Assembly (NCBI GenBank): GCA_902617975.1
Contig: CACMYV010000002.1
Span: forward strand, 62,001-126,000
Direction: 5' to 3'
From: an uncultured Pelagibacteraceae bacterium
GTDB taxonomy: Bacteria > Pseudomonadota > Alphaproteobacteria > Pelagibacterales > Pelagibacteraceae
DNA length: 64,000 bases
The notes beneath the pieces were generated by a model. That model was not told the DNA's origin and made no database searches. It saw only the letters and a list, made by a program, of their open reading frames with translations. A program made the position numbers and the translations under genes. This document shows positions 1 to 64,000 of this stretch, piece after piece. Within the stretch, counting starts at the first letter, position 1. Each line of letters starts with the position of its first letter.

Positions 1-57
1 GAAAGCATAATATAAACATTAGAATTGCGTACCTAATATACATTGGAGGCTTTTTCA

Positions 58-441
58 TTATATTGATGATCCCATTGGTATTGGTTGTGAAACCGCTGTT
101 GTTAGCCAGCAATCTAAAAGATTGCCTTCTTTATTATTCTTTTCAACTTTCCATTTAAATTTAAAATATTGTTTGTCCTTATCCAAGACAACAACTTCAT
201 AAGTTGCCATTGTACTTGATTTGTAAATTTCAGTTACTGTATTTTCTTTGTGATCAATCAGCATCGAGTATGAAGCCCCTTTTAACATTCTTTTAAATCT
301 ATCTAATGGACCTGTCATCCTTTGATTATTTGGATGTGCAAATTCCCATGTTTGCTCAATCCCTCTATCTTTATATGGACTGTCATTTTTCATTAATGCC
401 TTTAATTGAATTAAAACAACTTGTTTTGGATCTATATTCAC
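58..441 (-). CDS. DUF4864-like small exported protein (5' end uncertain, probably frameshifted)
   Basis: The 127-residue frame from a GTG codon resembles the DUF4864 family: a short soluble domain opening with a helix that contains a Q-L-K-A-L-type segment, then a mixed strand region. No enzymatic motif is visible and its function is unknown. The GTG start is doubtful. The same frame stays open upstream to about position 558 and encodes a hydrophobic stretch ending in N-S-S-F-A-D, a convincing signal-peptide cleavage site, but it has no ATG, GTG or TTG there. An ATG at 516-518 in the neighbouring frame reads M-K-F-K-I-L-F-F and then hits a stop just after a run of seven T. One more T would fuse it perfectly to the signal peptide. 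The real product is therefore probably an exported protein spanning about 58-518. It is last in the long minus-strand gene train. Confidence 0.6.
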   Translation of the reverse strand: MNIDPKQVVLIQLKALMKNDSPYKDRGIEQTWEFAHPNNQRMTGPLDRFKRMLKGASYSMLIDHKENTVTEIYKSSTMATYEVVVLDKDKQYFKFKWKVEKNNKEGNLLDCWLTTAVSQPIPMGSSI

Positions 442-584
442 ACTTGGTTTTAAAACATCGGCAAATGAAGAATTAAAATAAAAAAATGTAATTAAAAAAA
501 TAAAATTTTGAATTTCATATTTTAAATTTATCTTAAATTTAAAATGAAATAAAAGGTCTTAATATCACACTTAATAATTTGATA

Positions 585-1010
585 TTATATAGTTTTGAAT
601 AATCTATCGTATTCGTTTTTAATACATTTATTAGAGATATAATAAATTTTATTTTGAGAGACTAATTTAGCTGCATTTTCGTTGTGAATTCCTAATTGCA
701 ACCATAATACATTTGCACCAATTTCTATTGTTTGTTTTGCTATTTCCTCAGCCTCCTCACTAGGTCTAAAAACATTAACAATTCCAACATGATCTTTAAT
801 ATCCGTTAGTTTTTTATAAACTGTTTCACCATGTATAATTTTATTATCTGTTACTGGATTAACGGGAAAAACTTTGTAACCTGTATTTCTTAAATATTTC
901 ATTATTATATTGGAAGTTTTTTTTGAGTCTGGGCTTGCTCCGACAATTGCTATCGTCCTATAACTTAAATATAGTTCTTTTATTTTTTCATCTAAGAGTG
1001 TTGTATCCAT
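585..1010 (-). CDS. CoA-binding domain protein (YccU family), copy 2
   Basis: This is a 141-residue single-domain Rossmann-like CoA-binding protein of the YccU/DUF succinyl-CoA-ligase-like family. An N-terminal TIAIVGASPDSKKTS segment (residues about 20-34) is the glycine-rich nucleotide loop, followed by a V-N-P-V turn and the F-R-P-S-E-E-A segment typical of these proteins. It is about the usual family length. It is a tandem paralogue of the gene immediately upstream, with 8 bases between them, and sits at the end of the mtoX-ferredoxin part of the operon. CoA binding is inferred from the family; no reaction is known. The role in this operon is unclear, possibly sensing or carrying an acyl-CoA. 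Confidence 0.85.
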   Translation of the reverse strand: MDTTLLDEKIKELYLSYRTIAIVGASPDSKKTSNIIMKYLRNTGYKVFPVNPVTDNKIIHGETVYKKLTDIKDHVGIVNVFRPSEEAEEIAKQTIEIGANVLWLQLGIHNENAAKLVSQNKIYYISNKCIKNEYDRLFKTI

Positions 1011-1018
1011 AATTTAAT

Positions 1019-1468
1019 TTAAATTTTAAGATCTAGTCGCGGTTTCCAAAATGGTCTGAAGAGTTCAATTTTTGGACATCTATTCATAACTACTTTTAAA
1101 CCTGCATTTTCAGCAATTTTTGCTGCATCATGATTAATTACACCGATTTGTCCCCATAATACTTTTGCTCCAATTGATATTGCCTCTTCAGCAATTCCAT
1201 AAAGATCCTCAGATTTTCTAAATACTTCAACCATATCAACAGGTCTATCGATAGCAGATAAATTTGGATAAACTTTTAAATTTCTAATTTCCTTTATACC
1301 TGGTTTAGGATTTACAGGTATCATGTCATAACCAGTTTCATGCAAAACTCTTAGCACACCATAACTAAATTTAGTTTTATCTGGGCTAGCACCAACCATA
1401 GCAATTGTCTTAACTGAGCTTAAAATATCTTTTAAATATTCAGCGCTATAAGGTTCGTTGTGGTTCAT
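1019..1468 (-). CDS. CoA-binding domain protein (YccU family), copy 1
   Basis: A 149-residue Rossmann-like CoA-binding domain protein. The loop TIAMVGASPDKTKFSYG lies near residues 21-37, then V-N-P-K and the V-F-R-K-S-E-D segment, with a C-terminal N-R-C-P-K-I-E motif that is conserved in the family and also present (as N-K-C-I-K-N-E) in its downstream neighbour. It starts two bases after the ferredoxin stop, so the genes are certainly cotranscribed. The two copies have clearly diverged, which suggests they do not simply duplicate one function. Possibly they form a heteromer; this is inference. No catalytic assignment can be made from sequence. Confidence 0.87.
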   Translation of the reverse strand: MNHNEPYSAEYLKDILSSVKTIAMVGASPDKTKFSYGVLRVLHETGYDMIPVNPKPGIKEIRNLKVYPNLSAIDRPVDMVEVFRKSEDLYGIAEEAISIGAKVLWGQIGVINHDAAKIAENAGLKVVMNRCPKIELFRPFWKPRLDLKI

Positions 1469-1470
1469 GT

Positions 1471-1836
1471 TTATTTTTTTTCTTCCTTTTTACTCGCGAT
1501 ATCTGCTTTTAATTCATGAGGTTCTAAAGGATCTAGGAAAGGATTTCGATACAATTTATCATGACTTTCAACTCCTATCTCAATTGTGCAATCTGTTTTT
1601 GCTTTAGCAACACATAAAATAATATATCCATCATTGATTTGTCTATTGTTTAAAGCAACTTGAGAACGTTGATCTACTTCTCCATTAATTAGTTTAGCTG
1701 CACATGTAATACATCCCCCATACTGACATCCGTATGGAAGATCGACACCTTGATCTCTTAATTCGTTTAATAAAGGTTTTTTTCCACTGACTTCAAATGC
1801 ACTGTTATTTCTGTTTGAGATTGTAATCTTTGTCAT
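1471..1836 (-). CDS. 2Fe-2S ferredoxin (plant/xylene-monooxygenase type)
   Basis: This encodes a 121-residue soluble electron carrier. Cysteines at 37, 42, 45 and 75 give the C-x4-C-x2-C-x29-C spacing of plant-type 2Fe-2S ferredoxins (segment PYGCQYGGCITC, then ILC). The start is chosen at 1836 because its ATG overlaps the TGA of the upstream methanethiol oxidase gene as ATGA, a standard translational coupling. A longer frame from 1857 is possible but would intrude into that gene. There is a charged C-terminal tail of about 30 residues. The coupling makes it a candidate redox partner of the methanethiol oxidase or of the Rieske oxygenase further upstream; no ferredoxin reductase is seen nearby. 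Confidence 0.9.
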   Translation of the reverse strand: MTKITISNRNNSAFEVSGKKPLLNELRDQGVDLPYGCQYGGCITCAAKLINGEVDQRSQVALNNRQINDGYIILCVAKAKTDCTIEIGVESHDKLYRNPFLDPLEPHELKADIASKKEEKK

Positions 1837-3185
1837 AGCCAGATGTCGCTTGTGCAATCTCCACCTGGATATCTACTTTCATGGCACCTACTAGGTCCAT
1901 TTGGTTCTTTACCAAAATCAACAATAAAATCTTTATTAATTTTCATCCCACCATTTTCAACATCACAATCAATCATAATCATTGCTCCACCCTGCTTTCT
2001 TATTTCAGGATAAAATTGATTATCCCATGTAGAAAATAATGATGTTGTTACATACATTCTTTTACCATCTAAGGATAATTGATACATTTGAGGTCCACCA
2101 GCAATTTTGACACCGTTTACTTCTGGAGCCTTTCCTAACAATCCACCCATCCAAACTTGACCAGTTAATTTAGGTTTGTGCGGATCTGAAATATCGTATT
2201 GCCTCATATCTCCATGAAGCCAATTATTTATATAGAGATATTTATCATCCATTGAAACTAATATCGCTGACATAACTCCAGGTACAGGGATTGGCCAATC
2301 AGGATGTGGTTCATTTTCAACATCAATTATTTTTTCCCATTCCCATTTTCCCTCTTTTGATTTCCAAAAATGAATTACATTTGCGCTTAGCGCTGCACCA
2401 CAAAATCCATGACTACTGTCGGGATTATGCATAAATTTTACTTCTAATGGTATTAAACCATCTTCACCTAAATACATTGTTTGAACTGGCTCTTTTTTTT
2501 TAAAATCCCAGACATGAAGTCGTCTACCATATTTCAAATGACCAACTTCCTCTAAATCAAATCCAGGCATAAAAGTATTAGGAGCCGCCCATTCAGAACT
2601 AACCATCACATTATGTCTTGGTTGGTACCAGAAGTCATAACTAAAAGGTATGTCTCCCATTGAATTTTCCCATCTACCTACAATTTCAAAATCTTTATTC
2701 AAATGTAAATATCCTCCTGGTGCTTCTCCTCGAGCGTCTCCAAGAAAAGAAATGATAATTTCAGAACCTAGACAATGAACTGTATGTGGTCCTGATAAAT
2801 TAGTTTTTTTCTTTATTTCAGATCCATCTACTACTTTATGTATTTTTGGAGCTCTAGGATCGGATGCAGTATCAACAACATAAATATTATTTGATCTAAC
2901 ACCTGGAACTAATAAATATTTTCTGCTCATGTTTGAGTCACCATGGCAAGAAGAACATGCATTCCATCCCATGTGATGCAATTCATCACCAATACCTGGC
3001 ATTTCAAGTCTATGAATTACTTTAGAATATGTGGGGCTTTGAGGATCAACATCGACAGTTGCTAAATAGTCTGGTTTTTGTATTCCCGTCCCTGTGTAGA
3101 TAGCTATTGTATATAAAAGCTTTTCTTTTGGCGCTTTTATTGCTTCTACAGGACTAGCATATCCAGGACCACAGCATCCATCCAT
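1833..3185 (-). CDS. mtoX: Selenium-binding protein family methanethiol oxidase (MtoX/SELENBP1)
   Basis: A 450-residue member of the SBP56/SELENBP1 family, of normal length. Family marks are the N-terminal CCGPGYASP (residues 4-12), the LHHMGWNACSSCHGD block (about 69-83) with a CxxC pair and surrounding histidines, and the H-E-S-R-Y-P-G-G-D-C end. Bacterial members oxidise methanethiol to formaldehyde, hydrogen sulfide and hydrogen peroxide and use copper. Methanethiol is the product of DMSP demethylation, which SAR11 cells perform. Some characterised bacterial MtoX proteins are periplasmic, but no signal peptide is visible here. A strong Shine-Dalgarno sequence (AAAGGAGA, 3195-3202) precedes the ATG. 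The downstream ferredoxin overlaps by four bases. Substrate assignment is by family only. Confidence 0.88.
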   Translation of the reverse strand: MDGCCGPGYASPVEAIKAPKEKLLYTIAIYTGTGIQKPDYLATVDVDPQSPTYSKVIHRLEMPGIGDELHHMGWNACSSCHGDSNMSRKYLLVPGVRSNNIYVVDTASDPRAPKIHKVVDGSEIKKKTNLSGPHTVHCLGSEIIISFLGDARGEAPGGYLHLNKDFEIVGRWENSMGDIPFSYDFWYQPRHNVMVSSEWAAPNTFMPGFDLEEVGHLKYGRRLHVWDFKKKEPVQTMYLGEDGLIPLEVKFMHNPDSSHGFCGAALSANVIHFWKSKEGKWEWEKIIDVENEPHPDWPIPVPGVMSAILVSMDDKYLYINNWLHGDMRQYDISDPHKPKLTGQVWMGGLLGKAPEVNGVKIAGGPQMYQLSLDGKRMYVTTSLFSTWDNQFYPEIRKQGGAMIMIDCDVENGGMKINKDFIVDFGKEPNGPSRCHESRYPGGDCTSDIWL

Positions 3186-3194
3186 GATTGATTT

Positions 3195-3202
3195 TCTCCT
3201 TT
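3195..3202 (-). promoter_or_regulatory. Strong ribosome binding site of mtoX
   Basis: AAAGGAGA on the minus strand lies nine bases before the mtoX ATG. It stands out because most genes in this window have weak or no Shine-Dalgarno sequence. The 60-base gap upstream of mtoX also makes this a possible internal transcription start. Confidence 0.6.
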
Positions 3203-3245
3203 GATTACAACTTAAACTTTTTTTTAAGTGACTTCAACTTAATGG

Positions 3246-4019
3246 TTATTTGTTTTTCCAACTTGGATTTCTTTTTTCAATAAAAGCACTAATACCCTCT
3301 TTGGCATCATAAGATGACATATTAAGTGTCATCATCTTACTTGTGTAATCATAAGCTTTACCTAATGGCATTTCTAATTGTTTATAAAAACCTTTTTTAC
3401 CTATTTTGATGGTTAAATTTGATTTTGAAGATATTTTTTTTGCAATATCTAAAACTTTTTTATTCAAAGTTTTTGGACTGTAATGATCATTAATTAATCC
3501 AATTTCCTTTGCATATTTTGCACTAATTGGATCACCGGTAAGTAGCATTTCCATCATTCTTTTTCTACTGATTTTTCGACTGACAGCGACCATTGGAGTA
3601 CTGCAAAATAATCCAATTTTTACTCCAGGTGTAGCAAATTTTGCTGAGTTTGTACTATATGCAAGATCACAACTTGCTGCTAATTGACATCCAGCTGCGT
3701 AAGCTGCTCCATGTACTTTAGCTATCACTGGTTTGTTTCCTTCAACAATTTGCATCATAAGTTTTGAACAAAGTTTAAACAGTTTTAGATGATTAGATCT
3801 ATTTTTTATACCTCTTACCTCTTTTAAATTGTGACCTGCACTAAATCCTTTGCCAGCCCCTTCTAAAATAATAACTCTAGTTTCTTTATCGTTATCTAAT
3901 TTTTTGAATGCTTTTAATAAAGACGAAAGAGTATTGTATGATAAGGAATTATAAGTTTTTGGATCATTAATTAAAACTCTTTTAACACCCGGTGATACTT
4001 TATTTATTTTTACAGTCAC
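3246..4019 (-). CDS. Enoyl-CoA hydratase/isomerase family protein, ECHDC3-like
   Basis: A 257-residue crotonase-fold protein. The oxyanion-hole segments GFSAGHNLKE (about residues 58-67) and AYAAGCQLAASCD are clear, followed by KFATPGVKIGLFCSTP, which closely resembles the ECHDC3 subgroup. The two glutamates that catalyse hydration in classical enoyl-CoA hydratases are replaced: the Glu of the G-G-x-E-L-A motif is Gln, and the Glu of F-x-x-P-E is Gly. Hydratase activity is therefore unlikely, and another acyl-CoA reaction or a hydrolase-like role is possible. It lies between mtoX and the nucleotidyltransferase in the minus-strand operon, one base from the latter. Confidence 0.88.
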   Translation of the reverse strand: MTVKINKVSPGVKRVLINDPKTYNSLSYNTLSSLLKAFKKLDNDKETRVIILEGAGKGFSAGHNLKEVRGIKNRSNHLKLFKLCSKLMMQIVEGNKPVIAKVHGAAYAAGCQLAASCDLAYSTNSAKFATPGVKIGLFCSTPMVAVSRKISRKRMMEMLLTGDPISAKYAKEIGLINDHYSPKTLNKKVLDIAKKISSKSNLTIKIGKKGFYKQLEMPLGKAYDYTSKMMTLNMSSYDAKEGISAFIEKRNPSWKNK

Positions 4020-4394
4020 TTATTTTAATTTACCTTCTTCTCTCATCTTGGCTCTAATTTTAGTTGCTGAAATTTTTTGGATTTCTTCAGACAAAAATAT
4101 TTCTTCAATTTTATATCCAACACCTCTTCCATAACAAATATTTGTAATATTAGGGACAAGCATAATTTTGAACCTGCCCTCAAACTCTGGATTAAGTTTT
4201 TCTTCAATATTTTTCTTAACTGTTTCAAAATCAAATGGATTATCATCAACACCTTGTACATCTCTAATTTGAATACATACTTGTCCTGTTTTTTTTATAA
4301 TTTCCTTAAATAGAGTATAGTGACCATCATGAAACGGTTGCCATCTTCCTAACATTTGAGCAGTTGGTTTTTTATTGTCCCATTGATACGTCAT
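4020..4394 (-). CDS. Small cytidylyltransferase-like nucleotidyltransferase
   Basis: A 124-residue HxGH-superfamily nucleotidyltransferase. The GRWQPFHDGHYTLF segment holds the H-D-G-H nucleotide-binding motif near residue 20 and the C-terminal ISATKIRAKMR matches the ISxTxIR motif of NMN/cytidylyl transferases. It is shorter than most relatives. The start is set at 4394, because this ATG overlaps the TGA of the upstream kinase gene as ATGA; an in-frame start at 4427 would lie inside the kinase. It is coupled to a small P-loop kinase, so the two probably act in sequence on one metabolite, phosphorylating it and then attaching a nucleotide, or the reverse. The substrate is unknown. Confidence 0.8.
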   Translation of the reverse strand: MTYQWDNKKPTAQMLGRWQPFHDGHYTLFKEIIKKTGQVCIQIRDVQGVDDNPFDFETVKKNIEEKLNPEFEGRFKIMLVPNITNICYGRGVGYKIEEIFLSEEIQKISATKIRAKMREEGKLK

Positions 4395-4801
4395 TTTTTT
4401 ATCTCCTTTAAAATCTTTGGTGCCCAAGACTTAGCATCTTGCGATGTAACATGAAAATCATATTTTTCTGGTTTAACAAACATTTTATTAGTGTCATCAA
4501 ACCTACCTTCTTTTATAGTATCTACCCAAACTACATAATCTGCAGGAAATAAACTTCTTGCCTTTGGAGTTGGGCAAATAAAATCCGCAATCACATAATT
4601 TCCTTCATCTTTTAATTTTAATGCAAAGTCAGCCATTCTTTTTGCTTGTCTTGTTCTTCCCTCTTCTGAAAAATCCCAATCGTTTGCAGCTTTTCTTACT
4701 TCATCTGCATTTAATCTTTTTGCATTCAATAAGGGAGCAAGTTCATCAGCTAATGTAGTTTTCCCTGCGCCTGGAAGTCCCATAATTAATATAATTTTCA
4801 T
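4391..4801 (-). CDS. Small P-loop kinase, adenylylsulfate-kinase-like
   Basis: A 136-residue P-loop kinase. Walker A is GLPGAGKTT at residues 8-16, followed by R-L-N-A-D-E-V-R, which resembles the CysC (APS kinase) substrate-binding segment, and V-I-A-D-F-I-C-P-T, which resembles the second conserved block. It is shorter than CysC (about 200 residues) and lacks an obvious C-terminal part. SAR11 cells are known to lack assimilatory sulfate reduction, so a true APS kinase role is doubtful. The ATGA overlap with the downstream nucleotidyltransferase argues for a two-step modification pathway. The kinase class is confident; the substrate is not. Confidence 0.8.
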   Translation of the reverse strand: MKIILIMGLPGAGKTTLADELAPLLNAKRLNADEVRKAANDWDFSEEGRTRQAKRMADFALKLKDEGNYVIADFICPTPKARSLFPADYVVWVDTIKEGRFDDTNKMFVKPEKYDFHVTSQDAKSWAPKILKEIKK

Positions 4802-4816
4802 TTTTAGGTTTTAACT

Positions 4817-5992
4817 TTAAATTAAATTACCAGCAACCCACTTATGAAAATGATGTGTAGGATTGTCCATCTTTGGAGAAAAATTACCACCATTATAAGC
4901 TGGAGAGTTTCTACCTATTTGCATACTTTGAATTATATCTACATCTTCTTTTTGAATATCTTCCCATTGTTTGTGATTTTTTTGTCTTAGGGATTTATAT
5001 TTTGTTGAATTTGCTGCTTCATCTCCTACATAATAAATTTCCATATGTTCTATTGTAAACTCATGATTGATTGGCTCTAACCAATAAGCATAATAATGAT
5101 CTTTGTGAATTCCTAACATTACGTTAGGAAAAAGTGCTACGTACTCAGCTATATTTTCTTTATCTTTCGGCCAGTTAGGGAAACAAGGAAACTTTTCATT
5201 TCCTTCAAATCTTGGATTGTAAACAACTGTTCCTTGTCCAGCGAAACGATTTGGCAGTCCTTGAATATGATAGTGATTCTCTAATTTTGAATAAGAATTT
5301 AAACCTGGATGTACCCAAGGCAAATGATAGCTCTCACAATAATTTTCAATTGCAAATTTCCAATTACATTTTGCATCTAATTTAAAATAACCATAATCAT
5401 TTGCATGATAAATTAATTCTCTATCTTTCAAAGGCCAAAATTTTTCCCATCTTTCACTTAAAGGACTAATGTAATCCTCAAATGAAATTTCATTGTTGTT
5501 AATATTAATCATAATTAGATCTAACCAAATATATGATCTTATCTCTTTTAAATTACTTTTTGATTTATCAAATTCAGGTGTTTGATGAATATTCATGCCT
5601 CCTATGTGAGGTGTAGCAATTAATTTTCCCTCTAAGTCATATGACCATGAATGATATGAGCACCTCATAACATTTCTAATTTTGCCAGCTTCTTTAACTA
5701 ATTTAACTCCTCTATGACTACAAATATTATGAAAAACTTTTATTTCTTTATTTTTTGTTCTAACAATAAGCAAAGGTATTCCAAGTAAATCAATTGGTTT
5801 TACATCCCCTGCATCTGGAATTGAACTTCCCACTCCTATTACTATCCACTTATCTTCAAATAATTTTTTTCTTTCAATTAAAGTATATTCTTTACTGATG
5901 TAACATTCATTTGGTAAACCATGAGCTTCACTAATTGGTTTCGATACAATATCTAACTTTTGTTTATCTATAATATTGTAAATTTCTGACAT
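4817..5992 (-). CDS. Rieske non-heme iron oxygenase, alpha subunit
   Basis: A 391-residue ring-hydroxylating-dioxygenase-type oxygenase. The Rieske 2Fe-2S ligands are C91-x-H93 and C111-x2-H114 (CSHRG and CSYHSW). The mononuclear iron site is ENYCESYHLPWVH with H223 and H228. Relatives include choline monooxygenase, glycine betaine and stachydrine demethylases and true ring hydroxylases. No beta subunit is present, which fits the homotrimeric, betaine- or choline-type branch. Its position three bases after a methyltransferase and two genes after egtD suggests an N-methylated or betaine-like substrate, but this is inference. The 2Fe-2S ferredoxin at 1471-1836 could supply electrons. Confidence 0.88.
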   Translation of the reverse strand: MSEIYNIIDKQKLDIVSKPISEAHGLPNECYISKEYTLIERKKLFEDKWIVIGVGSSIPDAGDVKPIDLLGIPLLIVRTKNKEIKVFHNICSHRGVKLVKEAGKIRNVMRCSYHSWSYDLEGKLIATPHIGGMNIHQTPEFDKSKSNLKEIRSYIWLDLIMININNNEISFEDYISPLSERWEKFWPLKDRELIYHANDYGYFKLDAKCNWKFAIENYCESYHLPWVHPGLNSYSKLENHYHIQGLPNRFAGQGTVVYNPRFEGNEKFPCFPNWPKDKENIAEYVALFPNVMLGIHKDHYYAYWLEPINHEFTIEHMEIYYVGDEAANSTKYKSLRQKNHKQWEDIQKEDVDIIQSMQIGRNSPAYNGGNFSPKMDNPTHHFHKWVAGNLI

Positions 5993-5995
5993 GGC

Positions 5996-6625
5996 TTACT
6001 TTATCACTTGATATAACCCTAACCAAGCATTTACATCTTTACTTGCAATGTAATCTGACTTAAAAAATTTTATTTCTTTCCATTTATTTTGCTGTTTAAG
6101 TTGTTCAATTTTTTTATCAAAACCATATTCTTCATGTATTCCCTCATTTATAGTAAAACAGATAAATCCATCATTCTTTGTAATCCTGATAAATTCCTCC
6201 AAAGCTGGTGGCTTGACATGTCCAAAAGTAAATGTACCAACGCACATAACAGAGTCATATTCGTCATCTTTTTTATTAATGGGTTTATTCAAGTCTACTT
6301 GTTCAAGCTCTTCATAAAGATCATTCGGTACCAATTCTAATAACTTTTTCGAAAGATCTGCCCCATGAAAATTTTTAAAACCATGTTTTTTTAATTCAAC
6401 ACCGACCAATCCAGTACCACAACCAGCATCATAAATTTTTGCATCTTTATTTTTCTGAAATTCTGAAAATACTTTTGTTGTTTCTTTTGGTCCTGTGTAA
6501 TTCCAATCGACCATATCCTTGTCATATTTATTACCATCACCCCACTCATCGTAATATTTCATTACTTGATCGGTGTCTTTTAACTTATAAATAGGAATTT
6601 TATTACCTACGTCTTTTTGCGCCAT
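5996..6625 (-). CDS. SAM-dependent methyltransferase, METTL27-like
   Basis: A 209-residue class I methyltransferase. SAM motif I is DAGCGTG at residues 66-72, and a D-L-S acidic motif II follows. The N-terminal K-Y-Y-D-E-W-G-D-G-N-K-Y-D-K-D segment (about 23-37) resembles the METTL27 (Williams-Beuren region) group, whose substrate is unknown. It sits eight bases downstream of egtD and three bases before the Rieske oxygenase, so it is certainly part of the same transcript. It may further modify hercynine, ergothioneine or a related thiol. Nothing in the sequence fixes the substrate. Confidence 0.83.
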   Translation of the reverse strand: MAQKDVGNKIPIYKLKDTDQVMKYYDEWGDGNKYDKDMVDWNYTGPKETTKVFSEFQKNKDAKIYDAGCGTGLVGVELKKHGFKNFHGADLSKKLLELVPNDLYEELEQVDLNKPINKKDDEYDSVMCVGTFTFGHVKPPALEEFIRITKNDGFICFTINEGIHEEYGFDKKIEQLKQQNKWKEIKFFKSDYIASKDVNAWLGLYQVIK

Positions 6626-6633
6626 GATAAAAC

Positions 6634-7596
6634 TTACTTCACTTTTAATAAAAAAACTCCAAAATAATTTTTTTTATCAGTAAAATATTTTAAGACTTTA
6701 AAGCCAGATTTATTAACTAATTTAACAAAGTTATTTTTTGAATATTTATGAGAATTTTCAGTATGAATGGTTTCATCTTTAGTAAATTTAATATTCTTTT
6801 TATTAATTTTTAACGTGAAATTTTTTTTCGAAATAAGATGCATTTCAATTCTATTTTTTTTTAAATTGTAGAATGCTTTATGTTCAAAATCTTTAGTTTG
6901 AAATTTTGAATTACAAATTTTGTTTACTACATTTAATATATTTTTATTAAATTTTGCTGTAACTCCCGATTTATCGTTGTAAGCATTTTCAAGAGTTTTC
7001 TTATTTTTGATTAAATCAACCCCGATTACTAAATAAGAATTTTTGCCTATAATTTTTGAAAAATTTTTTAATATTTTTTTTGCATTTTTGGGTAAATAAT
7101 TTCCTATTGTCGATCCTGGAAAAAAACTGACTATTTTTTTTTTATTTTTTAAAATTTTATTTAATCTATTGGTCTGACTAAAGTCGGCACATATTGCTGT
7201 TACCTTTAAATCTGAGAATTTTTTTGCAATTATCGATGCATTTTCAAACAAATATTCCTTACTAATATCTATAGGAATATATTCTTTGGGTTCACTTAAT
7301 GAATTTATAAATTTATTAATTTTTTTATTTGAGCCACTACCAAATTCTACAATTGTTGAATTGATTGGTAATTTCTTTCTTATCTCTTTTTGTGAACTAC
7401 CTAGTATTTCTAACTCTTTGTTTGTTGGGTAATATTCTTTAAGGTTTGTAATTTTATTAAATAACTTTGAACCTTTCTCATCATAAAAATATTTAGGTAG
7501 TAAATATTTTTGTTTTTTTTTTAATAATCCTTGTAAGATTAATTTTTTATCATCTTGAATTTGATTGTTTATGTTTATTAATTTTAAATTAGTCAC
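6634..7596 (-). CDS. egtD: L-histidine N-alpha-methyltransferase EgtD
   Basis: A 320-residue member of the EgtD family (DUF2260-type methyltransferase), of standard length. The N-terminal K-Y-F-Y-D-E-K-G-S-K-L-F segment followed by L-K-E-Y-Y-P-T is diagnostic, with a V-E-F-G-S-G-S SAM loop near residue 93 and F-F-P-G-S-T-I-G-N further on. EgtD trimethylates the alpha-amino group of histidine to hercynine using three SAM. The gene overlaps egtB by one base (ATG within the egtB stop region), which confirms the pathway assignment. It is cytosolic. Very high Lys/Asn content reflects the AT-rich genome. Confidence 0.93.
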   Translation of the reverse strand: MTNLKLININNQIQDDKKLILQGLLKKKQKYLLPKYFYDEKGSKLFNKITNLKEYYPTNKELEILGSSQKEIRKKLPINSTIVEFGSGSNKKINKFINSLSEPKEYIPIDISKEYLFENASIIAKKFSDLKVTAICADFSQTNRLNKILKNKKKIVSFFPGSTIGNYLPKNAKKILKNFSKIIGKNSYLVIGVDLIKNKKTLENAYNDKSGVTAKFNKNILNVVNKICNSKFQTKDFEHKAFYNLKKNRIEMHLISKKNFTLKINKKNIKFTKDETIHTENSHKYSKNNFVKLVNKSGFKVLKYFTDKKNYFGVFLLKVK

Positions 7597-8813
7597 TAGA
7601 TGTCATCAGCTAGTCTGACACCACAAAACTGCCAAGTATCACTTGGGTAAAAGAAATTTCTATAAGATGCTCTGACATGATTAATAGACGTAGAATGTGA
7701 GCCACCTTTTAAGACAAACTGATTACACATGAACTTATTATTATATTCTCCTAGATTTCCTTCATAAGGTTTATATTTTTTGTAAGGTGTGTAATTACTA
7801 CTTGTCCAAGCCCATAAATTTCCATAAACATCGTCTGCTTTTTCTTCCACTTCATGGAAAATTTTATTTTCTAAAAAATTACCTTTTTTCTCAGATTGTT
7901 TTAAAAAATACTCTAGTTCAAATTCAGTTGGTAATCTTTTGTTTTTATATCTTGCAAATGCATCTGCTTCATAGAAACTTATATGAGAAACTGGCTTTTC
8001 ATTATCAATTTTTTTTACACCGTTTAATGTAAAATAATTATTATTATCTATCCAATACATTGGTTTTTGTAATTTGTTATTATTTACAAAATCCCATCCA
8101 TCAGATAACCAATACTCATGGTTTTTATATCCTCCATCATTAATAAATTCTTTCCACTCTCCATTAGTAACAAATGAATATATTTTAAAAGGATCTAATT
8201 GTGTTTCTGATACTGGTAATTCGTTATCGTAACAAAAAATATCCTCGTTATTTCCATATTTAAATTTTTTACTAGTTTCTAATGTCAATTCATTTTCTTC
8301 TTTAGCATTTGGTTTATCATCGTTAGAATTGTAAGTCGGCATCAATGGATTGTTGTAAAAAATATTTTTAATATCCATTAACATTAATTCTTGATGCTGT
8401 TGTTCGTGATTTGAACCTAGTTCAACTAAAAATGATGTCCTGTTATTTTTTGTCCTTTTTAAAAAATCAATAATATTTTCAGTTACATAGTGTCTATATT
8501 TTACAACATCTTTTAAGATGGGTCTATTTAGTGAACCTCTCTTATTTCGAGGATTGTACTCACCCACAGAATTATAATATGAATTAAATATATAATTGTA
8601 ATCTTTGTTAAAAGGTTTGTAACTATCATCTAATTCTGACAAGATGAATTTTTCGAAGAACCATGTGGTGTGACCAAGATGCCACTTAAGTGGGCTAACA
8701 TTTTTGCTGGGCTGTATGACCATATCCTCAGCCTCTAAGTTCTCGCACAGAGATAGCGTTTGCTGTCTTGTTTTGGAGAATAATTCTGTAATTTGAGATA
8801 ATTTATTTTCCAT
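7596..8813 (-). CDS. egtB: Ergothioneine biosynthesis sulfoxide synthase EgtB
   Basis: A 405-residue two-domain iron enzyme. The N-terminal DinB-like domain carries the three iron histidines H48 (in WHLGH), H136 and H140 (in NHEQQHQEL), with spacing matching characterised EgtB. The C-terminal formylglycine-generating-enzyme-like domain ends W-Q-F-C-G-V-R-L-A. It joins hercynine to a thiol (cysteine or gamma-glutamylcysteine) with oxygen. No EgtA, EgtC or EgtE gene is recognised in this window, so the thiol donor and C-S lyase are unknown here. It leads the long minus-strand operon, 104 bases from the divergent metF-like gene. Confidence 0.94.
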   Translation of the reverse strand: MENKLSQITELFSKTRQQTLSLCENLEAEDMVIQPSKNVSPLKWHLGHTTWFFEKFILSELDDSYKPFNKDYNYIFNSYYNSVGEYNPRNKRGSLNRPILKDVVKYRHYVTENIIDFLKRTKNNRTSFLVELGSNHEQQHQELMLMDIKNIFYNNPLMPTYNSNDDKPNAKEENELTLETSKKFKYGNNEDIFCYDNELPVSETQLDPFKIYSFVTNGEWKEFINDGGYKNHEYWLSDGWDFVNNNKLQKPMYWIDNNNYFTLNGVKKIDNEKPVSHISFYEADAFARYKNKRLPTEFELEYFLKQSEKKGNFLENKIFHEVEEKADDVYGNLWAWTSSNYTPYKKYKPYEGNLGEYNNKFMCNQFVLKGGSHSTSINHVRASYRNFFYPSDTWQFCGVRLADDI

Positions 8814-8917
8814 GACTAAATTTAATTAAATTTTCGGATCATGACAATGGGTTACAATGTGTTCAGCTGTTTAATATTTTTATAGACACAGAATATAAAA
8901 TAATTAAGAATTTAGTT
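8814..8917. promoter_or_regulatory. Divergent intergenic region, egtB / metF-like
   Basis: This 104-base gap separates two divergent operons and must hold both promoters. It is AT-rich with a somewhat less AT-rich core around 8838-8870. I see no riboswitch fold or convincing operator. The sigma-70 boxes cannot be fixed by eye. Confidence 0.45.
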
Positions 8918-9646
8918 ATGAATTTTTCTTTAGAAATAGGTCCTAAAACTGATTTAAGTACGTTGCCTAAGGTAAAAGATGTTTATGTTACAATGCTACC
9001 TGGAGGTGATTATAAAGAGACTGCTCAACAATCTGGAGAGTTAGTTAAAGAGGGATTTAATCCAGTTCCTCACTTCCCAGCAAGGTCAATAAATGATGAA
9101 AATCAGCTAAAAGATTATGTTTCTAGATGTAAAGATTTGGGTGTTAAGCAAGTCTTGGTGATAGGTGGAAGTCGTGACCCGATCGGAAAATTTGATAGCT
9201 CATATCAAATGTTAGAGACAGGGTTTTTTGATGGCATCAAGATTGGAATTGCTGGACATCCCGAGGGGAGTCCTGATATATCCGACTCTGATTTAGAAAA
9301 AGCTATGATAGATAAAAAGCCTTATGCTGATTATATAGTTACACAATGGCTAATGGATACTCAGCCTATTATAGATTTTATCTCAAAACAAACAATACCA
9401 GTTCATGTTGGAATAACTGGGCCAATGAAAATATCTAGCTTAATTAAATTTGCTAATATTGTAGGGGCAAAAAATTCCATTAACTTTCTTAAATCTAATT
9501 TTAGTAAGGCGTTAGATTTATTGAAACCTAAAGACCCTAATGATTTAATTGGGAAAGTTAAATCGCATACTGATTATTTCCACATTTATACATTCGGCGG
9601 CTTGAAGGAAACTAACAAGTGGTTGAAGGAGAATAACTATGTCTAA
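8918..9646 (+). CDS. Methylenetetrahydrofolate reductase-like protein (short form)
   Basis: A 242-residue TIM-barrel protein of the MetF family. The VIGGSRDP and GIAGHPEGSP segments, and V-H-V-G-I-T-G-P towards the C-terminus, match FAD-dependent 5,10-methylene-THF reductases. It is about 50 residues shorter than MetF, and the usual N-terminal F-E-F-F-P-P-K motif is replaced by S-L-E-I-G-P-K. It overlaps the following DmdA-like gene by eight bases. A demethylase that loads methyl groups onto THF would need exactly such an enzyme to oxidise 5-methyl-THF, so running in the oxidative direction is the best inference. A biosynthetic MetF role is less likely in this context. Confidence 0.85.
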   Translation: MNFSLEIGPKTDLSTLPKVKDVYVTMLPGGDYKETAQQSGELVKEGFNPVPHFPARSINDENQLKDYVSRCKDLGVKQVLVIGGSRDPIGKFDSSYQMLETGFFDGIKIGIAGHPEGSPDISDSDLEKAMIDKKPYADYIVTQWLMDTQPIIDFISKQTIPVHVGITGPMKISSLIKFANIVGAKNSINFLKSNFSKALDLLKPKDPNDLIGKVKSHTDYFHIYTFGGLKETNKWLKENNYV

Positions 9647-10994
9647 TGAATTTGACTATAGTAAACTAAGACATACAACATCAGTAGATCAGTCTGATAG
9701 AAAAGTACCATACAATTTAAGGCAAAGCGGACCTACTAAAGTTGAGATGCTAATATCAACAAGAGTAAGGAAATCTCCATACTGGCATTTATCTATGAAA
9801 GCAGGATGTTGGAGAGCAACTGTTTATAACAGAATTTATCATCCAAGAGGTTATGTTAAACCTGAAGATGGTGGTGCAATGGTTGAGTACGAAGCAATTA
9901 AAAACCATGTAACAATGTGGAATGTTGCAGTTGAAAGACAAATACAAGTTAAAGGACCAGATGCAGAAAAATTTGTTGATTATGTAATTACAAGAGATGC
10001 TACAAAAATTTCTCCAATGAGAGGAAGATATGTAATTTTGTGTAATTCTTATGGAGGAGTATTAAATGATCCTATTCTTTTAAGAATTTCTAAAGATGAA
10101 TTTTGGTTTAGTTTATCAGATAGTGATATAGGATTATATCTGCAAGGAGTAAATGCAGATGAAAGGTTTAATGTTCAAATTAATGAAATAGATGCTTGTC
10201 CTGTACAAATTCAAGGTCCTAAAGCAAAAGCTTTGATGAAAGATCTTTGTGGAAGTGAAGTTGATATTGATAACATGCCTTTTTATGGATTGGCTTCTGC
10301 AAAAGTTGGTGGAAGAAGTTGTATAATTTCTCAAACAGGTTTTTCAGGCGAGTCTGGATTTGAAATATATTTAAGAGAAGCAACTTTATATGCCGAAGAT
10401 ATGTGGAATGCTGTTCTTGAAGCAGGTAAAAAACATAACTTAATGGTAATTGCTCCTGCACACCATAGAAGGATACAAGCTGGAATTCTTTCATGGGGAC
10501 AAGATATGGATCATGAGCATAATCCATTTCAATGTAATCTTGGATATCAAGTTTCTTTATCTGGTAAAGGTGAATGGAACAAAAAAGCAGATTACATTGG
10601 TAAAAAAGCTCTCGAGAAAATGAAAACTGATTTAAAAGCAGGTCATAAACCTTACAAACTTCAATTAGTTGGACTTGAATTAGGAGGAAAACCTATTGAA
10701 GAATATGCTCCAGATTTTTGGTTAATTTCAGAAAACGGCAGTGAGCCTGTAGGATTTATAACTTCTCCTTGGTATCACCCAGAAAAAGGGAAAAATATTG
10801 CCATGGGATACGTTCCATTTGATGGCACGCTAAATGCAAATGGTTTTCCAAAGGGTAAGGTTGGATCGAAATTTAAAGTCCACCTACCAGAAAAATATTC
10901 TGATAAACCTGGAGAACCGGTCGATGCAGTTGTAGTTGATGTTCCATTTACAGAATCTTACAACGCAAATACAAGAGAAGTAGTCAGTAAGTGA
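9639..10994 (+). CDS. GcvT/DmdA-family THF-dependent methyltransferase (DMSP-demethylase-like)
   Basis: A 451-residue aminomethyltransferase-fold protein. The block V-T-M-W-N-V-A-V-E-R-Q-I-Q-V-K-G-P-D-A and the later W-F-S-L-S-D-S-D-I and Q-G-P-K-A segments match DmdA (DMSP demethylase) more closely than GcvT. It is about 80 residues longer than the DmdA of Pelagibacter, mainly in an N-terminal part rich in aromatic and basic residues and a C-terminal insert. The family moves a methyl or methylene group from a small substrate to tetrahydrofolate. The coupled short MetF-like gene supports 5-methyl-THF as product. It could be a divergent DMSP demethylase or act on another sulfonium, betaine or O-methyl compound. 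Confidence 0.85.
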   Translation: MSNEFDYSKLRHTTSVDQSDRKVPYNLRQSGPTKVEMLISTRVRKSPYWHLSMKAGCWRATVYNRIYHPRGYVKPEDGGAMVEYEAIKNHVTMWNVAVERQIQVKGPDAEKFVDYVITRDATKISPMRGRYVILCNSYGGVLNDPILLRISKDEFWFSLSDSDIGLYLQGVNADERFNVQINEIDACPVQIQGPKAKALMKDLCGSEVDIDNMPFYGLASAKVGGRSCIISQTGFSGESGFEIYLREATLYAEDMWNAVLEAGKKHNLMVIAPAHHRRIQAGILSWGQDMDHEHNPFQCNLGYQVSLSGKGEWNKKADYIGKKALEKMKTDLKAGHKPYKLQLVGLELGGKPIEEYAPDFWLISENGSEPVGFITSPWYHPEKGKNIAMGYVPFDGTLNANGFPKGKVGSKFKVHLPEKYSDKPGEPVDAVVVDVPFTESYNANTREVVSK

Positions 10995-11004
10995 TAAAAA
11001 TTTT

Positions 11005-11031
11005 TTTAGGGGGAATTTAATTCCCCCTAAA
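11005..11031 (+). terminator. Perfect stem-loop after the DmdA-like gene
   Basis: TTTAGGGGGAATT pairs with its complement across a very short loop (12-13 base pairs including five G-C pairs) eleven bases after the DmdA-like stop. There is no T-run on the plus strand after it, so it is either a weak terminator or an RNA-stability hairpin that lowers expression of the following microprotein-Yip1 genes. The next start codon lies only two bases beyond. Confidence 0.6.
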
Positions 11032-11032
11032 T

Positions 11033-11140
11033 ATGACGAAAACCTTTTTCATAGTTGTTTGCATTATAATCGCTATTGCTCTAATAATATTCCCATTAAT
11101 CGTTTCGTATAAGGCGCAAAAAAAAAATAAAGATAATTAA
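11033..11140 (+). CDS. 35-residue single-pass membrane microprotein
   Basis: The ATG at 11033 opens a 35-codon frame ending in TAA at 11140. The product has a short polar start, one strongly hydrophobic helix (about residues 5-24, I/V/A/L-rich) and a basic tail with K-A-Q-K-K-N-K-D-N. Its stop overlaps the start of the Yip1 gene as TAATG, the same coupling used by real gene pairs throughout this window. I do not recognise a family. The coupling and clean membrane-plus-basic-tail layout make it more than a chance frame. No Shine-Dalgarno sequence is seen; the hairpin lies directly upstream. Confidence 0.55.
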   Translation: MTKTFFIVVCIIIAIALIIFPLIVSYKAQKKNKDN

Positions 11141-11685
11141 TGTTTGCTCAGTTTTTAGATATTGTTTTTAAATCGTTAAAGCTTGATAAAACTCTTTATA
11201 GAACTCCAAGATATTATGGAGAAGCTGGAATTTATTTTGCAATTCTAATTATGATTTTAGATGGGATTGCGGGTGCTATTGCAGCTAATACGATTGTAAA
11301 AACATCAGTTGGTATATCTGGTTTAACAGCATTATTAACATGGCTGGTGTGGGCAATTTTTATATTTGTAATTGGCGTTAAAATTTTTCCTGATAAAGAT
11401 AGAAAAATTCCATTTAAAAGAGTTCTTATAGCTGTTGGGTACGCTCACGCTCCAGGCCTGATAAGATTTTTTGCAGTTACACCAGAACTGGTTCTTTTAA
11501 TTATTTTTCTTACTCAATTTTGGATTTTTGCTTCATTGATAATTGCAACAAGACATATTTTAAATTTAAAGTCAAATTTAAAAGCATTTGGAATTGTATT
11601 TTTGTCTTTTTTAATTATTTCTTTTTTGACAATTTCTTTCGTAATGACAAAAATTAATTCATTACCTATAAGTACAAATATTTAA
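11140..11685 (+). CDS. Yip1-domain integral membrane protein
   Basis: A 181-residue inner-membrane protein with about five hydrophobic helices, matching the bacterial Yip1 (PF04893-type) fold: a short amphipathic N-terminus, then segments around residues 30-50, 57-80, 103-125, 126-145 and 152-172. The V-G-Y-A-H-A-P-G-L-I-R motif near residue 105 is typical. Function in bacteria is unknown. It is translationally coupled to the microprotein before it. Its TAA overlaps the stop of the convergent zinc-ribbon gene, leaving no room for a separate terminator. Confidence 0.8.
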   Translation: MFAQFLDIVFKSLKLDKTLYRTPRYYGEAGIYFAILIMILDGIAGAIAANTIVKTSVGISGLTALLTWLVWAIFIFVIGVKIFPDKDRKIPFKRVLIAVGYAHAPGLIRFFAVTPELVLLIIFLTQFWIFASLIIATRHILNLKSNLKAFGIVFLSFLIISFLTISFVMTKINSLPISTNI

Positions 11686-11849
11686 AGCGGAAATAAAGTT
11701 TTTGATGTTCTGCAGGAATTACAAAGTTTATATCCTGTGAGTATTAAATTTTGAGTTACTGTCTCATCTTCTTTTTTACATTCATCACAAATATCATTTA
11801 ATTCATTATTATTTGATTTGTCTGATTTATATTCAAAGTTATCAGTCAT
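11682..11849 (-). CDS. 55-residue zinc-ribbon-like protein
   Basis: A short frame of 55 codons carrying C-D-E-C (residues 21-24) and C-N-S-C (43-46), the two CxxC knuckles of a zinc ribbon, with an acidic Asn-rich N-terminus. Its ATG overlaps the end of the DUF3726 gene by eight bases (ATGACTGA), so it is the last gene of that operon. I do not recognise a named family. The spacing of two CxxC pairs and the coupling make it credible. It may be a small metal-binding adaptor or regulator for the operon. Confidence 0.65.
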   Translation of the reverse strand: MTDNFEYKSDKSNNNELNDICDECKKEDETVTQNLILTGYKLCNSCRTSKTLFPL

Positions 11850-12450
11850 TATCTGTTAATCCTGCTCCTGCGGTTTTTTGCTTTAACTCATCTGTTTCTT
11901 CCACAAATGTTTTTTCAGATAATTTTGTTAATTCTTTCCAATCTTCTTCAGAAAAATTATTCTTATTTTCTAAAAATTGAATTTTGATTACATCAGCTTT
12001 TTCTACAACCTCACTACTTAAGTAATTTGAATAAATTGATTGATTAAAATTTAATAAAAATTCTTTTTGATCTATCTTTAAAAAAATTCTCTTTCCTGTT
12101 ATTTCCGAAGATCTGCTGACAAACGGCAAAAATATCAATGGGTAAGCCATTTTTTCAATTTCTATATCATTTAGTTCTTGGATAGAGATAGATTGATCAA
12201 AAAAACTTAATCCAAGTTTAATCGGACAGTAAAAGTTTTGAGGTCTGTTGCTTTTGTTAAAAGATTGGCAATTTTCAAACTTCTCATTATTAAAAATCTT
12301 AAAATATTGGTTTATGTTTTTTATTCCTGGTAAACCAAATAACTCGAGTTGTTTAATGTTCTTTCCTATTTCTTCTGCAACTCCCCAGGAGAAACCTTTA
12401 GCTTTTGTTGAACGTTTAACAATCGTGTCAATTTCACTATAACTTCTCAT
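11842..12450 (-). CDS. DUF3726 family protein
   Basis: A 202-residue protein. The N-terminus, S-E-I-D-T-I-V-K-R-S-T-K-A-K-G-F-S-W-G-V-A-E-E-I-G (about residues 4-28), matches the DUF3726 pattern of a helix followed by G-x-x-W-G-x-A-E-E. No catalytic residues are recognisable, and the fold and role are unknown. It lies eight bases after the 550-residue protein and is coupled to the zinc-ribbon protein. In alphaproteobacteria DUF3726 proteins are small cytosolic proteins of unknown function, so the operon context is the only clue. Confidence 0.75.
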   Translation of the reverse strand: MRSYSEIDTIVKRSTKAKGFSWGVAEEIGKNIKQLELFGLPGIKNINQYFKIFNNEKFENCQSFNKSNRPQNFYCPIKLGLSFFDQSISIQELNDIEIEKMAYPLIFLPFVSRSSEITGKRIFLKIDQKEFLLNFNQSIYSNYLSSEVVEKADVIKIQFLENKNNFSEEDWKELTKLSEKTFVEETDELKQKTAGAGLTDND

Positions 12451-12458
12451 TAATTACT

Positions 12459-14111
12459 TTAATTATACATCCAATATGGATTAAATGAATTAAGTTCATC
12501 TGGTAATGGAGCTCCTTGAAACATACAAATCCTTAACCATTTGTCAGATCTTGGATCAAACTTTACTGCCCCAAAAAAAGATAATTTAAGTCTTAACATA
12601 TCTATAGGAACTAATTTTGAGCCGATAGTGTTATCTTGAATTTCAGAATATGGATATTTCTCTGTTATAAACACTCTTCTTACAATATGTCTTAAATCAT
12701 TGTTCTGTACTAAAAATTTACCAATCTTTAAACTGTTTTTTAAATTAAAAATAGTTTCATAAAGTTTTTTTATATCTCTAGCAATAGCTGTAGGCTGCTC
12801 GAGTTCTGAACCATTATCTTCAAACCGATCTCCAATCCTAGGTTCTTCTTTATTTTTTGATATGAACCAAAATTTTTTATTATTTTCATTTTTTGAAAAA
12901 TCAATTTTTAAAATATCTGAATAATTTTTCTCAATTATTTCTCTTAGGTCATTTATAGTTCTGTCTACAGGTATATTAAAACTACTATCCTCGTCTGAAC
13001 TCATTTGAGAAATTAAAGGATCAGTTATTTCATTATATGGCTCCATCATTATAGAAACCAAATACTCAACTCCTTCTTCAGATAAATTTTCCTCTGCCCA
13101 GTTATATAATTTATCAAATATATAAAAATTTGATTTATCAATATTATCTTTCAAATAATTAATTAAATTTTGTAAATCATTAATTAAATTGTTTATTTTT
13201 TTCTTTTGGTATTCGCTATCAGTATTCCATGAAGTTACATTTTTTAAAGATTTTGTTAAACAATTGTAAAAAATTTTAAACTCTTCTTCTGATACTTTTT
13301 CTATTTCTCTTATTTTTTTTAAAGCTGTCTCTTTAGCTAGAATCCAATTATTTAATAACGAAGGGTGGTTAACAATAAATGGTGCCATTCCTAATCCAGT
13401 TGAATTTCCAATTCCTAAATTTCTGCAAATATCCAAGTCTAATTCTACAGCATCTTTAGGATTTTTATGTTTTGCTATATGATTGACTTGATCGAAAGTA
13501 AATTGTCTTACAAGGTAAACTAACATCATTTCCAATCTAAAAGGACCATTTATTTCATCTCTATTTTTAATTCTAAACCTGTCTGCTAATCCAAATTTTC
13601 CTGAGCCGTATACTGCAGTTGTTCTGTACAAATATCCAACTTTTGAAAGCTCATTAGTATTGGGCTGGATACCTTTTGATAAACACTCAACCACATAATT
13701 AAATGCTCTAACTGACCTATTTGCTCTTGAAAGAGTTAGTTCTTTATAAGAAAGTCTTCCTACTTCTTGTTTAGGAACATTTTGTGAAAGTCTATCAATA
13801 TCAATTTTTGAAGGAATGCCATCATACAAAGCAAATGCAGCATCCCATTTAGTTGCTATTACTCTATCAGATCTTTCATCATCTTTAAGCTCATTGGCAA
13901 AACAAACTAGAGAATATGTTTTTTTATCTTTTGAAAATGAATAAATCGCAATTCCATACCCCCTATCATTCAAATCAAACAAATCTCTGTTATATTTCCA
14001 ATCTTTGAACTCATTTAAAAATGATCTTAGAAAAGATAATTTAGATTGATGAAACGATCCAAGCCTAGAAAGTTTCATTACAATTTTAGGATCTCTTAGT
14101 GGGACTTGCAT
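12459..14111 (-). CDS. Conserved hypothetical protein, 550 residues
   Basis: I do not recognise a named domain. The product is a 550-residue, predominantly alpha-helical, charged, soluble protein without signal peptide or membrane segment. Residues about 140-250 contain a dense conserved-looking block (L-S-R-A-N-R-S-V-R-A-F-N, Y-R-T-T-A-V-Y-G-S-G-K-F-G, G-I-G-N-S-T-G-L-G-M-A-P-F), of which the glycine-rich segment could be a binding loop. The C-terminus is aromatic (N-P-Y-W-M-Y-N). It starts at the stop of the M19 dipeptidase homologue (TAATG) and precedes DUF3726, so the three surely work together. Confidence 0.8.
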   Translation of the reverse strand: MQVPLRDPKIVMKLSRLGSFHQSKLSFLRSFLNEFKDWKYNRDLFDLNDRGYGIAIYSFSKDKKTYSLVCFANELKDDERSDRVIATKWDAAFALYDGIPSKIDIDRLSQNVPKQEVGRLSYKELTLSRANRSVRAFNYVVECLSKGIQPNTNELSKVGYLYRTTAVYGSGKFGLADRFRIKNRDEINGPFRLEMMLVYLVRQFTFDQVNHIAKHKNPKDAVELDLDICRNLGIGNSTGLGMAPFIVNHPSLLNNWILAKETALKKIREIEKVSEEEFKIFYNCLTKSLKNVTSWNTDSEYQKKKINNLINDLQNLINYLKDNIDKSNFYIFDKLYNWAEENLSEEGVEYLVSIMMEPYNEITDPLISQMSSDEDSSFNIPVDRTINDLREIIEKNYSDILKIDFSKNENNKKFWFISKNKEEPRIGDRFEDNGSELEQPTAIARDIKKLYETIFNLKNSLKIGKFLVQNNDLRHIVRRVFITEKYPYSEIQDNTIGSKLVPIDMLRLKLSFFGAVKFDPRSDKWLRICMFQGAPLPDELNSFNPYWMYN

Positions 14112-15079
14112 TAATTAATTCCTTTATAAAAATTAAACCAGTTATTGCCAAGTATCTTATTTATCTCTTCTTCGTGAAAACCTTTATTTTTTAATTCTGT
14201 ATTTACATTATTAAATCCTCTTGCATCCAAAAACCAATCTGGTTGTTTTGGAAAACCAGGTTTATCTTTACTGCCTTCACCAAAATTTTTTGATTTTGAC
14301 CATGTTCCATTTCTCATCCACTCAACTACAGTGTCTGGTTGGTTCAAACATAAGTCTGATCCTATACCAACATTATTAATACCCATAATTTCAACTGTTC
14401 TTGCAACCATTTCACAAAAACTTTCTATTTTACAATTCGTTCCATCTTTTAAATGATGAGCATACAATGATAACCCTAACATTCCTCCACTATCGGATAA
14501 AACTTTTAATAATTCTGTAGATTTATTTCTTTTCGCTTCAAACCAAAAAGTTGGATTTGCATGAGTAATTGCAATAGGTTTTTGACTAATTTCAATTGCA
14601 TCAAGTGTACTTTTCTCTGCTGAATGAGACATGTCAACAACGATACCTACTCTATTCATTTCTTTAATAGCCTCTTTTCCAAAATTAGTAACTCCGCTAT
14701 CATTTTTTTCATAACATCCAGTGGCTAATAATGATTGGTTGTTATAAGTTAATTGCATAAATCGACAACCTTGTGAGTGTACTTTTTCTATAAGACCTAT
14801 GTCGTCTTCAATTGGAGAGCAATTTTGAAATCCAAAAAAAATTGCAGTTTTGTTTTCTTCTTTTGCCTTTGTAATATCGTTGTAGTTATTTCCTAGAAAT
14901 ATAAGATCTTTATTTTCTTCGAAATGTTTATTCCACTCTTGTATTCTTTGTTGTAATTCATCATAGTCTTCATGATAAACTAACGTTACGTGAACTGCAT
15001 TTAATCCAGCTTTATTATTTATTTCAAAGATTTCTCTAGACCATTTACAATATTGAAGATTATCAATTCGATAATTCAT
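14111..15079 (-). CDS. Peptidase M19 (membrane dipeptidase) homologue with altered metal site
   Basis: A 322-residue TIM-barrel protein of the M19 renal dipeptidase family. V-D-M-S-H-S and I-T-H-A-N-P supply two of the usual metal or substrate histidines, and G-I-G-S-D is the C-terminal aspartate motif. The N-terminal metal motif H-x-D is H-V-T here, and the bridging glutamate of the E-G-G segment appears as Q in F-G-F-Q-N-C-S-P-I-E-D. It may therefore bind one metal or catalyse something other than dipeptide cleavage. No signal peptide is seen, so it is cytosolic. It leads the operon with the 550-residue, DUF3726 and zinc-ribbon proteins. Confidence 0.85.
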   Translation of the reverse strand: MNYRIDNLQYCKWSREIFEINNKAGLNAVHVTLVYHEDYDELQQRIQEWNKHFEENKDLIFLGNNYNDITKAKEENKTAIFFGFQNCSPIEDDIGLIEKVHSQGCRFMQLTYNNQSLLATGCYEKNDSGVTNFGKEAIKEMNRVGIVVDMSHSAEKSTLDAIEISQKPIAITHANPTFWFEAKRNKSTELLKVLSDSGGMLGLSLYAHHLKDGTNCKIESFCEMVARTVEIMGINNVGIGSDLCLNQPDTVVEWMRNGTWSKSKNFGEGSKDKPGFPKQPDWFLDARGFNNVNTELKNKGFHEEEINKILGNNWFNFYKGIN

Positions 15080-15183
15080 ATTTAATATACACTATTATTA
15101 TTATTGTGATTGTCACTAACTTAAACTGTCATTAGCTAAAAATTGCAATTTAAAGGAAATATCTGTAAATTGATGTTAGTTTC

Positions 15184-15678
15184 ATGATATACAAAAAAAA
15201 ATCACATAAAGTATCAATTGTAATGGGTAGTCAGTCTGATTATAAGACAATGAAGAATTGTGAAAAAGTTCTTAAGATTTTAAAAGTTAATTATGAGACA
15301 AATATCGTCTCTGCGCACAGGACGCCTGATAGACTTTATACCTATGCAAAGAAAGCAGAAAATAATAATATTTCTATTATTATTGCTGGAGCCGGAGGAT
15401 CAGCGCATTTACCTGGTATGATTGCTGCTATAACTAGAATTCCAGTCATAGGTGTTCCCATTGAAAGTAAAAAGTTAAAAGGTTTAGATAGCCTGTTATC
15501 AATTGCTCAAATGCCAAAAGGAATTCCTGTTGGCACAGTTGCTATTGGAGAAGATGGTGCAATTAATGCTGGTTTATATGCTGCTTCAATTATAGCTACG
15601 TATGATAACAATGTAAAAAAAACACTTTTAAATTGGCGAAAAAAACAAACATCAAAAGTAAAAAAAAAACCAAAGTAA
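15184..15678 (+). CDS. purE: N5-carboxyaminoimidazole ribonucleotide mutase PurE
   Basis: A 164-residue class I PurE. The V-M-G-S-Q-S-D-Y block (residues about 13-20) binds phosphate, S-A-H-R-T-P-D (about 43-49) carries the catalytic histidine, and A-G-A-G-G-S-A-H-L-P-G follows. It converts N5-CAIR to CAIR in purine synthesis and acts as an octamer. It is followed three bases later by purK, the partner enzyme. A basic Lys-rich tail is an extra of about eight residues. Confidence 0.97.
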   Translation: MIYKKKSHKVSIVMGSQSDYKTMKNCEKVLKILKVNYETNIVSAHRTPDRLYTYAKKAENNNISIIIAGAGGSAHLPGMIAAITRIPVIGVPIESKKLKGLDSLLSIAQMPKGIPVGTVAIGEDGAINAGLYAASIIATYDNNVKKTLLNWRKKQTSKVKKKPK

Positions 15679-15681
15679 TTA

Positions 15682-16725
15682 ATGTCTAAACCTGATCTAG
15701 GAATAATAGGTGGAGGACAATTAGGAAGTCTATTAGCATCTGCAGCGAAAAAACTTAATATTAAAACGGTTATTTTATCAGATGATAAAGATGCACCCGC
15801 AATCAATTTTGCAGATGAATTTATTTATGGAAATTACCAAGACATAAATATTATCAATAGCTTTTTAGAAAAAGTTGATCTTGTTACTTATGAGTTTGAA
15901 AATATACCATATGATATATTGAAAAGAATTAATGAAACCAAATCGGTATTACCAAGCCCCGAAATAAATAAATTAATTCAAAATAGAATGACTGAAAAAG
16001 AGTTTTTGAATAAAAACAATATAACTACAACACAGTTTGTAAGTATAAATGATTTAGATGATATAAAAATAAACGATAGATTAATACCTGGTTTATTGAA
16101 AACTTGTACACTTGGTTATGATGGAAAGGGCCAATATAAAATAAATAATGTAAATGATTTAAATGAAGATTTTGATTTTTCAAAAGGCTACATCTTAGAA
16201 AAGATAGTAAATTTAAAAAAAGAAATTTCAGTAGTTGTTACAAGATTTGGACACCAAAAATATGAAATTTATGATCCAATTGAAAATTATCATGAAGACC
16301 AGATTTTAAAACACTCCAAAATTCCAGCTGATATAAGTGATGATATTAAAAATAAAGCATTGGACTGGGCACAAAAAGTGGCTGAGGAACTTGATTATAT
16401 TGGTACTATGTGTGTTGAATTCTTTATAGATAAAAATAATAATTTATATGCTAATGAAGTTGCGCCACGAGTACATAATTCTGGACACCTAACTATAAAT
16501 TCACACAACATTAGCCAATTTGAAAACCACATCAGAGCTGTATGTGGACTTGAAAAATTAGAAACAAAAAAAATTTATAATGCAAAAATGCTTAATTTGA
16601 TTGGTGAGGATATATTGGAATATAAAAATAAAAAATTTAAAGAAAATGAATTTTTTTATGATTATTTAAAAAAAGAAGTTAAAGCTAAAAGAAAAATGGG
16701 ACATTTAACAACTATAGAAAAATAG
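15682..16725 (+). CDS. purK: N5-carboxyaminoimidazole ribonucleotide synthase PurK
   Basis: A 347-residue ATP-grasp enzyme. The N-terminal G-I-I-G-G-G-Q-L-G loop (about residues 8-16), T-Y-E-F-E-N-I-P and K-T-C-T-L-G-Y-D-G-K-G-Q (ATP-grasp lid) are diagnostic, with E-V-A-P-R-V-H-N-S-G-H near residue 263. It makes N5-CAIR from AIR, bicarbonate and ATP, feeding PurE, with which it forms an operon. Its stop is two bases from the end of the convergent SRAP gene. Confidence 0.97.
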   Translation: MSKPDLGIIGGGQLGSLLASAAKKLNIKTVILSDDKDAPAINFADEFIYGNYQDINIINSFLEKVDLVTYEFENIPYDILKRINETKSVLPSPEINKLIQNRMTEKEFLNKNNITTTQFVSINDLDDIKINDRLIPGLLKTCTLGYDGKGQYKINNVNDLNEDFDFSKGYILEKIVNLKKEISVVVTRFGHQKYEIYDPIENYHEDQILKHSKIPADISDDIKNKALDWAQKVAEELDYIGTMCVEFFIDKNNNLYANEVAPRVHNSGHLTINSHNISQFENHIRAVCGLEKLETKKIYNAKMLNLIGEDILEYKNKKFKENEFFYDYLKKEVKAKRKMGHLTTIEK

Positions 16726-16727
16726 TT

Positions 16728-17351
16728 TTAAGATATAGTTTGTATCAAAGAAATATTATTGTTTGTAGGTTTATTAACTTCCTTTGAAACTTCATGAAAG
16801 TTTAATTTTGTTTTTTTACACTCTTTAAGAAAACTCGATCCTGTTAATTCAAGATTTAAATATCTATTAACATCATTTTCATTAATTATAACAGGCTGTC
16901 TATGATGTATTTGTTTAATATTTTCATCTGCATCCTCGGTTATTAAACAAAATTGATCATTGTCATAAATAGCCGCTAAATACATAAGCTTTTTATCCTC
17001 TCTCAAAAAATAATAAGGTGTCTTATTTTCTTTTTCTCTTTTCCATTCATAAAAACCATCTGCTACAGCTACACATCTATGTAGTCGAATTAGTTTTTTG
17101 AAAGACACTTTTTCATCTATAGTTTCTAGTCTAGCATTTATTAGTGGTTTAAAATCTTTTTGCTTAGCCCAGTTAGGTACTACTCCCCACTTTAAATTTT
17201 CTAGAGTATTTCCATTATTATATTTTTTAATCACAGGTAATTTCTGAAATGGATGTGCATTATAATTTTCATTATCTTCAACTTGTATAGCTGACTTAAC
17301 AAGTTTTTTTGTTTTTGTAACAGGGCTAGTTATTACGTATCTTCCACACAT
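16728..17351 (-). CDS. SOS response-associated peptidase (SRAP/HMCES/YedK)
   Basis: A 207-residue SRAP protein. The mature nucleophile is Cys2 in M-C-G-R-Y-V, exposed by Met removal. The N-A-R-x-E-T segment (near residue 80), D-G-F-Y-E-W (near 105) and H-H-R-Q-P-V (near 160) are the conserved active-site blocks. The family forms a thiazolidine crosslink to abasic sites in single-stranded DNA and protects them. It is convergent with purK and starts 36 bases from the divergent GNAT gene. Confidence 0.93.
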   Translation of the reverse strand: MCGRYVITSPVTKTKKLVKSAIQVEDNENYNAHPFQKLPVIKKYNNGNTLENLKWGVVPNWAKQKDFKPLINARLETIDEKVSFKKLIRLHRCVAVADGFYEWKREKENKTPYYFLREDKKLMYLAAIYDNDQFCLITEDADENIKQIHHRQPVIINENDVNRYLNLELTGSSFLKECKKTKLNFHEVSKEVNKPTNNNISLIQTIS

Positions 17352-17387
17352 ATTTAATTTTCTTGGTTTAATCTAAATTTAGATTAT

Positions 17388-17858
17388 ATGTTTTTCAAAA
17401 CTATGAAATCAATAGAAAATAATTTTGATGATCCGCAAGTAAATGAGTTGCTAACTAAGCATTTTATTGAATTGAGATCAGTTTCTCCTAAAGGGAGTTC
17501 GCATGTATTAGATATACCTGGATTAAAGGATCCAAGTATAAAATTCTGGAGTTTATGGGAAAATAACGAATTAATTGGTTGTGGAGCTCTAAAATTATTT
17601 GACGGAACACATGGAGAATTTAAATCTATAAGAGTTTCAGATAAGTTCAGAAATAAAAAATATGGTGGAAAAATAATTTCACATCTTATTGAAAAATCTA
17701 AACAAATAGGAATTACTAAACTAAGTGTCGAAACTGGTGCGGGTGATTTTTTTGCACCCGCTAGAAAACTTTTTAAAAGTTTTGGCTTTATAGAGTGTGG
17801 GCCTTTTGCGCACTATAAAGACGATCCTAATTCGTGCTATTATTCGGTAGACATTTGA
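17388..17858 (+). CDS. GNAT family N-acetyltransferase
   Basis: A 156-residue GNAT acetyltransferase. Motif A is visible as F-R-N-K-K-Y-G-G-K-I (near residue 90), preceded by S-I-R-V-S and followed by L-S-V-E-T-G and F-G-F-I-E-C-G-P-F near the end. The pattern resembles the YafP/PhnO-like group acting on small amines or amino acids. A second ATG five codons in (17403) is also a reasonable start. The TGA lies within the ribosome binding site of the next gene, indicating cotranscription. The substrate is unknown. Confidence 0.88.
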   Translation: MFFKTMKSIENNFDDPQVNELLTKHFIELRSVSPKGSSHVLDIPGLKDPSIKFWSLWENNELIGCGALKLFDGTHGEFKSIRVSDKFRNKKYGGKIISHLIEKSKQIGITKLSVETGAGDFFAPARKLFKSFGFIECGPFAHYKDDPNSCYYSVDI

Positions 17859-17862
17859 GGAG
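17857..17862 (+). promoter_or_regulatory. Shine-Dalgarno that decides a TTG start
   Basis: GAGGAG overlaps the GNAT stop codon and lies six bases before the TTG at 17869. It is the main evidence that the downstream hypothetical gene starts with TTG. Confidence 0.65.
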
Positions 17863-17868
17863 TTTAAT

Positions 17869-18309
17869 TTGGAAACTGATAAATCAAGACCATTTGTATT
17901 ATATGTTGCCGAAATCATTTATCAAAAAATATATGAAATCAAGATTAAAAATCCAAATTTAACTAATATTCAAGCTTTTGAAATATTTATTGCATCAGAA
18001 GATTATAATGAAATTAGTTCAGGAAATTTTCACGATAAGTGGTTTAAAGAACTTGAGAGCAATGACTACGTAGATAAATCTACAAAAAAAAAGATTAATC
18101 AGGAAACGATAAGACTTTTACAAATACAAAAAGATACTATGATTAAACAATTAATGAAAATCCCAAAATTATATTATGCAAAAAGTCACTTTCCCTTAGA
18201 ATTGTCTCAAAGAGCATTTGACCATTTGTGGAGAGTTTGTGAAAGTTATGAACTTTGGTGTAAAGAAACTAAACAAAATGGATTAATATTATTAAATTTA
18301 ACAGAATAA
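17869..18309 (+). CDS. Hypothetical helical protein with TTG start
   Basis: A 146-residue soluble, helical protein that I do not recognise. It begins with TTG, supported by a good GAGGAG Shine-Dalgarno sequence (17857-17862) six bases upstream and the absence of any nearby ATG. It contains Y-Q-K-I-Y-E-I-K, a Lys-rich middle (residues about 65-100) and an aromatic, Cys-containing C-terminus (L-W-R-V-C-E-S-Y-E-L-W-C). It lies between GNAT and the BT1 transporter, with three bases to the latter, so all three probably form one transcript. Confidence 0.75.
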   Translation: METDKSRPFVLYVAEIIYQKIYEIKIKNPNLTNIQAFEIFIASEDYNEISSGNFHDKWFKELESNDYVDKSTKKKINQETIRLLQIQKDTMIKQLMKIPKLYYAKSHFPLELSQRAFDHLWRVCESYELWCKETKQNGLILLNLTE

Positions 18310-18312
18310 TTT

Positions 18313-19929
18313 ATGAGTAATAAAATTTTGAGATTTATAGATAGTACTTTAATAGATTTAGGAAGACAGTTTAAATGGACCTATCTACCACCATTGATGA
18401 TTTATCTTGCTGCTGGTATTTCAGGACTAACAGGTATTGTTGGAACTTTTTTCGTTAAAGACTATCTAAACTTATCTGCTGCTTTTCTTGCTGGACTGGG
18501 TTTTTGGGCTGGAATTCCATGGGCATTGAAGATGCCTTTGGGTCATCTTGTTGATCTAATCTGGAATAAAAAAAATTACATGGTTTTTGTAGGAGCATCC
18601 TTAATCTCATTAAGTTTAATTATAATGTACGGTTTAATAATTCATACTGAGTGGATGTCATCAATTCTTTCAGTGGAAACATGGTTTGTGATCAGTGTTT
18701 TGCTTGCTCCGATTGGTTATGTTGTGCAAGATGTTGTAGCTGATGCGATGACTGTAGAAGCAGTTCCTTTAGTTGATGACACTGGAAATAAATTTTCAAG
18801 AGACGAAATCAAGCTTATGCATACAACAATGCAAACTCTTGGAAGATTTGCTATAATTGGTGGAACTGTTTTAGTTGCTTTAGCCAATGTAATTCTCTTT
18901 AAAGGAGTAGACGATCTTGAACAAGCAGATAAGATAAGTTTATACGGTTCAATTTATATATATGCTTTAATTATTCCAATTGTATCTGTACTAGGAATAT
19001 TTCTTGCTACATATCTAAAAAATCAAAAGAAAAGAAAACTTATTGAACAAGGTCTAGAGGGTGATCAAGATTATGCTCCTTCAGAGAAAACTGAAGTAAA
19101 CTGGTGGATATTAGGTGGAAGCTTGGTTTTTGTTATTTTCACTTTAGGTATTGGATCATTCAAAGTGCCTTTTGCTCAAGAAATTGTTTTCGTAGGTTCA
19201 ATGGCAATTATTCTATTTTTAATGAATAAATTAGTTAAGGAACTTCCTCAGGATTTAAGACTTACTGTTGTAGGCACAGCAATAATAATTTTTATTTTTA
19301 GAGCAATGCCAGGACCTGGTCCAGGTCTATCGTGGTTTGAAATTGATGTACTTGAATTCAATGAACAATTTTTTTCTGTATTATCTCTTTTAGCCTCTGT
19401 TTTAACGCTTGTTGGTATTATCTTATTAAGACCATTTATGGCAAACAACTCAATAGCTAGAATAATAGTGATTTTATCTGTTGCTGGTGCAATTTTATTT
19501 TTACCAAGTGTAGGAATGTATTATGGATTTCACAATTGGACATCATCAATTACTAATGGAGTTGTTGATGCTAAATTTATTGCAATATTAAATACTGCAC
19601 TTGAGTCACCTTTGGGACAAGTCTCAATGATTCCTTTGCTTGCATGGATTGCTAAAAATGCGCCTTCGCACTTAAAAGCAACTTTCTTTGCAGTATTCGC
19701 ATCTTTTACAAATCTTGCTTTATCAGCAAGTGCTTTAGGAACTAAATATTTAAATGAAATTTATGTTATTACTAGAGAGGTAAAGGATAAGGTAACAAAC
19801 GCTATTCTTACCACTGCCGATTATTCAGATCTAGGTATTTTGTTGATAACAGTAACACTAATAACTTTAATAATTCCAATTGTGTTTGTGGTTATTATTC
19901 AAAAAACCAAATTTAAAACTTCAGAATAA
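18313..19929 (+). CDS. BT1-family (folate/biopterin-type) MFS transporter
   Basis: A 538-residue inner-membrane protein with about 12-14 hydrophobic helices. G-I-P-W-A-L-K-M-P-L-G-H-L-V-D (near residues 68-82) is the hallmark of the BT1/folate-biopterin transporter branch of the major facilitator superfamily, and Q-D-V-V-A-D-A-M-T-V-E-A (near 139-150) is its second conserved block. The plant, protozoan and cyanobacterial members carry folates or pterins. Here it ends three bases from the convergent sarcosine-oxidase-type operon and fhs, all of which use tetrahydrofolate. Folate or pterin uptake is a reasonable inference; other anions are possible. Confidence 0.85.
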   Translation: MSNKILRFIDSTLIDLGRQFKWTYLPPLMIYLAAGISGLTGIVGTFFVKDYLNLSAAFLAGLGFWAGIPWALKMPLGHLVDLIWNKKNYMVFVGASLISLSLIIMYGLIIHTEWMSSILSVETWFVISVLLAPIGYVVQDVVADAMTVEAVPLVDDTGNKFSRDEIKLMHTTMQTLGRFAIIGGTVLVALANVILFKGVDDLEQADKISLYGSIYIYALIIPIVSVLGIFLATYLKNQKKRKLIEQGLEGDQDYAPSEKTEVNWWILGGSLVFVIFTLGIGSFKVPFAQEIVFVGSMAIILFLMNKLVKELPQDLRLTVVGTAIIIFIFRAMPGPGPGLSWFEIDVLEFNEQFFSVLSLLASVLTLVGIILLRPFMANNSIARIIVILSVAGAILFLPSVGMYYGFHNWTSSITNGVVDAKFIAILNTALESPLGQVSMIPLLAWIAKNAPSHLKATFFAVFASFTNLALSASALGTKYLNEIYVITREVKDKVTNAILTTADYSDLGILLITVTLITLIIPIVFVVIIQKTKFKTSE

Positions 19930-19932
19930 TTT

Positions 19933-20511
19933 TTATTCAGCTTTATAGCCAAATTCTAAACAAGCATCAGTTATTGAATGATAAAGAGATTCACCAAAAC
20001 TTCTTAAAGCGAATATTCTTACTTTTCTTGGATTTGAACTAATAAAATCAATAGTTATTGTAATTGCATGAAAAGCAGAATTAGAACATTTCCCTTCATC
20101 AAGGCCATCTAAATTTAATGGACAACCTTTTTTCAATACTTCATCTACCAAAGAACCTTCTAATTCAAGTATTGTTCTTGAATGAGATAGATCAGTTAAT
20201 GCAAAATCATCATGACTAAGGTTTTCTAAAATAGATTTTTCTATTTCTTTATTCTTTGAAACGACTAACCAATTATCAGGTCCCATCCATAAAATTCTTG
20301 TATTAGGATTTGAAGATACCAAAAGAGTCTGGGGTAAATTTAAATTATCTATTTTTATTTTATCAATACTAATTGAAGATTTTTTATATTTAACAATCTG
20401 ATAAATCAAAATATCTTTGATTTCTCTAATATTTATTAGCTCATCTTTACTATCGTGATTGCCAAACAATCCATGTTTATGAATATTTTCTAGTGCAGAA
20501 ACATTTTTCAT
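19933..20511 (-). CDS. soxG: Sarcosine oxidase gamma subunit (or N-methylglutamate dehydrogenase counterpart)
   Basis: A 192-residue SoxG-type protein, related to the GcvT C-terminal region. The I-L-W-M-G-P-D-N-W-L-V segment near residue 72 and D-L-S-H-S-R-T-I-L-E-L-E-G near 107 are typical. The gamma subunit supports assembly of the heterotetramer. It overlaps the alpha subunit gene by four bases (ATGA). It is the last gene of the B-D-A-G operon and convergent with the BT1 transporter. Confidence 0.88.
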   Translation of the reverse strand: MKNVSALENIHKHGLFGNHDSKDELINIREIKDILIYQIVKYKKSSISIDKIKIDNLNLPQTLLVSSNPNTRILWMGPDNWLVVSKNKEIEKSILENLSHDDFALTDLSHSRTILELEGSLVDEVLKKGCPLNLDGLDEGKCSNSAFHAITITIDFISSNPRKVRIFALRSFGESLYHSITDACLEFGYKAE

Positions 20512-23504
20512 GATCTAACTCTTTTTCCTTCAGGATCAACATAATGAGAAGAAATAACTTCTACTTCAATTGATTTATTTTTTAATGGTGATACCGCAAA
20601 AAACTTTTTACCTATCATATTTTTTCCATCTTTCATAATTGCTAGTGAAAATGGATTATTATTTTCTACACTCCAACAAGAAGAAGAAACATGGCCAAGT
20701 TTAGGGTTTGGTAATTTTGCATTCTGATCTTTGACGATATGAGATCCTTCAGGAATACTAGACTTTCTATCAATTGGAATAAGTCCAACAATTTTTTGTC
20801 TGCTCTCAACATTAAATGCTTCTCTTCCTAAAGAATTTTTGCCAATAAAATCTTTTTTCTTTGAAACTAATCCATTTAATGAAACATCTGATGGGATTGT
20901 TCGGCCATCTAATTCTGGTCCTGCAACGTGTCCCATTTCAATTCTTAATGTTGATAAAGCTTCAGTTCCGTAAGGCTGATTTCCAAATTCTTTTCCTACT
21001 TCCATCATTTTCTCCCACATGAACATGCCATGATCTGATTTGACATTAATCTCATATGCAAGCTCACCAGAAAATGAAATTCTAAAAATTCTTGATGGAA
21101 CACCAAAAAATTCTGCTTCTTTATAGCCCATAAAAGGCAAAGCTTCATTTGATACGTCTAAGTCTGGATATAATTTTGATAACATGTCTCTAGATTTAGG
21201 TCCAGCAATTGCAGCCCCTGCCCATTGCTCAGTTGTAGAGACAACATTTACATTTAATTCTGGCCAAACAATTTGAAGATAATATTCTAAGTGAGACAAA
21301 ACATTTGCAGCTTGTGCAGTTGTTGTTGTCATATGATAATGATTTTCTGAAATTCTTGTTGTTGTTCCATCGTCCATGACAATTCCATCTTCTCTAAGCA
21401 TTAATCCATATCTTGCTTTTCCAATAGGTAATTTCATCCAAGCATTTGTATAAACTCTGTTTAAAAATTCTGCTGCGTCTGGACCTTTAATATCAATTTT
21501 TCCTAATGTTGTTACATCGCATATACCAACATTCTCTCTAACGTTTTTTGCCTCTCTCTTTGAAGCTTCAAATAAAGTTTCATTTCCTTCTTTATAATAT
21601 CGAGGTCTTTTCCAAGCACCTGCATCAACAAATACAGCATTATTTTTCTCATGCCATTCATGCATTGGAGTTTTTCTAGTCGGCATATATTCCATACCTA
21701 CTTCACGACCAACTATTGTCCCGATTGTAATTGGTGTGAAAGGTGGTCTAAATGTTGTGTGTCCCACTTCAGGAACTATTTTATTTTCTATATTAGATAC
21801 CAACTGAAGACCATTTAAATTACTTGTACGGCCTTGATCTGTTGCCATTCCAAGAGTTGTATATCTTTTGACGTGCTCTATTGATCTGTAACCTTCTCTT
21901 AGTGCGATTTCTATATCAGAGACAGATACATCATTTTGAAAGTCAACAAATCTTTTTGGATTTTCATTTTTAGGTAACGGCATACACCAAAATTTATCAT
22001 GAGCTCCGTATTTCTTTTCATTTACATTTGGAATTGAGATTTCTGTTTTAGTCTCTGTAATTTTTGCGGAAAGATTTGAACCATTTTCAAAACCATGTTT
22101 TAAACTTTCTTCTAATGTAAATGATCCATTTGCTGCACCAACTGATGTCTCATGTTGTTTTTTCTTATCTGGAATAAATGCATCAATTTTTTCTTCATAC
22201 TTAAGTTTATTTCCTGATTGTGATGCTAAATGAACAGATGGTGTCCAAAATCCAGATACACAAATACAATCACAATCTACAGTCTCTATTTTCTCAAAAG
22301 AATTTTTATCTTTATTTAGTTTGCCAATTTTTGCAGATTTAACTTTTTTGTATCCATTAGCGACAATAACACCGTGGGAAAATCTTATATCAATTCCCTT
22401 TGATTTAGCTTCATCAATTAATTCTGATGAATGTTCTTCTCTTGTATCTAATATAATTGGTTCAACATTATTTTTTTTGAACTCTAAAGCTGTTTCATAT
22501 GCACTATCGTTATTTGTAAATATTAAAGGTTTCTTTCCAACTAATACTCCGTAGACTTTCATATATTCTTTCGCAGCTGCTGATAAAAATATTCCTGGAG
22601 TATCATTGTTGCCAAACACAATTGGTCTTTCAATTGAACCAGTTGATAAAATTGTTTCTTTGGCTCTAATATACCAAAGTCTTTGTCTTGGAGTGAATTT
22701 TGATTTTTTTTCTAAATGATCACTAACTCTCTCAAACATAACCAACATGTTATGATCATAGTAACCAAAAACTTGAGATCTATTTTTTACAGTTACATTA
22801 GGCATAGATTTTAATTCAGTAATTATTTTTTCTGCCCAATCTTTTCCTGATAAATTATCGATGCTTACGTCATCAGTTAAAAGTGTTCCTCCAAATCTTG
22901 GTTTATCCTCAGCTAAAATTACTTTTGCTCCATTTTTTGCAGCAGCATATGCACTTGCTAATCCAGAGGGTCCGGATCCAGTAACTAATAAATCGCAATA
23001 CTCAAATTTATGTTCATATCTTTCTTTATCTTTTTCTATCGAAGCAACCCCTAATCCTGCGGCTTTTCTAATGAAAGGTTCGTAAATTTTATACCAGAAA
23101 CTTTTAGGCCACATAAACGTTTTGTAATAAAACCCAGCAGGGAAAAACATTTTTAAAAAATTATTAATTGCACCGACATCAAAATTAACTGATGGCCAAC
23201 AGTTTTGGCTTGTTGCAGACAAACCTTCAACCAGTTCCATTTCTGTTGCATTAACATTAGGTTCTGAATGACCATTGAATTCTACTTGAAGCTTTGCGTT
23301 TGGCTCTTCTACTCCTGCACCAAAAAAACCTCTTGGTCTATGATATTTAAAACTTCTACCAACTAGGTGTATTCCATTTGCAATCAAAGCAGATGCAATT
23401 GTATCACCTTCATATCCAAATAATTTTTTACCATTAAAAGTAAAAGATATTTTTTTGTTTCGATTAATTAATCCCTCTTTATTTAATCTAAATGGTTGGC
23501 TCAT
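20508..23504 (-). CDS. soxA: Sarcosine oxidase alpha subunit (or MgdC-type N-methylglutamate dehydrogenase)
   Basis: A 998-residue subunit of normal length. An N-terminal 2Fe-2S-like domain (F-K-Y-H-R-P-R-G-F near residues 53-61) precedes a dinucleotide-binding domain (L-L-V-T-G-S-G-P-S-G near 172-181) and a C-terminal GcvT-like tetrahydrofolate domain (about 600-998). The tetramer oxidises an N-methyl amino acid and passes the methyl carbon to THF as 5,10-methylene-THF. N-methylglutamate dehydrogenase has the same architecture, so the substrate may be sarcosine or N-methylglutamate. The presence of mgsABC and gmaS in the same window makes N-methylglutamate a serious option. It overlaps soxG and soxD by four bases each. 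Confidence 0.92.
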   Translation of the reverse strand: MSQPFRLNKEGLINRNKKISFTFNGKKLFGYEGDTIASALIANGIHLVGRSFKYHRPRGFFGAGVEEPNAKLQVEFNGHSEPNVNATEMELVEGLSATSQNCWPSVNFDVGAINNFLKMFFPAGFYYKTFMWPKSFWYKIYEPFIRKAAGLGVASIEKDKERYEHKFEYCDLLVTGSGPSGLASAYAAAKNGAKVILAEDKPRFGGTLLTDDVSIDNLSGKDWAEKIITELKSMPNVTVKNRSQVFGYYDHNMLVMFERVSDHLEKKSKFTPRQRLWYIRAKETILSTGSIERPIVFGNNDTPGIFLSAAAKEYMKVYGVLVGKKPLIFTNNDSAYETALEFKKNNVEPIILDTREEHSSELIDEAKSKGIDIRFSHGVIVANGYKKVKSAKIGKLNKDKNSFEKIETVDCDCICVSGFWTPSVHLASQSGNKLKYEEKIDAFIPDKKKQHETSVGAANGSFTLEESLKHGFENGSNLSAKITETKTEISIPNVNEKKYGAHDKFWCMPLPKNENPKRFVDFQNDVSVSDIEIALREGYRSIEHVKRYTTLGMATDQGRTSNLNGLQLVSNIENKIVPEVGHTTFRPPFTPITIGTIVGREVGMEYMPTRKTPMHEWHEKNNAVFVDAGAWKRPRYYKEGNETLFEASKREAKNVRENVGICDVTTLGKIDIKGPDAAEFLNRVYTNAWMKLPIGKARYGLMLREDGIVMDDGTTTRISENHYHMTTTTAQAANVLSHLEYYLQIVWPELNVNVVSTTEQWAGAAIAGPKSRDMLSKLYPDLDVSNEALPFMGYKEAEFFGVPSRIFRISFSGELAYEINVKSDHGMFMWEKMMEVGKEFGNQPYGTEALSTLRIEMGHVAGPELDGRTIPSDVSLNGLVSKKKDFIGKNSLGREAFNVESRQKIVGLIPIDRKSSIPEGSHIVKDQNAKLPNPKLGHVSSSCWSVENNNPFSLAIMKDGKNMIGKKFFAVSPLKNKSIEVEVISSHYVDPEGKRVRS

Positions 23505-23770
23505 CTTATTTCTTCTGTGACTTTTGCTGTTTGGAAAATTTCATGTGTAGCGGTGTCTCTTTGCACCTTAATCCATTGTCTACATCCAGCTATATGTTGC
23601 CATAACTCTATATGTTTCCCTCTTGGACTTTTTCTCATATAAACAAAATTATCCCAATCCTTGCTTGATACTTCTTCATTTATATTAGGTCTTTTTACAG
23701 TTGCATCACCTCCATATGAAAATTCTTTTTGTGCTCTTAAACCGCAATAAGGACATTTGATATATAACAT
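23501..23770 (-). CDS. soxD: Sarcosine oxidase delta subunit (or MgdB-type)
   Basis: An 89-residue zinc-binding subunit. C-P-Y-C-G near residues 6-10 is the zinc motif, and H-I-A-G-C-R-Q-W (near 64-71) and R-D-T-A-T-H-E-I are the conserved SoxD segments. It sits three bases after the beta subunit and overlaps the alpha subunit by four, as in canonical soxBDAG operons. It helps assemble the complex and has no catalytic role of its own. Confidence 0.93.
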   Translation of the reverse strand: MLYIKCPYCGLRAQKEFSYGGDATVKRPNINEEVSSKDWDNFVYMRKSPRGKHIELWQHIAGCRQWIKVQRDTATHEIFQTAKVTEEIR

Positions 23771-23773
23771 TTT

Positions 23774-25030
23774 TTAACCAATCCAGGTTTTAGTTCCTAA
23801 ACCTTTTTCATCTAAAAGATGGCCTGTAGAAAATCTATTTAATCTTAAATCTGAATTTAATTCATGAACTTGATCTTGCGCAATTGTGTGAGCAAATGTC
23901 CAACCTGAGACAGGAGTTGATTTAAAACCTCCATAACACCATCCGCAATTTAAATATAAACCTTCAATATGAGTTTTATCAATTATTGGTGAACCATCCA
24001 TAGACATATCCATGATCCCACCCCATGTCCTTAACATTTTTAATCTGCTTAAAAATGGAAACAAAGCTAAGCCACCTGTCAATACATGTTGTATGGTTGG
24101 CAAGTTGCCTCTTTGAGCATAACTATTATATCCATCAAGATCACCACCCATTACCATCTCACCTTTATCTGATTGACTTATATAAAAGTGGCCTGCACCA
24201 AAAGTTACTACTCCGTCTAATAATGGTTTTACAGGCTCAGAAACACAAGCTTGCAGTACATGAGTTTCTATTGGCAGTGTCATATTTAATTTTTCAGCTA
24301 ATATATTTGTGCTACCTGCAACACATAATCCAACTTTTTTTGCTTTAATATCTCCTCTTGAAGTTCTAATTCCTTTTATCTTTCCGTTAACAACATCAAA
24401 ACCAGTGACCTCACAATGTTGTATAATATCTACTCCCATATCATCTGCTTGACGCGCATAACCCCAAGCAACAGCGTCGTGTCTTGCGGTACCAGCACTT
24501 GGTTGCATTAAACCACCAAAGATTGGGAAACGTACTTCATCACTAAAGTCTGCCATTGGAATTAATTTTTTAACTTCGTCTCTATCCAATAACTTTGCAT
24601 CTATTCCATTTAATCTCATAGAGTTTCCTCTACGAGCATATGCATTCATTTGAGCATCTGAGTGGGCTAAGTTTATTATTCCCCTTGGAGAAAACATCAC
24701 ATTAAAGTTCAGTTCTTGACTTAAGTTTCTCCATAAATCCATTCCAAATTCATTAAATCTTGCATTAGCATCGTACATAAAATTTGATCTTATGATTGTT
24801 GTATTTCGACCAACATTTCCACCACCAATCCAGCCTTTCTCAATGATAGCTACATTTCTAATATTGTGTTCTTTTGCTAAATAATATGCAGTAGCAAGAC
24901 CATGTCCTCCACCTCCAATGATGACTACATCATATTCACTTTTTGGAGTTGGATCTTTCCAAGCAACTTCCCAATTTTGGTGATTGGAGAATGCGTTTTT
25001 GATTAGACTAAATACTGAATATTTCTGCAT
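23774..25030 (-). CDS. soxB: Sarcosine oxidase beta subunit (or MgdA-type N-methylglutamate dehydrogenase)
   Basis: A 418-residue FAD-binding amine oxidase. The V-V-I-I-G-G-G-G-H-G-L-A dinucleotide motif (about residues 35-46) and the G-W-I-G-G-G-N-V-G-R-N-T-T segment (covalent FMN/FAD region with the conserved histidine replaced in part by G-R-N) are clear. The C-terminal L-N-C-G-W-C-Y-G-G-F-K motif is characteristic of SoxB. It is the first gene of the operon, divergent from fhs. The product C1 unit enters the THF pool served by fhs. Confidence 0.92.
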   Translation of the reverse strand: MQKYSVFSLIKNAFSNHQNWEVAWKDPTPKSEYDVVIIGGGGHGLATAYYLAKEHNIRNVAIIEKGWIGGGNVGRNTTIIRSNFMYDANARFNEFGMDLWRNLSQELNFNVMFSPRGIINLAHSDAQMNAYARRGNSMRLNGIDAKLLDRDEVKKLIPMADFSDEVRFPIFGGLMQPSAGTARHDAVAWGYARQADDMGVDIIQHCEVTGFDVVNGKIKGIRTSRGDIKAKKVGLCVAGSTNILAEKLNMTLPIETHVLQACVSEPVKPLLDGVVTFGAGHFYISQSDKGEMVMGGDLDGYNSYAQRGNLPTIQHVLTGGLALFPFLSRLKMLRTWGGIMDMSMDGSPIIDKTHIEGLYLNCGWCYGGFKSTPVSGWTFAHTIAQDQVHELNSDLRLNRFSTGHLLDEKGLGTKTWIG

Positions 25031-25151
25031 CCGTAAGTTTTATAAAATTAAATATAAGTTTTTGCTAATTTTTTTTATATATATTTTTTAGATGTTTAAA
25101 TACGTGACAAAAAAGGATAGTAATTCTGCTCATTAATAAGTATTTAGATTT

Positions 25152-26831
25152 ATGTCAAAATCAGATATCCAAATTGCACGAGAAGCAAAAATGAAACCCA
25201 TAAATGAGATTTTGGGTAAAATTAATGTTCCAGACGAACCAAGTGCTTTTAGCCCTATGGGACGTCATATTGCTAAAATAAATTTAGAATATTTAGATAG
25301 TTTGAAAGATAAACAAAATGGAAAATTAATTTTAGTTACTGCTATTACACCAACTCCTGCTGGAGAGGGAAAGACAACTACGTCAGTTGGCTTAAATGAT
25401 GGATTAAATAAAATCGGTAAAAATTCTATAGTGTGTTTACGTGAACCTAGTTTAGGCCCTTCATTTGGAATGAAAGGTGGAGCAGCAGGAGGAGGATATG
25501 CTCAAGTTGTTCCAATGGAACAAATCAATTTACATTTTACGGGAGACTTCCATGCAATTACATCTGCTCACAACTTATTGTCAGCGTTAATTGATAATCA
25601 TATTTATTGGGGAAATAAATTAAACATAGATGTAAGAAGAGTAGTTTGGAGAAGAGTTATGGATATGAATGATAGGTCTTTAAGATCTATCAATATTAAT
25701 TTAGGTGGAATTGCAAATGGTTTTCCAAGAGAAGATGGTTTTGATATTACAGTAGCATCAGAGATAATGGCAATCTTTTGCTTAGCTAATGATCTTGAAG
25801 ATTTGGAAAAGAGAATAGGTAATATTACAGTTGCTTATACTAGAGATAGAAAGCCTATTTTTGCAAAAGATTTAAATGCTCATGGACCAATGACTGTTTT
25901 GTTAAAAGAAGCAATTAGACCTAATGTAACTCAAACTTTAGAAAATAATCCTGCCATTATTCATGGTGGTCCTTTTGCGAATATTGCTCATGGATGTAAC
26001 TCTGTAATAGCAACTAAAGCAGGTTTAAAACTAGCTGATTATGTTGTAACTGAAGCTGGATTTGGAGCAGACCTAGGAGCAGAAAAATTTCTAGATATTA
26101 AATGTAGAAAATCAAATTTAAAACCTGAGTGTGTAGTTATTGTTGCAACAATTAGAGCATTAAAAATGCACGGTGGTGTAGCTAAAGATGATTTAAAAAA
26201 TGAAAATGTAGACGCGTTAAAGAAAGGTTTAGTAAATTTAGAAAGACACATTGAAAATGTAAAAAAATTTGGTTTACCGGTAGCGGTTGCTGTTAATCAT
26301 TTTGTTGCTGATACTGATAATGAAGTAAAAGAGTTAATAAATGCTTGTGATAATATGGGAGTTAAAGCTACTTTATGTACTCATTGGTCAAATGGTGGTG
26401 AGGGAACAAAAGAACTTGCCACTCATATTGTAGATTTAATTGATCAAAAACAAGCAAATTTTAAATTTTTATATGATGAAAAAACACCTTTACTAAAGAA
26501 AGTTGAAATTGTTGCAAAAGAAATATACCGAGCAAACGAAGTTGTTGTTGACAGTAAAATAAAAGATCAATTAAAATCTTTTGAAGAAGCGGGTTATGGA
26601 AATTTACCGATATGTGTAGCCAAAACACAATATAGTTTTTCTACTGATCCAAATGCAAAAGGTGCTCCAACAGGCCATTCATTACCAATTAGAGAAGTAA
26701 GATTATCTTCAGGTGCAGAATTTATTGTTGTTATATGCGGAGCCATCATGACAATGCCTGGACTTCCACGAGTTCCTGCAGCAGACTCTATTAAGCTTAA
26801 TGAAAAAGGTGAAATAGAAGGCTTGTTCTAA
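25152..26831 (+). CDS. fhs: Formate-tetrahydrofolate ligase
   Basis: A 559-residue enzyme of full family length. The Walker-A-like T-P-A-G-E-G-K-T-T loop (about residues 70-78), the [17 protein letters not shown] block and E-A-G-F-G-A-D-L-G are diagnostic. It makes 10-formyl-THF from formate, THF and ATP, or runs backwards to gain ATP from formyl-THF. Next to the methyl-oxidising sox-type operon it lets C1 units be burned for energy or used for purines. Its stop overlaps the convergent amidotransferase gene by four bases. Confidence 0.97.
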
Positions 26832-27610
26832 TTTAAATTATTTAGCCAATTTTCTAATTCTCTCATCCTTGCATCTTTATTTGAAATTTTATTTTCATCT
26901 TCTATAATTTTTACATGAGAGTCTATTTCCATTTGGTCAATAAATGCTTTTTTTTCTAAAAGTCGATCTCTCCTAAAATGAATTAAGCTTATCATTTTGG
27001 CATAAGTTATCTCTGGGTGATATTGTATTCCCCATACATTCGTTGAACCAACATTAAAATTTATACCCATGACTTTATTTATTGGATTTGATGAAAGTAA
27101 TGTAGAGCCCTCAGGTAATTTTACAACTTCATCAAAATTAAATGCAGGGGTATTAAATTTTTTATTTTTATTTTTATAAAGCGGATGTTTAAGACCATTT
27201 TCGTTTATTTCTATGTCGTGAGCTATTCCCCTGTGAGCGCCATTAGGGCATTTCTTTACTTCACCACCAGCAACGGTCACAGCAACTTGCATTCCCCAAC
27301 ATATTGCGAATATATTTTTTATATTCTTTTGACATTCCCTCATAAAGTTTAATTGTCTTCTTATTTCTGGAGTATCATTGTAAATATTTAAACTACTACC
27401 ACCCCATATCATTCCATGATATTTAGTTAAATCTTTAGCTACTTCATTAATATTTTCATCTGATGAAGGATTAACAACATCAATATCTAATTGATCTGTA
27501 AAATAACTAATACTGTCTTTTAAACTTTCAGTATGAGTTTTAATTCCACCATCAGTAAAGCTTTGATTTTCTTCTCTAAGGTTACCTTCAACTATCAGAA
27601 TTCTTTTCAT
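26828..27610 (-). CDS. Class I glutamine amidotransferase-like protein
   Basis: A 260-residue class I glutamine amidotransferase. The nucleophile is C104 in F-A-I-C-W-G-M-Q, and the His-Glu pair is in W-G-I-Q-Y-H-P-E near residue 212. It resembles GMP-synthase-like stand-alone amidotransferases. No ammonia-accepting synthetase subunit lies beside it, so it may hydrolyse a gamma-glutamyl compound or serve a distant partner. It starts at the stop of the iron alcohol dehydrogenase gene. Given the gamma-glutamylmethylamide pathway in this window, a gamma-glutamyl hydrolase role deserves attention, but this is inference. Confidence 0.85.
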
Positions 27611-28767
27611 TAAAATAATTTACCTGAAATACTATGTTCATAAAGTGCTTTCATGTCATCTTTGCTCATTGTTCTTGGATTGGTAGAAGTTGAAGGATCT
27701 TCTAATGCCATAACTGATAACTGCTCTAAATTTATTTTATTTACATCAACAATTTCTGATAATTTATGCGGTATATTTAATTCTTTTCTTAGTTCTAAAA
27801 TCCACTTTAAAAAACTATCAAAACTTTTATCGAGTTTGAGATAATCACATATAGAAATTATCCTTTTTTCAATCATATCTTTGTTAAAAGTTAATACATA
27901 AGGCATAAAGATAGCATTTGATAAACCGTGGTGAACATTAAATTGTGCATTAATAGGGTGGCTTAAAGAATGAATAGCACCAAGCCCTTTTTGAAAAGCG
28001 GTAGAACCCATGCTAGCTGAAGCTAATAATTCTGCTCTAGCATTTAAATCTTTACCGTTCTTAACTGCTTTAATTAATGAGTTTTTAATTAACTTCATTC
28101 CCTCAATCGCAATTCCATCAGCCATCGGGTGAAATCCAGGCGCACAAAAAGCTTCTAAATTGTGTGCCAAAGCATCCATGCCTGTCGCTGCAGTCAATCT
28201 TGGAGAAAGATCTAAAGTTAAATTAGGATCTAAAATTACAATTGAAGGTAAAAATTTCGGGTGGAAAATAATTTTTTTTATACCTGTTTGTTTATTGATT
28301 ATAGCTGATGCTCTTCCAGTTTCTGATCCTGTCCCTGCTGTAGTGGGTACAGCAATGATCGGTGCAATGTTAGTTTCATCTGCTCTTTTCCAATAATCAC
28401 CTATATCTTCAAAATCCCATAATGGTCTAGACTGTCCTGTCATAAAAGCAATAGCTTTACCTACATCAAGACCGCTGCCACCACCAAATGCAATAACTCC
28501 ATCACAACCTAATTTTTTAAACTCCCCCACTCCCTCTTCCACATTCTCGCCTACAGGATTACCTGAAAAATTTGAAAAAACTTGAAGATGATTAAAGGTT
28601 TTTTTTAAATCTAAAATAATATCTTGAACCATTTTTAGATTAATTAAATCCTTATCTGTGACAAATAATGGTTTATTAATTTTCAAATTTTTACATGCTA
28701 TGCTTAAATCTTGAATTCTGTTCTCTCCAACCCAAATTGTAGTAGGATAATTCCAATTAGTTTTCAT
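27610..28767 (-). CDS. Iron-containing alcohol dehydrogenase (group III)
   Basis: A 385-residue iron-type alcohol dehydrogenase. F-G-G-G-S-G-L-D-V-G-K (near residues 96-106) binds NAD(P), T-T-A-G-T-G-S-E follows, and metal ligands lie in D-A-L-A-H-N-L-E-A (Asp and His) and in G-A-I-H-S-L-S-H-P-I and V-H-H-G. Such enzymes reduce aldehydes or oxidise primary alcohols, and in SAR11 an iron alcohol dehydrogenase has been discussed for methanol and short-alcohol oxidation. Here it could also reduce formaldehyde released by amine demethylation. It is divergent from tmm, 76 bases away. Confidence 0.93.
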   Translation of the reverse strand: MKTNWNYPTTIWVGENRIQDLSIACKNLKINKPLFVTDKDLINLKMVQDIILDLKKTFNHLQVFSNFSGNPVGENVEEGVGEFKKLGCDGVIAFGGGSGLDVGKAIAFMTGQSRPLWDFEDIGDYWKRADETNIAPIIAVPTTAGTGSETGRASAIINKQTGIKKIIFHPKFLPSIVILDPNLTLDLSPRLTAATGMDALAHNLEAFCAPGFHPMADGIAIEGMKLIKNSLIKAVKNGKDLNARAELLASASMGSTAFQKGLGAIHSLSHPINAQFNVHHGLSNAIFMPYVLTFNKDMIEKRIISICDYLKLDKSFDSFLKWILELRKELNIPHKLSEIVDVNKINLEQLSVMALEDPSTSTNPRTMSKDDMKALYEHSISGKLF

Positions 28768-28843
28768 ATTAAAATAATATTTAATTTTTCTATTTTTCTT
28801 AGTACAATATATTTATAATTTTAATTGTAGAGGAAAAATTATC

Positions 28844-30178
28844 ATGACTAAAGTCGCTATTATCGGTGCTGGACCTTGTGGATTGTCAATTCTGAGGGCT
28901 TTTGAACATGCCGAGAAAAAAGGAGACAAAATACCTGAAATAGTTTGCTTTGAAAAACAAAGTGATTGGGGAGGTCTTTGGAATTATAGCTGGAGAACGG
29001 GATCTGACCAATATGGAGATCCAGTTCATAATAGTATGTATAGATATCTTTGGTCAAATGGACCTAAAGAGTGTCTTGAATTTGCAGATTATTCTTTTGA
29101 TGAACATTTTGGAAAGCCAATTCCTTCTTTCCCACCTAGAGAAGTACTTTATGATTATATCACTAGTAGAGTAAGTAAAGGAAATTTAAGAAATAAAATT
29201 AAATTTAATACAAGAGTAGTTAATACAGTTTTTAAATCAGACAAATTTGAAGTTAGCTATCAAGATAAAGAAAATGATAAAATTTTAACTGATCATTTTG
29301 ATTACGTTGTAGTGTCCACTGGTCATTTTTCAGTTCCTTTTATACCTGAATATAAAGGTATGAGTTCATTTCCTGGAAGAATAATGCACTCACATGATTT
29401 TAGAGATGCAGAAGAATTTAGAGGAAAAAATATTATAGTTTTAGGAAGCAGTTATTCCGCTGAGGATATTGCGCTTCAATGCAATAAATATGGAGCAAAA
29501 AGTGTAACAATTGGCTACAGGCATAATCCTATGGGTTTTAAATGGCCTGAAGGAATGAAGGAAGTATTCTATTTAGATAGATTAGAGGGAAAAAAAGCAA
29601 TTTTTAAAGATGGCACGGAACAGGATGCAGATGTAATAATACTATGTACTGGTTACCTACATCATTTTCCTTTCTTGGAAGAAAATTTAAAACTTAAAAC
29701 AAGAAACAGACTTTATCCTCCAAAATTATACAAAGGTGTTGTTTGGCAAGATAATCACAAACTTTTGTATCTAGGAATGCAAGATCAGTTTCATACATTC
29801 AATATGTTTGATTGCCAAGCTTGGTACGCAAGAGATGTTATAATGGGGAAAATAAATATACCAAATGGAGGGGATATTGAAAAAGATATTAATAAATGGG
29901 TTGCTTTAGAAGAAAAACTAGAAAATCCTGATCAGATGATTGATTTTCAGACTGAATACACAAAAGAATTACATGAGATGTCAGATTATCCAAAAATAGA
30001 TTTTGAACTAATCAGAAAACATTTTAAAGAATGGGAACATCATAAGGTTGAAGATATATCAACGTATAGAAATAAATCTTTTTCATCTCCAGTAACAGGG
30101 TCAGTAGCTCCTGTTCATCATACAGCTTGGGCAAAAGCAATGGACGACTCCTCTGAAACATTTCTAAATAAAAACTAA
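28844..30178 (+). CDS. tmm: Trimethylamine monooxygenase (flavin-containing monooxygenase)
   Basis: A 444-residue flavin-containing monooxygenase closely matching the marine Tmm family. G-A-G-P-C-G at residues 8-13 binds FAD, the FMO signature appears as F-P-G-R-I-M-H-S-H-D-F, and G-S-S-Y-S-A-E-D is the NADPH motif. The G-L-W-N-Y-S-W-R-T-G and D-P-V-H-N-S-M-Y-R-Y-L-W segments are characteristic. It oxidises trimethylamine to TMAO with NADPH and oxygen, and can oxidise dimethylsulfide to DMSO. Together with tmoXVW and tdm it opens the methylated-amine route. It is divergent from the iron alcohol dehydrogenase and converges with the GH63-like gene. Confidence 0.95.
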   Translation: MTKVAIIGAGPCGLSILRAFEHAEKKGDKIPEIVCFEKQSDWGGLWNYSWRTGSDQYGDPVHNSMYRYLWSNGPKECLEFADYSFDEHFGKPIPSFPPREVLYDYITSRVSKGNLRNKIKFNTRVVNTVFKSDKFEVSYQDKENDKILTDHFDYVVVSTGHFSVPFIPEYKGMSSFPGRIMHSHDFRDAEEFRGKNIIVLGSSYSAEDIALQCNKYGAKSVTIGYRHNPMGFKWPEGMKEVFYLDRLEGKKAIFKDGTEQDADVIILCTGYLHHFPFLEENLKLKTRNRLYPPKLYKGVVWQDNHKLLYLGMQDQFHTFNMFDCQAWYARDVIMGKINIPNGGDIEKDINKWVALEEKLENPDQMIDFQTEYTKELHEMSDYPKIDFELIRKHFKEWEHHKVEDISTYRNKSFSSPVTGSVAPVHHTAWAKAMDDSSETFLNKN

Positions 30179-30187
30179 AAATCTAAT

Positions 30188-31447
30188 CTAATTTTCTAGA
30201 ACCAGGTCTAAATATAAAGCTGCGCTCCATGAGAAATTATTTGCGCCCATAACTGATCCATCTTTATAACTGTAATATTCATGAAAACCTTTTTCTTCAA
30301 TTAATTCTAAAGTTTTTTTTTTGATTTCATTTGCATATTCTGGCTCTTTTTTAATAAGTCCTTGATAAATCAACCAATTACAATTTATCCATATTGGACC
30401 TCTCCAATATCTTTTTTCTTCAAACGAAGGATGATTTGGTTTTATTGTTGAGAAATAGTAATTGTCATTAATATTATGATTTTTTAAATTATTAATAATT
30501 TTTTTATTTAATTGATCATTTTCTAAATTTGCAAATAAAGTAAAATAATTTGTTATTGATGGAACAACGATATTCAAATTAGTTTTTAAATCTTTTGAGA
30601 CAAAATCATTAATATTATCATCATATAATTTTAATATTTGATTTTCAGTTTTGGATACGAAATTATTTAAATCATCGAAATTTAAATCTAAATTTTTAGC
30701 TAAGGTAAGTAGATCTTTATTTGCTCTCAAAAATAAAGCATTAAATCCAACATCTACTACATTAAAATCAGAAATCTCATACAATTTATGTGGATCATAC
30801 AGAACATCCCTAAATTGATCTCTTAAAGTTACATATCTATCATAATCAGTTTTTAAAGGTCTCTCATCAGAGTTTGAAACTTCAAGGTCTCTTCTTTTAT
30901 AATTAAGGTCTTTATCTACTTTGATATTGCTCATTGGCTGATCCCAAATTGGAGAATTATCATACCCACTTTCCCAAGGATGTAATATGGATACAAGGCC
31001 CGTTTTATTAGGATCTCTGAATTTTATGAACCAATCATGATAATTTTTAATTTTTTTGATTACTTTAATTATCCTTGAGTTTTGATCATTATTTAATTTA
31101 TTTTTTTCAACAATTTTTCTCAAAATACTGGCTAAAACTGGTGGCTGAGTAATACCAGAAGAAGGTATATTTTTTCCACATTGCCAAGTTGTGTGATTTG
31201 GAAAATAAGATGTGTCTTTTTCATGAAAAAGAATGTGGGGTACCATACCATCGTCCCACTGACCATTAAGCAAAGTTTCAATTTCTATAATTGAAAAATC
31301 TAAATTAAAGTAAGAATAGCCAAGAGCTATAAAAGCTGAATCCCAATTCCATTGAGCAGGATATAATTTGTTATTAGTAGGAAGTGTGTAGCCATTTTTT
31401 CTGTTGCCTAATAATATTTTTTTTGCCTCTTCTACTTTATTTTGCAT
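30188..31447 (-). CDS. GH63-like glycoside hydrolase (mannosyl/glucosylglycerate hydrolase-type)
   Basis: A 419-residue (alpha/alpha)6-barrel glycosidase. Q-W-N-W-D-S-A-F-I-A-L-G (about residues 27-38), W-D-D-G-M-V-P-H-I and H-P-W-E-S-G-Y-D-N-S-P-I-W-D are the hallmark blocks of the GH63-type mannosylglycerate and glucosylglycerate hydrolases, and W-R-G-P-I-W-I-N-C-N-W-L and G-F-H-E-Y-Y close the active site. No signal peptide is seen, so it acts in the cytoplasm on imported sugar. It ends the ABC transporter operon. Its natural substrate is probably a glycosylated glycerol or glycerate, compatible solutes of marine algae and cyanobacteria; trehalose-like sugars are an alternative. Confidence 0.85.
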   Translation of the reverse strand: MQNKVEEAKKILLGNRKNGYTLPTNNKLYPAQWNWDSAFIALGYSYFNLDFSIIEIETLLNGQWDDGMVPHILFHEKDTSYFPNHTTWQCGKNIPSSGITQPPVLASILRKIVEKNKLNNDQNSRIIKVIKKIKNYHDWFIKFRDPNKTGLVSILHPWESGYDNSPIWDQPMSNIKVDKDLNYKRRDLEVSNSDERPLKTDYDRYVTLRDQFRDVLYDPHKLYEISDFNVVDVGFNALFLRANKDLLTLAKNLDLNFDDLNNFVSKTENQILKLYDDNINDFVSKDLKTNLNIVVPSITNYFTLFANLENDQLNKKIINNLKNHNINDNYYFSTIKPNHPSFEEKRYWRGPIWINCNWLIYQGLIKKEPEYANEIKKKTLELIEEKGFHEYYSYKDGSVMGANNFSWSAALYLDLVLEN

Positions 31448-32640
31448 TATCCTTTAACGCTTCCTGCAGTAAGACCACTTACTAAATATTTTTCAAAATA
31501 AACAAAAATTATTAAAATAGGCAAAGTTACTACTACAGACCCTGCCATCAAATATTGTCTAGGTGTTTCAGCTCCAACATTCAGAAACTGAATAGCTCTT
31601 GATAATGTGAATGTATTTGGCCGGTCTAAAAACATTAATGAAAACAAAAATTCATTCCAAGCTATCATAAATACATACAAAGCTACTGATGATATTGCGG
31701 GTAAACTAAGTGGGAGTATAATTTTAAAAATTATACCAAGCCAATTTTGACCATCTATTATCCCTGCTTCTTCTAATTCTTTTGGTATACTTTTAAAGTA
31801 ACCTTGCAGCATATAAATTGCTACAGGCAAGGTTGTAGCTGTATAAACTATTAGTAAACCCTCAATAGAATTTCTTAAACCAAGTTGACTAAAAATTGTG
31901 TACAAAGGTATCACTAAAACTATCGCTGGAAACAAATAAATTATCAATATGGATGTTGATAAAAAATTTTTTCCAAAGAAATTAAGTCTTGCAACAGCGT
32001 AAGCAGCTGGTATTGCAAATATTAATGTTATAATGACTGTGCCTAAGGAGACTATTGTGCTCGTTAGCATATATCTTCCAAAATTATAATCTTTGAATAC
32101 TATAAAATAAGATTTGAACAACTCTGGCAATCCTTGTGCAAAATTAATACTAAAGTCTAAGGGGTTCAATAATAATAATGCTTGTGTTTTAAAGCTTGTA
32201 ACTAACATCATGTAAAAAGGGAAAAGAATTACAAAAGAAAACAGCGTAATACCAAATAATGTTAAAAAATTAAAGAATAATTTTTGAGACGAATGATTTT
32301 TTGACAAAAAGTTTTTGTCGTAGTTTTTTATGTTATTGAAAAAAAATAATGAAATTAAGAATATGCCAAAACTGTACCAAATAGGTAAATTTATTGAGAT
32401 GAAATAATCAAAGATAGAAAATAAAAGTGCAAGTGTAGTAATTTTAATATTTAAATTAAATTTTTTTCCAATAAGAAGATTTATTACACATAGAATTATT
32501 CCAAAGGTAAATAATTTATTAAAATTGAAATTTGTTAATTCAATTCCTTGTAATGTAACTAAGATTTTCCAAATACAAATTAATGAAAACAAAAACAAAG
32601 AAGAGATAAGGCAATAAGTAAATATATTTTTAATTTTCAT
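31447..32640 (-). CDS. Carbohydrate ABC transporter permease, MalG/UgpE type, with N-terminal membrane extension
   Basis: A 397-residue inner-membrane permease. The C-terminal 270 residues are an ordinary MalG-type domain with the E-A-G-I-I-D-G-Q-N-W-L-G-I-I-F-K-I-I-L-P-L coupling-helix motif (EAA loop). Preceding it are about 115 extra residues with roughly four hydrophobic helices (near 7-30, 42-58, 68-84 and 88-105) not found in normal MalG proteins of about 280 residues. The extension does not look like a fused known domain. The gene overlaps the stop region of the partner permease by 11 bases and the glycosidase start by one. Confidence 0.9.
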   Translation of the reverse strand: MKIKNIFTYCLISSLFLFSLICIWKILVTLQGIELTNFNFNKLFTFGIILCVINLLIGKKFNLNIKITTLALLFSIFDYFISINLPIWYSFGIFLISLFFFNNIKNYDKNFLSKNHSSQKLFFNFLTLFGITLFSFVILFPFYMMLVTSFKTQALLLLNPLDFSINFAQGLPELFKSYFIVFKDYNFGRYMLTSTIVSLGTVIITLIFAIPAAYAVARLNFFGKNFLSTSILIIYLFPAIVLVIPLYTIFSQLGLRNSIEGLLIVYTATTLPVAIYMLQGYFKSIPKELEEAGIIDGQNWLGIIFKIILPLSLPAISSVALYVFMIAWNEFLFSLMFLDRPNTFTLSRAIQFLNVGAETPRQYLMAGSVVVTLPILIIFVYFEKYLVSGLTAGSVKG

Positions 32641-33889
32641 CAGCTCTTTTTCCTAAAAGTTTAAAATAAATAAACATAAAAATTAATAGAAACGCTACAA
32701 TCACAATAGAAACTGCAGAACCCATACCTATATCCCCGATTGAAAAACCTTGTTGATATACATTTATTGGCAATGTTCTTGTGCCTGATGCCCCACCAGT
32801 GAGTAAGAAGATGTCTTCAAATTTATTAAAATTCCAAATAAATCTAATCATAAATAAAATTGAAATCACTGCTAATATCTGGGGCAAAGTAATATTAAGA
32901 AATTTTTGGATAGGATTTGCACCATCAACATCAGCTGCTTCATACAACTCTTTTGGAACTGCTTGAAGACGAGCAAGAATAAATAAAAATGCTAGAGGAA
33001 AATATCTCCAAATTTCAAAAATAATTACAGTTGTTAATGCTAACCTTAATTTAAAATCAAAACCAAGTATGTTTAAAGTTACGTATTTTTGTCCTAGTAA
33101 ATTTATTGGTCCTTCAATAATTTGATAATTAATTAATAAATTATTTAAAGTTCCACTTGTTGGATCAAGTAAAAGTTCCCAGGTATAAGCAAGAGCAACT
33201 ACTGGTGCAACATAAGGAAACAACAAGACACTTCTCATAAATGTTCTTCCGAAAAATTTTTGATTTACCATTTGTGCTGCCAAAATTCCAAAAACTATTG
33301 CACCTATTGTTCCAAAAAAAGTGTAATAAAAAGTTGTTGATAATAGATCTATAAATGCTTTGTCTTTGATTACTTTTTTGAAATTATTTAAAGTAAATTC
33401 ATAAGTTAATAATATATTTTGTGACTTACCTGATAGTTTAGGTTTATAAGATTTTATTTCCTTCTTTGAAATTTCTTGATTATTAGTATTTTGAAAAACT
33501 ATTTCTAAATTTTCTCGGTATTTTTTTGGCCAATTACCTAATTTACACATAAGTAAATTTGATTTAAATTGACATCTATTATCTAAATTTGTTGGTTCGA
33601 GATTGTCTGGATATTTATCTTTAAATTTTACATTAGTAATTTCTTGTGTAAGAGAACTATTTCTTAATTTATAAATTATTTTTATTTGAGTTGGATTATC
33701 GTTAATTGATTTTACTAATTTTTTTGCTCTTGGTTCAGGAATTCTTAAATCTTTAAGTTCTACATTTTTAAAACTAATCCAAATATTTGAGAATATTGGA
33801 AATAATATTATAGAAAATACCAAAAAAACTGATGGTAATATTAAAAGATAAGCTGTTCTTTTTTCAATTTTTGCAAGTTTTGAACTCAT
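32630..33889 (-). CDS. Carbohydrate ABC transporter permease, MalF/UgpA type, with large periplasmic insert
   Basis: A 419-residue permease. Transmembrane helix 1 is at about residues 12-34, the remaining helices begin near 185, and the coupling motif is E-A-A-D-V-D-G-A-N-P. The loop between helices 1 and 2 is expanded to about 145 residues. It contains a DUF11/Ig-like pattern: K-L-R-N-S-S followed by N-V-K-F-K-D-K-Y-P-D-N-L, then C-Q-F-K-S-N-L-L-M-C-K-L-G-N-W, with two cysteines that could pair. In ordinary UgpA proteins this loop is about 40-50 residues. The insert may contact the substrate-binding protein. A terminator-like hairpin lies directly upstream. Confidence 0.9.
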   Translation of the reverse strand: MSSKLAKIEKRTAYLLILPSVFLVFSIILFPIFSNIWISFKNVELKDLRIPEPRAKKLVKSINDNPTQIKIIYKLRNSSLTQEITNVKFKDKYPDNLEPTNLDNRCQFKSNLLMCKLGNWPKKYRENLEIVFQNTNNQEISKKEIKSYKPKLSGKSQNILLTYEFTLNNFKKVIKDKAFIDLLSTTFYYTFFGTIGAIVFGILAAQMVNQKFFGRTFMRSVLLFPYVAPVVALAYTWELLLDPTSGTLNNLLINYQIIEGPINLLGQKYVTLNILGFDFKLRLALTTVIIFEIWRYFPLAFLFILARLQAVPKELYEAADVDGANPIQKFLNITLPQILAVISILFMIRFIWNFNKFEDIFLLTGGASGTRTLPINVYQQGFSIGDIGMGSAVSIVIVAFLLIFMFIYFKLLGKRADEN

Positions 33890-33890
33890 A

Positions 33891-33927
33891 AAAAAAAGCG
33901 GATAATTAATATTACCCGCTTTTTTTA
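33891..33927 (-). terminator. Intra-operon hairpin terminator between binding protein and permeases
   Basis: On the minus strand A7, GCGGG, a short AT stem, CCGC (with one mismatch) and T7 form a typical Rho-independent hairpin 13 bases after the binding-protein stop and just before the permease start. Partial read-through would give more binding protein than permease, a common arrangement in ABC operons. It is also nearly symmetric and could act on either strand. Confidence 0.8.
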
Positions 33928-33940
33928 ATTTTTTAAATTA

Positions 33941-35269
33941 CTAGAAGCTAGCTAGTACAGTATTAATTTCATCTACCGCTTCATCTAACGTCAATTGATC
34001 GTCAATATATTGTCTAGTGATTCTATTTATAAACTTATTGTTAATAATTTTAGATGCTCTAGATAGTTCACCTTCTTTTACGCCCCATCTATTAGCAGTA
34101 TCTAAACCAGCAACAATATTATTTATTACATCTGCAGAATATAGATCTGTTAAAGGAGCTTTTCTATCAACTCCAACAGGCAGTTTACTCCAAGCTGTTG
34201 TAAATGCATTTGGATCACTTGCATTACCTCTTCTTACAGGGAACTTACCTTCTGGTGCTATAGATAAAGTGCTTGTGTATCCTTCATCCATTGAATAAAG
34301 AATAAACTGCTTAGCTTCATCGGTATCTGCATCTGCAGTAACACCAAAGTATCTAACATCCGCCCAAGCTGCACCTTTTACATTATTTGGTCCACTAAAA
34401 TTAGTTATAAATCCAGTTTTAGATGCCAATTCTGGTGATGTAGGATCACTGTTAATTGTTGGTGGAGCTGAATCTCTTAAACCAGCTAATTCATCCATGA
34501 TAAATGGTGACCATATTATCATTGGAGTTTTACCAGCGAAATAAAGTTCTCTTGATTGTTTCCAATAAAGTTCTCCTGGAGGGCTTGCTTTAGCTAATTT
34601 TTTATAAAACTGTAAAGAATTTTTTAAAGCTCTACCTTGTTTTTTTGTTCCACCTTTTTTCACGATGTTTACACCATTTGCAAGCAGAACATGTTCCAAA
34701 ACCTGGCTCATAAAGTTTTCATCAGTTTTAGTTGCAGCAACAAATCCAAACATATCGTTACTAGATAAAGCATCTATTGCTTTCTCAATATTTGCATAAG
34801 TTGTTGGTGGTTCTAAACCAGCAGCTTTAAATAAATCTTTTCTGTAAACGACCATTTGCGTCCATCCATCTACTGGCACGGCTGCAATTTTGCCACCTTT
34901 TTTAGCCATCTTTAAAGCGCCTGGAGCAAAAGTATCTTTTCCAAGTGTTTTAATTATATCATTATTTGCATCAACGTCTAAAATTCCCGCTTCAGCCCAT
35001 GGCAATACATATTGCAATGTATGATAAATTACATCAGGAAGATCTCCTGCTGCAGCTGCTGCAGTAGCTCTTGTTCCTAAATCTTTTTCATCAATCGGGA
35101 TAACTTCAACTCCAATTCCAGTTTTAGCTTCAAAAGCTTTAGCCATCTCTTCTTGTTTAGCCATTCTTGCTGGTTGAGTTTCTGTCGTCCAGAATTTGAT
35201 ATCTGCAAATGCAATTGAATTAAAAACAAAAGCTATTGCAGAGATTGTTATTAATATATTTTTAAACAT
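33941..35269 (-). CDS. Sugar ABC transporter periplasmic binding protein
   Basis: A 442-residue cluster-B (MalE/UgpB-type) binding protein. Signal peptide residues 1-22 end N-S-I-A-F-A-D, so the mature protein starts I-K-F-W-T-T-E-T. V-I-P-I-D-E-K-D-L-G-T-R-A is typical of oligosaccharide binders. Several aromatic residues (W-P-W, W-T, Y-W) could stack on sugar rings. The ATPase gene precedes it by 112 bases. The substrate cannot be read from sequence; the GH63-like enzyme in the operon points to a glycosylglycerate or glycosylglycerol. Confidence 0.92.
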   Translation of the reverse strand: MFKNILITISAIAFVFNSIAFADIKFWTTETQPARMAKQEEMAKAFEAKTGIGVEVIPIDEKDLGTRATAAAAAGDLPDVIYHTLQYVLPWAEAGILDVDANNDIIKTLGKDTFAPGALKMAKKGGKIAAVPVDGWTQMVVYRKDLFKAAGLEPPTTYANIEKAIDALSSNDMFGFVAATKTDENFMSQVLEHVLLANGVNIVKKGGTKKQGRALKNSLQFYKKLAKASPPGELYWKQSRELYFAGKTPMIIWSPFIMDELAGLRDSAPPTINSDPTSPELASKTGFITNFSGPNNVKGAAWADVRYFGVTADADTDEAKQFILYSMDEGYTSTLSIAPEGKFPVRRGNASDPNAFTTAWSKLPVGVDRKAPLTDLYSADVINNIVAGLDTANRWGVKEGELSRASKIINNKFINRITRQYIDDQLTLDEAVDEINTVLASF

Positions 35270-35380
35270 ATATTCCCCTCTTTTTCGTGTTTTCTAAAGT
35301 TATTTAAAAATTAACACATAATGAACATTTAAAAGAAGAATAACAAGTATCTAAATTACACAATACTACCTGAGATTGAT

Positions 35381-36466
35381 TCAAGAATTTTTAAAAGAAA
35401 TACCTTTATTATCAAATAAATGGCAACGAAATGGATCAAAACCTATTTTAACAGTGTCACCTACTTTAATATTTGTGTCTCCATCAGTTTGTACAACAAG
35501 AGGATCTCCCTCTTTCTCCAAGTATAAATATGTTCCTGACCCTAATTTTTCTACGACGAAAACCTTGCTTTCCCAAAGTGTATCTGATTTTGCGTTTAAT
35601 ATTAAGTGCTCTGGTCTTATTCCAATTTTTATACTATCCCCTTCTTGAATATTTTCAGAAATTTTTGGTACATTTAACTTTCCAGTCCCCATTATATCTA
35701 CTTCAGAACTCTTTGAACTTTTACTCAAAATTTTACTATCTATAAAATTCATTTTTGGAGATCCGATAAAACCACCAACAAACAGATTATCTGGGTTATT
35801 ATATAAGTTCATGGGTGATCCCTTTTGTGAAACTATCCCTTGATCCAATACAACAATATCATTTGCAAGTGTCATGGCTTCAGTCTGATCATGAGTTACG
35901 TAAATCATTGTTGCATTAAGTTGATCATGTAATTTTGCTAATTCTACCCTCATTTGGACTCTTAACGCTGCATCTAAGTTAGATAATGGTTCATCAAATA
36001 AAAAAACTTTTGGTTTTCTTGTAATGGCTCTTCCTATTGCCACCCTTTGACGTTGTCCTCCAGATAATTGTTTGGGTTTTCTCTCAAGATACTCCTCTAT
36101 TTGCAGAATTTTAGCAGCCTCCATTACTCTTTGCTCTATTTCTTCTTTTGATTTTTTTTCAATCTTTAAACCAAAAGCCATATTATCAAATACTGTCATA
36201 TGAGGGTAAAGAGCATAAGATTGAAATACCATTGCAATATTTCTTTCTTTAGGTGGCAGATCGTTAACAACTTTATCGTCAATAGATATTGTGCCAGAGT
36301 TAATTTCTTCTAAACCAGCAATCATTCTTAAAATTGTAGATTTACCACAACCACTTGGTCCTACTAGAACAGTAAAAGACTCACTTTTTATATCAAGAGA
36401 AACATCTTTTATAACATGAGTACTTCCAAAATACTTATTTACTTTATCTATTTTAATACTCGCCAT
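35381..36466 (-). CDS. ABC transporter ATPase, MalK/UgpC type
   Basis: A 361-residue ATPase with an OB-fold/TOBE regulatory C-terminus, the usual length for MalK/UgpC. Walker A is G-P-S-G-C-G-K-S-T (about residues 37-45), the signature L-S-G-G-Q-R-Q-R and Walker B V-F-L-F-D-E-P-L follow, and the switch histidine is in Y-V-T-H-D-Q-T-E-A. It energises the two permeases downstream. It follows the GpsA-like gene by two bases. Confidence 0.95.
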   Translation of the reverse strand: MASIKIDKVNKYFGSTHVIKDVSLDIKSESFTVLVGPSGCGKSTILRMIAGLEEINSGTISIDDKVVNDLPPKERNIAMVFQSYALYPHMTVFDNMAFGLKIEKKSKEEIEQRVMEAAKILQIEEYLERKPKQLSGGQRQRVAIGRAITRKPKVFLFDEPLSNLDAALRVQMRVELAKLHDQLNATMIYVTHDQTEAMTLANDIVVLDQGIVSQKGSPMNLYNNPDNLFVGGFIGSPKMNFIDSKILSKSSKSSEVDIMGTGKLNVPKISENIQEGDSIKIGIRPEHLILNAKSDTLWESKVFVVEKLGSGTYLYLEKEGDPLVVQTDGDTNIKVGDTVKIGFDPFRCHLFDNKGISFKNS

Positions 36467-36467
36467 T

Positions 36468-37427
36468 TTAATTTAATATTAATTTTTTATTGTTAATTAT
36501 AGATTTAATTAATTTTGTCATCAAAGGGATTTTTTTTTGTTGAATTTTTTTTAATACAAATGGAGCAATTTCTCTTGCAAGTTGCTCTCCCTCAACAGTT
36601 TCATTTGGCATAAATTTTCTTTTAGCATTGTTAAATGTATAGCCTTGCCCCAAGTAACCACCCATTTTACTATTTCTACCTCCTGCAGCACTGACGTATA
36701 GATCTCCGACTCCGGCTAATCCAAGAGCAGTTTCAATTTTTCCTTTAAAATATTTAGTAATATATATCATCTCATTTATAGATTTTTTGAATAAACTTGA
36801 AGACATATTTAAACTATCTCCAGCTCCAATAATCATTGAATAAATATTTTTAATTGAAGAACAGATCTCAACTCCAATAACATCTTTCGAAGTTTCAGTT
36901 AAATAGTATTTTGTAGTTATCATATTACAAATTTTTTTTGCGGTTTTGATATTTTTATTAGCAACAATCACACTTGTTTGTTTTTTATTTGAAAGTTCTT
37001 TTGCTAAGCAAGGTCCTTTTAAAACTGAAACATTTATATTTTTATTAGTTTTCTTTATATCCTCTGAAATAGTAAAAATTTTCTGTTTTTTTTTCTCATA
37101 CTTTAAACCTTTAGTAAGAATAAGAATTGGACTTTTGATGTTTGATTTTTTAAATTCTTCACTTATAAAATTTATTCCCGATAAACTTAACGCAACAACA
37201 ACTAAATCATATTTATTAGTTAACAAATGAGTTGAATACTTTTTGTATATTAATTTATTTGGTAAATTTATTTTCAAACTAGAATGATATTTCTTTTTTG
37301 AAGACAAATTTTTAATAAAAGTTTTATTATAGGGCTCTGAGATAGTTACTTCGTTTTTATTATCTATACATGGAAAAGTAAAAGCAGATCCCATTGCGCC
37401 ACCGCCTATTATTAAAATTTTTTTCAT
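36468..37427 (-). CDS. GpsA-like glycerol-3-phosphate dehydrogenase
   Basis: A 319-residue NAD(P)-dependent dehydrogenase of the GpsA family. The N-terminal G-G-G-A-M-G-S-A (near residues 8-15) binds NAD(P), V-L-K-G-P-C-L-A-K-E-L matches the G-P-S-x-A-x-E block, and G-L-A-G-V-G-D-L-Y is the catalytic and substrate segment. It reduces dihydroxyacetone phosphate or oxidises glycerol-3-phosphate. It is about 15 residues shorter than typical GpsA. It lies seven bases after tmoW and two before the sugar transporter ATPase. With the glycosidase this hints at glycerol-derived product handling, although it might simply be the cell's biosynthetic GpsA. Confidence 0.87.
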   Translation of the reverse strand: MKKILIIGGGAMGSAFTFPCIDNKNEVTISEPYNKTFIKNLSSKKKYHSSLKINLPNKLIYKKYSTHLLTNKYDLVVVALSLSGINFISEEFKKSNIKSPILILTKGLKYEKKKQKIFTISEDIKKTNKNINVSVLKGPCLAKELSNKKQTSVIVANKNIKTAKKICNMITTKYYLTETSKDVIGVEICSSIKNIYSMIIGAGDSLNMSSSLFKKSINEMIYITKYFKGKIETALGLAGVGDLYVSAAGGRNSKMGGYLGQGYTFNNAKRKFMPNETVEGEQLAREIAPFVLKKIQQKKIPLMTKLIKSIINNKKLILN

Positions 37428-37433
37428 TTAAGA

Positions 37434-39587
37434 TTAAGCAATTCCTAGATGTTTTTTTCTTTTTTCTACCCAAGTTCTTATCAAATTATCAAAAATTAAA
37501 CCTATAAAAGCTACACAAATACCCAAAGTTAATCCAATACCAGCACCATTTTTATCTGATAAAGCTTTTAAAATATATTGCCCTAAATCTTCAGTGCCGA
37601 TAAATGCTCCTATAATCACCATAAATAATGCAAACACTATTGTTTGATTTATACCAAGCATCATATGAGGGAATGCTAAAGGAAATTCAATTTTTGTTAA
37701 TCTTTGAAATTTATTTACACCAGACATCGTCGCTGCATCATGTAAACCTGCTGGAACACTTCTAAGCCCTTCAATTGTATATCTTGTTGCTGGTATAGTT
37801 GCATAAACAATGACAGCAATAAGAACAGAAGTGTCAGTTATTCCAAAAAGCATCATAACAGGAATAAGATAAACAAATGATGGAAATGTTTGAAATATAT
37901 CACATACCCCTAACATAAATTTTGCAGAATGTTTATTTTGAAAACATAATGTGCCAACCGTAAAACCAATTATACAAGAGACAATTACCCCAAATGTTGC
38001 CATGTAAGCCGTTACTAAGGCTCTATCCCACCAAGGGCTTAGAGCTATGAATAATGTCAAACCACAAACTACAAATGCAGATCTAATTCCACCAATTAAA
38101 TAGCCTGCACCAACAACTAGAACTAATGTAGCAACAGCTGGCATCCTTAAATACAAAGCCCTCATTGGTTGTAACACTTCTTGAATTAACCATGTATTAA
38201 ATGCTTTTATATAAACAAAGAAGGTATCAAAAATCCAATCGACACCTTTATTCCAAAAATCAGCAGTTGATATTCCTTTATTGTGTGGAACTTCAAATAA
38301 ATAATTGTAACCACCTTTAAAATAAACAGATCCAAAGTAAGCGAGTAAAATTCCAATTATGACCGTAATACTAAAAAATAATAAATTTTTATTTCTTTGA
38401 AAAAAATTCAAATTGCCAAAATAATCAACTTGCTTGTTTGCCCATGCTAATGACATTTTATCTAATAAAATTGCAATTAGACTTATACAAAGACCAGCTT
38501 CTAATGCTAATCCGATATTAAGCTGATTTAGTGCTAACAATAAATTAAAACCTAGACCTTTCGCTCCAATGAAGGCTGAAATAACAGCCATAGAAAAGCA
38601 CACCATGATAACCTGGTTTACGCCAATTAAAATATCTCGTCTGGCCGTTGGAATTAGCACTTTAGACATTAGTTGCCAATTATTACAACCACTCATTCTT
38701 CCAGCTTCAATCACTTCTGGAGGAATAGCTCTCAATCCTAGTAAAGTAAGTAATATCATGGGTGGAACAGCAACAACCATAGTTATAATTACTGCAGCGT
38801 GGTCACCGACTCCAAAAAGAACAAGTGCAGGAACTAATACTGCATATTGTGGCATTGTTTGCATAACTAATAGAATTGGATATAGAGCTTTTTCTACACG
38901 TTTACTTTTATAAGCTGCAATACCTAAACTTAACCCAAATATAAAAGATAGAGGCGCAGCAACTAAAATAAAAGAGAGTGTTTGCATCGATGGTTTCCAT
39001 TGTCCAAATATAGAAATGTAAACCATTGTTAAACCGGCAAATAAAGCGAGTCCAATACCACTTAATTTATAAGCAAGTATTGCAAAGCCAGCTGCAACTA
39101 TTGTCCAAGGTAGACCTGGTAACTCTGCCCAAGGGTTCGCATCGATCCAATCCCAACTTGTAAAGGCAACAATTGTTTCAAGTCCACCTAATAGAATTTC
39201 TCTAATTAATTCTATTAAAAAGGTCATAAAAGCTGTTAAATTTCTGCTAATTTGCAAAACTATTGGTCTGGTTTTAAATTCTTGAGTGTCCTCATTCCAA
39301 AACTCCATTGGCATCCACTCGTTCATTAAGAAAAACAAGGAGTCATTTATCCATATTGGTAACCATCCAAGTAATGGAGGAAGACGCCAGAAAACATCAA
39401 AGGCGTAATATCTTACTTCTTTGCCTAAAAATATATAACTACTTTGATTAGGGTCTTTTACGAATTCAGCTTGTCCTCTAATGAATTTATATGTTTCTGG
39501 AACATCAATAGCAAAACAAAGAGCAAAGAAAACAATTAATAGAAATAACCACTGAAATATTTTTGGATATTTTTTTAAAAATTCCAT
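37434..39587 (-). CDS. tmoW: TMAO/betaine-type ABC transporter, double permease
   Basis: A 717-residue permease with two tandem OpuAB/ProW-type membrane domains. Each has the coupling sequence of this family: E-A-G-R-M-S-G-C-N-N-W-Q (first half, near residue 295) and D-A-A-T-M-S-G-V-N-K-F-Q (second half, near 630). Fused permeases of this type occur in TMAO transporters of marine Alphaproteobacteria. Substrate assignment relies on tmoX and on the tdm gene divergent to it. It is four bases after the ATPase gene (tmoV). Confidence 0.88.
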   Translation of the reverse strand: MEFLKKYPKIFQWLFLLIVFFALCFAIDVPETYKFIRGQAEFVKDPNQSSYIFLGKEVRYYAFDVFWRLPPLLGWLPIWINDSLFFLMNEWMPMEFWNEDTQEFKTRPIVLQISRNLTAFMTFLIELIREILLGGLETIVAFTSWDWIDANPWAELPGLPWTIVAAGFAILAYKLSGIGLALFAGLTMVYISIFGQWKPSMQTLSFILVAAPLSFIFGLSLGIAAYKSKRVEKALYPILLVMQTMPQYAVLVPALVLFGVGDHAAVIITMVVAVPPMILLTLLGLRAIPPEVIEAGRMSGCNNWQLMSKVLIPTARRDILIGVNQVIMVCFSMAVISAFIGAKGLGFNLLLALNQLNIGLALEAGLCISLIAILLDKMSLAWANKQVDYFGNLNFFQRNKNLLFFSITVIIGILLAYFGSVYFKGGYNYLFEVPHNKGISTADFWNKGVDWIFDTFFVYIKAFNTWLIQEVLQPMRALYLRMPAVATLVLVVGAGYLIGGIRSAFVVCGLTLFIALSPWWDRALVTAYMATFGVIVSCIIGFTVGTLCFQNKHSAKFMLGVCDIFQTFPSFVYLIPVMMLFGITDTSVLIAVIVYATIPATRYTIEGLRSVPAGLHDAATMSGVNKFQRLTKIEFPLAFPHMMLGINQTIVFALFMVIIGAFIGTEDLGQYILKALSDKNGAGIGLTLGICVAFIGLIFDNLIRTWVEKRKKHLGIA

Positions 39588-39590
39588 AAT

Positions 39591-40622
39591 TTATTTTCCG
39601 TTCTTTCTTCCGCCAAAGACAGTATTTATTATTTTTGTCGGGTTGATTGAACCAACGGTTTTATTATTTTCATCTATAACTGCCACAGATTTTTCTTGCG
39701 TTAATATTTTTTCTGCAACATTTTCTATGATTTCATCTTTTGAAACTTTAACATCACCTAAATTATTAGATATAGATTCATCCATTACATCTTCAATTAA
39801 TAAAACTTTTTCTCTAGGTACTTCTTCAGTAAATTTTCTTACATATTCTGTGGCTGGGTTTAAAACTATATTTGCAGGTGTATCTAGTTGTTCAATTATA
39901 CCATCTTTCATAATTGCAATTCGATCAGCAAGTTTTAATGCTTCATCAAAATCATGAGTAATAAACATAATTGTTTTTTGTAATTTTTCTTGAAGTCTTA
40001 AAAATTCATCTTGCATTTCTTTTCTAATTAAAGGATCTAAAGCAGAAAAAGGTTCATCTAAAAACCATATATCAGGTTCAACTGCTAGAGATCTTGCAAT
40101 ACCCACTCTTTGTTGTTGTCCACCTGAAAGTTCTCTTGGAAAATAATTTTCTCTTCCATCAAGTCCAACTAATTTAACCATCTCCATTGCTTTATTAATG
40201 CTCTCCTCAGTTTTGATACCTTTGATTTGAAGAGGAAAAGCTATATTTTCTACAACGGTTTTGTGTGGAAGAAGAGCAAAGCTTTGGAAAACCATTCCCA
40301 TTTTGTTTCTTCTAAGCTCAATTAACTCTTTATTATTTAAATTTAATAAATCTTGACCTTCAATGAAAATTTTTCCACCTGTTGCATCTGTTAATCTTGA
40401 TATACACCTTAGTAAAGTTGACTTACCAGATCCAGATAAGCCCATTACAACAAGCATCTCTCCTTTTGCCACTTCAAAAGAGGCATTGTTAACACCTACT
40501 ATACAACCATTTTCTTGAAATGTTTTAGCATCAACATTACCATTTGAATCTTGAAGCATCTTTTTGGCGTTTTCACCAAAAATTTTATAAACTGCTTCGC
40601 ATTTGATTACTGCTTCAGACAT
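39591..40622 (-). CDS. tmoV: TMAO/betaine-type ABC transporter ATPase
   Basis: A 343-residue ProV/OpuAA-type ATPase. Walker A is G-L-S-G-S-G-K-S-T (about residues 61-69), the signature L-S-G-G-Q-Q-Q-R, Walker B D-I-W-F-L-D-E-P and switch T-H-D-F-D-E-A are all intact. After residue about 260 a short regulatory region with one CBS-like motif (I-D-E-N-N-K-T-V-G-S-I-N) ends in K-N-G-K. It feeds energy to the double permease. The binding protein tmoX is not adjacent: two unrelated genes lie between. Confidence 0.9.
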   Translation of the reverse strand: MSEAVIKCEAVYKIFGENAKKMLQDSNGNVDAKTFQENGCIVGVNNASFEVAKGEMLVVMGLSGSGKSTLLRCISRLTDATGGKIFIEGQDLLNLNNKELIELRRNKMGMVFQSFALLPHKTVVENIAFPLQIKGIKTEESINKAMEMVKLVGLDGRENYFPRELSGGQQQRVGIARSLAVEPDIWFLDEPFSALDPLIRKEMQDEFLRLQEKLQKTIMFITHDFDEALKLADRIAIMKDGIIEQLDTPANIVLNPATEYVRKFTEEVPREKVLLIEDVMDESISNNLGDVKVSKDEIIENVAEKILTQEKSVAVIDENNKTVGSINPTKIINTVFGGRKNGK

Positions 40623-40686
40623 AATTCTTATAAAAGTATACGAAAATTAATTAAATTAAAATCAATATAATTGAAGCTTATTTCCA

Positions 40687-41238
40687 TTAAAAATTTTTAA
40701 TAAAATAAACCCTTGTATCAATTCCAGTACTTAAAAAACTTAAGGCTTCACCGCTTACTTTAATTGTTTCGTCTACTCCTACGTTATTTCCACTAACTGT
40801 AAAACCTGCAAAACATTTCTTTTTTTCAGCATCCCATTCAACAAATGTTTCATCAATCTTATTGCCGTTAATAGTATAAATTTCGTGTGCTCTAAAATTT
40901 AAGAAATTTGCACCCATTATTGCTCTTTGGGGGATAAGCTTTGTGGCATTACACACTCCCTCATACAATTCATCTGATAATTTATAATGATCAGTACCAT
41001 CAAAAGTTACTAATATACCCGAGGGAAGTTTTGAAATTAATGCACTTAGTTTTCTCTCTTTTGCAATTCTCTCTTCTTCCAATTTCATTTTCCTAACTAA
41101 TTCATCACCCTCGCTAAATATATTATTTAAAATAGCAAAAGAAGTAATTATGACTATTGTTAAAATTATTAGTCCTATAAATTGTTTTAGGTTCTCGGGT
41201 AATCCTTTTAATTTATTAAATGAAGTTTCGTTCGACAT
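40687..41238 (-). CDS. Hypothetical single-pass membrane protein with coiled coil
   Basis: A 183-residue protein. One transmembrane helix (about residues 18-40) is followed by a charged helical stretch M-K-L-E-E-E-R-I-A-K-E-R-K that could form a short coiled coil, then a globular C-terminal domain of about 115 residues. No family is recognised. It starts at the stop of the MORN-repeat gene (TAATG) and shares its transcript, so the pair probably works together at the envelope. The cysteine pattern (C-N-A-T-K, K-K-K-C-F-A) may be structural. Confidence 0.75.
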   Translation of the reverse strand: MSNETSFNKLKGLPENLKQFIGLIILTIVIITSFAILNNIFSEGDELVRKMKLEEERIAKERKLSALISKLPSGILVTFDGTDHYKLSDELYEGVCNATKLIPQRAIMGANFLNFRAHEIYTINGNKIDETFVEWDAEKKKCFAGFTVSGNNVGVDETIKVSGEALSFLSTGIDTRVYFIKNF

Positions 41239-41615
41239 TAATCTTGTAATTTACCGTTTTTCCAAATTCCTACTTTTTGGTCGCCATTAGCCCAAGTAAA
41301 TGTTCCTTTGCCATTCATAAAACCATTAGCCCACTCTCCTTCATAAGTAGAACCATCTGGGAAAGTTAAAGTTCCAACTCCACTCCAAACACTGTTTTTA
41401 AACTCACCTTTATAGATATATCCGTTTGGCCATGTTTCTACACCTTGGCCATTTTTTTTTGTTCCTACCCACTCACCTTCATAAGTAGTTTTATCTGTAT
41501 AAACCCATTTTCCATATCCATTTTCACAGTTACCTTCTTTACATCCGGTGCTTCGAGCAAAAACTGATGAGCTTATTAATAAACTTAAAAAAAAGTAAAA
41601 AAGATATTTTCTCAT
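41238..41615 (-). CDS. MORN-repeat protein, exported
   Basis: A 125-residue protein with signal peptide (about residues 1-20, ending S-S-V-F-A-R) and about four MORN repeats: Y-E-G-E-W-V-G-T-K-K-N-G-Q-G, Y-K-G-E-F-K-N-S-V-W-S-G-V-G, Y-E-G-E-W-A-N-G-F-M-N-G-K-G and a last degenerate one. Two cysteines near residues 24 and 29 may form a disulfide. Bacterial MORN proteins are usually envelope-associated with unknown roles. It is coupled to the 183-residue membrane protein. A terminator separates it from tmoX upstream. Confidence 0.85.
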   Translation of the reverse strand: MRKYLFYFFLSLLISSSVFARSTGCKEGNCENGYGKWVYTDKTTYEGEWVGTKKNGQGVETWPNGYIYKGEFKNSVWSGVGTLTFPDGSTYEGEWANGFMNGKGTFTWANGDQKVGIWKNGKLQD

Positions 41616-41639
41616 AAATATATTTTACACAAATCTTTA

Positions 41640-41672
41640 TAAAAAAAAATCCCCCCCAACAGAATTGGGGGA
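41640..41672 (-). terminator. Rho-independent terminator after tmoX
   Basis: On the minus strand CCCCCAA, a five-base loop and TTGGGGG (41653-41671) are followed by ATTTTTTTTT. This is the strongest hairpin-plus-T-run terminator in the window. It ends the tmoX transcript about 26 bases beyond its stop and leaves the MORN gene 24 bases beyond the T-run. Confidence 0.9.
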
Positions 41673-41697
41673 GATCTTAATTTTTTAACTTTTATCC

Positions 41698-42642
41698 TTA
41701 TTTAAGGAAAGCTTTCCAAGTTGACTCGTTATCAGCTAACCATTTTTTAGCTGCATCTTCGTGAGTCATTTTGTCAACGTCTACTAAAGCTGCCATTGCA
41801 CCAATTTGACTTGTTGAGAATGACAATTTTTTGAACGCTGCTGCTGCATCTGGATGAGTTTTTGGAAAATCTTCGTGAACTGCTTTTTTCAAATAACCAT
41901 CCGGAGAACCACATTTTCCATCACCACCATCTGCTGGTCTACAACCAGCTGTGTATGGAGGGAAGTCGATAAATGTAAAACCAGCACCATCAGTAAAGTT
42001 TGGTGTCCAGTTGAAAATTATTGTTCCTCTTCCTTCTTTTTCAGCAGCTGCTAACTCTGCCCAAAGTGCATCAGCACCTCCAGCAAACTTAACCCACCAT
42101 AAATCTCCTAAGCCTAGAGCATCAATCCTTTGAGGGATTAAGTCACCATGCCAAGTTTGTGGTCCTTCCAACATTCTTCCTTTTCCATCTGGAGAGTCAG
42201 GTGTTGTAAAGTTTTTTGCACAGTCTGGATTTTTTAGAGCTGTCCAATCTGGTAGACCTGGACATAGACCTTTTTCAACAACCCAGTTTGGATATCCCAT
42301 ATCCTCAAGAGTTCTTGCTTCATGATCTCCCCAGTCTAACAAACCACCTTTGTCTAAAGCTGTTGTAAATGACTTACCGAAAGCAGACTCCCATACCTCA
42401 TGGGATATAGTTACATCACCAATTCTAATTGACTCGTAAACCGCTTGAGAGTCAGCATTTACATATTTAACATTGTTACCCATGCTTTCAAAGATTCCAC
42501 CAATAACATAGGCCATAACAATTTGACTTGACCAATTATGAGTTGGGATCACTATGGGTTTTTTACTGTCAGCGTTAGATATTCCTGCAAAGCTTACTAC
42601 AGTAATTACTATAGCTGAGAGTAAAGATAGTATTTTCTTCAT
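41698..42642 (-). CDS. tmoX: TMAO-type ABC transporter substrate-binding protein
   Basis: A 314-residue periplasmic protein of the OpuAC/betaine-binding family. Signal peptide residues 1-24 end G-I-S-N-A. T-H-N-W-S-S-Q, E-V-W-E-S, G-P-Q-T-W-H-G-D and F-N-W-T-P-N-F contain the aromatic residues expected to form a cage around a quaternary or N-oxide group. Its length and pattern match marine TmoX. It is divergent from tdm across a 141-base gap with a palindrome. A strong GAGGAG Shine-Dalgarno sequence and its own terminator suggest high expression, as known for SAR11 binding proteins. Confidence 0.9.
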   Translation of the reverse strand: MKKILSLLSAIVITVVSFAGISNADSKKPIVIPTHNWSSQIVMAYVIGGIFESMGNNVKYVNADSQAVYESIRIGDVTISHEVWESAFGKSFTTALDKGGLLDWGDHEARTLEDMGYPNWVVEKGLCPGLPDWTALKNPDCAKNFTTPDSPDGKGRMLEGPQTWHGDLIPQRIDALGLGDLWWVKFAGGADALWAELAAAEKEGRGTIIFNWTPNFTDGAGFTFIDFPPYTAGCRPADGGDGKCGSPDGYLKKAVHEDFPKTHPDAAAAFKKLSFSTSQIGAMAALVDVDKMTHEDAAKKWLADNESTWKAFLK

Positions 42643-42737
42643 TTATTTCTCCTCTCTTAATATATTAAGTAAGTAAGTATCCTTAAATTTAATCTCACAG
42701 TCAACAAAAGTTGGTACTAAAATTTATATATACAATT

Positions 42738-42751
42738 AATCAGTACTGATT
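42738..42751. promoter_or_regulatory. Perfect 14-bp palindrome in the tmoX-tdm divergent region
   Basis: AATCAGTACTGATT is a perfect inverted repeat lying 33 bases before the tdm ATG and 96 bases from the tmoX ATG. It is a good candidate operator for a dimeric regulator controlling TMAO uptake and demethylation. The winged-helix protein encoded right after tdm is a possible partner. No second copy was noticed in the intergenic regions I checked by eye. Confidence 0.5.
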
Positions 42752-42783
42752 TATTCTTAAACATAAGTAATCATTGATTTAAA

Positions 42784-45123
42784 ATGTTAGAAGAAAATTT
42801 AAGAATAAATGAACCTGGTTTAAATGTTTTGCCACCTGGGGTTGAAAGATATGTAGTTAATGGCGGTGGATTAACAGGAGTTCAGGTTTTTCCGGATGAT
42901 GAAATTGAAATTATTAATAATGAAGGAAATCAAATTTGTGAAATAGTTGTTTTTAATTCTGATGGAAATTCAGATCCATCAATTTTAAATTTAAAATCAT
43001 CTAAATCAGAAAATGATATAATTAAAATTTTAAATAGAGACGAAGAAAGTTCGAAAATTGCTTTGCGCCAATTAGAAAAAAGAAATCTTAAAATTGCAAA
43101 ATCTAAATCCTCAATCCTTTTTGATAAAGACACTCCACCAGGAGAAAAAATTAAAATAAGTTCAAAAGATAAATGTTATTGCATTTTTTCTGCACCTGGT
43201 AATGATATGTTGGTTCATGAACAAAATCCTCCTACAGAATTAACTTTATTTATTAAAAGAAATAATATTGTTGACTATAAAGAACATAGAATAATTCCAG
43301 ATCCAATTTTTGATCCTCTAGACGAAAAAAATATTGCAAAACAGTCAGCGATTTCTTTTGAAGTTAAAGAAGGAGATTATATTCAAATAATTTGTCCAAC
43401 TGGTAGACAATGTTCAGATTTTGTTGCTTTTGATACAGCTAAATTGGGTAAAGGTATTGAAAAAGGTTTAGATTGGCAAACAACCAGGACCTTTATGGGA
43501 AATACATTTCCAGGACCAGGATTGTATTCAAAATTTTATGATACAGACCATGAGCCTTTAGTAGAAGTAATAAGAGATACTGTTGGTAGACATGACACTT
43601 TTAATCTTGCTTGTACATCGAAGTATTACGAAGATGCTGGTTATTTTGGGCATCCAAATTGCTCAGATAACTTAAGTGGTGCTATGGAAAATTTTGGGGT
43701 TAATAGACAAAAGGGATGGCACGCTATAAATTTATTTTTTAATACTTCAGCAGGAGGCTTAAATACCGTACTTTCTGATGAGTCATTTGCTAGACCTGGA
43801 GATTATGTAATATTAAGAGCTTTAAAAGATTTAACCTGCGGAACATCAGCCTGTCCAAGTGATATAGATCCATGTAATTCATGGAACCCTACAGATATTT
43901 TTGTTAGAACTTACGAAAAAAAAAGAGAATTTACAAAATCTTTTGCATTTAGAATGAAACCAGACTCAGAATTAAAACTAACAAAAAATACAGGATTTCA
44001 TGAAAGAACTTCAAAGTTAACAAGAAACTTTGTTGATGCTAGAGGATATTGGCTGCCTAATGATTACACTAAACACGGAGTAATAAATGAATATACAGCG
44101 TGTAGAGAAAAAGCAGTTTTAATTGATTTATCTTCTTTAAGAAAATTTGAAATATTAGGTCCAGATGCAGAAGAATTAATGGACTATACTTTAACAAGAA
44201 ATGTTAAAAAATTGTCAGTTGGACAAATTGTTTATTCTTCGATGTGTTATGAAAATGGTTCTATGTTTGATGATGGAACATTGTTAAAAATGAGTGATCA
44301 TGGATTTAGATGGGTATGTGGTGATGAATACGCAGGTGAATGGTTAAAAGAACAAGCAAAAAAGAAAAAATTTAATGTTTTAGTTAAAAACTCTACTGAC
44401 CAAATAAATAATATTTCTCTACAAGGACCTAACAGTAGAAAAATTTTAGAAAAGTTTATTTTTACTCCACCAACACAACCTTCTATTTCAGAATTACAAT
44501 GGTTTAGGTTTACAATCTGTAGAGTAAAAGAACTTAGTGGAATTCCATTAATGGTTTCTAGAACTGGATACACAGGCGAGTTAGGATACGAAATATGGTG
44601 TCACCCTTCAGATGCACCAGCAGTTTGGGATGTGCTTATGGAAGCTGGCAAAGATGAAGGAATAATACCTGCTGGTTTTGGAGCATTAGATTTATTAAGA
44701 ATTGAAGCTGGACTAATATTATTTGGTAATGAATTTGACGGCCAAGTTGACCCTTTTGAAGCTGGTGTTGGATTTACGGTTCCTTTAAAAACAAAAACAG
44801 CAGATTTCATTGGTAAAGAAGCATTAATAAAGAGAAAAGAAAATCCACAAAAGAAATTAGTTGGATTAGAACTTGTAGGCAAAGAAAAAGCTAATCACGG
44901 TGATTGCGTTCACATTGGAAGATCCCAAGTTGGCGTAGTTACAAGCGGATGTCTATCTCCTACTTTGAATAAAAATATTGCTTTGTGCAGAATTGATGTA
45001 GGTCATTCAGAAATAGGTATGAACGTTGAAGTCGGTAAAATTGATGGACATCAAAAAAGAATACCTGCTAAAATTGTTGGTTTCCCGCATTACGATCCTC
45101 AAAAAACACGTGTAAAATCTTAA
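42784..45123 (+). CDS. tdm: Trimethylamine N-oxide demethylase
   Basis: A 779-residue two-part enzyme matching Tdm. The N-terminal half is a DUF1989-like region (core K-E-G-D-Y-I-Q-I-I-C-P-T-G-R-Q-C-S-D near residues 196-213, later H-P-N-C-S-D-N and C-G-T-S-A-C-P-S-D-I-D-P-C) with clustered cysteines for zinc. The C-terminal half, from about residue 400, is a GcvT-fold tetrahydrofolate domain. Tdm splits TMAO to dimethylamine and formaldehyde, captured by THF. It overlaps the following regulator by one base (TAATG) and is divergent from tmoX. Confidence 0.93.
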   Translation: MLEENLRINEPGLNVLPPGVERYVVNGGGLTGVQVFPDDEIEIINNEGNQICEIVVFNSDGNSDPSILNLKSSKSENDIIKILNRDEESSKIALRQLEKRNLKIAKSKSSILFDKDTPPGEKIKISSKDKCYCIFSAPGNDMLVHEQNPPTELTLFIKRNNIVDYKEHRIIPDPIFDPLDEKNIAKQSAISFEVKEGDYIQIICPTGRQCSDFVAFDTAKLGKGIEKGLDWQTTRTFMGNTFPGPGLYSKFYDTDHEPLVEVIRDTVGRHDTFNLACTSKYYEDAGYFGHPNCSDNLSGAMENFGVNRQKGWHAINLFFNTSAGGLNTVLSDESFARPGDYVILRALKDLTCGTSACPSDIDPCNSWNPTDIFVRTYEKKREFTKSFAFRMKPDSELKLTKNTGFHERTSKLTRNFVDARGYWLPNDYTKHGVINEYTACREKAVLIDLSSLRKFEILGPDAEELMDYTLTRNVKKLSVGQIVYSSMCYENGSMFDDGTLLKMSDHGFRWVCGDEYAGEWLKEQAKKKKFNVLVKNSTDQINNISLQGPNSRKILEKFIFTPPTQPSISELQWFRFTICRVKELSGIPLMVSRTGYTGELGYEIWCHPSDAPAVWDVLMEAGKDEGIIPAGFGALDLLRIEAGLILFGNEFDGQVDPFEAGVGFTVPLKTKTADFIGKEALIKRKENPQKKLVGLELVGKEKANHGDCVHIGRSQVGVVTSGCLSPTLNKNIALCRIDVGHSEIGMNVEVGKIDGHQKRIPAKIVGFPHYDPQKTRVKS

Positions 45124-45473
45124 TGTCAAAATCATCAAAGGATTTACTGGAATTTTGGGAAGATCAAATGAAACTGTCCCATACATCAAGTAATTACTTT
45201 TTCAGAAAGTCTCCTTCACATTATCACATGATGTTGATTGTGATGAATTCCTATAAATTAAATGAAAACTTATCTGTCGAAGAACTTAAGACTAGACTTT
45301 TCAAAACCTCTAGACCCAAATCTGCACTCATGATCAAAGAAGCTTGTGATAAAGAATTTTTTTACCTCGAGAAAACCGGAAATGACCATAGAAAAAAGTA
45401 CGTTTTACCCACACAGAATTTTGTTAATGAATTTAACGAATATTTGAAAACTCTCAAAAATTTGAGTTTTTAA
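45123..45473 (+). CDS. Small winged-helix (MarR-like) transcriptional regulator
   Basis: A 116-residue protein consistent with a minimal MarR/wHTH fold. The helices L-S-V-E-E-L-K-T-R-L and K-S-A-L-M-I-K-E-A-C form the helix-turn-helix (about residues 45-75), followed by a wing, F-F-Y-L-E-K-T-G-N-D-H-R-K-K-Y-V, with the conserved D-x-R-x-K pattern. The C-terminal helix could dimerise. Its start overlaps the tdm stop. It is the only regulator near the methylamine genes and plausibly senses TMAO or amine status; this is inference. Confidence 0.8.
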   Translation: MSKSSKDLLEFWEDQMKLSHTSSNYFFRKSPSHYHMMLIVMNSYKLNENLSVEELKTRLFKTSRPKSALMIKEACDKEFFYLEKTGNDHRKKYVLPTQNFVNEFNEYLKTLKNLSF

Positions 45474-45562
45474 TTAAAAATCTAATAAATATTTAGAATT
45501 TATATAAATTATATATAAAAATTATTATATTCTTTCCTTTGCTAAAAAATTAAAGTTCGTTC

Positions 45563-46891
45563 ATGTCGTTACCGACAAAAGCAAAAGTTGTAATAATTGG
45601 TGGAGGAATTCACGGGTTAAGTACTGCTTGGAAACTTTCCGAAAAATATAAAAATCCAAACGATGTAGTTGTCTTAGAAAAAAAAGACACTGCTGCAGGT
45701 GCAAGTGGAATTGCATGTGGAGTTGTTAGAAATAATTATTTTCAACCAGCAATGAGAGAATTAATGGCTCATTCAGTTAGTGTTTGGGAAAGTGATCCAG
45801 AGGCATTTAAATATAATGCTGTTGGCTATATGCAAATTTCTCCGGAAGTAATGCATAAAGATGTTGCAAGTATTTATGAACAACAAAAAGCTATTGGATA
45901 TGAATCAGAATTTATAGAAGGTGAAAAAGATTGCATGAAATATATGCAAGGAATTTTTAGTGATTGGCAAGCAAAAGGTATTACATCAGTCTTGCATGAA
46001 AAAAAAGGTGGATATGCATTTAATAAGGACTCAATTAAAGCACTGGAGAAAAAAGCAAATTCAAACGGTGTAAACGTTCATAAAGGAGTAAAGGTTACAG
46101 GTTTTAAAAGAGGGAGCAACAGCAATGCAATTACTGGCGTGGTTACAGATAAAGGTACAATTGATTGTGATCAGGTAGTTATTGGAGCAGGACCATGGGT
46201 AAGAGATTTTTGGAATATGTTGGAGTTACCAAAAACTACAAACATAAAAGATGCTAAAAATGGAAAAATGCATGAAGTTGAAATGTGGAAGTACTGGTTT
46301 TTACAAGAAGGTGTATTGGGTGTGGATGCAGATTATTTAAAAACTAATGAAGGTAAACCGCCTCCAGTAATTCATGTTGATACAGATGCGCCACTTTATT
46401 CTGACAAAGATGGTAAAATAATTACAGAAGACTTATGGGGTATTTATTATAAACCTGATATTGAAGGATTGGGAGTTCAAGGTGGAACATCACCTTACAT
46501 TGTTCAAAAACATTTTGATGAAGTTAATGTTGATCCGTATGGGATAGATTCTCCAGAATATCAAACTACTGATAAATTTTCTGATATGTGGACTTCAGCA
46601 CTTGCACATATTCAAAAACGTTTTGTTGGTAAATCTCATCTGTATAGAAAGGGGCCATCAGGAGGATTGGGTTGTTTAACTCCAGATTCATTCCCGATAT
46701 TCGATAGATTTTTTGAAAATGTTTACATGATTGCAGATGCAAATCATGGTTATAAAATGATAGGTGTTGGTCACCTTGTTGCACAAGAAATTTTAGGTCA
46801 TGAAAGTGAATTATTAAAACCGTTTAGGTTCGATAGATATGAAAAAGGAAAACTTCATCCGACATCGAACAGTCCGTTTCCTTGGAGCTAA
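45563..46891 (+). CDS. FAD-dependent oxidoreductase (DAO/SoxB-like), orphan
   Basis: A 442-residue DAO-family FAD protein. The V-V-I-I-G-G-G-I-H-G-L-S-T loop (about residues 9-21) and G-A-S-G-I-A-C-G-V-V-R-N-N-Y segment resemble SoxB and dimethylglycine-oxidase-type enzymes, and D-A-N-H-G-Y-K-M closes the FAD site. No delta, alpha or gamma subunit follows, unlike the complete operon at 19933-25030. Its position between tdm and the gmaS/mgs genes suggests it oxidises an N-methyl amine or amino acid of this pathway. Sarcosine, N-methylglutamate and dimethylamine are candidates. Confidence 0.88.
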   Translation: MSLPTKAKVVIIGGGIHGLSTAWKLSEKYKNPNDVVVLEKKDTAAGASGIACGVVRNNYFQPAMRELMAHSVSVWESDPEAFKYNAVGYMQISPEVMHKDVASIYEQQKAIGYESEFIEGEKDCMKYMQGIFSDWQAKGITSVLHEKKGGYAFNKDSIKALEKKANSNGVNVHKGVKVTGFKRGSNSNAITGVVTDKGTIDCDQVVIGAGPWVRDFWNMLELPKTTNIKDAKNGKMHEVEMWKYWFLQEGVLGVDADYLKTNEGKPPPVIHVDTDAPLYSDKDGKIITEDLWGIYYKPDIEGLGVQGGTSPYIVQKHFDEVNVDPYGIDSPEYQTTDKFSDMWTSALAHIQKRFVGKSHLYRKGPSGGLGCLTPDSFPIFDRFFENVYMIADANHGYKMIGVGHLVAQEILGHESELLKPFRFDRYEKGKLHPTSNSPFPWS

Positions 46892-46958
46892 TTTATCTAA
46901 GTAGACAAACGTTTTTTTTTCAGTTACCTTTTTGATCTGAAAATTCAAAGGGGGAAGA

Positions 46959-48428
46959 ATGACGGATCTTGAAAAACACGTAAACCAACCAGGTAGAGCT
47001 AAACTCGTCAAAAAAGTTAGAGAAAAAATAAACGAATTAGGAATTACTTATATCTATTATCAATTTATTTCAGTAACTGGAAGAGTTGTTGGAAAAGGAA
47101 TACCGGCAGACCACTGGGAAAGAACTGCAGAAAAAGGTTTTCAATTGGTTTATGGAGCAACAGCAAACTTATTTTTAGATCGTCATAATAATTATATTGG
47201 TTATGGTCCAGAGGCTATGGAATTGGTAGGAATACCTGATCCAGAAACTTTTGTTCAATTGCCTTGGGATAAGAGAGTTGGAAGAGTTTTTGTTACATGT
47301 TTTAGAAATAGAGAAGAAAGAAAAAATCCAGGTGGTCATTTAACAAGTGACTGCAGAGGTAATCTTAGAATTTTCATGAATGAGTTCAAAAAGAAACATG
47401 GATTAGAATTAAGAGTTGGAACAGAGCCTGAAATGATGTGGTTAACAAAAAATCCTGATGGAACTCCAACTGGACAAGGTTTCTCAAAACCTTTCTGTTA
47501 TCATATTGATCAATTTGAATCATTAAGACCTGTGTTTATGAAGGTTATTGAATACGCAAAAGCGATGGGTCTTGATATGATCCAAGGTGACCATGAAGAT
47601 GCTCCTGGTCAATTAGAGCTTAACTGGACATTTGATAATGTTTTAAGAAATGCTGATAGATTATCTACGTATAGACAAATTTGTGCTCAAGTAGCAAGAG
47701 AACATAATCTTATAGCTTGCTTTATGACTAAACCATTTATGGGAGTTTCAGCAAGTGGATGTCATACCAACATGTCTTTGTGGAAAGGTGGAAAAGTATC
47801 AGTAAACAAATTGGGTAACAAAAAACTTCCAGGTGTAGAAGAAGTCTTTAGCTATGTATCCGGTGGAACTAATACTTTCATGCCAGATACTAAGGATATG
47901 CAATTGCCTGGAAAGATTGGATTACAGTCAATTGCAGGGATAATGAAACACTTGCCAGCTTTAACAGCAATTGGTTCTTCGACAGTGAACTCATATAGAA
48001 GATTATGGGATCAAGGTTTTTGGGCACCAGTTTATGCTGACTGGGGTTATCAAAATAGAACATGTGGTCTAAGAGTATCTGCTCCAGGTAGATTCGAGTA
48101 CAGATCAGTTGACTCTATGCATAACCCATATTTATTAGGTGCAGCATTACTTAAAGCTTGTGATGAGGGAATATCTAAAAAAATGAAACCAGCTAAACCA
48201 GAGTCTAGAAATATATACGAAGCTCAAAAAGCTGGTAAAGATGTTAAAAAACTTCCACTAAGTTTAGGTGAAGCTTTAGATAGATTGGCGGAAGATGAGG
48301 TAATAAAATCATCAATGCCAGATGAAATGTATAAAGTATTTAATTGGTACAAACGAGATGAGTGGGAAAAATTCTTGGGTGCAACAACACAATGGGATCT
48401 TGATACTTATCTGGATTGTTTACCATAA
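46959..48428 (+). CDS. Glutamine synthetase-like protein (GlnT/type III family)
   Basis: A 489-residue glutamine-synthetase-fold ligase. V-G-T-E-P-E-M-M-W (near residue 151) and G-D-H-E-D-A-P-G-Q-L-E-L-N (near 207-219) carry metal and ATP ligands, and A-P-G-R-F-E-Y-R (near 369) matches the C-terminal glutamate-binding block. An AAAGGGGG Shine-Dalgarno sequence (46947-46954) leads it. It stands directly before mgsA, as glnT stands with the rhizobial glx genes. It is clearly different from the gmaS candidate at 54020-55345, so two ligases of this fold serve the cluster. Its acceptor amine is unknown. Confidence 0.9.
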   Translation: MTDLEKHVNQPGRAKLVKKVREKINELGITYIYYQFISVTGRVVGKGIPADHWERTAEKGFQLVYGATANLFLDRHNNYIGYGPEAMELVGIPDPETFVQLPWDKRVGRVFVTCFRNREERKNPGGHLTSDCRGNLRIFMNEFKKKHGLELRVGTEPEMMWLTKNPDGTPTGQGFSKPFCYHIDQFESLRPVFMKVIEYAKAMGLDMIQGDHEDAPGQLELNWTFDNVLRNADRLSTYRQICAQVAREHNLIACFMTKPFMGVSASGCHTNMSLWKGGKVSVNKLGNKKLPGVEEVFSYVSGGTNTFMPDTKDMQLPGKIGLQSIAGIMKHLPALTAIGSSTVNSYRRLWDQGFWAPVYADWGYQNRTCGLRVSAPGRFEYRSVDSMHNPYLLGAALLKACDEGISKKMKPAKPESRNIYEAQKAGKDVKKLPLSLGEALDRLAEDEVIKSSMPDEMYKVFNWYKRDEWEKFLGATTQWDLDTYLDCLP

Positions 48429-48445
48429 TTTAATAAGGAAATTAT

Positions 48446-49387
48446 ATGTGCGGGATTGCAGGATTAATTCATAGAGGAAATACTTCAAACGTTGGTTTTG
48501 AACTTCAGGGTATGCTTCAAGCATTAAAGCATAGAGGAGAAGATTCAACTGGATACGCTCTATACGGAAAAACTGACGGTCAAAATTTCATCATGCGATT
48601 TAAGGTTGGTGAAAATGTTGCAGAGGGAAGTTCTTCAGTAAAAGAAGATGTATCAGTTTATGACGAAAGAAAAAAAATTGTTGATTCTTATCTTTCTGAG
48701 CTAGGCGCTAAAGTGATAAAAGAGGATAGAATTCTTCCTTATTCATTGCGATATGAAATTCAATATGACAAAGATTTAATGGAATTTTCTCAAAAAATAG
48801 AAAGTGTTGAAGGTGTAGAAATATTATCTATGGGAAAATCTCTAGAAGTAATTAAAGATTTAGGAAATGCTGAAGTAGTTTGTAACAGATATAATTTAGA
48901 TAAAGTTGTCGGGACACATGCAATTGGTCATGCTAGAATGGCAACAGAGTCAGGAGTGGATATTAAATCTGCTCACCCATTTTGGGGTTATCCTTTTAGC
49001 GATGTGTCAGTCGTTCATAATGGACAATTAACAAACTATTGGAATAATAGAAGAGTATTGGAAAACAAGGGCATGAGATTTATGTCAGAATGTGACTCGG
49101 AATTAATCGCTGTATATCTTGCAGAAAAAATGAGAAATGGAGCTACATTAGAAGAGGGAATGAAAGAATCTCTCGTCGGTTTAGATGGGGTATTTACTTA
49201 TTTTGTTGCTACAAAAGATAGTTTAGGAATGGCGAAAGATACAATGGCTGCAAAACCACTAGTATTGTATGAGTCTGATGATTTAGTTGCAATGGGGTCA
49301 GAGGAAATTGCAATAAGATCAATATTACCACAAGAAATCGAAACTTATGATCCTTTTGATGGAGAAGTTAAAGTATGGCAAATTTAA
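48446..49387 (+). CDS. mgsA: N-methylglutamate synthase subunit A (class II amidotransferase)
   Basis: A 313-residue class II (Ntn) glutamine amidotransferase domain. Cys2 in M-C-G-I-A-G is the nucleophile, with H-R-G-E-D-S-T-G-Y near residue 31-39 and H-A-I-G-H-A-R-M-A-T-E-S-G near 155. It corresponds to the GATase part of glutamate synthase. In N-methylglutamate synthase it takes gamma-glutamylmethylamide and passes methylamine on. Its last codons overlap mgsB by 13 bases, proving the three-subunit operon. The rhizobial homologue is GlxB. Confidence 0.88.
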   Translation: MCGIAGLIHRGNTSNVGFELQGMLQALKHRGEDSTGYALYGKTDGQNFIMRFKVGENVAEGSSSVKEDVSVYDERKKIVDSYLSELGAKVIKEDRILPYSLRYEIQYDKDLMEFSQKIESVEGVEILSMGKSLEVIKDLGNAEVVCNRYNLDKVVGTHAIGHARMATESGVDIKSAHPFWGYPFSDVSVVHNGQLTNYWNNRRVLENKGMRFMSECDSELIAVYLAEKMRNGATLEEGMKESLVGLDGVFTYFVATKDSLGMAKDTMAAKPLVLYESDDLVAMGSEEIAIRSILPQEIETYDPFDGEVKVWQI

Positions 49388-50229
49388 AAACATCAGAAAA
49401 AAAAAGTAAAGCTCAATCAATGGGACTTCATACAGAAGTCTTAACTGGAAAAACACAACAAAAATTTTTTAATCCAGATGAGGCTGAGAATTTTTATTAC
49501 TTTGGGACATATGATGTAGATTTTAACAAAAGAACTGAAATTGACGTTAAGAACATGGATTGTCGTGAAGCAAATAAAAAAATTGATGAATTAATGAAAG
49601 ATGGATACGGAACAATTGTAATAAAAAACCCTCAAGGGAAACATAGTTTGGGAGTTGGAATCCTCAATAAATTAAATTTAATATTTGAAGGTAGCTTAGG
49701 ATACTTTGGATGTGGATCAATGGATGGTCCTATTGTTAGAATTAATGGAAGAGTGGGATGGTCATGTGCAGAAAATATGATGGCAGGAAAAGTAGTAATT
49801 GAAAAAAATGCAGGTTCATGTTTTGGTGCGGCAATTAGAGGTGGAGATCTGATATGCAAAGGAAGCGTAGGTGCCAGAACAGGAATTGATCAAAAAGGTG
49901 GAACAATAATTATTGGCGGAGATGCTGGTGCTTTTACAGGTTTTATGATGCAGAGAGGGCGAATTATTATTCTTGGAGACGTTGGAATAAATTTAGGAGA
50001 CTCTATGTATGATGGGACAATTTTTGTAGGTGGAAAAATTGGATCATTTGGTAGTGATGCTGTCGAAGCTGAGTTAACTGATTCAGATCAAGACTGGCTT
50101 AAAAGAAAATTAAAGGTTGCGGAGATCGGAGAAAACTTCGATGTTTCTAAGATGACCAAAGTTGTGGCAGGAAAAAAACTTTGGAATTACGATGCTCTTG
50201 AACCTACAGAAAAAAAAGGAGCAATTTAA
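49375..50229 (+). CDS. mgsB: N-methylglutamate synthase subunit B (GXGXG domain)
   Basis: A 284-residue protein with the right-handed beta-helix GXGXG repeat domain of glutamate synthase (G-S-L-G-Y-F-G-C-G-S-M-D-G, G-G-D-A-G-A-F-T-G-F-M-M-Q-R-G and similar turns, about residues 105-225). It has no catalytic residues and serves as a scaffold between GATase and FMN subunits. It ends one base before mgsC. The N-terminus is Lys-rich. Confidence 0.87.
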   Translation: MANLKTSEKKSKAQSMGLHTEVLTGKTQQKFFNPDEAENFYYFGTYDVDFNKRTEIDVKNMDCREANKKIDELMKDGYGTIVIKNPQGKHSLGVGILNKLNLIFEGSLGYFGCGSMDGPIVRINGRVGWSCAENMMAGKVVIEKNAGSCFGAAIRGGDLICKGSVGARTGIDQKGGTIIIGGDAGAFTGFMMQRGRIIILGDVGINLGDSMYDGTIFVGGKIGSFGSDAVEAELTDSDQDWLKRKLKVAEIGENFDVSKMTKVVAGKKLWNYDALEPTEKKGAI

Positions 50230-51621
50230 ATGGCAAAGAAAAAAAATGGTAATGGAAAGTCAAACGGACATTCTAATGGTAATGGAATAGCTTCAAGAAA
50301 CAAAAGTTTGTTAGGACACAACGCTATTTTTACTCCAGAAGTTATGGACGACATACATATCAAAGCGGAATTAGGAAGATACAGAATGAGAGGAATGGCT
50401 TTGATGAAAAAGATACCTACTTTCGATGATCTAGTTTTCTTGCCAGGTACATTAACAAGATTTGTTATTGAAGGTTACAGAGAAAAATGTGAGACCAAAA
50501 CTATTATTGGTCCAAGATGTGAAAATCCAATTGAACTTGATATTCCAGTTTACATTACGGGAATGAGTTTTGGAGCTTTATCTTATGAAGCAAAAACTGC
50601 ATTAGCTAGAGGTGCTACAATGGCTGGTAGCGCAACATGTTCTGGTGAAGGTGGAATGATACCAGATGAGAGAAGATATTCAGAAAAATGGTTTTATCAG
50701 TGCATACAATCAAGATACGGTTTTAACCCACACCATGCACAACTAGCTGATGGAATTGAGGTATTTATTGGACAAGGACAAAAAGTTGGAATGGGTGGTC
50801 ATTTGATGGGTCAAAAAGTTACTGACCAAGTTGCAGAAATGAGATCGCTACCTGCGGGTATTGATCAAAGATCTCCAGCAAGACATCCTGATTGGCTGGG
50901 TCCAGATGATTTAGCTTTAAAAGTTCAAGAGCTTAGAGAATTAACAAAAAACAAGGTGCCAATTCAATTAAAACTTGGAGCAGCTAAAGTGTATGATGAT
51001 GTAAGGATGGCAGCAAAATGCGATCCAGATTCAATTTATCTTGATGGAATGGAAGGTTCAACAGGTGCTGGACCACACATTGCAGCTGCAAACACAGGTA
51101 TCCCAGGAATAGCAGGAATTAGAGAAGCAAGAAGAGCTTTGGATGATGTAGGTAAAACTGGAAAGGTAACTTTAATTTATGCAGGTGGTGTTAGAGATGG
51201 AGCAGATATGGCTAAAGCTTTAGCACTTGGTGCAGACGCAATTGCAATCGGAACAGGCGCAATGGTGGCATTAAATTGCAATAAAGAAATACCAGAATCT
51301 AATTTTGAAAAAGAAATGGGTGTTCCCGCAGGTCATTGCTATCACTGTCATACCGGTAGATGTCCAGTAGGAGTTGCTACTCAAGATCCAAAATTAAGAA
51401 AAAGATTAAATCCTGATGATGCAGCATTAAGAGTTTATAATTACTTGCATGCGATGACATTGGAGGCTCAATTGTTGGCTAGAGCATGTGGAAAAACAAA
51501 TATTCACTCGCTAGAACCAGAAGATATGGCTGCATTAACAATGGAGGCATCTGCTTTAGCTAAAGTGCCTCTTGCAGGAACAAATCATACAGTAGGAGTT
51601 AAAGATTTCCATAAAATCTAA
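50230..51621 (+). CDS. mgsC: N-methylglutamate synthase subunit C (FMN/Fe-S glutamate synthase-like)
   Basis: A 463-residue glutamate-synthase-type FMN subunit. P-V-Y-I-T-G-M-S-F-G-A-L-S (near residue 108-120), L-K-L-G-A-A-K and G-A-D-A-I-A-I-G-T-G-A shape the TIM barrel, and C-Y-H-C-H-T-G-R-C-P-V-G-V-A-T (near 379) is the iron-sulfur motif. It condenses methylamine with 2-oxoglutarate to N-methylglutamate. An unusual Asn/Gly/Lys-rich leader of about 25 residues precedes the domain. The rhizobial homologue is GlxD. Confidence 0.88.
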   Translation: MAKKKNGNGKSNGHSNGNGIASRNKSLLGHNAIFTPEVMDDIHIKAELGRYRMRGMALMKKIPTFDDLVFLPGTLTRFVIEGYREKCETKTIIGPRCENPIELDIPVYITGMSFGALSYEAKTALARGATMAGSATCSGEGGMIPDERRYSEKWFYQCIQSRYGFNPHHAQLADGIEVFIGQGQKVGMGGHLMGQKVTDQVAEMRSLPAGIDQRSPARHPDWLGPDDLALKVQELRELTKNKVPIQLKLGAAKVYDDVRMAAKCDPDSIYLDGMEGSTGAGPHIAAANTGIPGIAGIREARRALDDVGKTGKVTLIYAGGVRDGADMAKALALGADAIAIGTGAMVALNCNKEIPESNFEKEMGVPAGHCYHCHTGRCPVGVATQDPKLRKRLNPDDAALRVYNYLHAMTLEAQLLARACGKTNIHSLEPEDMAALTMEASALAKVPLAGTNHTVGVKDFHKI

Positions 51622-51629
51622 TAGCAAAT

Positions 51630-52040
51630 ATGCCAAAGAAAAAAGGTAAGAAAAAAGTCAAATCAAAAGAGATCAAAGGTCAATTAGGAAAGAAAAAAGA
51701 GACTGCTAGAGAAAAAATGATTGGCCAAACAATTGGCTATCGATATGACGTTAATCTTTTGCCTGACTATAGTCGACTCACTCCATTTTTAAAAAAATAT
51801 ATAGAAGCTATGGGTTGGGATGATCTTAATTGGTTAGAAGATGTTCATATGGGATATGAAGAAAATAGACCTGCTGTATTCGATAGAAATGCTAACGGTT
51901 GGGTAACGATACCAAGTAAAATAAAATTACCTAATAATCAGCAGGATAGAGATATGATAGCTAGAGAATTATTGGTAAAGTTTCAAATGTCCCCGAATCA
52001 TCCTCTGGTTGACCTTAAAAAAGCATATTTAAAATTCTAA
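51630..52040 (+). CDS. Hypothetical basic protein in the mgs operon
   Basis: A 136-residue protein that I do not recognise. The first 30 residues are almost all Lys, Gly, Ser and Glu (for example M-P-K-K-K-G-K-K-K). The rest is a small globular domain with Y-R-Y-D-V-N-L-L-P-D-Y, M-G-W-D-D-L-N-W and L-L-V-K-F-Q-M-S. It lies eight bases after mgsC, with the amt gene following after 116 bases. It may assist assembly or regulate the synthase. The Lys-rich tail resembles the mgsC leader, suggesting an ionic interaction; this is inference. Confidence 0.78.
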   Translation: MPKKKGKKKVKSKEIKGQLGKKKETAREKMIGQTIGYRYDVNLLPDYSRLTPFLKKYIEAMGWDDLNWLEDVHMGYEENRPAVFDRNANGWVTIPSKIKLPNNQQDRDMIARELLVKFQMSPNHPLVDLKKAYLKF

Positions 52041-52156
52041 TTTCAATTTCAAGTTGATAAAATAATTATTAACTTCTACTTTTTATAAATAAAATAAAAT
52101 TGTCAGCGTAAAAAAAATTTCATAGAGTCTATTAACTATTAATAGGAGAGAGAAAT

Positions 52157-53557
52157 ATGACTGATCAATTAGGTGCTCTCACAACCTTATTTACAGAATT
52201 TTACTATTGGGTAACTGTGGTTCTTATGTTTTTGATCCACGTGGGATTCTGTATGTATGAAGTTGGGGCATCTCGTTACAAACATCACCAACACACTCTT
52301 ATGAAAAATACAATGCTGATACCACTGGTAACAGTCACATGGTTTTTCTTTGGTTGGTGGATATACTGGGCATTTCCAACAGGACCCGGATTAGCTCCTT
52401 CGATTATGACCGAAAGTACTGGTCTAGTTCTTGGAGGTGGATTTGGTGGAAATGATCTTGCTAATCCTACAAATGCATTGATGGCCGTAAATCTTAATGA
52501 TCATATAATGGGTGTCTTCTGGGCAGCCTTTTTATTATTTTCATGGACTGCAGCTTCAATTGTATCTGGAGCGGTTATTGAAAGGATAACTACTTTTGCA
52601 TTTGGAATACTTGCAATTGCAATTGGATCTGTTTTCTGGACAATAGATGCTTCATGGGGATGGCATTTTGATGGATGGATGTTAAAAATATTAGGATATC
52701 ACGATGCTTATGCTTCGGGAGTAATTCACGCAATTGCCGGAGGTTTTGCCTTAGGTGTTCTAATTGTTTTAGGACCAAGAATTGGAAAATTTTCATCTAG
52801 CGGAGAACCGAGAAACATTGGACCAAGAAATCCTTGGTTAGTGACTGTTGGATTATTCTTAATCTATACAGGTTTTTGGGGCTTTTACGCTGCATGTAAT
52901 GTTCCGATTTATGATCTTGGACCTGAATATGGTATGGAAGGTGTAACTTTCTTTACTGCAACGAACATCTACCTAACTCCCACCACACTTAGTGGAATAA
53001 CGATGAACTTTTTAATGTCGTTATCTGGAGGGTTGTTAGCAGGGTATGTGGTCTCGAAGGGAGATCCTTTCTGGACTTATTCATCAGGACTTGCGGGAAT
53101 AATATGTGCATCTGCAGGTAATGATTTATATCATCCAATACAATCAATGATAATCGGTATGATCGGAGTAGTTATAGCTTACAAAATGCATTACTGGGTC
53201 GAGAAAAAATATAAAATCGACGATGCAGTTGGAGCAGTAGCTGTTCATGGTTATGCTGGATTTGTTGGTCTTGTGATATGTGGTTTCGTTTTAAATGGTT
53301 ATCCTTCATCTGGATACAGTGTTGGAGCTATGTGGGATGGAACTAATTATGCAGCAATTAATCCTCTTGGAATGTTTATCGGTGCAATAATAATGTTTTT
53401 TGTACTAGGTATGCTTCCTGGATATATAATTGCAAAAGTTCTTCACGGAATGGGTAAATTAAGAATACCAAGAGAAGTAGAACTTGCAGGACTTGACTAT
53501 ACAATTATGGAAGAGGCTAAAGAAGACGAAAAAGCTGTAGTCTCGGCCAGTAGATAA
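52157..53557 (+). CDS. amt: Ammonium transporter (Amt family)
   Basis: A 466-residue inner-membrane channel with about 11 helices. S-G-V-I-H-A-I-A-G-G-F-A-L (near residue 193) and A-V-A-V-H-G-Y-A-G-F-V-G (near 360) carry the two pore histidines, and D-A-S-W-G-W-H-F-D-G and F-F-G-W-W-I-Y-W are family features. AGGAGAG (52144-52150) is a strong Shine-Dalgarno sequence. It imports ammonium, or possibly methylammonium, which would fit its place between mgsABC and gmaS. No GlnB/GlnK gene is beside it. Confidence 0.93.
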   Translation: MTDQLGALTTLFTEFYYWVTVVLMFLIHVGFCMYEVGASRYKHHQHTLMKNTMLIPLVTVTWFFFGWWIYWAFPTGPGLAPSIMTESTGLVLGGGFGGNDLANPTNALMAVNLNDHIMGVFWAAFLLFSWTAASIVSGAVIERITTFAFGILAIAIGSVFWTIDASWGWHFDGWMLKILGYHDAYASGVIHAIAGGFALGVLIVLGPRIGKFSSSGEPRNIGPRNPWLVTVGLFLIYTGFWGFYAACNVPIYDLGPEYGMEGVTFFTATNIYLTPTTLSGITMNFLMSLSGGLLAGYVVSKGDPFWTYSSGLAGIICASAGNDLYHPIQSMIIGMIGVVIAYKMHYWVEKKYKIDDAVGAVAVHGYAGFVGLVICGFVLNGYPSSGYSVGAMWDGTNYAAINPLGMFIGAIIMFFVLGMLPGYIIAKVLHGMGKLRIPREVELAGLDYTIMEEAKEDEKAVVSASR

Positions 53558-53570
53558 AGGAGGTATGTAA

Positions 53571-53792
53571 ATGGCAACAGTATCAAATTGGATAGATCAT
53601 TTAAGTGCCTCTGAGGTACAAGGATCTGTCTATCCAGGTGTTGGTTCGGAAGGAGTGCTAGTTATAATAGCAATTCTTATTTGGGTTGGCTGGCATATTA
53701 TTTCATCTAAACAAGAAGATGGTAAGATGAATGCAATTGTCAGAAAAAAACCAAGTGCTAACGACTGGAAAAGCAATATAACAGACGGTTAA
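53571..53792 (+). CDS. Small single-pass membrane protein paired with Amt
   Basis: A 73-residue protein with an amphipathic N-terminus, one hydrophobic helix (about residues 28-45, V-L-V-I-I-A-I-L-I-W) and a basic C-terminal tail. It follows amt by 13 bases with its own AGGAGG-like Shine-Dalgarno sequence, and a terminator follows its stop. No family is recognised. It may be an accessory subunit or regulator of the transporter. Confidence 0.78.
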   Translation: MATVSNWIDHLSASEVQGSVYPGVGSEGVLVIIAILIWVGWHIISSKQEDGKMNAIVRKKPSANDWKSNITDG

Positions 53793-53800
53793 AACTTTTA

Positions 53801-53835
53801 AGAGGGCGCATGAAATACTGTGCCCTCTTTTTTTT
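53801..53835 (+). terminator. Rho-independent terminator after the amt unit
   Basis: AGAGGGC-G-CA pairs with TG-TGCCCTCT across an AT-rich loop and is followed by nine T. It ends the mgs-amt transcript eight bases after the 73-residue gene. It also shows that a GTG at 53820, inside the hairpin, is not a start. Confidence 0.88.
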
Positions 53836-53837
53836 TA

Positions 53838-54002
53838 ATGCAAAATTCTGAAGAAAATAATCAAAATGAAAATAAAACTCCTAGCAAAATGGCACGTCTT
53901 GCATGGCCAAAAGCAAAGTATGGAGTAATTATAGCAATATTAATTATTATTGGTGTAAATTTAATTTATTACAAAGATTTCTTTTTATCATTTTTTAAAT
54001 AA
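53838..54002 (+). CDS. 54-residue single-pass membrane protein
   Basis: A short protein with an Asn/Glu-rich N-terminus (M-Q-N-S-E-E-N-N), one hydrophobic helix (about residues 28-45, Y-G-V-I-I-A-I-L-I-I-I-G-V) and an aromatic tail. The ATG at 53838 is chosen over a GTG six codons earlier because that GTG lies inside the terminator hairpin. It precedes gmaS by 17 bases and lacks a clear Shine-Dalgarno sequence, so translation may be near-leaderless from a start just after the terminator. Unknown function. Confidence 0.6.
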   Translation: MQNSEENNQNENKTPSKMARLAWPKAKYGVIIAILIIIGVNLIYYKDFFLSFFK

Positions 54003-54019
54003 TTGTGTTACGTTATTAG

Positions 54020-55345
54020 ATGGCAAAAAATTTATTTAAAATTTCAAAACAAAAAAAAATTAAATATTTTTTAATAAGTTTTGTAGATTTATTTGGTGTA
54101 TTAAGATCAAAATTGGTTCCTGCTCATGCGATAAAAGATATGCAAGTAAATGGTGCTGGATTTGCTGGATTTGCAGCTTGGTTAGATATGACGCCAGCTG
54201 ACTCTGATATGTTTGCAATACCTGATCCTGACAGTTTAATTCAACTACCATGGAATAAAGAAGTTGGTTGGTTGGCTTCGGATTTATGGATGAATGGTAA
54301 ACCAGTCGATGCTTCACCAAGAGTGATGTTAAAAAAACAAATAAAAAAATTATCTGAATTGGGATACAGCATGAAGTCAGGTGTGGAGTGTGAGTATTTT
54401 TTGATTTCTCCTGATGGGAACACAATTGCTGATAATAGAGATACTCAATCTAAACCTTGTTATGACCAGTCTTCATTAATGAGAAGATATGAGCTTATAA
54501 AAGAAATTTGTGATTGTATGATTGAAATGGGATGGGGTCCTTATCAAAATGACCACGAAGATGCTAATGGGCAATTTGAAATGAATTGGGATTATTCAGA
54601 TTGTCTAAAAACTGCTGATAGACACACTTTTTTTAAATTTATGGTTAAAACTATTGCAGAAAAGCATGATTTGAGAGCAACATTTATGCCAAAACCTTTT
54701 GAAAATTTAACTGGTAACGGATGTCATGCACATATTTCTTTATGGAAAGGAAAGAAAAATATCTTTCTTGATAAACATGATAAGCTTGGGCTAAGCAAGA
54801 CAGCTTATAACTTTTTGGGAGGCATCATGAAACATGCTTCATCCTTATCTACTTTTTTTAATCCAACAATAAATAGTTACAGACGAATAAATGCTGCACC
54901 AACAAAATCTGGTGCCACATGGTCTCCAAGCAGTATATCATATACAGGAAATAACCGTACACATATGATAAGGGTTCCTGATCCAGGGAGATTTGAATTA
55001 AGACTTATGGATGGATCCGCAAATCCTTATTTACTTCAAGCTAGTGTATTAGCTGCAGGAATGGAGGGATTAAATAAAAGAATTAATCCTGGCAAACCTC
55101 TTTTTTGTAATATGTATGAGGATTATAAAAAATATCCAAACCTTTCTAAATTACCAAATGAACTAAAAGATTCTCTTGATAAAATTGAAAATAATAAAGA
55201 AATGAATAAAGCATTTGGAAAAGAAGTAATTAAAAGTTATGTCAAGTTAAGGACTTCGGAATTAAAAGATTTTAATGATAACGAAAAATTTGATAAGTCC
55301 AAACCAATTACAAAATGGGAAAGACAGAATACTCTAGACTGTTAA
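54020..55345 (+). CDS. gmaS: Gamma-glutamylmethylamide synthetase
   Basis: A 441-residue type III glutamine-synthetase-like enzyme closely matching GMAS of marine Alphaproteobacteria: I-K-Y-F-L-I-S-F-V-D-L-F-G-V-L-R near the start, G-F-A-G-F-A-A-W-L-D-M-T-P near residues 50-62, E-C-E-Y-F-L-I-S, N-D-H-E-D-A-N-G-Q-F-E and D-P-G-R-F-E-L-R. It ligates methylamine to glutamate with ATP, giving gamma-glutamylmethylamide for MgsABC. It ends one base before the PLP enzyme. The methylamine-pathway assignment depends on this gene more than on the first GS-like gene. Confidence 0.9.
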   Translation: MAKNLFKISKQKKIKYFLISFVDLFGVLRSKLVPAHAIKDMQVNGAGFAGFAAWLDMTPADSDMFAIPDPDSLIQLPWNKEVGWLASDLWMNGKPVDASPRVMLKKQIKKLSELGYSMKSGVECEYFLISPDGNTIADNRDTQSKPCYDQSSLMRRYELIKEICDCMIEMGWGPYQNDHEDANGQFEMNWDYSDCLKTADRHTFFKFMVKTIAEKHDLRATFMPKPFENLTGNGCHAHISLWKGKKNIFLDKHDKLGLSKTAYNFLGGIMKHASSLSTFFNPTINSYRRINAAPTKSGATWSPSSISYTGNNRTHMIRVPDPGRFELRLMDGSANPYLLQASVLAAGMEGLNKRINPGKPLFCNMYEDYKKYPNLSKLPNELKDSLDKIENNKEMNKAFGKEVIKSYVKLRTSELKDFNDNEKFDKSKPITKWERQNTLDC

Positions 55346-55346
55346 A

Positions 55347-56480
55347 GTGAAAAGCTTTGATAGTTATAGAAAATGGAAACTTACAAAATTTATATCGAAT
55401 AAAAATTATAATTTTAATCGAAACCATATTTTAAATATCATTTCGTCAAAAATAATCACTGACGCGTTTAATTCTATATCTAAGTGGAAAAACTATAAAA
55501 AAACACCATTATTAAAATTAGAGAAACTAAACAAAAATTTAAAACTTAATAATATTTTTTACAAAGATGAGTCGAAAAGATTTCATTTAAAATCATTTAA
55601 AGCTTTAGGTGGAGCATATGCTGTAGAAAAAATATCTAATAGGAAAAAAAATATAATAATATCATCTGCAACAGCTGGGAATCATGGTAGATCAGTTGCT
55701 TGGGGCGCTCAAAGATTGGGTTTACAATGTAAAATATTTGTTAGTCAATATGTAAGTGAAGCAAGAGTAAAAGAAATTGAAAAATTTGGAGCTGATGTAA
55801 TTCGAGTAAAAGGTAATTACGAAAACTCATTAAACGAGTGTAAAAAATTATCAAAAAAGAATAATTGGAATATTGTTCAAGATGTATCTACGAAGAATTA
55901 TAGTTATGTTCCTTTGCTAACTATGGCTGGTTATTCTATTATGATTAAAGAAATTTCAAAACAAACTACGCATTATATTACACATATATTCCTTCAAGCT
56001 GGCGTTGGTGGCATGGCAGCAGGTGTAGTTGCAGGAGTTGCAAAATATTTCAAGAGAATTCCTAAAATAATAATAGTTGAACCTGATGGAGCTGATTGTG
56101 TACTTCAAAGCATAAAAAACAAAAGTTTAAAAAAAATTAAAATAAAAAAAGAAAGTATAATGGGTGGTATGTCATGCAATGAAATGTCTCTCATACCTTG
56201 GCATGTATTAAAAAAGGCTAGTAATTGTTGTGTCACTGTAAATGACTCAAAAGTTCCTAAAACTGTTGCAATGCTTAAAGACAAGAAACTGAGTAAAAGA
56301 TCAATAATAGGTGGTGAATGTGCTACACCAGGAATTATCAGTCTTATAAGTCTCTGTAATAATCCTAAAACAAAGAAATTAATAAATCTTAACGAAAAAT
56401 CTAACGTTTTAGTTATTGGATGCGAAGGTAATGCAGATGTAAAACTTTATAAACAATTGCTATCTAAAGGCAGAAAGTAA
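55347..56480 (+). CDS. PLP-dependent ammonia-lyase, diaminopropionate ammonia-lyase-like
   Basis: A 377-residue fold-type II PLP enzyme. F-H-L-K-S-F-K-A-L-G-G-A-Y-A-V (near residues 75-89) carries the PLP lysine, S-A-T-A-G-N-H-G-R-S-V-A binds phosphate, and G-E-C-A-T-P-G-I is the C-terminal motif. It resembles diaminopropionate ammonia-lyase more than threonine dehydratase because no ACT domain is present. It starts with GTG, directly after gmaS. The substrate is unproven, but coupling to gmaS suggests an amine or amino acid of the same metabolism. Confidence 0.85.
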   Translation: MKSFDSYRKWKLTKFISNKNYNFNRNHILNIISSKIITDAFNSISKWKNYKKTPLLKLEKLNKNLKLNNIFYKDESKRFHLKSFKALGGAYAVEKISNRKKNIIISSATAGNHGRSVAWGAQRLGLQCKIFVSQYVSEARVKEIEKFGADVIRVKGNYENSLNECKKLSKKNNWNIVQDVSTKNYSYVPLLTMAGYSIMIKEISKQTTHYITHIFLQAGVGGMAAGVVAGVAKYFKRIPKIIIVEPDGADCVLQSIKNKSLKKIKIKKESIMGGMSCNEMSLIPWHVLKKASNCCVTVNDSKVPKTVAMLKDKKLSKRSIIGGECATPGIISLISLCNNPKTKKLINLNEKSNVLVIGCEGNADVKLYKQLLSKGRK

Positions 56481-56485
56481 ATTAT

Positions 56486-57904
56486 ATGTCAAAAAAAGCT
56501 GTTGTTTGGATAAGAGACGATTTTAGAATAAAAAATAATACTGCATTATCTTATGCAACAAATAATTACGATACTGTCACAGCATTATATATTTATAACA
56601 AGGAAAATTTTGATGATGTTAGAGAAGCTCAAAAATGGTGGGTAAATAAATCTTTAATTAATTTTAAAGATGAATTAATTAAATACAATATTGAATTAGA
56701 ATTAGTATTTTCTGATGAGATAACTTTTTTTAGTAAAGTCAAAGGCAAACAAGAAATTTCTATATTTTGGAATAAAATATATGAGCCATCTCAATTAAAG
56801 TTAGATAATGATCTCATTAAAATTTTTGAAAAAAACAAAATACTTTCAAAATGCTTTAAAGGAAATGTTCTTAATGAATATAATAATGTTACAAAAGATG
56901 ATGGAAGCCCTTATAAAGTTTATAGTCCATTTTGGAGAGTTGGAGAGCAAATTTACTTGGATAGTATCCCAAACAAAACATTAAAAGTAAAAAAAGTTAA
57001 GAGCAAAATAAAATTATTCAAAAATAATAATGTTCCAGATCAAATTTTACCAAAGAAAAATTGGTATAAAAAATTTGAAAAATATTGGGACCCAACAGAA
57101 AAACAATCCGAAAAATATTTAAATGAGTTTGTTGAAAATAGAATGTTGAAATATGGAGTTGACAGAGATTATCCAGCTATAAATGGTTCATCAAAACTTT
57201 CGCCATTCATTAGAAATGGACAAATACATGTAAGTAACATTTGGGACAAATGTTATAAATATAAATCAAAAAATATTAGTGTTAAAAAATATCTAAATGA
57301 ATTAGGCTGGAGAGAATTTTCACATAGTTTAATTAATTATTTCCCTGAAATGCTAAAAGGTAATTTAAGAAAAGAATTTGATAAATTTCCATGGGATAAA
57401 AATGCAAAAAATTTGAAAGCTTGGAAAAATGGTATGACTGGATACCCAATTGTTGATGCTGGGATGAGACAACTTTATGAAACAGGTTGGATGCATAATA
57501 GAATTAGAATGGTAGTTGGTTCTTTTCTTGTAAAACATTTAAGAATTAATTGGAAAGAAGGTGAAAAACATTTTAGAAATTGTTTGTTAGATTTTAATGA
57601 AGCAAACAATGTTGCACAATGGCAATGGGTTGCTGGCTGTGGTGCAGATGCAGCCCCTTATTTTAGAATTTTTAATCCTATATTGCAGGGTGAAAAATTT
57701 GATAAACAAGGTTTGTATGTAAAAAAATGGGTACCTGAACTTGAGAGAGTTCCAAGTAAATTTATTCATAAACCATGGGAAATGGAAACAAAATATCAAG
57801 AAGCTATAAAAACTAAAATTGGTTCTGATTACCCTTCTCCAATAGTTGTACATGAAGAAGCCAGAAATGCAGCTCTCAAAGCATTTCAAACTTTAAAAAA
57901 TTAA
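56486..57904 (+). CDS. phrB: Deoxyribodipyrimidine photolyase
   Basis: A 472-residue photolyase with an N-terminal antenna domain (V-V-W-I-R-D-D-F-R, about residues 5-13) and a C-terminal FAD domain: L-G-W-R-E-F-S, G-Y-P-I-V-D-A-G-M-R-Q-L-Y-E-T-G-W-M-H-N-R-I-R-M and N-V-A-Q-W-Q-W-V-A-G-C-G-A-D-A-A-P-Y. It splits UV-induced cyclobutane pyrimidine dimers with blue light, useful to a surface-ocean cell. Its stop overlaps the end of the convergent yjbQ gene. Confidence 0.96.
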   Translation: MSKKAVVWIRDDFRIKNNTALSYATNNYDTVTALYIYNKENFDDVREAQKWWVNKSLINFKDELIKYNIELELVFSDEITFFSKVKGKQEISIFWNKIYEPSQLKLDNDLIKIFEKNKILSKCFKGNVLNEYNNVTKDDGSPYKVYSPFWRVGEQIYLDSIPNKTLKVKKVKSKIKLFKNNNVPDQILPKKNWYKKFEKYWDPTEKQSEKYLNEFVENRMLKYGVDRDYPAINGSSKLSPFIRNGQIHVSNIWDKCYKYKSKNISVKKYLNELGWREFSHSLINYFPEMLKGNLRKEFDKFPWDKNAKNLKAWKNGMTGYPIVDAGMRQLYETGWMHNRIRMVVGSFLVKHLRINWKEGEKHFRNCLLDFNEANNVAQWQWVAGCGADAAPYFRIFNPILQGEKFDKQGLYVKKWVPELERVPSKFIHKPWEMETKYQEAIKTKIGSDYPSPIVVHEEARNAALKAFQTLKN

Positions 57905-58320
57905 TCTCCAATAAAATGATGAATAATCAGCCTTTTTGTAGAAGCCAACCTATGTTCAAAAAGGTAAATTCCTTGCCAAGTTCCCAGCAAAAGTTGTTTG
58001 TTTTTTATACTGAGGGATATTTGATTGTTAGTTAACGCTGACTTTATATGAGCTGGCATATCGTCCTTACCTTCTATTGTATGAATATATAATTTATTAT
58101 CCATTGGAGCAATTTTATCAAAATAATTAATTAAATCTGATTGAACATCAGGATCAGCATTTTCTTGAACAATTAAAGATGCACTAGTGTGCTGTATGCT
58201 TAAATTTAAAATACCATTATTAAAATTATTTTTATTTATCCAGTCTATCGTTTGATCGGTAAATTCATATAATTTTTGACCATTTGTTTTAAGTTCAAGA
58301 TTAAAAAATTCTTGTCTCAT
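57901..58320 (-). CDS. YjbQ family protein (UPF0047)
   Basis: A 139-residue single-domain protein of the YjbQ/UPF0047 family. L-S-I-Q-H-T-S-A-S-L near residues 41-50, E-N-A-D-P-D-V, and G-T-W-Q-G-I-Y-L-F-E-H-R are the conserved blocks. Members have thiamin-phosphate-synthase-like activity in vitro, but the physiological role is uncertain. The start overlaps the zapE stop by four bases. It is convergent with phrB. Confidence 0.9.
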   Translation of the reverse strand: MRQEFFNLELKTNGQKLYEFTDQTIDWINKNNFNNGILNLSIQHTSASLIVQENADPDVQSDLINYFDKIAPMDNKLYIHTIEGKDDMPAHIKSALTNNQISLSIKNKQLLLGTWQGIYLFEHRLASTKRLIIHHFIGD

Positions 58321-59372
58321 AAATTCTTTTTAGATGTTAGTTCATATAATCGGCTAATTGTACGCTTAAATGGTTTTTCCAATAACCTTGATGATGTGAG
58401 TTTATCAATATTTTGTTCTGCACTAATGGCCATAGGTATATTTTGATCATACACGATATCTAAAAAAGTAATAAATCTTTGTTGTTGATTTGAATTTAAA
58501 TCATTAAACGCTGGTACATTTTCCATAACTATAAAAAAACAATTTTTTACTATTTTTATATAATCCTCTGATCCTAAATTTTTATCACATACTTCTTTAA
58601 AAGTTAATCGAACAATTCCATCATAAAAATTTTTTAAAATAAATTTTCTTCCTTTAATATTTAAAATCTTTTCTTTTAAAACCTTATCTTTAGTCATCAC
58701 TCTAAATAATTTGTTTATTTTAAAATTGTTTTCTTGATTTAAAGGTGAGTAATATCTTTGAGTTTTATTACCTTTGGACTTTCTATAATCATCATCTATA
58801 TTTAATTCATATTCAAATGATTGCTTTTGCATTATTTTTATAAAAGGTTTGAATTGATCTCTTTGCAACCCATCTTTGTACAAATTTTCTATTTTTATAT
58901 TAGAAGTTACAATAATTTTTAAATCTTCTTTAAATATCTCATCAAATAATTTTCCAAGTATCATTGCATCTACTATATTTGTAACTTGAAACTCATCAAA
59001 ATATATTAATTTTGCTTTCGATTTTAATTTTTTAACAAATTTACTTAATTTATTTTCATCATTTTTATCTTTGGATTGGTGTACAAAGTCGTGAAAGCTA
59101 AGCATAAACTCATTGAAGTGAAGTTTTAATTTTTTACCTTCAACTAAGTCGAAAAAAAAATCTAATATCATAGTTTTGCCAACACCAACGTCTCCATAAA
59201 GATAAAAGCCTTTTCTATAATTTTTTTTTGATAAAATTTTTGAGATAAATGATTTGTAGTTTAATTTATAATATTCTTCTAATGTTTTTATGAGTTTTAT
59301 CTGATGAGAATTAACATCTAAATTTTTCTTTTTGCAGTAGAGTTTAAACTCTTTAACAAAACTTTTTTGCAT
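58317..59372 (-). CDS. zapE: AFG1/ZapE family ATPase
   Basis: A 351-residue P-loop ATPase. Walker A is Y-G-D-V-G-V-G-K-T (near residues 58-66), Walker B is L-I-Y-F-D-E-F-Q-V-T (near 118-127), and I-V-T-S-N-I is the sensor region. ZapE in bacteria acts at the division septum and AFG1 in mitochondria. It is one base from the cupin-like gene and overlaps yjbQ by four bases. Length and domain order are normal. Confidence 0.93.
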   Translation of the reverse strand: MQKSFVKEFKLYCKKKNLDVNSHQIKLIKTLEEYYKLNYKSFISKILSKKNYRKGFYLYGDVGVGKTMILDFFFDLVEGKKLKLHFNEFMLSFHDFVHQSKDKNDENKLSKFVKKLKSKAKLIYFDEFQVTNIVDAMILGKLFDEIFKEDLKIIVTSNIKIENLYKDGLQRDQFKPFIKIMQKQSFEYELNIDDDYRKSKGNKTQRYYSPLNQENNFKINKLFRVMTKDKVLKEKILNIKGRKFILKNFYDGIVRLTFKEVCDKNLGSEDYIKIVKNCFFIVMENVPAFNDLNSNQQQRFITFLDIVYDQNIPMAISAEQNIDKLTSSRLLEKPFKRTISRLYELTSKKNL

Positions 59373-59803
59373 TAATTCTTTTTTGAATTAAAATCGATAC
59401 CGTATTCTGATCTTGGTCCTTTTCTCAATCCAAAAGGTCCTGAGATAAAAATTGTCATTGGCCTTGTTCCTGGCTTAAGGTCTACTCTATGATATGCATT
59501 GGCTGATCTAAATCCAATATATCCAGGTTTTCTCCAGAACTTGCCTTTTTTAGTAGTTTCCCAATAACCGCCTCTCAAAATTATTGTAATATAAGGGAAT
59601 AGATGATTATGAACTCCATCCCCATGATCGTCATCCAACATTTCATGAATTAAAATATTAAATGGAAACCATTTTGGTCTATTCCTAAATAATAAATAAT
59701 ATCTATTCATCCATGGTTTAGCTTCATTAAATTTTGGATGAGATGGACCCCTATCTAAAACTACTTTTTTTCTTCCAATTTTTTCTAAAAATTTTAATAA
59801 CAT
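59372..59803 (-). CDS. Cupin-fold protein
   Basis: A 143-residue single-domain protein with a cupin-like pattern: H-D-x-E-type metal residues appear as H-E-M-L-D-D-D-H-G-D-G-V-H-N-H (near residues 60-74), followed by I-T-I-I-L-R-G-G-Y-W-E and F-R-S-A-N-A-Y-H-R-V-D-L. The histidines could bind one metal. The N-terminus is basic, and F-I-S-G-P-F-G-L-R-K is another characteristic segment. It is coupled to both neighbours (BamB-like and zapE). Substrate unknown. Confidence 0.8.
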   Translation of the reverse strand: MLLKFLEKIGRKKVVLDRGPSHPKFNEAKPWMNRYYLLFRNRPKWFPFNILIHEMLDDDHGDGVHNHLFPYITIILRGGYWETTKKGKFWRKPGYIGFRSANAYHRVDLKPGTRPMTIFISGPFGLRKGPRSEYGIDFNSKKN

Positions 59804-61071
59804 TAATTTGATCTTATAATTCCATTATTTTTAATTAAAAAAATATTAGCATTATTAATAAATGGTCTCGATATTTTTTCGTTATTAAATTTAATTACCT
59901 TTTCAGTTTCAGAATTAGTTAAATTGATAATCAAAATTCTTCCATTATCGGTAGACAAATAAATTTTATTCTTAGCAATAACAAAACCTACTGGTTTAAC
60001 TTTTTCTCTTTTTTTAAAATTTGAGAAAACATCAGTTATCCTAATTATATTTCCAGTCTCTGTATCAATGACGAATAAATATCCTTCCTCAGAAATATTA
60101 AAAATATAATTTTCAGAAATCGTAGGTTTTAAACTGGAGTTTACTGTTTGCTTCCATTTTACTATTCCAGTTCTTGAGTCAATCGAAAATAATTCATTTT
60201 TATTATTTGAAAAATATATTGTCTCATTATTTAAAATCATTTCCGAATTTTTAAGACTAAATGCATTTAAGAATATTTCGTTACTTTGAGTAGGTGTTTG
60301 CCATACTAAACTACCATCGTTAACATTTAAAGCTGTAAGATCTCCTAAATTATTAAGCGAGTAAACATTATCATCTTTAATAACTATAGATAATTTTTTT
60401 TGTGATTTAATAAATGTATTTTCTGTTTTGAAATTCCATAATTCATTTCCATCGATTACAGAAAAACATCTTATAACATTATCAAAATCAACAGTTATAA
60501 ATTTATCTGCTTGTACAGTAACATTAGAATTAAAAGGAGTAATGCTTTCTTTTTTCCAAATTAATTGTCCATTTTCTAAATTTATTGAAAAAATATTAGA
60601 TAAAGTATCAACAACTAAAAGTCTGTTATCAATATAATTAAAATATAATATTGGATTAAGTTTTCTCTCTTTCTTTGAGTAATGATTTGCTTTCCACAAA
60701 GTTTCAAAATTTTCGTTAATTCTGAATATTGTGCCTTTGTTATCAAAATAAATTAGATCGTTATTTTGAATAAACAAAATTTCTGTATCTATTGAATTAA
60801 ACTGTTTAATCCTTGAGAATTTAAATGTTTTCTTCTTTTCAAATGTTGGCTCAAAGTTAATGTTTCCATTATTATTTGTAATATTATTTACAAAACTATT
60901 GTCTTTAACTAATTTAGAAAGATTTATTTGTATATTTGGATTTAATTGTTCTTGAATTGGTTTAATTTCTTCAAATAAAATTTTAGAATTAGTATTTTCT
61001 ACAGATTTATCACTTTGACCACAAGATGATAATAAAAGTAAAAAGACGAAATATAATTTTATCCTACTCAC
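59803..61071 (-). CDS. bamB: BamB-like outer-membrane beta-propeller lipoprotein
   Basis: A 422-residue lipoprotein. A signal peptide of 16 residues ends in the lipobox L-L-S-S-C, with Cys17 as the lipid anchor. The rest is a PQQ-type beta-propeller with repeats such as D-N-R-L-L-V-V-D-T, N-G-Q-L-I-W-K-K-E, D-G-S-L-V-W-Q-T-P and T-G-I-V-K-W-K-Q-T. This matches the BamB subunit of the outer-membrane beta-barrel assembly complex. It overlaps the YfgM-like gene by eight bases, the usual BamB neighbour arrangement in Proteobacteria. Confidence 0.88.
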   Translation of the reverse strand: MSRIKLYFVFLLLLSSCGQSDKSVENTNSKILFEEIKPIQEQLNPNIQINLSKLVKDNSFVNNITNNNGNINFEPTFEKKKTFKFSRIKQFNSIDTEILFIQNNDLIYFDNKGTIFRINENFETLWKANHYSKKERKLNPILYFNYIDNRLLVVDTLSNIFSINLENGQLIWKKESITPFNSNVTVQADKFITVDFDNVIRCFSVIDGNELWNFKTENTFIKSQKKLSIVIKDDNVYSLNNLGDLTALNVNDGSLVWQTPTQSNEIFLNAFSLKNSEMILNNETIYFSNNKNELFSIDSRTGIVKWKQTVNSSLKPTISENYIFNISEEGYLFVIDTETGNIIRITDVFSNFKKREKVKPVGFVIAKNKIYLSTDNGRILIINLTNSETEKVIKFNNEKISRPFINNANIFLIKNNGIIRSN

Positions 61072-61708
61072 TGAAACTAGATCTTAGCCTTTTTTGAGCT
61101 TTAGTTTTTATTTTAGAGTTATTATTTTCAAGACTAACTATTTGCTCAAAAAATTCTTTTGATTTTTGCATTTGATTTTTTGATAAATAATATTCTGCCA
61201 TAATATAAAGACTATGTGGTTTCCATATACTATCCGCTTTAATTAAAGGATTAAAAATAGCTAACAATTCATTTTCATCTGAAAAATCTGAATTATATAA
61301 GCCTTTTTTAAAGATTATTAGCTCTTTAAACTTTTTATCCAAGCCAATATCATTAATTAAAATATCAAAATAATTGTTAATTTCATCTTTTGAATTTATC
61401 AAATCGTTATCTAGCAAAAAATAGAAAGCTAGAGGAGAATATGTTTTGTCTTTAGCATTAATCACCTCTTTAAGATCCGGGATCACATTATATTTATTAT
61501 CAGCTTCATATCTTATTACAGCTAAGTCGTATTTATCAGCTAATTTTTCTCTTTTGCTAGATTGATATTCTTCAAAAGAAAAGTAACCAATTAAAGCCAA
61601 AATAATTATTACTAATATCGAAATTAAAGAATTTTTATTATTTATGAAAAAGTTTTTAATTTTTTCATTACGTGTTTGGGTATTTATTATTTCAATATCT
61701 TCATCCAT
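61064..61708 (-). CDS. YfgM-like membrane-anchored TPR protein
   Basis: A 214-residue protein with one N-terminal transmembrane helix (about residues 30-48) and a helical, TPR-like periplasmic domain: K-L-A-D-K-Y-D-L-A-V, Y-S-P-L-A-F-Y-F-L-L, P-H-S-L-Y-I-M-A-E-Y-Y-L-S-K. YfgM-type proteins accompany BamB and contact the Sec/PpiD machinery. The gene starts at the aconitase stop (TAATG) and overlaps bamB, so the three are cotranscribed. Confidence 0.82.
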   Translation of the reverse strand: MDEDIEIINTQTRNEKIKNFFINNKNSLISILVIIILALIGYFSFEEYQSSKREKLADKYDLAVIRYEADNKYNVIPDLKEVINAKDKTYSPLAFYFLLDNDLINSKDEINNYFDILINDIGLDKKFKELIIFKKGLYNSDFSDENELLAIFNPLIKADSIWKPHSLYIMAEYYLSKNQMQKSKEFFEQIVSLENNNSKIKTKAQKRLRSSFSE

Positions 61709-64000
61709 TAAATCATGTTCCTAAGTACATATTGTAAAATTCCACCATTTTTGTAATACTCTAATTCGTTCTTAGTATCTATTCTACTTAACATTTTAAT
61801 TCTCTTGATATCTCCAGAGACATATTTGATTTCAACATCAACTATATCTCTAGGATCTATGCCTTTTTCTAAGTCAATAATAGAAAATAGTTCTGAGCCA
61901 TCTAATTTTAGATTAGTTCTATTTATTCCATCTTTAAACTGTAATGGTAGTATACCCATTCCTATAAGATTTGATCTATGAATTCTCTCAAAACTTTCTG
62001 CAAAAACAGCCTTTACACCTAAAAGTTTGGTTCCTTTGGCCGCCCAATCTCTAGAAGATCCAGTTCCATACTCTTTACCACCAATTACAACTAAATCGGT
62101 ACCTCTTTTTTTATATTCAACAACCGCATCATATACTGGCATTACTTTTTCCTCAGGGTACAACTTGGTAAAACCACCCTCAGTACCAGGTGCCATTTCA
62201 TTTCTAATTCTTATATTTGCAAAAGTTCCTCTCATCATAACCTCATGATTCCCTCTTCTTGCTCCATAGGAATTATAGTCTTTTGGAAGTATTTGATGTT
62301 TCATAAAATATTCTCCAGTTGGACTATCTTTTTGAATTGATCCAGCAGGTGAAATATGATCAGTGGTAATGCTATCACCCAATATTAATAGTGGTCTTGC
62401 ATCCTTAATTTCTTTAAATCCTTCTGGTTTATCAGGAAGGTTGTCAAAAAACGGAGGTTTTTTTACGTACGTTGAATTATCTTCCCAATTATAAATATTG
62501 GTTTCCTCTGTTTTAATTTTTTGCCATTGTTCTGGTCCTTGAGAAACATTTGAGTATCTTTTTATAAACATTTCTGCATTTAATGAATTTCTCAATGTTT
62601 CTTCTATTTCTTTGTTAGATGGCCATATATCTTTTAAAAAAACATCTTTACCATCTTTATCTTTACCTAATGGATCCTTATACAAATCAAATCTCATAGT
62701 TCCTGCTATTGCATAAGCAACGACTAATGGCGGAGACGCTAAATAATTTGCTTTTATTAAAGGTGAAATTCTTCCTTCAAAGTTTCTGTTTCCAGATAAA
62801 ATCGAGACAGCATAAATATTATTATTTTTTATGGAATCTGAGATATTATCGGCTAATGGACCTGAATTACCAATACAAGTTGTACATCCATAACCAACTA
62901 AATTAAAACCTAACTTATCTAAATAAATATTTAGCCCAGCTTTTTCTAGATAATCTGTAACTACTTGTGATCCAGGTGCCAAAGATGTTTTTACCCAAGG
63001 CTTAGTCATTAAACCTTTTTCAATTGCATTTTTTGCTAGTAAACCTGCTCCAATTAGTACACTTGGATTGGAAGTATTAGTACAAGAAGTGATTGCAGCA
63101 ATTAACACATCGCCATCGGTTATTTTAAAATCTTCTTTTTCAACATCATAAATATTTGGCTCTTCTTTTTTTGTAATTTCTGAAAATACTTTTTTAAAAT
63201 TTGATGATGCGTTAGTAAGTAGAACTTTATCCTGTGGACGTTTTGGTCCAGAAATAGTTGGTACTATAGTTGACATGTCTAAAGATAGTGTGTCTGTAAA
63301 TTCAACATCTAAACTTGCCCAAAGTCCTTGTTCTTGAGCATACTTTTTTACAATTTCAACATTTTGATCATCTCTTCCTGAGAATTTTAAATATTTTAAA
63401 GTTTCATCATCAATTGGGAAAAAACCACAAGTTGCACCATACTCAGGTGCCATATTTGCTATAGTAGCTCTATCTGCTAAAGTCAGATTTTTTAGTCCTT
63501 CGCCATAGAATTCAACAAACTTTCCAACAACTCCCTTGTCTCTCAACATTTTAACTACTGTTAAAACAAGATCAGTTGCTGTTGTACCTTCTGGCATTTT
63601 TGATTTCATTTCAAATCCAATAACTTCGGGAATTAACATTGAAATAGGTTGACCTAACATTCCAGCCTCAGCTTCAATTCCACCTACTCCCCAACCCAAA
63701 ACAGATAAACCATTTACCATAGTTGTATGACTATCTGTTCCAACCAAAGTGTCTGGAAATATGTATTCTTCATCTTTATATTTTTCATTCCAAACAACTT
63801 TTGAAAGGTATTCCAGATTGACTTGATGACATATCCCAGTTCCTGGGGGAACTATTCTAAAATTATTGAATGCTTGTTGACCCCATTTAAGGAAAGAATA
63901 TCTTTCTGCATTCCGATTAAATTCAATATCAACGTTTTCTTTTAAAGAATTTTTATTTGCAAATTTATCTACTTGTACAGAGTGATCAATTACCAAATCA
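61708..64000 (-). CDS. acnA: Aconitate hydratase AcnA (5' end beyond window)
   Basis: This is the C-terminal part (at least 762 residues) of a roughly 890-residue AcnA/IRP-type aconitase; the frame continues past the right edge and its true start is outside. The 4Fe-4S cysteines lie in S-C-T-N-T-S-N-P and G-Y-G-C-T-T-C-I-G-N-S-G, and the G-G-K-E-Y-G-T-G-S-S-R-D-W substrate loop is intact. It isomerises citrate to isocitrate in the TCA cycle. It precedes the YfgM-bamB pair. Confidence 0.96.
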   Translation of the reverse strand, partial: DLVIDHSVQVDKFANKNSLKENVDIEFNRNAERYSFLKWGQQAFNNFRIVPPGTGICHQVNLEYLSKVVWNEKYKDEEYIFPDTLVGTDSHTTMVNGLSVLGWGVGGIEAEAGMLGQPISMLIPEVIGFEMKSKMPEGTTATDLVLTVVKMLRDKGVVGKFVEFYGEGLKNLTLADRATIANMAPEYGATCGFFPIDDETLKYLKFSGRDDQNVEIVKKYAQEQGLWASLDVEFTDTLSLDMSTIVPTISGPKRPQDKVLLTNASSNFKKVFSEITKKEEPNIYDVEKEDFKITDGDVLIAAITSCTNTSNPSVLIGAGLLAKNAIEKGLMTKPWVKTSLAPGSQVVTDYLEKAGLNIYLDKLGFNLVGYGCTTCIGNSGPLADNISDSIKNNNIYAVSILSGNRNFEGRISPLIKANYLASPPLVVAYAIAGTMRFDLYKDPLGKDKDGKDVFLKDIWPSNKEIEETLRNSLNAEMFIKRYSNVSQGPEQWQKIKTEETNIYNWEDNSTYVKKPPFFDNLPDKPEGFKEIKDARPLLILGDSITTDHISPAGSIQKDSPTGEYFMKHQILPKDYNSYGARRGNHEVMMRGTFANIRIRNEMAPGTEGGFTKLYPEEKVMPVYDAVVEYKKRGTDLVVIGGKEYGTGSSRDWAAKGTKLLGVKAVFAESFERIHRSNLIGMGILPLQFKDGINRTNLKLDGSELFSIIDLEKGIDPRDIVDVEIKYVSGDIKRIKMLSRIDTKNELEYYKNGGILQYVLRNMI

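What the first reader, a model, noticed from the sequence alone, without database searches (positions are those of the whole stretch)
45563..46891. Orphan FAD oxidase fills the missing dimethylamine step?
The window encodes TMA to TMAO (tmm), uptake (tmoXVW), TMAO to DMA (tdm), methylamine to gamma-glutamylmethylamide (gmaS), then mgsABC and an mgd/sox-type operon. The DMA to methylamine step is normally done by the DmmABCD monooxygenase, which I cannot find. The lone DAO-family flavoprotein between tdm and the GS-like gene is positioned to do it, which would be a new type of DMA oxidase.
Basis: inference. Interest (0 to 1): 0.75.

Follow-up and report, generated by a model that had tools for sequence, protein, structure and literature searches.

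The report
Flavoprotein in a putative dimethylamine module
The gene is real and belongs to a conserved gene set that ocean bacteria lacking the known dimethylamine enzyme carry in its place, but the flavoprotein itself looks built for a modified amino acid rather than for free dimethylamine.

Summary
The ORF at 45563-46891 is a real 442-aa SoxB/DMGDH-type flavoprotein (DAO) in a Pelagibacteraceae (SAR11) genome. No DmmA-type (PF11927) gene was found in this 77%-complete genome or in two 99%-complete genomes of its genus. The gap is a published open question. "Lone DMA oxidase" is not supported. DAO heads a conserved cluster (call it M'): DAO, a divergent GmaS-like ligase (GSx, 46959-48428), MgsABC paralogues (48446-51621), and an unknown 136-aa protein. 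In 385 alphaproteobacterial genomes M' tracks tdm (27 of 37 M'+ genomes, 7 of 348 others). Among 34 tdm+ genomes M' never coexists with a strong PF11927 match (0 of 27 against 5 of 7). DAO tracks M', not tdm: DAO without M' is tdm+ in 1 of 9, M' without DAO in 3 of 4. GSx keeps eight GmaS active-site residues checked (109 of 109). DAO keeps an Arg and a Lys aligned with sarcosine oxidase's (113 of 113), recalled as its carboxylate clamp. Best reading: M' conjugates DMA to glutamate, and DAO demethylates the resulting N-methylated glutamate. This is inference, with no biochemistry. Rivals: direct DMA oxidation by DAO, or M' as a second methylamine route. A phylogeny-corrected test was underpowered.

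The parts
45563..46891 (+). DAO: FAD-dependent SoxB/DMGDH-type oxidoreductase, 442 aa (the finding); likely SAR11_1304 equivalent
   Evidence: PF01266 123 bits; AF2 pLDDT 86, best structural neighbours PDH1-beta, TSOX-beta, MSOX, DMGDH; R56/K398 invariant 113 of 113
46959..48428 (+). GSx: divergent glutamine-synthetase-fold ligase with the GmaS amine-site residues; likely SAR11_1305 glnT
   Evidence: PF00120 in two pieces; about 29% identical to window GmaS, amine-site residues 109 of 109
48446..49387 (+). MgsA' (class II glutamine amidotransferase), N-terminal MCG in 96 of 96
   Evidence: PF13522/PF13537
49375..50229 (+). MgsB' (GXGXG domain)
   Evidence: PF01493
50230..51621 (+). MgsC' (glutamate-synthase FMN domain), clade separate from the GmaS-linked MgsC
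   Evidence: PF01645; 76-93% to module copies, 49-54% to GmaS-linked copies; tree
51630..52040 (+). u136: conserved protein of unknown fold that follows mgsC' in the module; likely SAR11_1309
   Evidence: no Pfam/NCBIfam family, no convincing PDB relative (best E 0.016), 65% mean column identity over 27 orthologues, no fold match
45123..45473 (+). u116: small protein between tdm and DAO, seen only in SAR11 among the stretches mapped
   Evidence: 58 distinct copies, the 10 printed all from SAR11; only SAR11 stretches match; no Pfam
52157..53557 (+). Amt ammonium/methylammonium-type transporter; likely SAR11_1310
   Evidence: PF00909
42784..45123 (+). tdm, TMAO demethylase
   Evidence: NF053776 1106 bits, cut-off 1100
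54020..55345 (+). gmaS, gamma-glutamylmethylamide synthetase
   Evidence: 566 bits to RhGmaS 7cql
28844..30178 (+). tmm, FMO-like TMA monooxygenase candidate
   Evidence: PF00743 153 bits
41698..42642 (-). tmoX, TMAO/betaine-type binding protein
   Evidence: PF04069
37434..40622 (-). ABC permease (37434-39587) and ATPase (39591-40622) of the TMAO importer
   Evidence: PF00528, PF00005
20508..25030 (-). SoxA-like (20508-23504) and SoxB-like (23774-25030) subunits of the N-methylglutamate/sarcosine dehydrogenase type
   Evidence: SoxB over cut-off

Best explanation
DAO is the oxidoreductase of a glutamate-conjugation module (GSx, MgsA'B'C', u136, with Amt beside it in some genomes) that stands in for Dmm in TMAO users without Dmm. 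Proposed steps: Tdm makes DMA; GSx joins DMA to glutamate as gamma-glutamyl-dimethylamide; MgsABC' splits the amide and reductively places the amine on 2-oxoglutarate as N,N-dimethylglutamate; DAO removes one methyl (formaldehyde, caught by tetrahydrofolate) to give N-methylglutamate; the Mgd/Sox enzyme finishes. Shown here: gene content, linkage, co-occurrence with tdm, exclusion of Dmm in one sample, conserved residues. Inferred: every substrate and the order of the steps.
For: M' and tdm: 27 of 37 M'+ genomes are tdm+ against 7 of 348 others. M' and strong PF11927 among 34 tdm+ genomes: 0 of 27 against 5 of 7, Fisher p 7.5e-5; by family 0 of 13 against 4 of 5, p 0.0016. Context of these five: a GcvT-like (DmmD-type) gene about 1.8-1.9 kb away in G252, G310 and G159 and 4.7 kb away in G283, none seen in G022, whose protein is only 38% like the nearest reference; without G022 it is 4 of 7, p 7.5e-4. 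GSx lies within 20 kb of tdm in 15 of 26, DAO in 10 of 25, DAO within 2.1 kb of GSx in 16 of 23. 12 of 27 tdm+ M'+ genomes also carry a GmaS-linked-type MgsC, each with GmaS, so M' is not needed there for methylamine. GSx keeps the equivalents of GmaS Gln175, Asp177, Glu179, Glu186, Asn188, Lys30, Arg312 and Trp300 (109 of 109; roles in PMC7948447 passages). GmaS itself accepts DMA at Km 16 mM, so the chemistry of step one exists. MgsA' keeps N-terminal MCG in 96 of 96. HTCC1062 has SAR11_1303 AMT, 1304 'monomeric sarcosine oxidase', 1305 glnT, 1309 hypothetical, 1310 amt, plus separate 1313-1315 glxBCD and 1316 glnT; the numbering fits both sets, and it grows on TMAO nitrogen without dmm. SAR11_1305 and SAR11_1302 (opuAC, beside the AMT gene) shift together under sulfur limitation (ratios 0.19 and 0.22).
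Against: No enzyme activity is known to me for any module member. 10 of 37 M'+ genomes lack tdm, so the natural amine could be another one. DAO is absent from 4 of 37 M'+ genomes (G071, G077, G312, G366), so it is replaceable or peripheral. On the Tdm tree only 4 independent contrasts remain: none in the same direction, 2.7 on average opposite, sign test p 0.25. In 21 further tdm loci from the phylum sample M' was in none of the stretches of up to 20 kb, Dmm-type PF11927 in 6 (whole genomes not searched). If the weak partial PF11927 hits of family f31 are counted, exclusion is 2 of 27 against 6 of 7. One tdm+ genome (G335) has neither M', DAO nor PF11927. 41 of 80 SAR11 loci, like the window, have gmaS and not mgsABC right after amt, so MgsABC' may serve methylamine there. 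N,N-dimethylglutamate has not been seen in this role; one search found 0 papers with both 'dimethylglutamate' and 'dimethylamine'.
Confidence: 0.4

Rival explanations
1. One reading: DAO itself oxidises free DMA to methylamine plus formaldehyde; GSx and MgsABC' then only process methylamine.
For: Next to tdm (one small gene between) in 77 of 80 SAR11 loci; 25 of 34 tdm+ genomes carry DAO and only 1 of those 25 has a strong PF11927 match, Fisher p 0.012; no PF11927 in the own genome.
Against: Arg56 and Lys398 in the sarcosine-oxidase carboxylate-clamp positions are invariant (role recalled). DAO without M' is tdm+ in 1 of 9 genomes; M' without DAO is tdm+ in 3 of 4. DAO persists in SAR11 genome G297 without tdm, GSx, MgsC or GmaS matches. 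It would not explain why a second ligase-synthase set is kept beside GmaS-MgsABC.
Confidence: 0.13
2. M' is a second or broader primary-amine route (methylamine, ethylamine and others) and DAO oxidises N-alkylglutamates; DMA is not the substrate, and SAR11 does the DMA step with something else or weakly.
For: GSx shares the eight checked active-site residues with the methylamine enzyme GmaS; in 5 of 27 tdm+ M'+ genomes no GmaS was found (four of the five are 81-86% complete); 41 of 80 SAR11 loci have gmaS and no second mgsABC right after amt; 10 of 37 M'+ genomes lack tdm.
Against: 12 of 27 tdm+ M'+ genomes already have GmaS plus GmaS-linked-type MgsC; it leaves the exclusion of strong PF11927 (0 of 27) and HTCC1062 growth on TMAO nitrogen unexplained.
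Confidence: 0.27
3. DAO is an independent oxidase of an N-methylated amino acid or imino acid (sarcosine, N-methylated osmolyte product, proline-like) that merely shares regulation with the cluster.
For: Nearest folds are L-proline dehydrogenase beta, sarcosine oxidase, DMGDH. In four DAO-only stretches examined it lies by sugar- or peptide-type ABC genes, gamma-glutamyltranspeptidase, MmgE/PrpD or a Rieske oxygenase.
Against: 33 of 42 DAO genomes have M' against 4 of 343 without DAO, and it is within 2.1 kb of GSx in 16 of 23 tdm+ genomes holding both.
Confidence: 0.17

Closest known systems
GmaS-MgsABC-Mgd (N-methylglutamate) methylamine pathway
   Same: Ligase of the GS fold with the same eight checked active-site residues, three-subunit glutamate-synthase-like enzyme, Sox-type dehydrogenase in the window
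   Different: GSx about 29% identical to GmaS; MgsC' 49-54% to the GmaS-linked MgsC and a separate clade; gene order GSx-A'B'C'-u136 with DAO first; extra conserved u136; coexists with GmaS plus GmaS-linked-type MgsC in 12 of 27 tdm+ M'+ genomes
DmmDABC dimethylamine monooxygenase
   Same: Proposed place in the pathway, between Tdm and methylamine
   Different: No strong PF11927 match in the 27 M'+ tdm+ genomes, weak partial hits in two; different protein families
Heterotetrameric sarcosine oxidase beta (SoxB), monomeric sarcosine oxidase, DMGDH, PDH1 L-proline dehydrogenase beta
   Same: Fold (Z about 33-42) and, for TSOX beta, the Arg/Lys positions
   Different: 16-23% identical in the structural alignments; 82 bits against the SoxB cut-off 529 and 41 against 480 for monomeric Sox; no SoxA/D/G partners adjacent, no folate domain
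PuuA-PuuB gamma-glutamylputrescine pair
   Same: A GS-fold ligase paired with a DAO-family oxidase (recalled)
   Different: GSx 215 bits against the PuuA cut-off 650; here with MgsABC' and no PuuC/PuuD-like gene among the neighbours scanned

Membership tests
Heterotetrameric sarcosine oxidase / N-methylglutamate dehydrogenase beta subunit (TIGR01373) | Score over curated cut-off 529 | tested here: not met
   82 bits; the own genome has two members over the cut-off elsewhere
Heterotetrameric sarcosine oxidase / N-methylglutamate dehydrogenase beta subunit (TIGR01373) | SoxA/D/G partners in operon | tested here: not met
   neighbours are tdm-u116 and GSx
Monomeric sarcosine oxidase (TIGR01377) | Score over cut-off 480 | tested here: not met
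   41 bits
SoxB/DMGDH-type amino-acid N-demethylases (functional class) | Arg and Lys of the carboxylate clamp | tested here: met
   R56, K398 aligned with 2gag_B (C-terminal part weakly; PDH1 beta has Met at the Lys), invariant 113 of 113; role of the residues recalled
Dimethylamine monooxygenase Dmm | PF11927 haem subunit in the genome | tested here: not met
   none in G000 (77% complete), G207, G297
GmaS (for GSx) | Asp177/Glu186/Arg312 and Lys30', Gln175, Glu179, Asn188 | tested here: met
   109 of 109 distinct GSx copies; Tyr147 alignment unsure
GmaS (for GSx) | Sequence clade / strong match to solved GmaS | tested here: not met
   7cql is only the 14th PDB match of GSx; about 29% identity to window GmaS
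N-methylglutamate synthase MgsABC (for 48446-51621) | Clade and linkage with gmaS | tested here: not met
   MgsC' separate from the GmaS-linked MgsC group; in the window gmaS is two genes downstream and not in the run; gmaS-mgsABC are co-transcribed in R. pomeroyi (passage)
N-methylglutamate synthase MgsABC (for 48446-51621) | Makes N-methylglutamate | not testable with these tools
   needs enzyme assay
DMA oxidase of any kind | Oxidises DMA | not testable with these tools
   needs enzyme assay

The most novel reading that the evidence does not exclude
SAR11 and at least twelve other alphaproteobacterial families (the M'+ tdm+ families of the sample) break down dimethylamine without a monooxygenase, by a dedicated glutamate-conjugation route: GSx makes gamma-glutamyl-dimethylamide, MgsABC' (with u136) makes N,N-dimethylglutamate, and DAO demethylates it to N-methylglutamate. 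This would be the missing DMA step.
Probability: 0.33. Interest if true: 0.87.

Novelty: new variant of a known kind. Interest (0 to 1): 0.7.

Why it matters
Lidbury and others (PMC5520151) read the absence of dmmDABC from SAR11 as a metabolic bottleneck that lets dimethylamine build up in surface water and seed marine aerosol. If a different gene set does the step in SAR11 and other lineages, that bottleneck is overestimated, and the marker used to count DMA degraders in metagenomes misses many of them. The candidate set is precise, conserved, and present by gene numbering in a cultured strain (HTCC1062) that grows on TMAO nitrogen, so the question becomes directly testable. It also warns that mgsABC and glnT/gmaS annotations in SAR11 can mix two paralogous sets.

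Tried and rejected
Rejected: DAO as a SoxB, MgdA or monomeric sarcosine oxidase orthologue (scores far below cut-offs). Rejected: 46959-48428 as the GmaS of the window. Rejected: 'lone' gene.

Led nowhere: DAO in the plasmid collection (no match at E 1e-40). The fold of u136 (no match at E 0.001, best 0.85). ORF-based synteny in GC-rich loci gave antisense ORFs; tblastn-based maps were used instead. Phylogeny-corrected exclusion was underpowered. In the 50 structural rows listed no DMA-specific enzyme appeared; that absence shows nothing. The Smith et al. 2013 proteome paper could not be looked up: the one id tried, from recall, was not held. Paper searches in which I saw no proposal of this module (listings, and passages of five papers); the library lacks most subscription papers and holds no bioRxiv set.

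Limits: absence in G000 rests on 77% completeness. DMA/TMA dehydrogenase families (PF00724 type) were not searched in the genome. M' was counted as GSx at E<=1e-100 minus G193, G266 and G373 (no MgsC' found), plus G346 (MgsC' at a contig start, no GSx); MgsC and GmaS were searched in 57 of the 385 genomes, PF11927 in 37. GSx of G071 holds one in-frame TGA. PF11927 copies were split at about 150 bits into strong (G022, G159, G252, G283, G310) and weak partial (G030, G259, G337). The PF11927 queries were written from both strands by mistake; one search repeats them on the right strand with the same presences. The tree uses the best tblastn piece for 19 of 34 Tdm rows. Tdm of G022, G335 and G346 branches deeply and may act differently.

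Full report
What is there. The window is G000:C2:62001-126000 of a 1.07-Mb, 77%-complete genome, 31% GC. The 80 best named relatives of the flavoprotein are in genomes labelled Pelagibacteraceae, several with identical protein. The ORF at 45563-46891 gives 442 aa with a PF01266 match over 8-408. The downstream run is GSx 46959-48428, then a class II amidotransferase, a GXGXG protein and a glutamate-synthase-domain protein (48446-51621), u136 (51630-52040), Amt (52157-53557) and a second GS-fold gene (54020-55345). The second one is the true GmaS: 566 bits to the solved Rhodovulum enzyme. GSx matches that enzyme only as its 14th PDB hit, in part.

The gap is real and known. No PF11927 gene was found in the own genome or in G207 and G297 of the same genus, both 99% complete. 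Lidbury et al. 2017 (PMC5520151; abstract, passages and Discussion read) state that dmmDABC is absent from all SAR11 representatives. They mention an unconfirmed 'general amine oxidase' expressed under nitrogen limitation. A 2022 paper (PMC8918994; passages and one section read) shows HTCC1062 growing, weakly, on TMAO as sole nitrogen source and suggests an isoenzyme of Dmm. Sun et al. 2011 (PMC3160333; passages read) call SAR11_1304 a monomeric sarcosine oxidase beside SAR11_1303 and 1302, with unknown substrate.

It is not a lone gene. Of 20 genome stretches around DAO orthologues, 13 show the order DAO, GSx, mgsA', mgsB', mgsC', u136 as far as the stretch reaches, with or without tdm nearby; 2 (G075, G286) have the same genes with DAO at the other end; 5 (G297, G357, G257, G274, G159) have DAO without GSx in the stretch. 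In 80 SAR11 loci tdm-u116-DAO holds in 77 and DAO-GSx in 79; most shortfalls are contig ends (L116, L162, L173), while in L148 2 kb upstream show no tdm match. Of 60 SAR11 loci that cover amt, 16 carry a second mgs-like set after it; the eight of these inspected show mgsA, mgsB and mgsC at 31-52% identity. In 41 of 80 gmaS comes next after amt, as in the window. MgsC falls into two separated groups, the module type and the GmaS-linked type.

Co-occurrence. In the 385-genome class sample, tdm is in 34, GSx in 39, DAO at 47% identity or more in 42, with 4 further remote matches at 37-41% dropped. I define M' as the module (37 genomes; rule under limits). M' and tdm: 27 of 37 against 7 of 348. 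DAO and M': 33 of 42 against 4 of 343. Among tdm+ genomes, a strong PF11927 match is in 0 of 27 M'+ and 5 of 7 M'-. For DAO the same comparison is 1 of 25 and 4 of 9. Four of the five strong matches have a GcvT-like, DmmD-type gene within 5 kb; the fifth (G022) does not and may be another member of the family; without it the count is 4 of 7, p 7.5e-4. GSx lies within 20 kb of tdm in 15 of 26 genomes, nine of them within 2.1 kb. Where DAO and M' part company, tdm goes with M': 3 of 4 against 1 of 9. So the unit that replaces Dmm is the module; DAO is its usual companion. In 21 extra tdm loci drawn from the phylum, M' was in none of the stretches read and Dmm-type PF11927 in 6. Correcting on the Tdm tree leaves four contrasts, none against the pattern, without statistical weight.

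What the residues say. The GmaS paper (PMC7948447; abstract and passages read) names Gln175, Asp177, Glu179, Glu186, Asn188, Tyr147 and Lys30' for the methylamine pocket, Arg312 for catalysis, Trp300 in place of the catalytic Glu of glutamine synthetase, and loss of the ammonium Asp50'. All named residues except Tyr147, whose alignment is unsure, are kept in 109 of 109 distinct GSx copies; the two window proteins are about 29% identical. GSx is therefore an alkylamine-glutamate ligase by its residues. GmaS already takes DMA, poorly (Km 16 mM). DAO has the sarcosine-oxidase fold, and its R56 and K398 align with TSOX-beta Arg and Lys (the C-terminal part weakly); both are invariant in 113 of 113 distinct copies. 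PDH1 beta, the best fold match, has Met at the Lys place. That these residues hold the substrate carboxylate in sarcosine oxidases is recalled, not from a call. An N-methylated amino acid is thus a likelier substrate than free DMA.

HTCC1062. Literature numbering places SAR11_1305 glnT (PMC5069961, one table passage) right after 1304, 1309 hypothetical and 1310 amt (PMC2704228, table passages), and a second set 1313-1315 glxBCD with 1316 glnT. The four numbers 1305-1308 fit GSx plus mgsABC'. I did not check these by sequence. If right, the cultured strain has both the methylamine set and the extra module. SAR11_1302 and 1305 are both among the 15 genes listed as changed fourfold or more in sulfur-limited stationary cells.

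Mechanism and rivals. I commit to the conjugation model at 0.4: DMA to gamma-glutamyl-dimethylamide, to N,N-dimethylglutamate, to N-methylglutamate by DAO, then the Sox-type dehydrogenase encoded at 20508-25030. Substrates are inference. The chief rival (0.27) is that M' is a second primary-amine route. Direct DMA oxidation by DAO stays possible (0.13).

Verdict. New variant of a known kind; interest 0.7 because it makes an open question directly testable.

Noticed in passing
51630-52040: u136: highly conserved 110-aa core (GYRYDVNLLPDY...MGWDDLNWLEDVHMGYE) that follows mgsC'; no family or fold match found.
   Followed up: partly
45123-45473: u116: small protein between tdm and DAO seen only in SAR11 among the stretches mapped; kept beside DAO in G297, which lacks tdm. 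Looks by eye like a winged-helix regulator; no Pfam match.
   Followed up: partly
L089:5929-10673: SAR11 genome G297 without tdm, GSx or gmaS matches keeps u116-DAO beside glycerol kinase and a sugar-type ABC transporter.
   Followed up: partly
L272:6955-8652, L268:8898-9758, L262:12013-12828: Between tdm and GSx, G185 (f66) and G364 (f76) carry a CN_hydrolase (nitrilase family), and G364 and G366 (f81) a GntR/FCD regulator: possible amidase and amine-responsive switch.
   Followed up: partly
L266:8377-11257, L278:9008-11685, L280:8912-11496: A sister group of GSx (53-62% identity to it) lies directly after another GS-like gene, with no MgsABC match in these stretches; function unknown.
   Followed up: no
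41238-41615: MORN-repeat protein beside the TMAO transporter.
   Followed up: no
30188-37427: ABC transporter with extracellular binding protein, MGH1-like glycoside hydrolase and glycerol-3-phosphate dehydrogenase-like gene between tmm and the TMAO transporter.
   Followed up: no
L106:6862-14851, L107:6773-14773: Family f31 (G030, G337) carries both mgsABC types in one cluster with the Sox operon and tmm, plus a weak, partial PF11927 protein elsewhere in the genome.
   Followed up: partly
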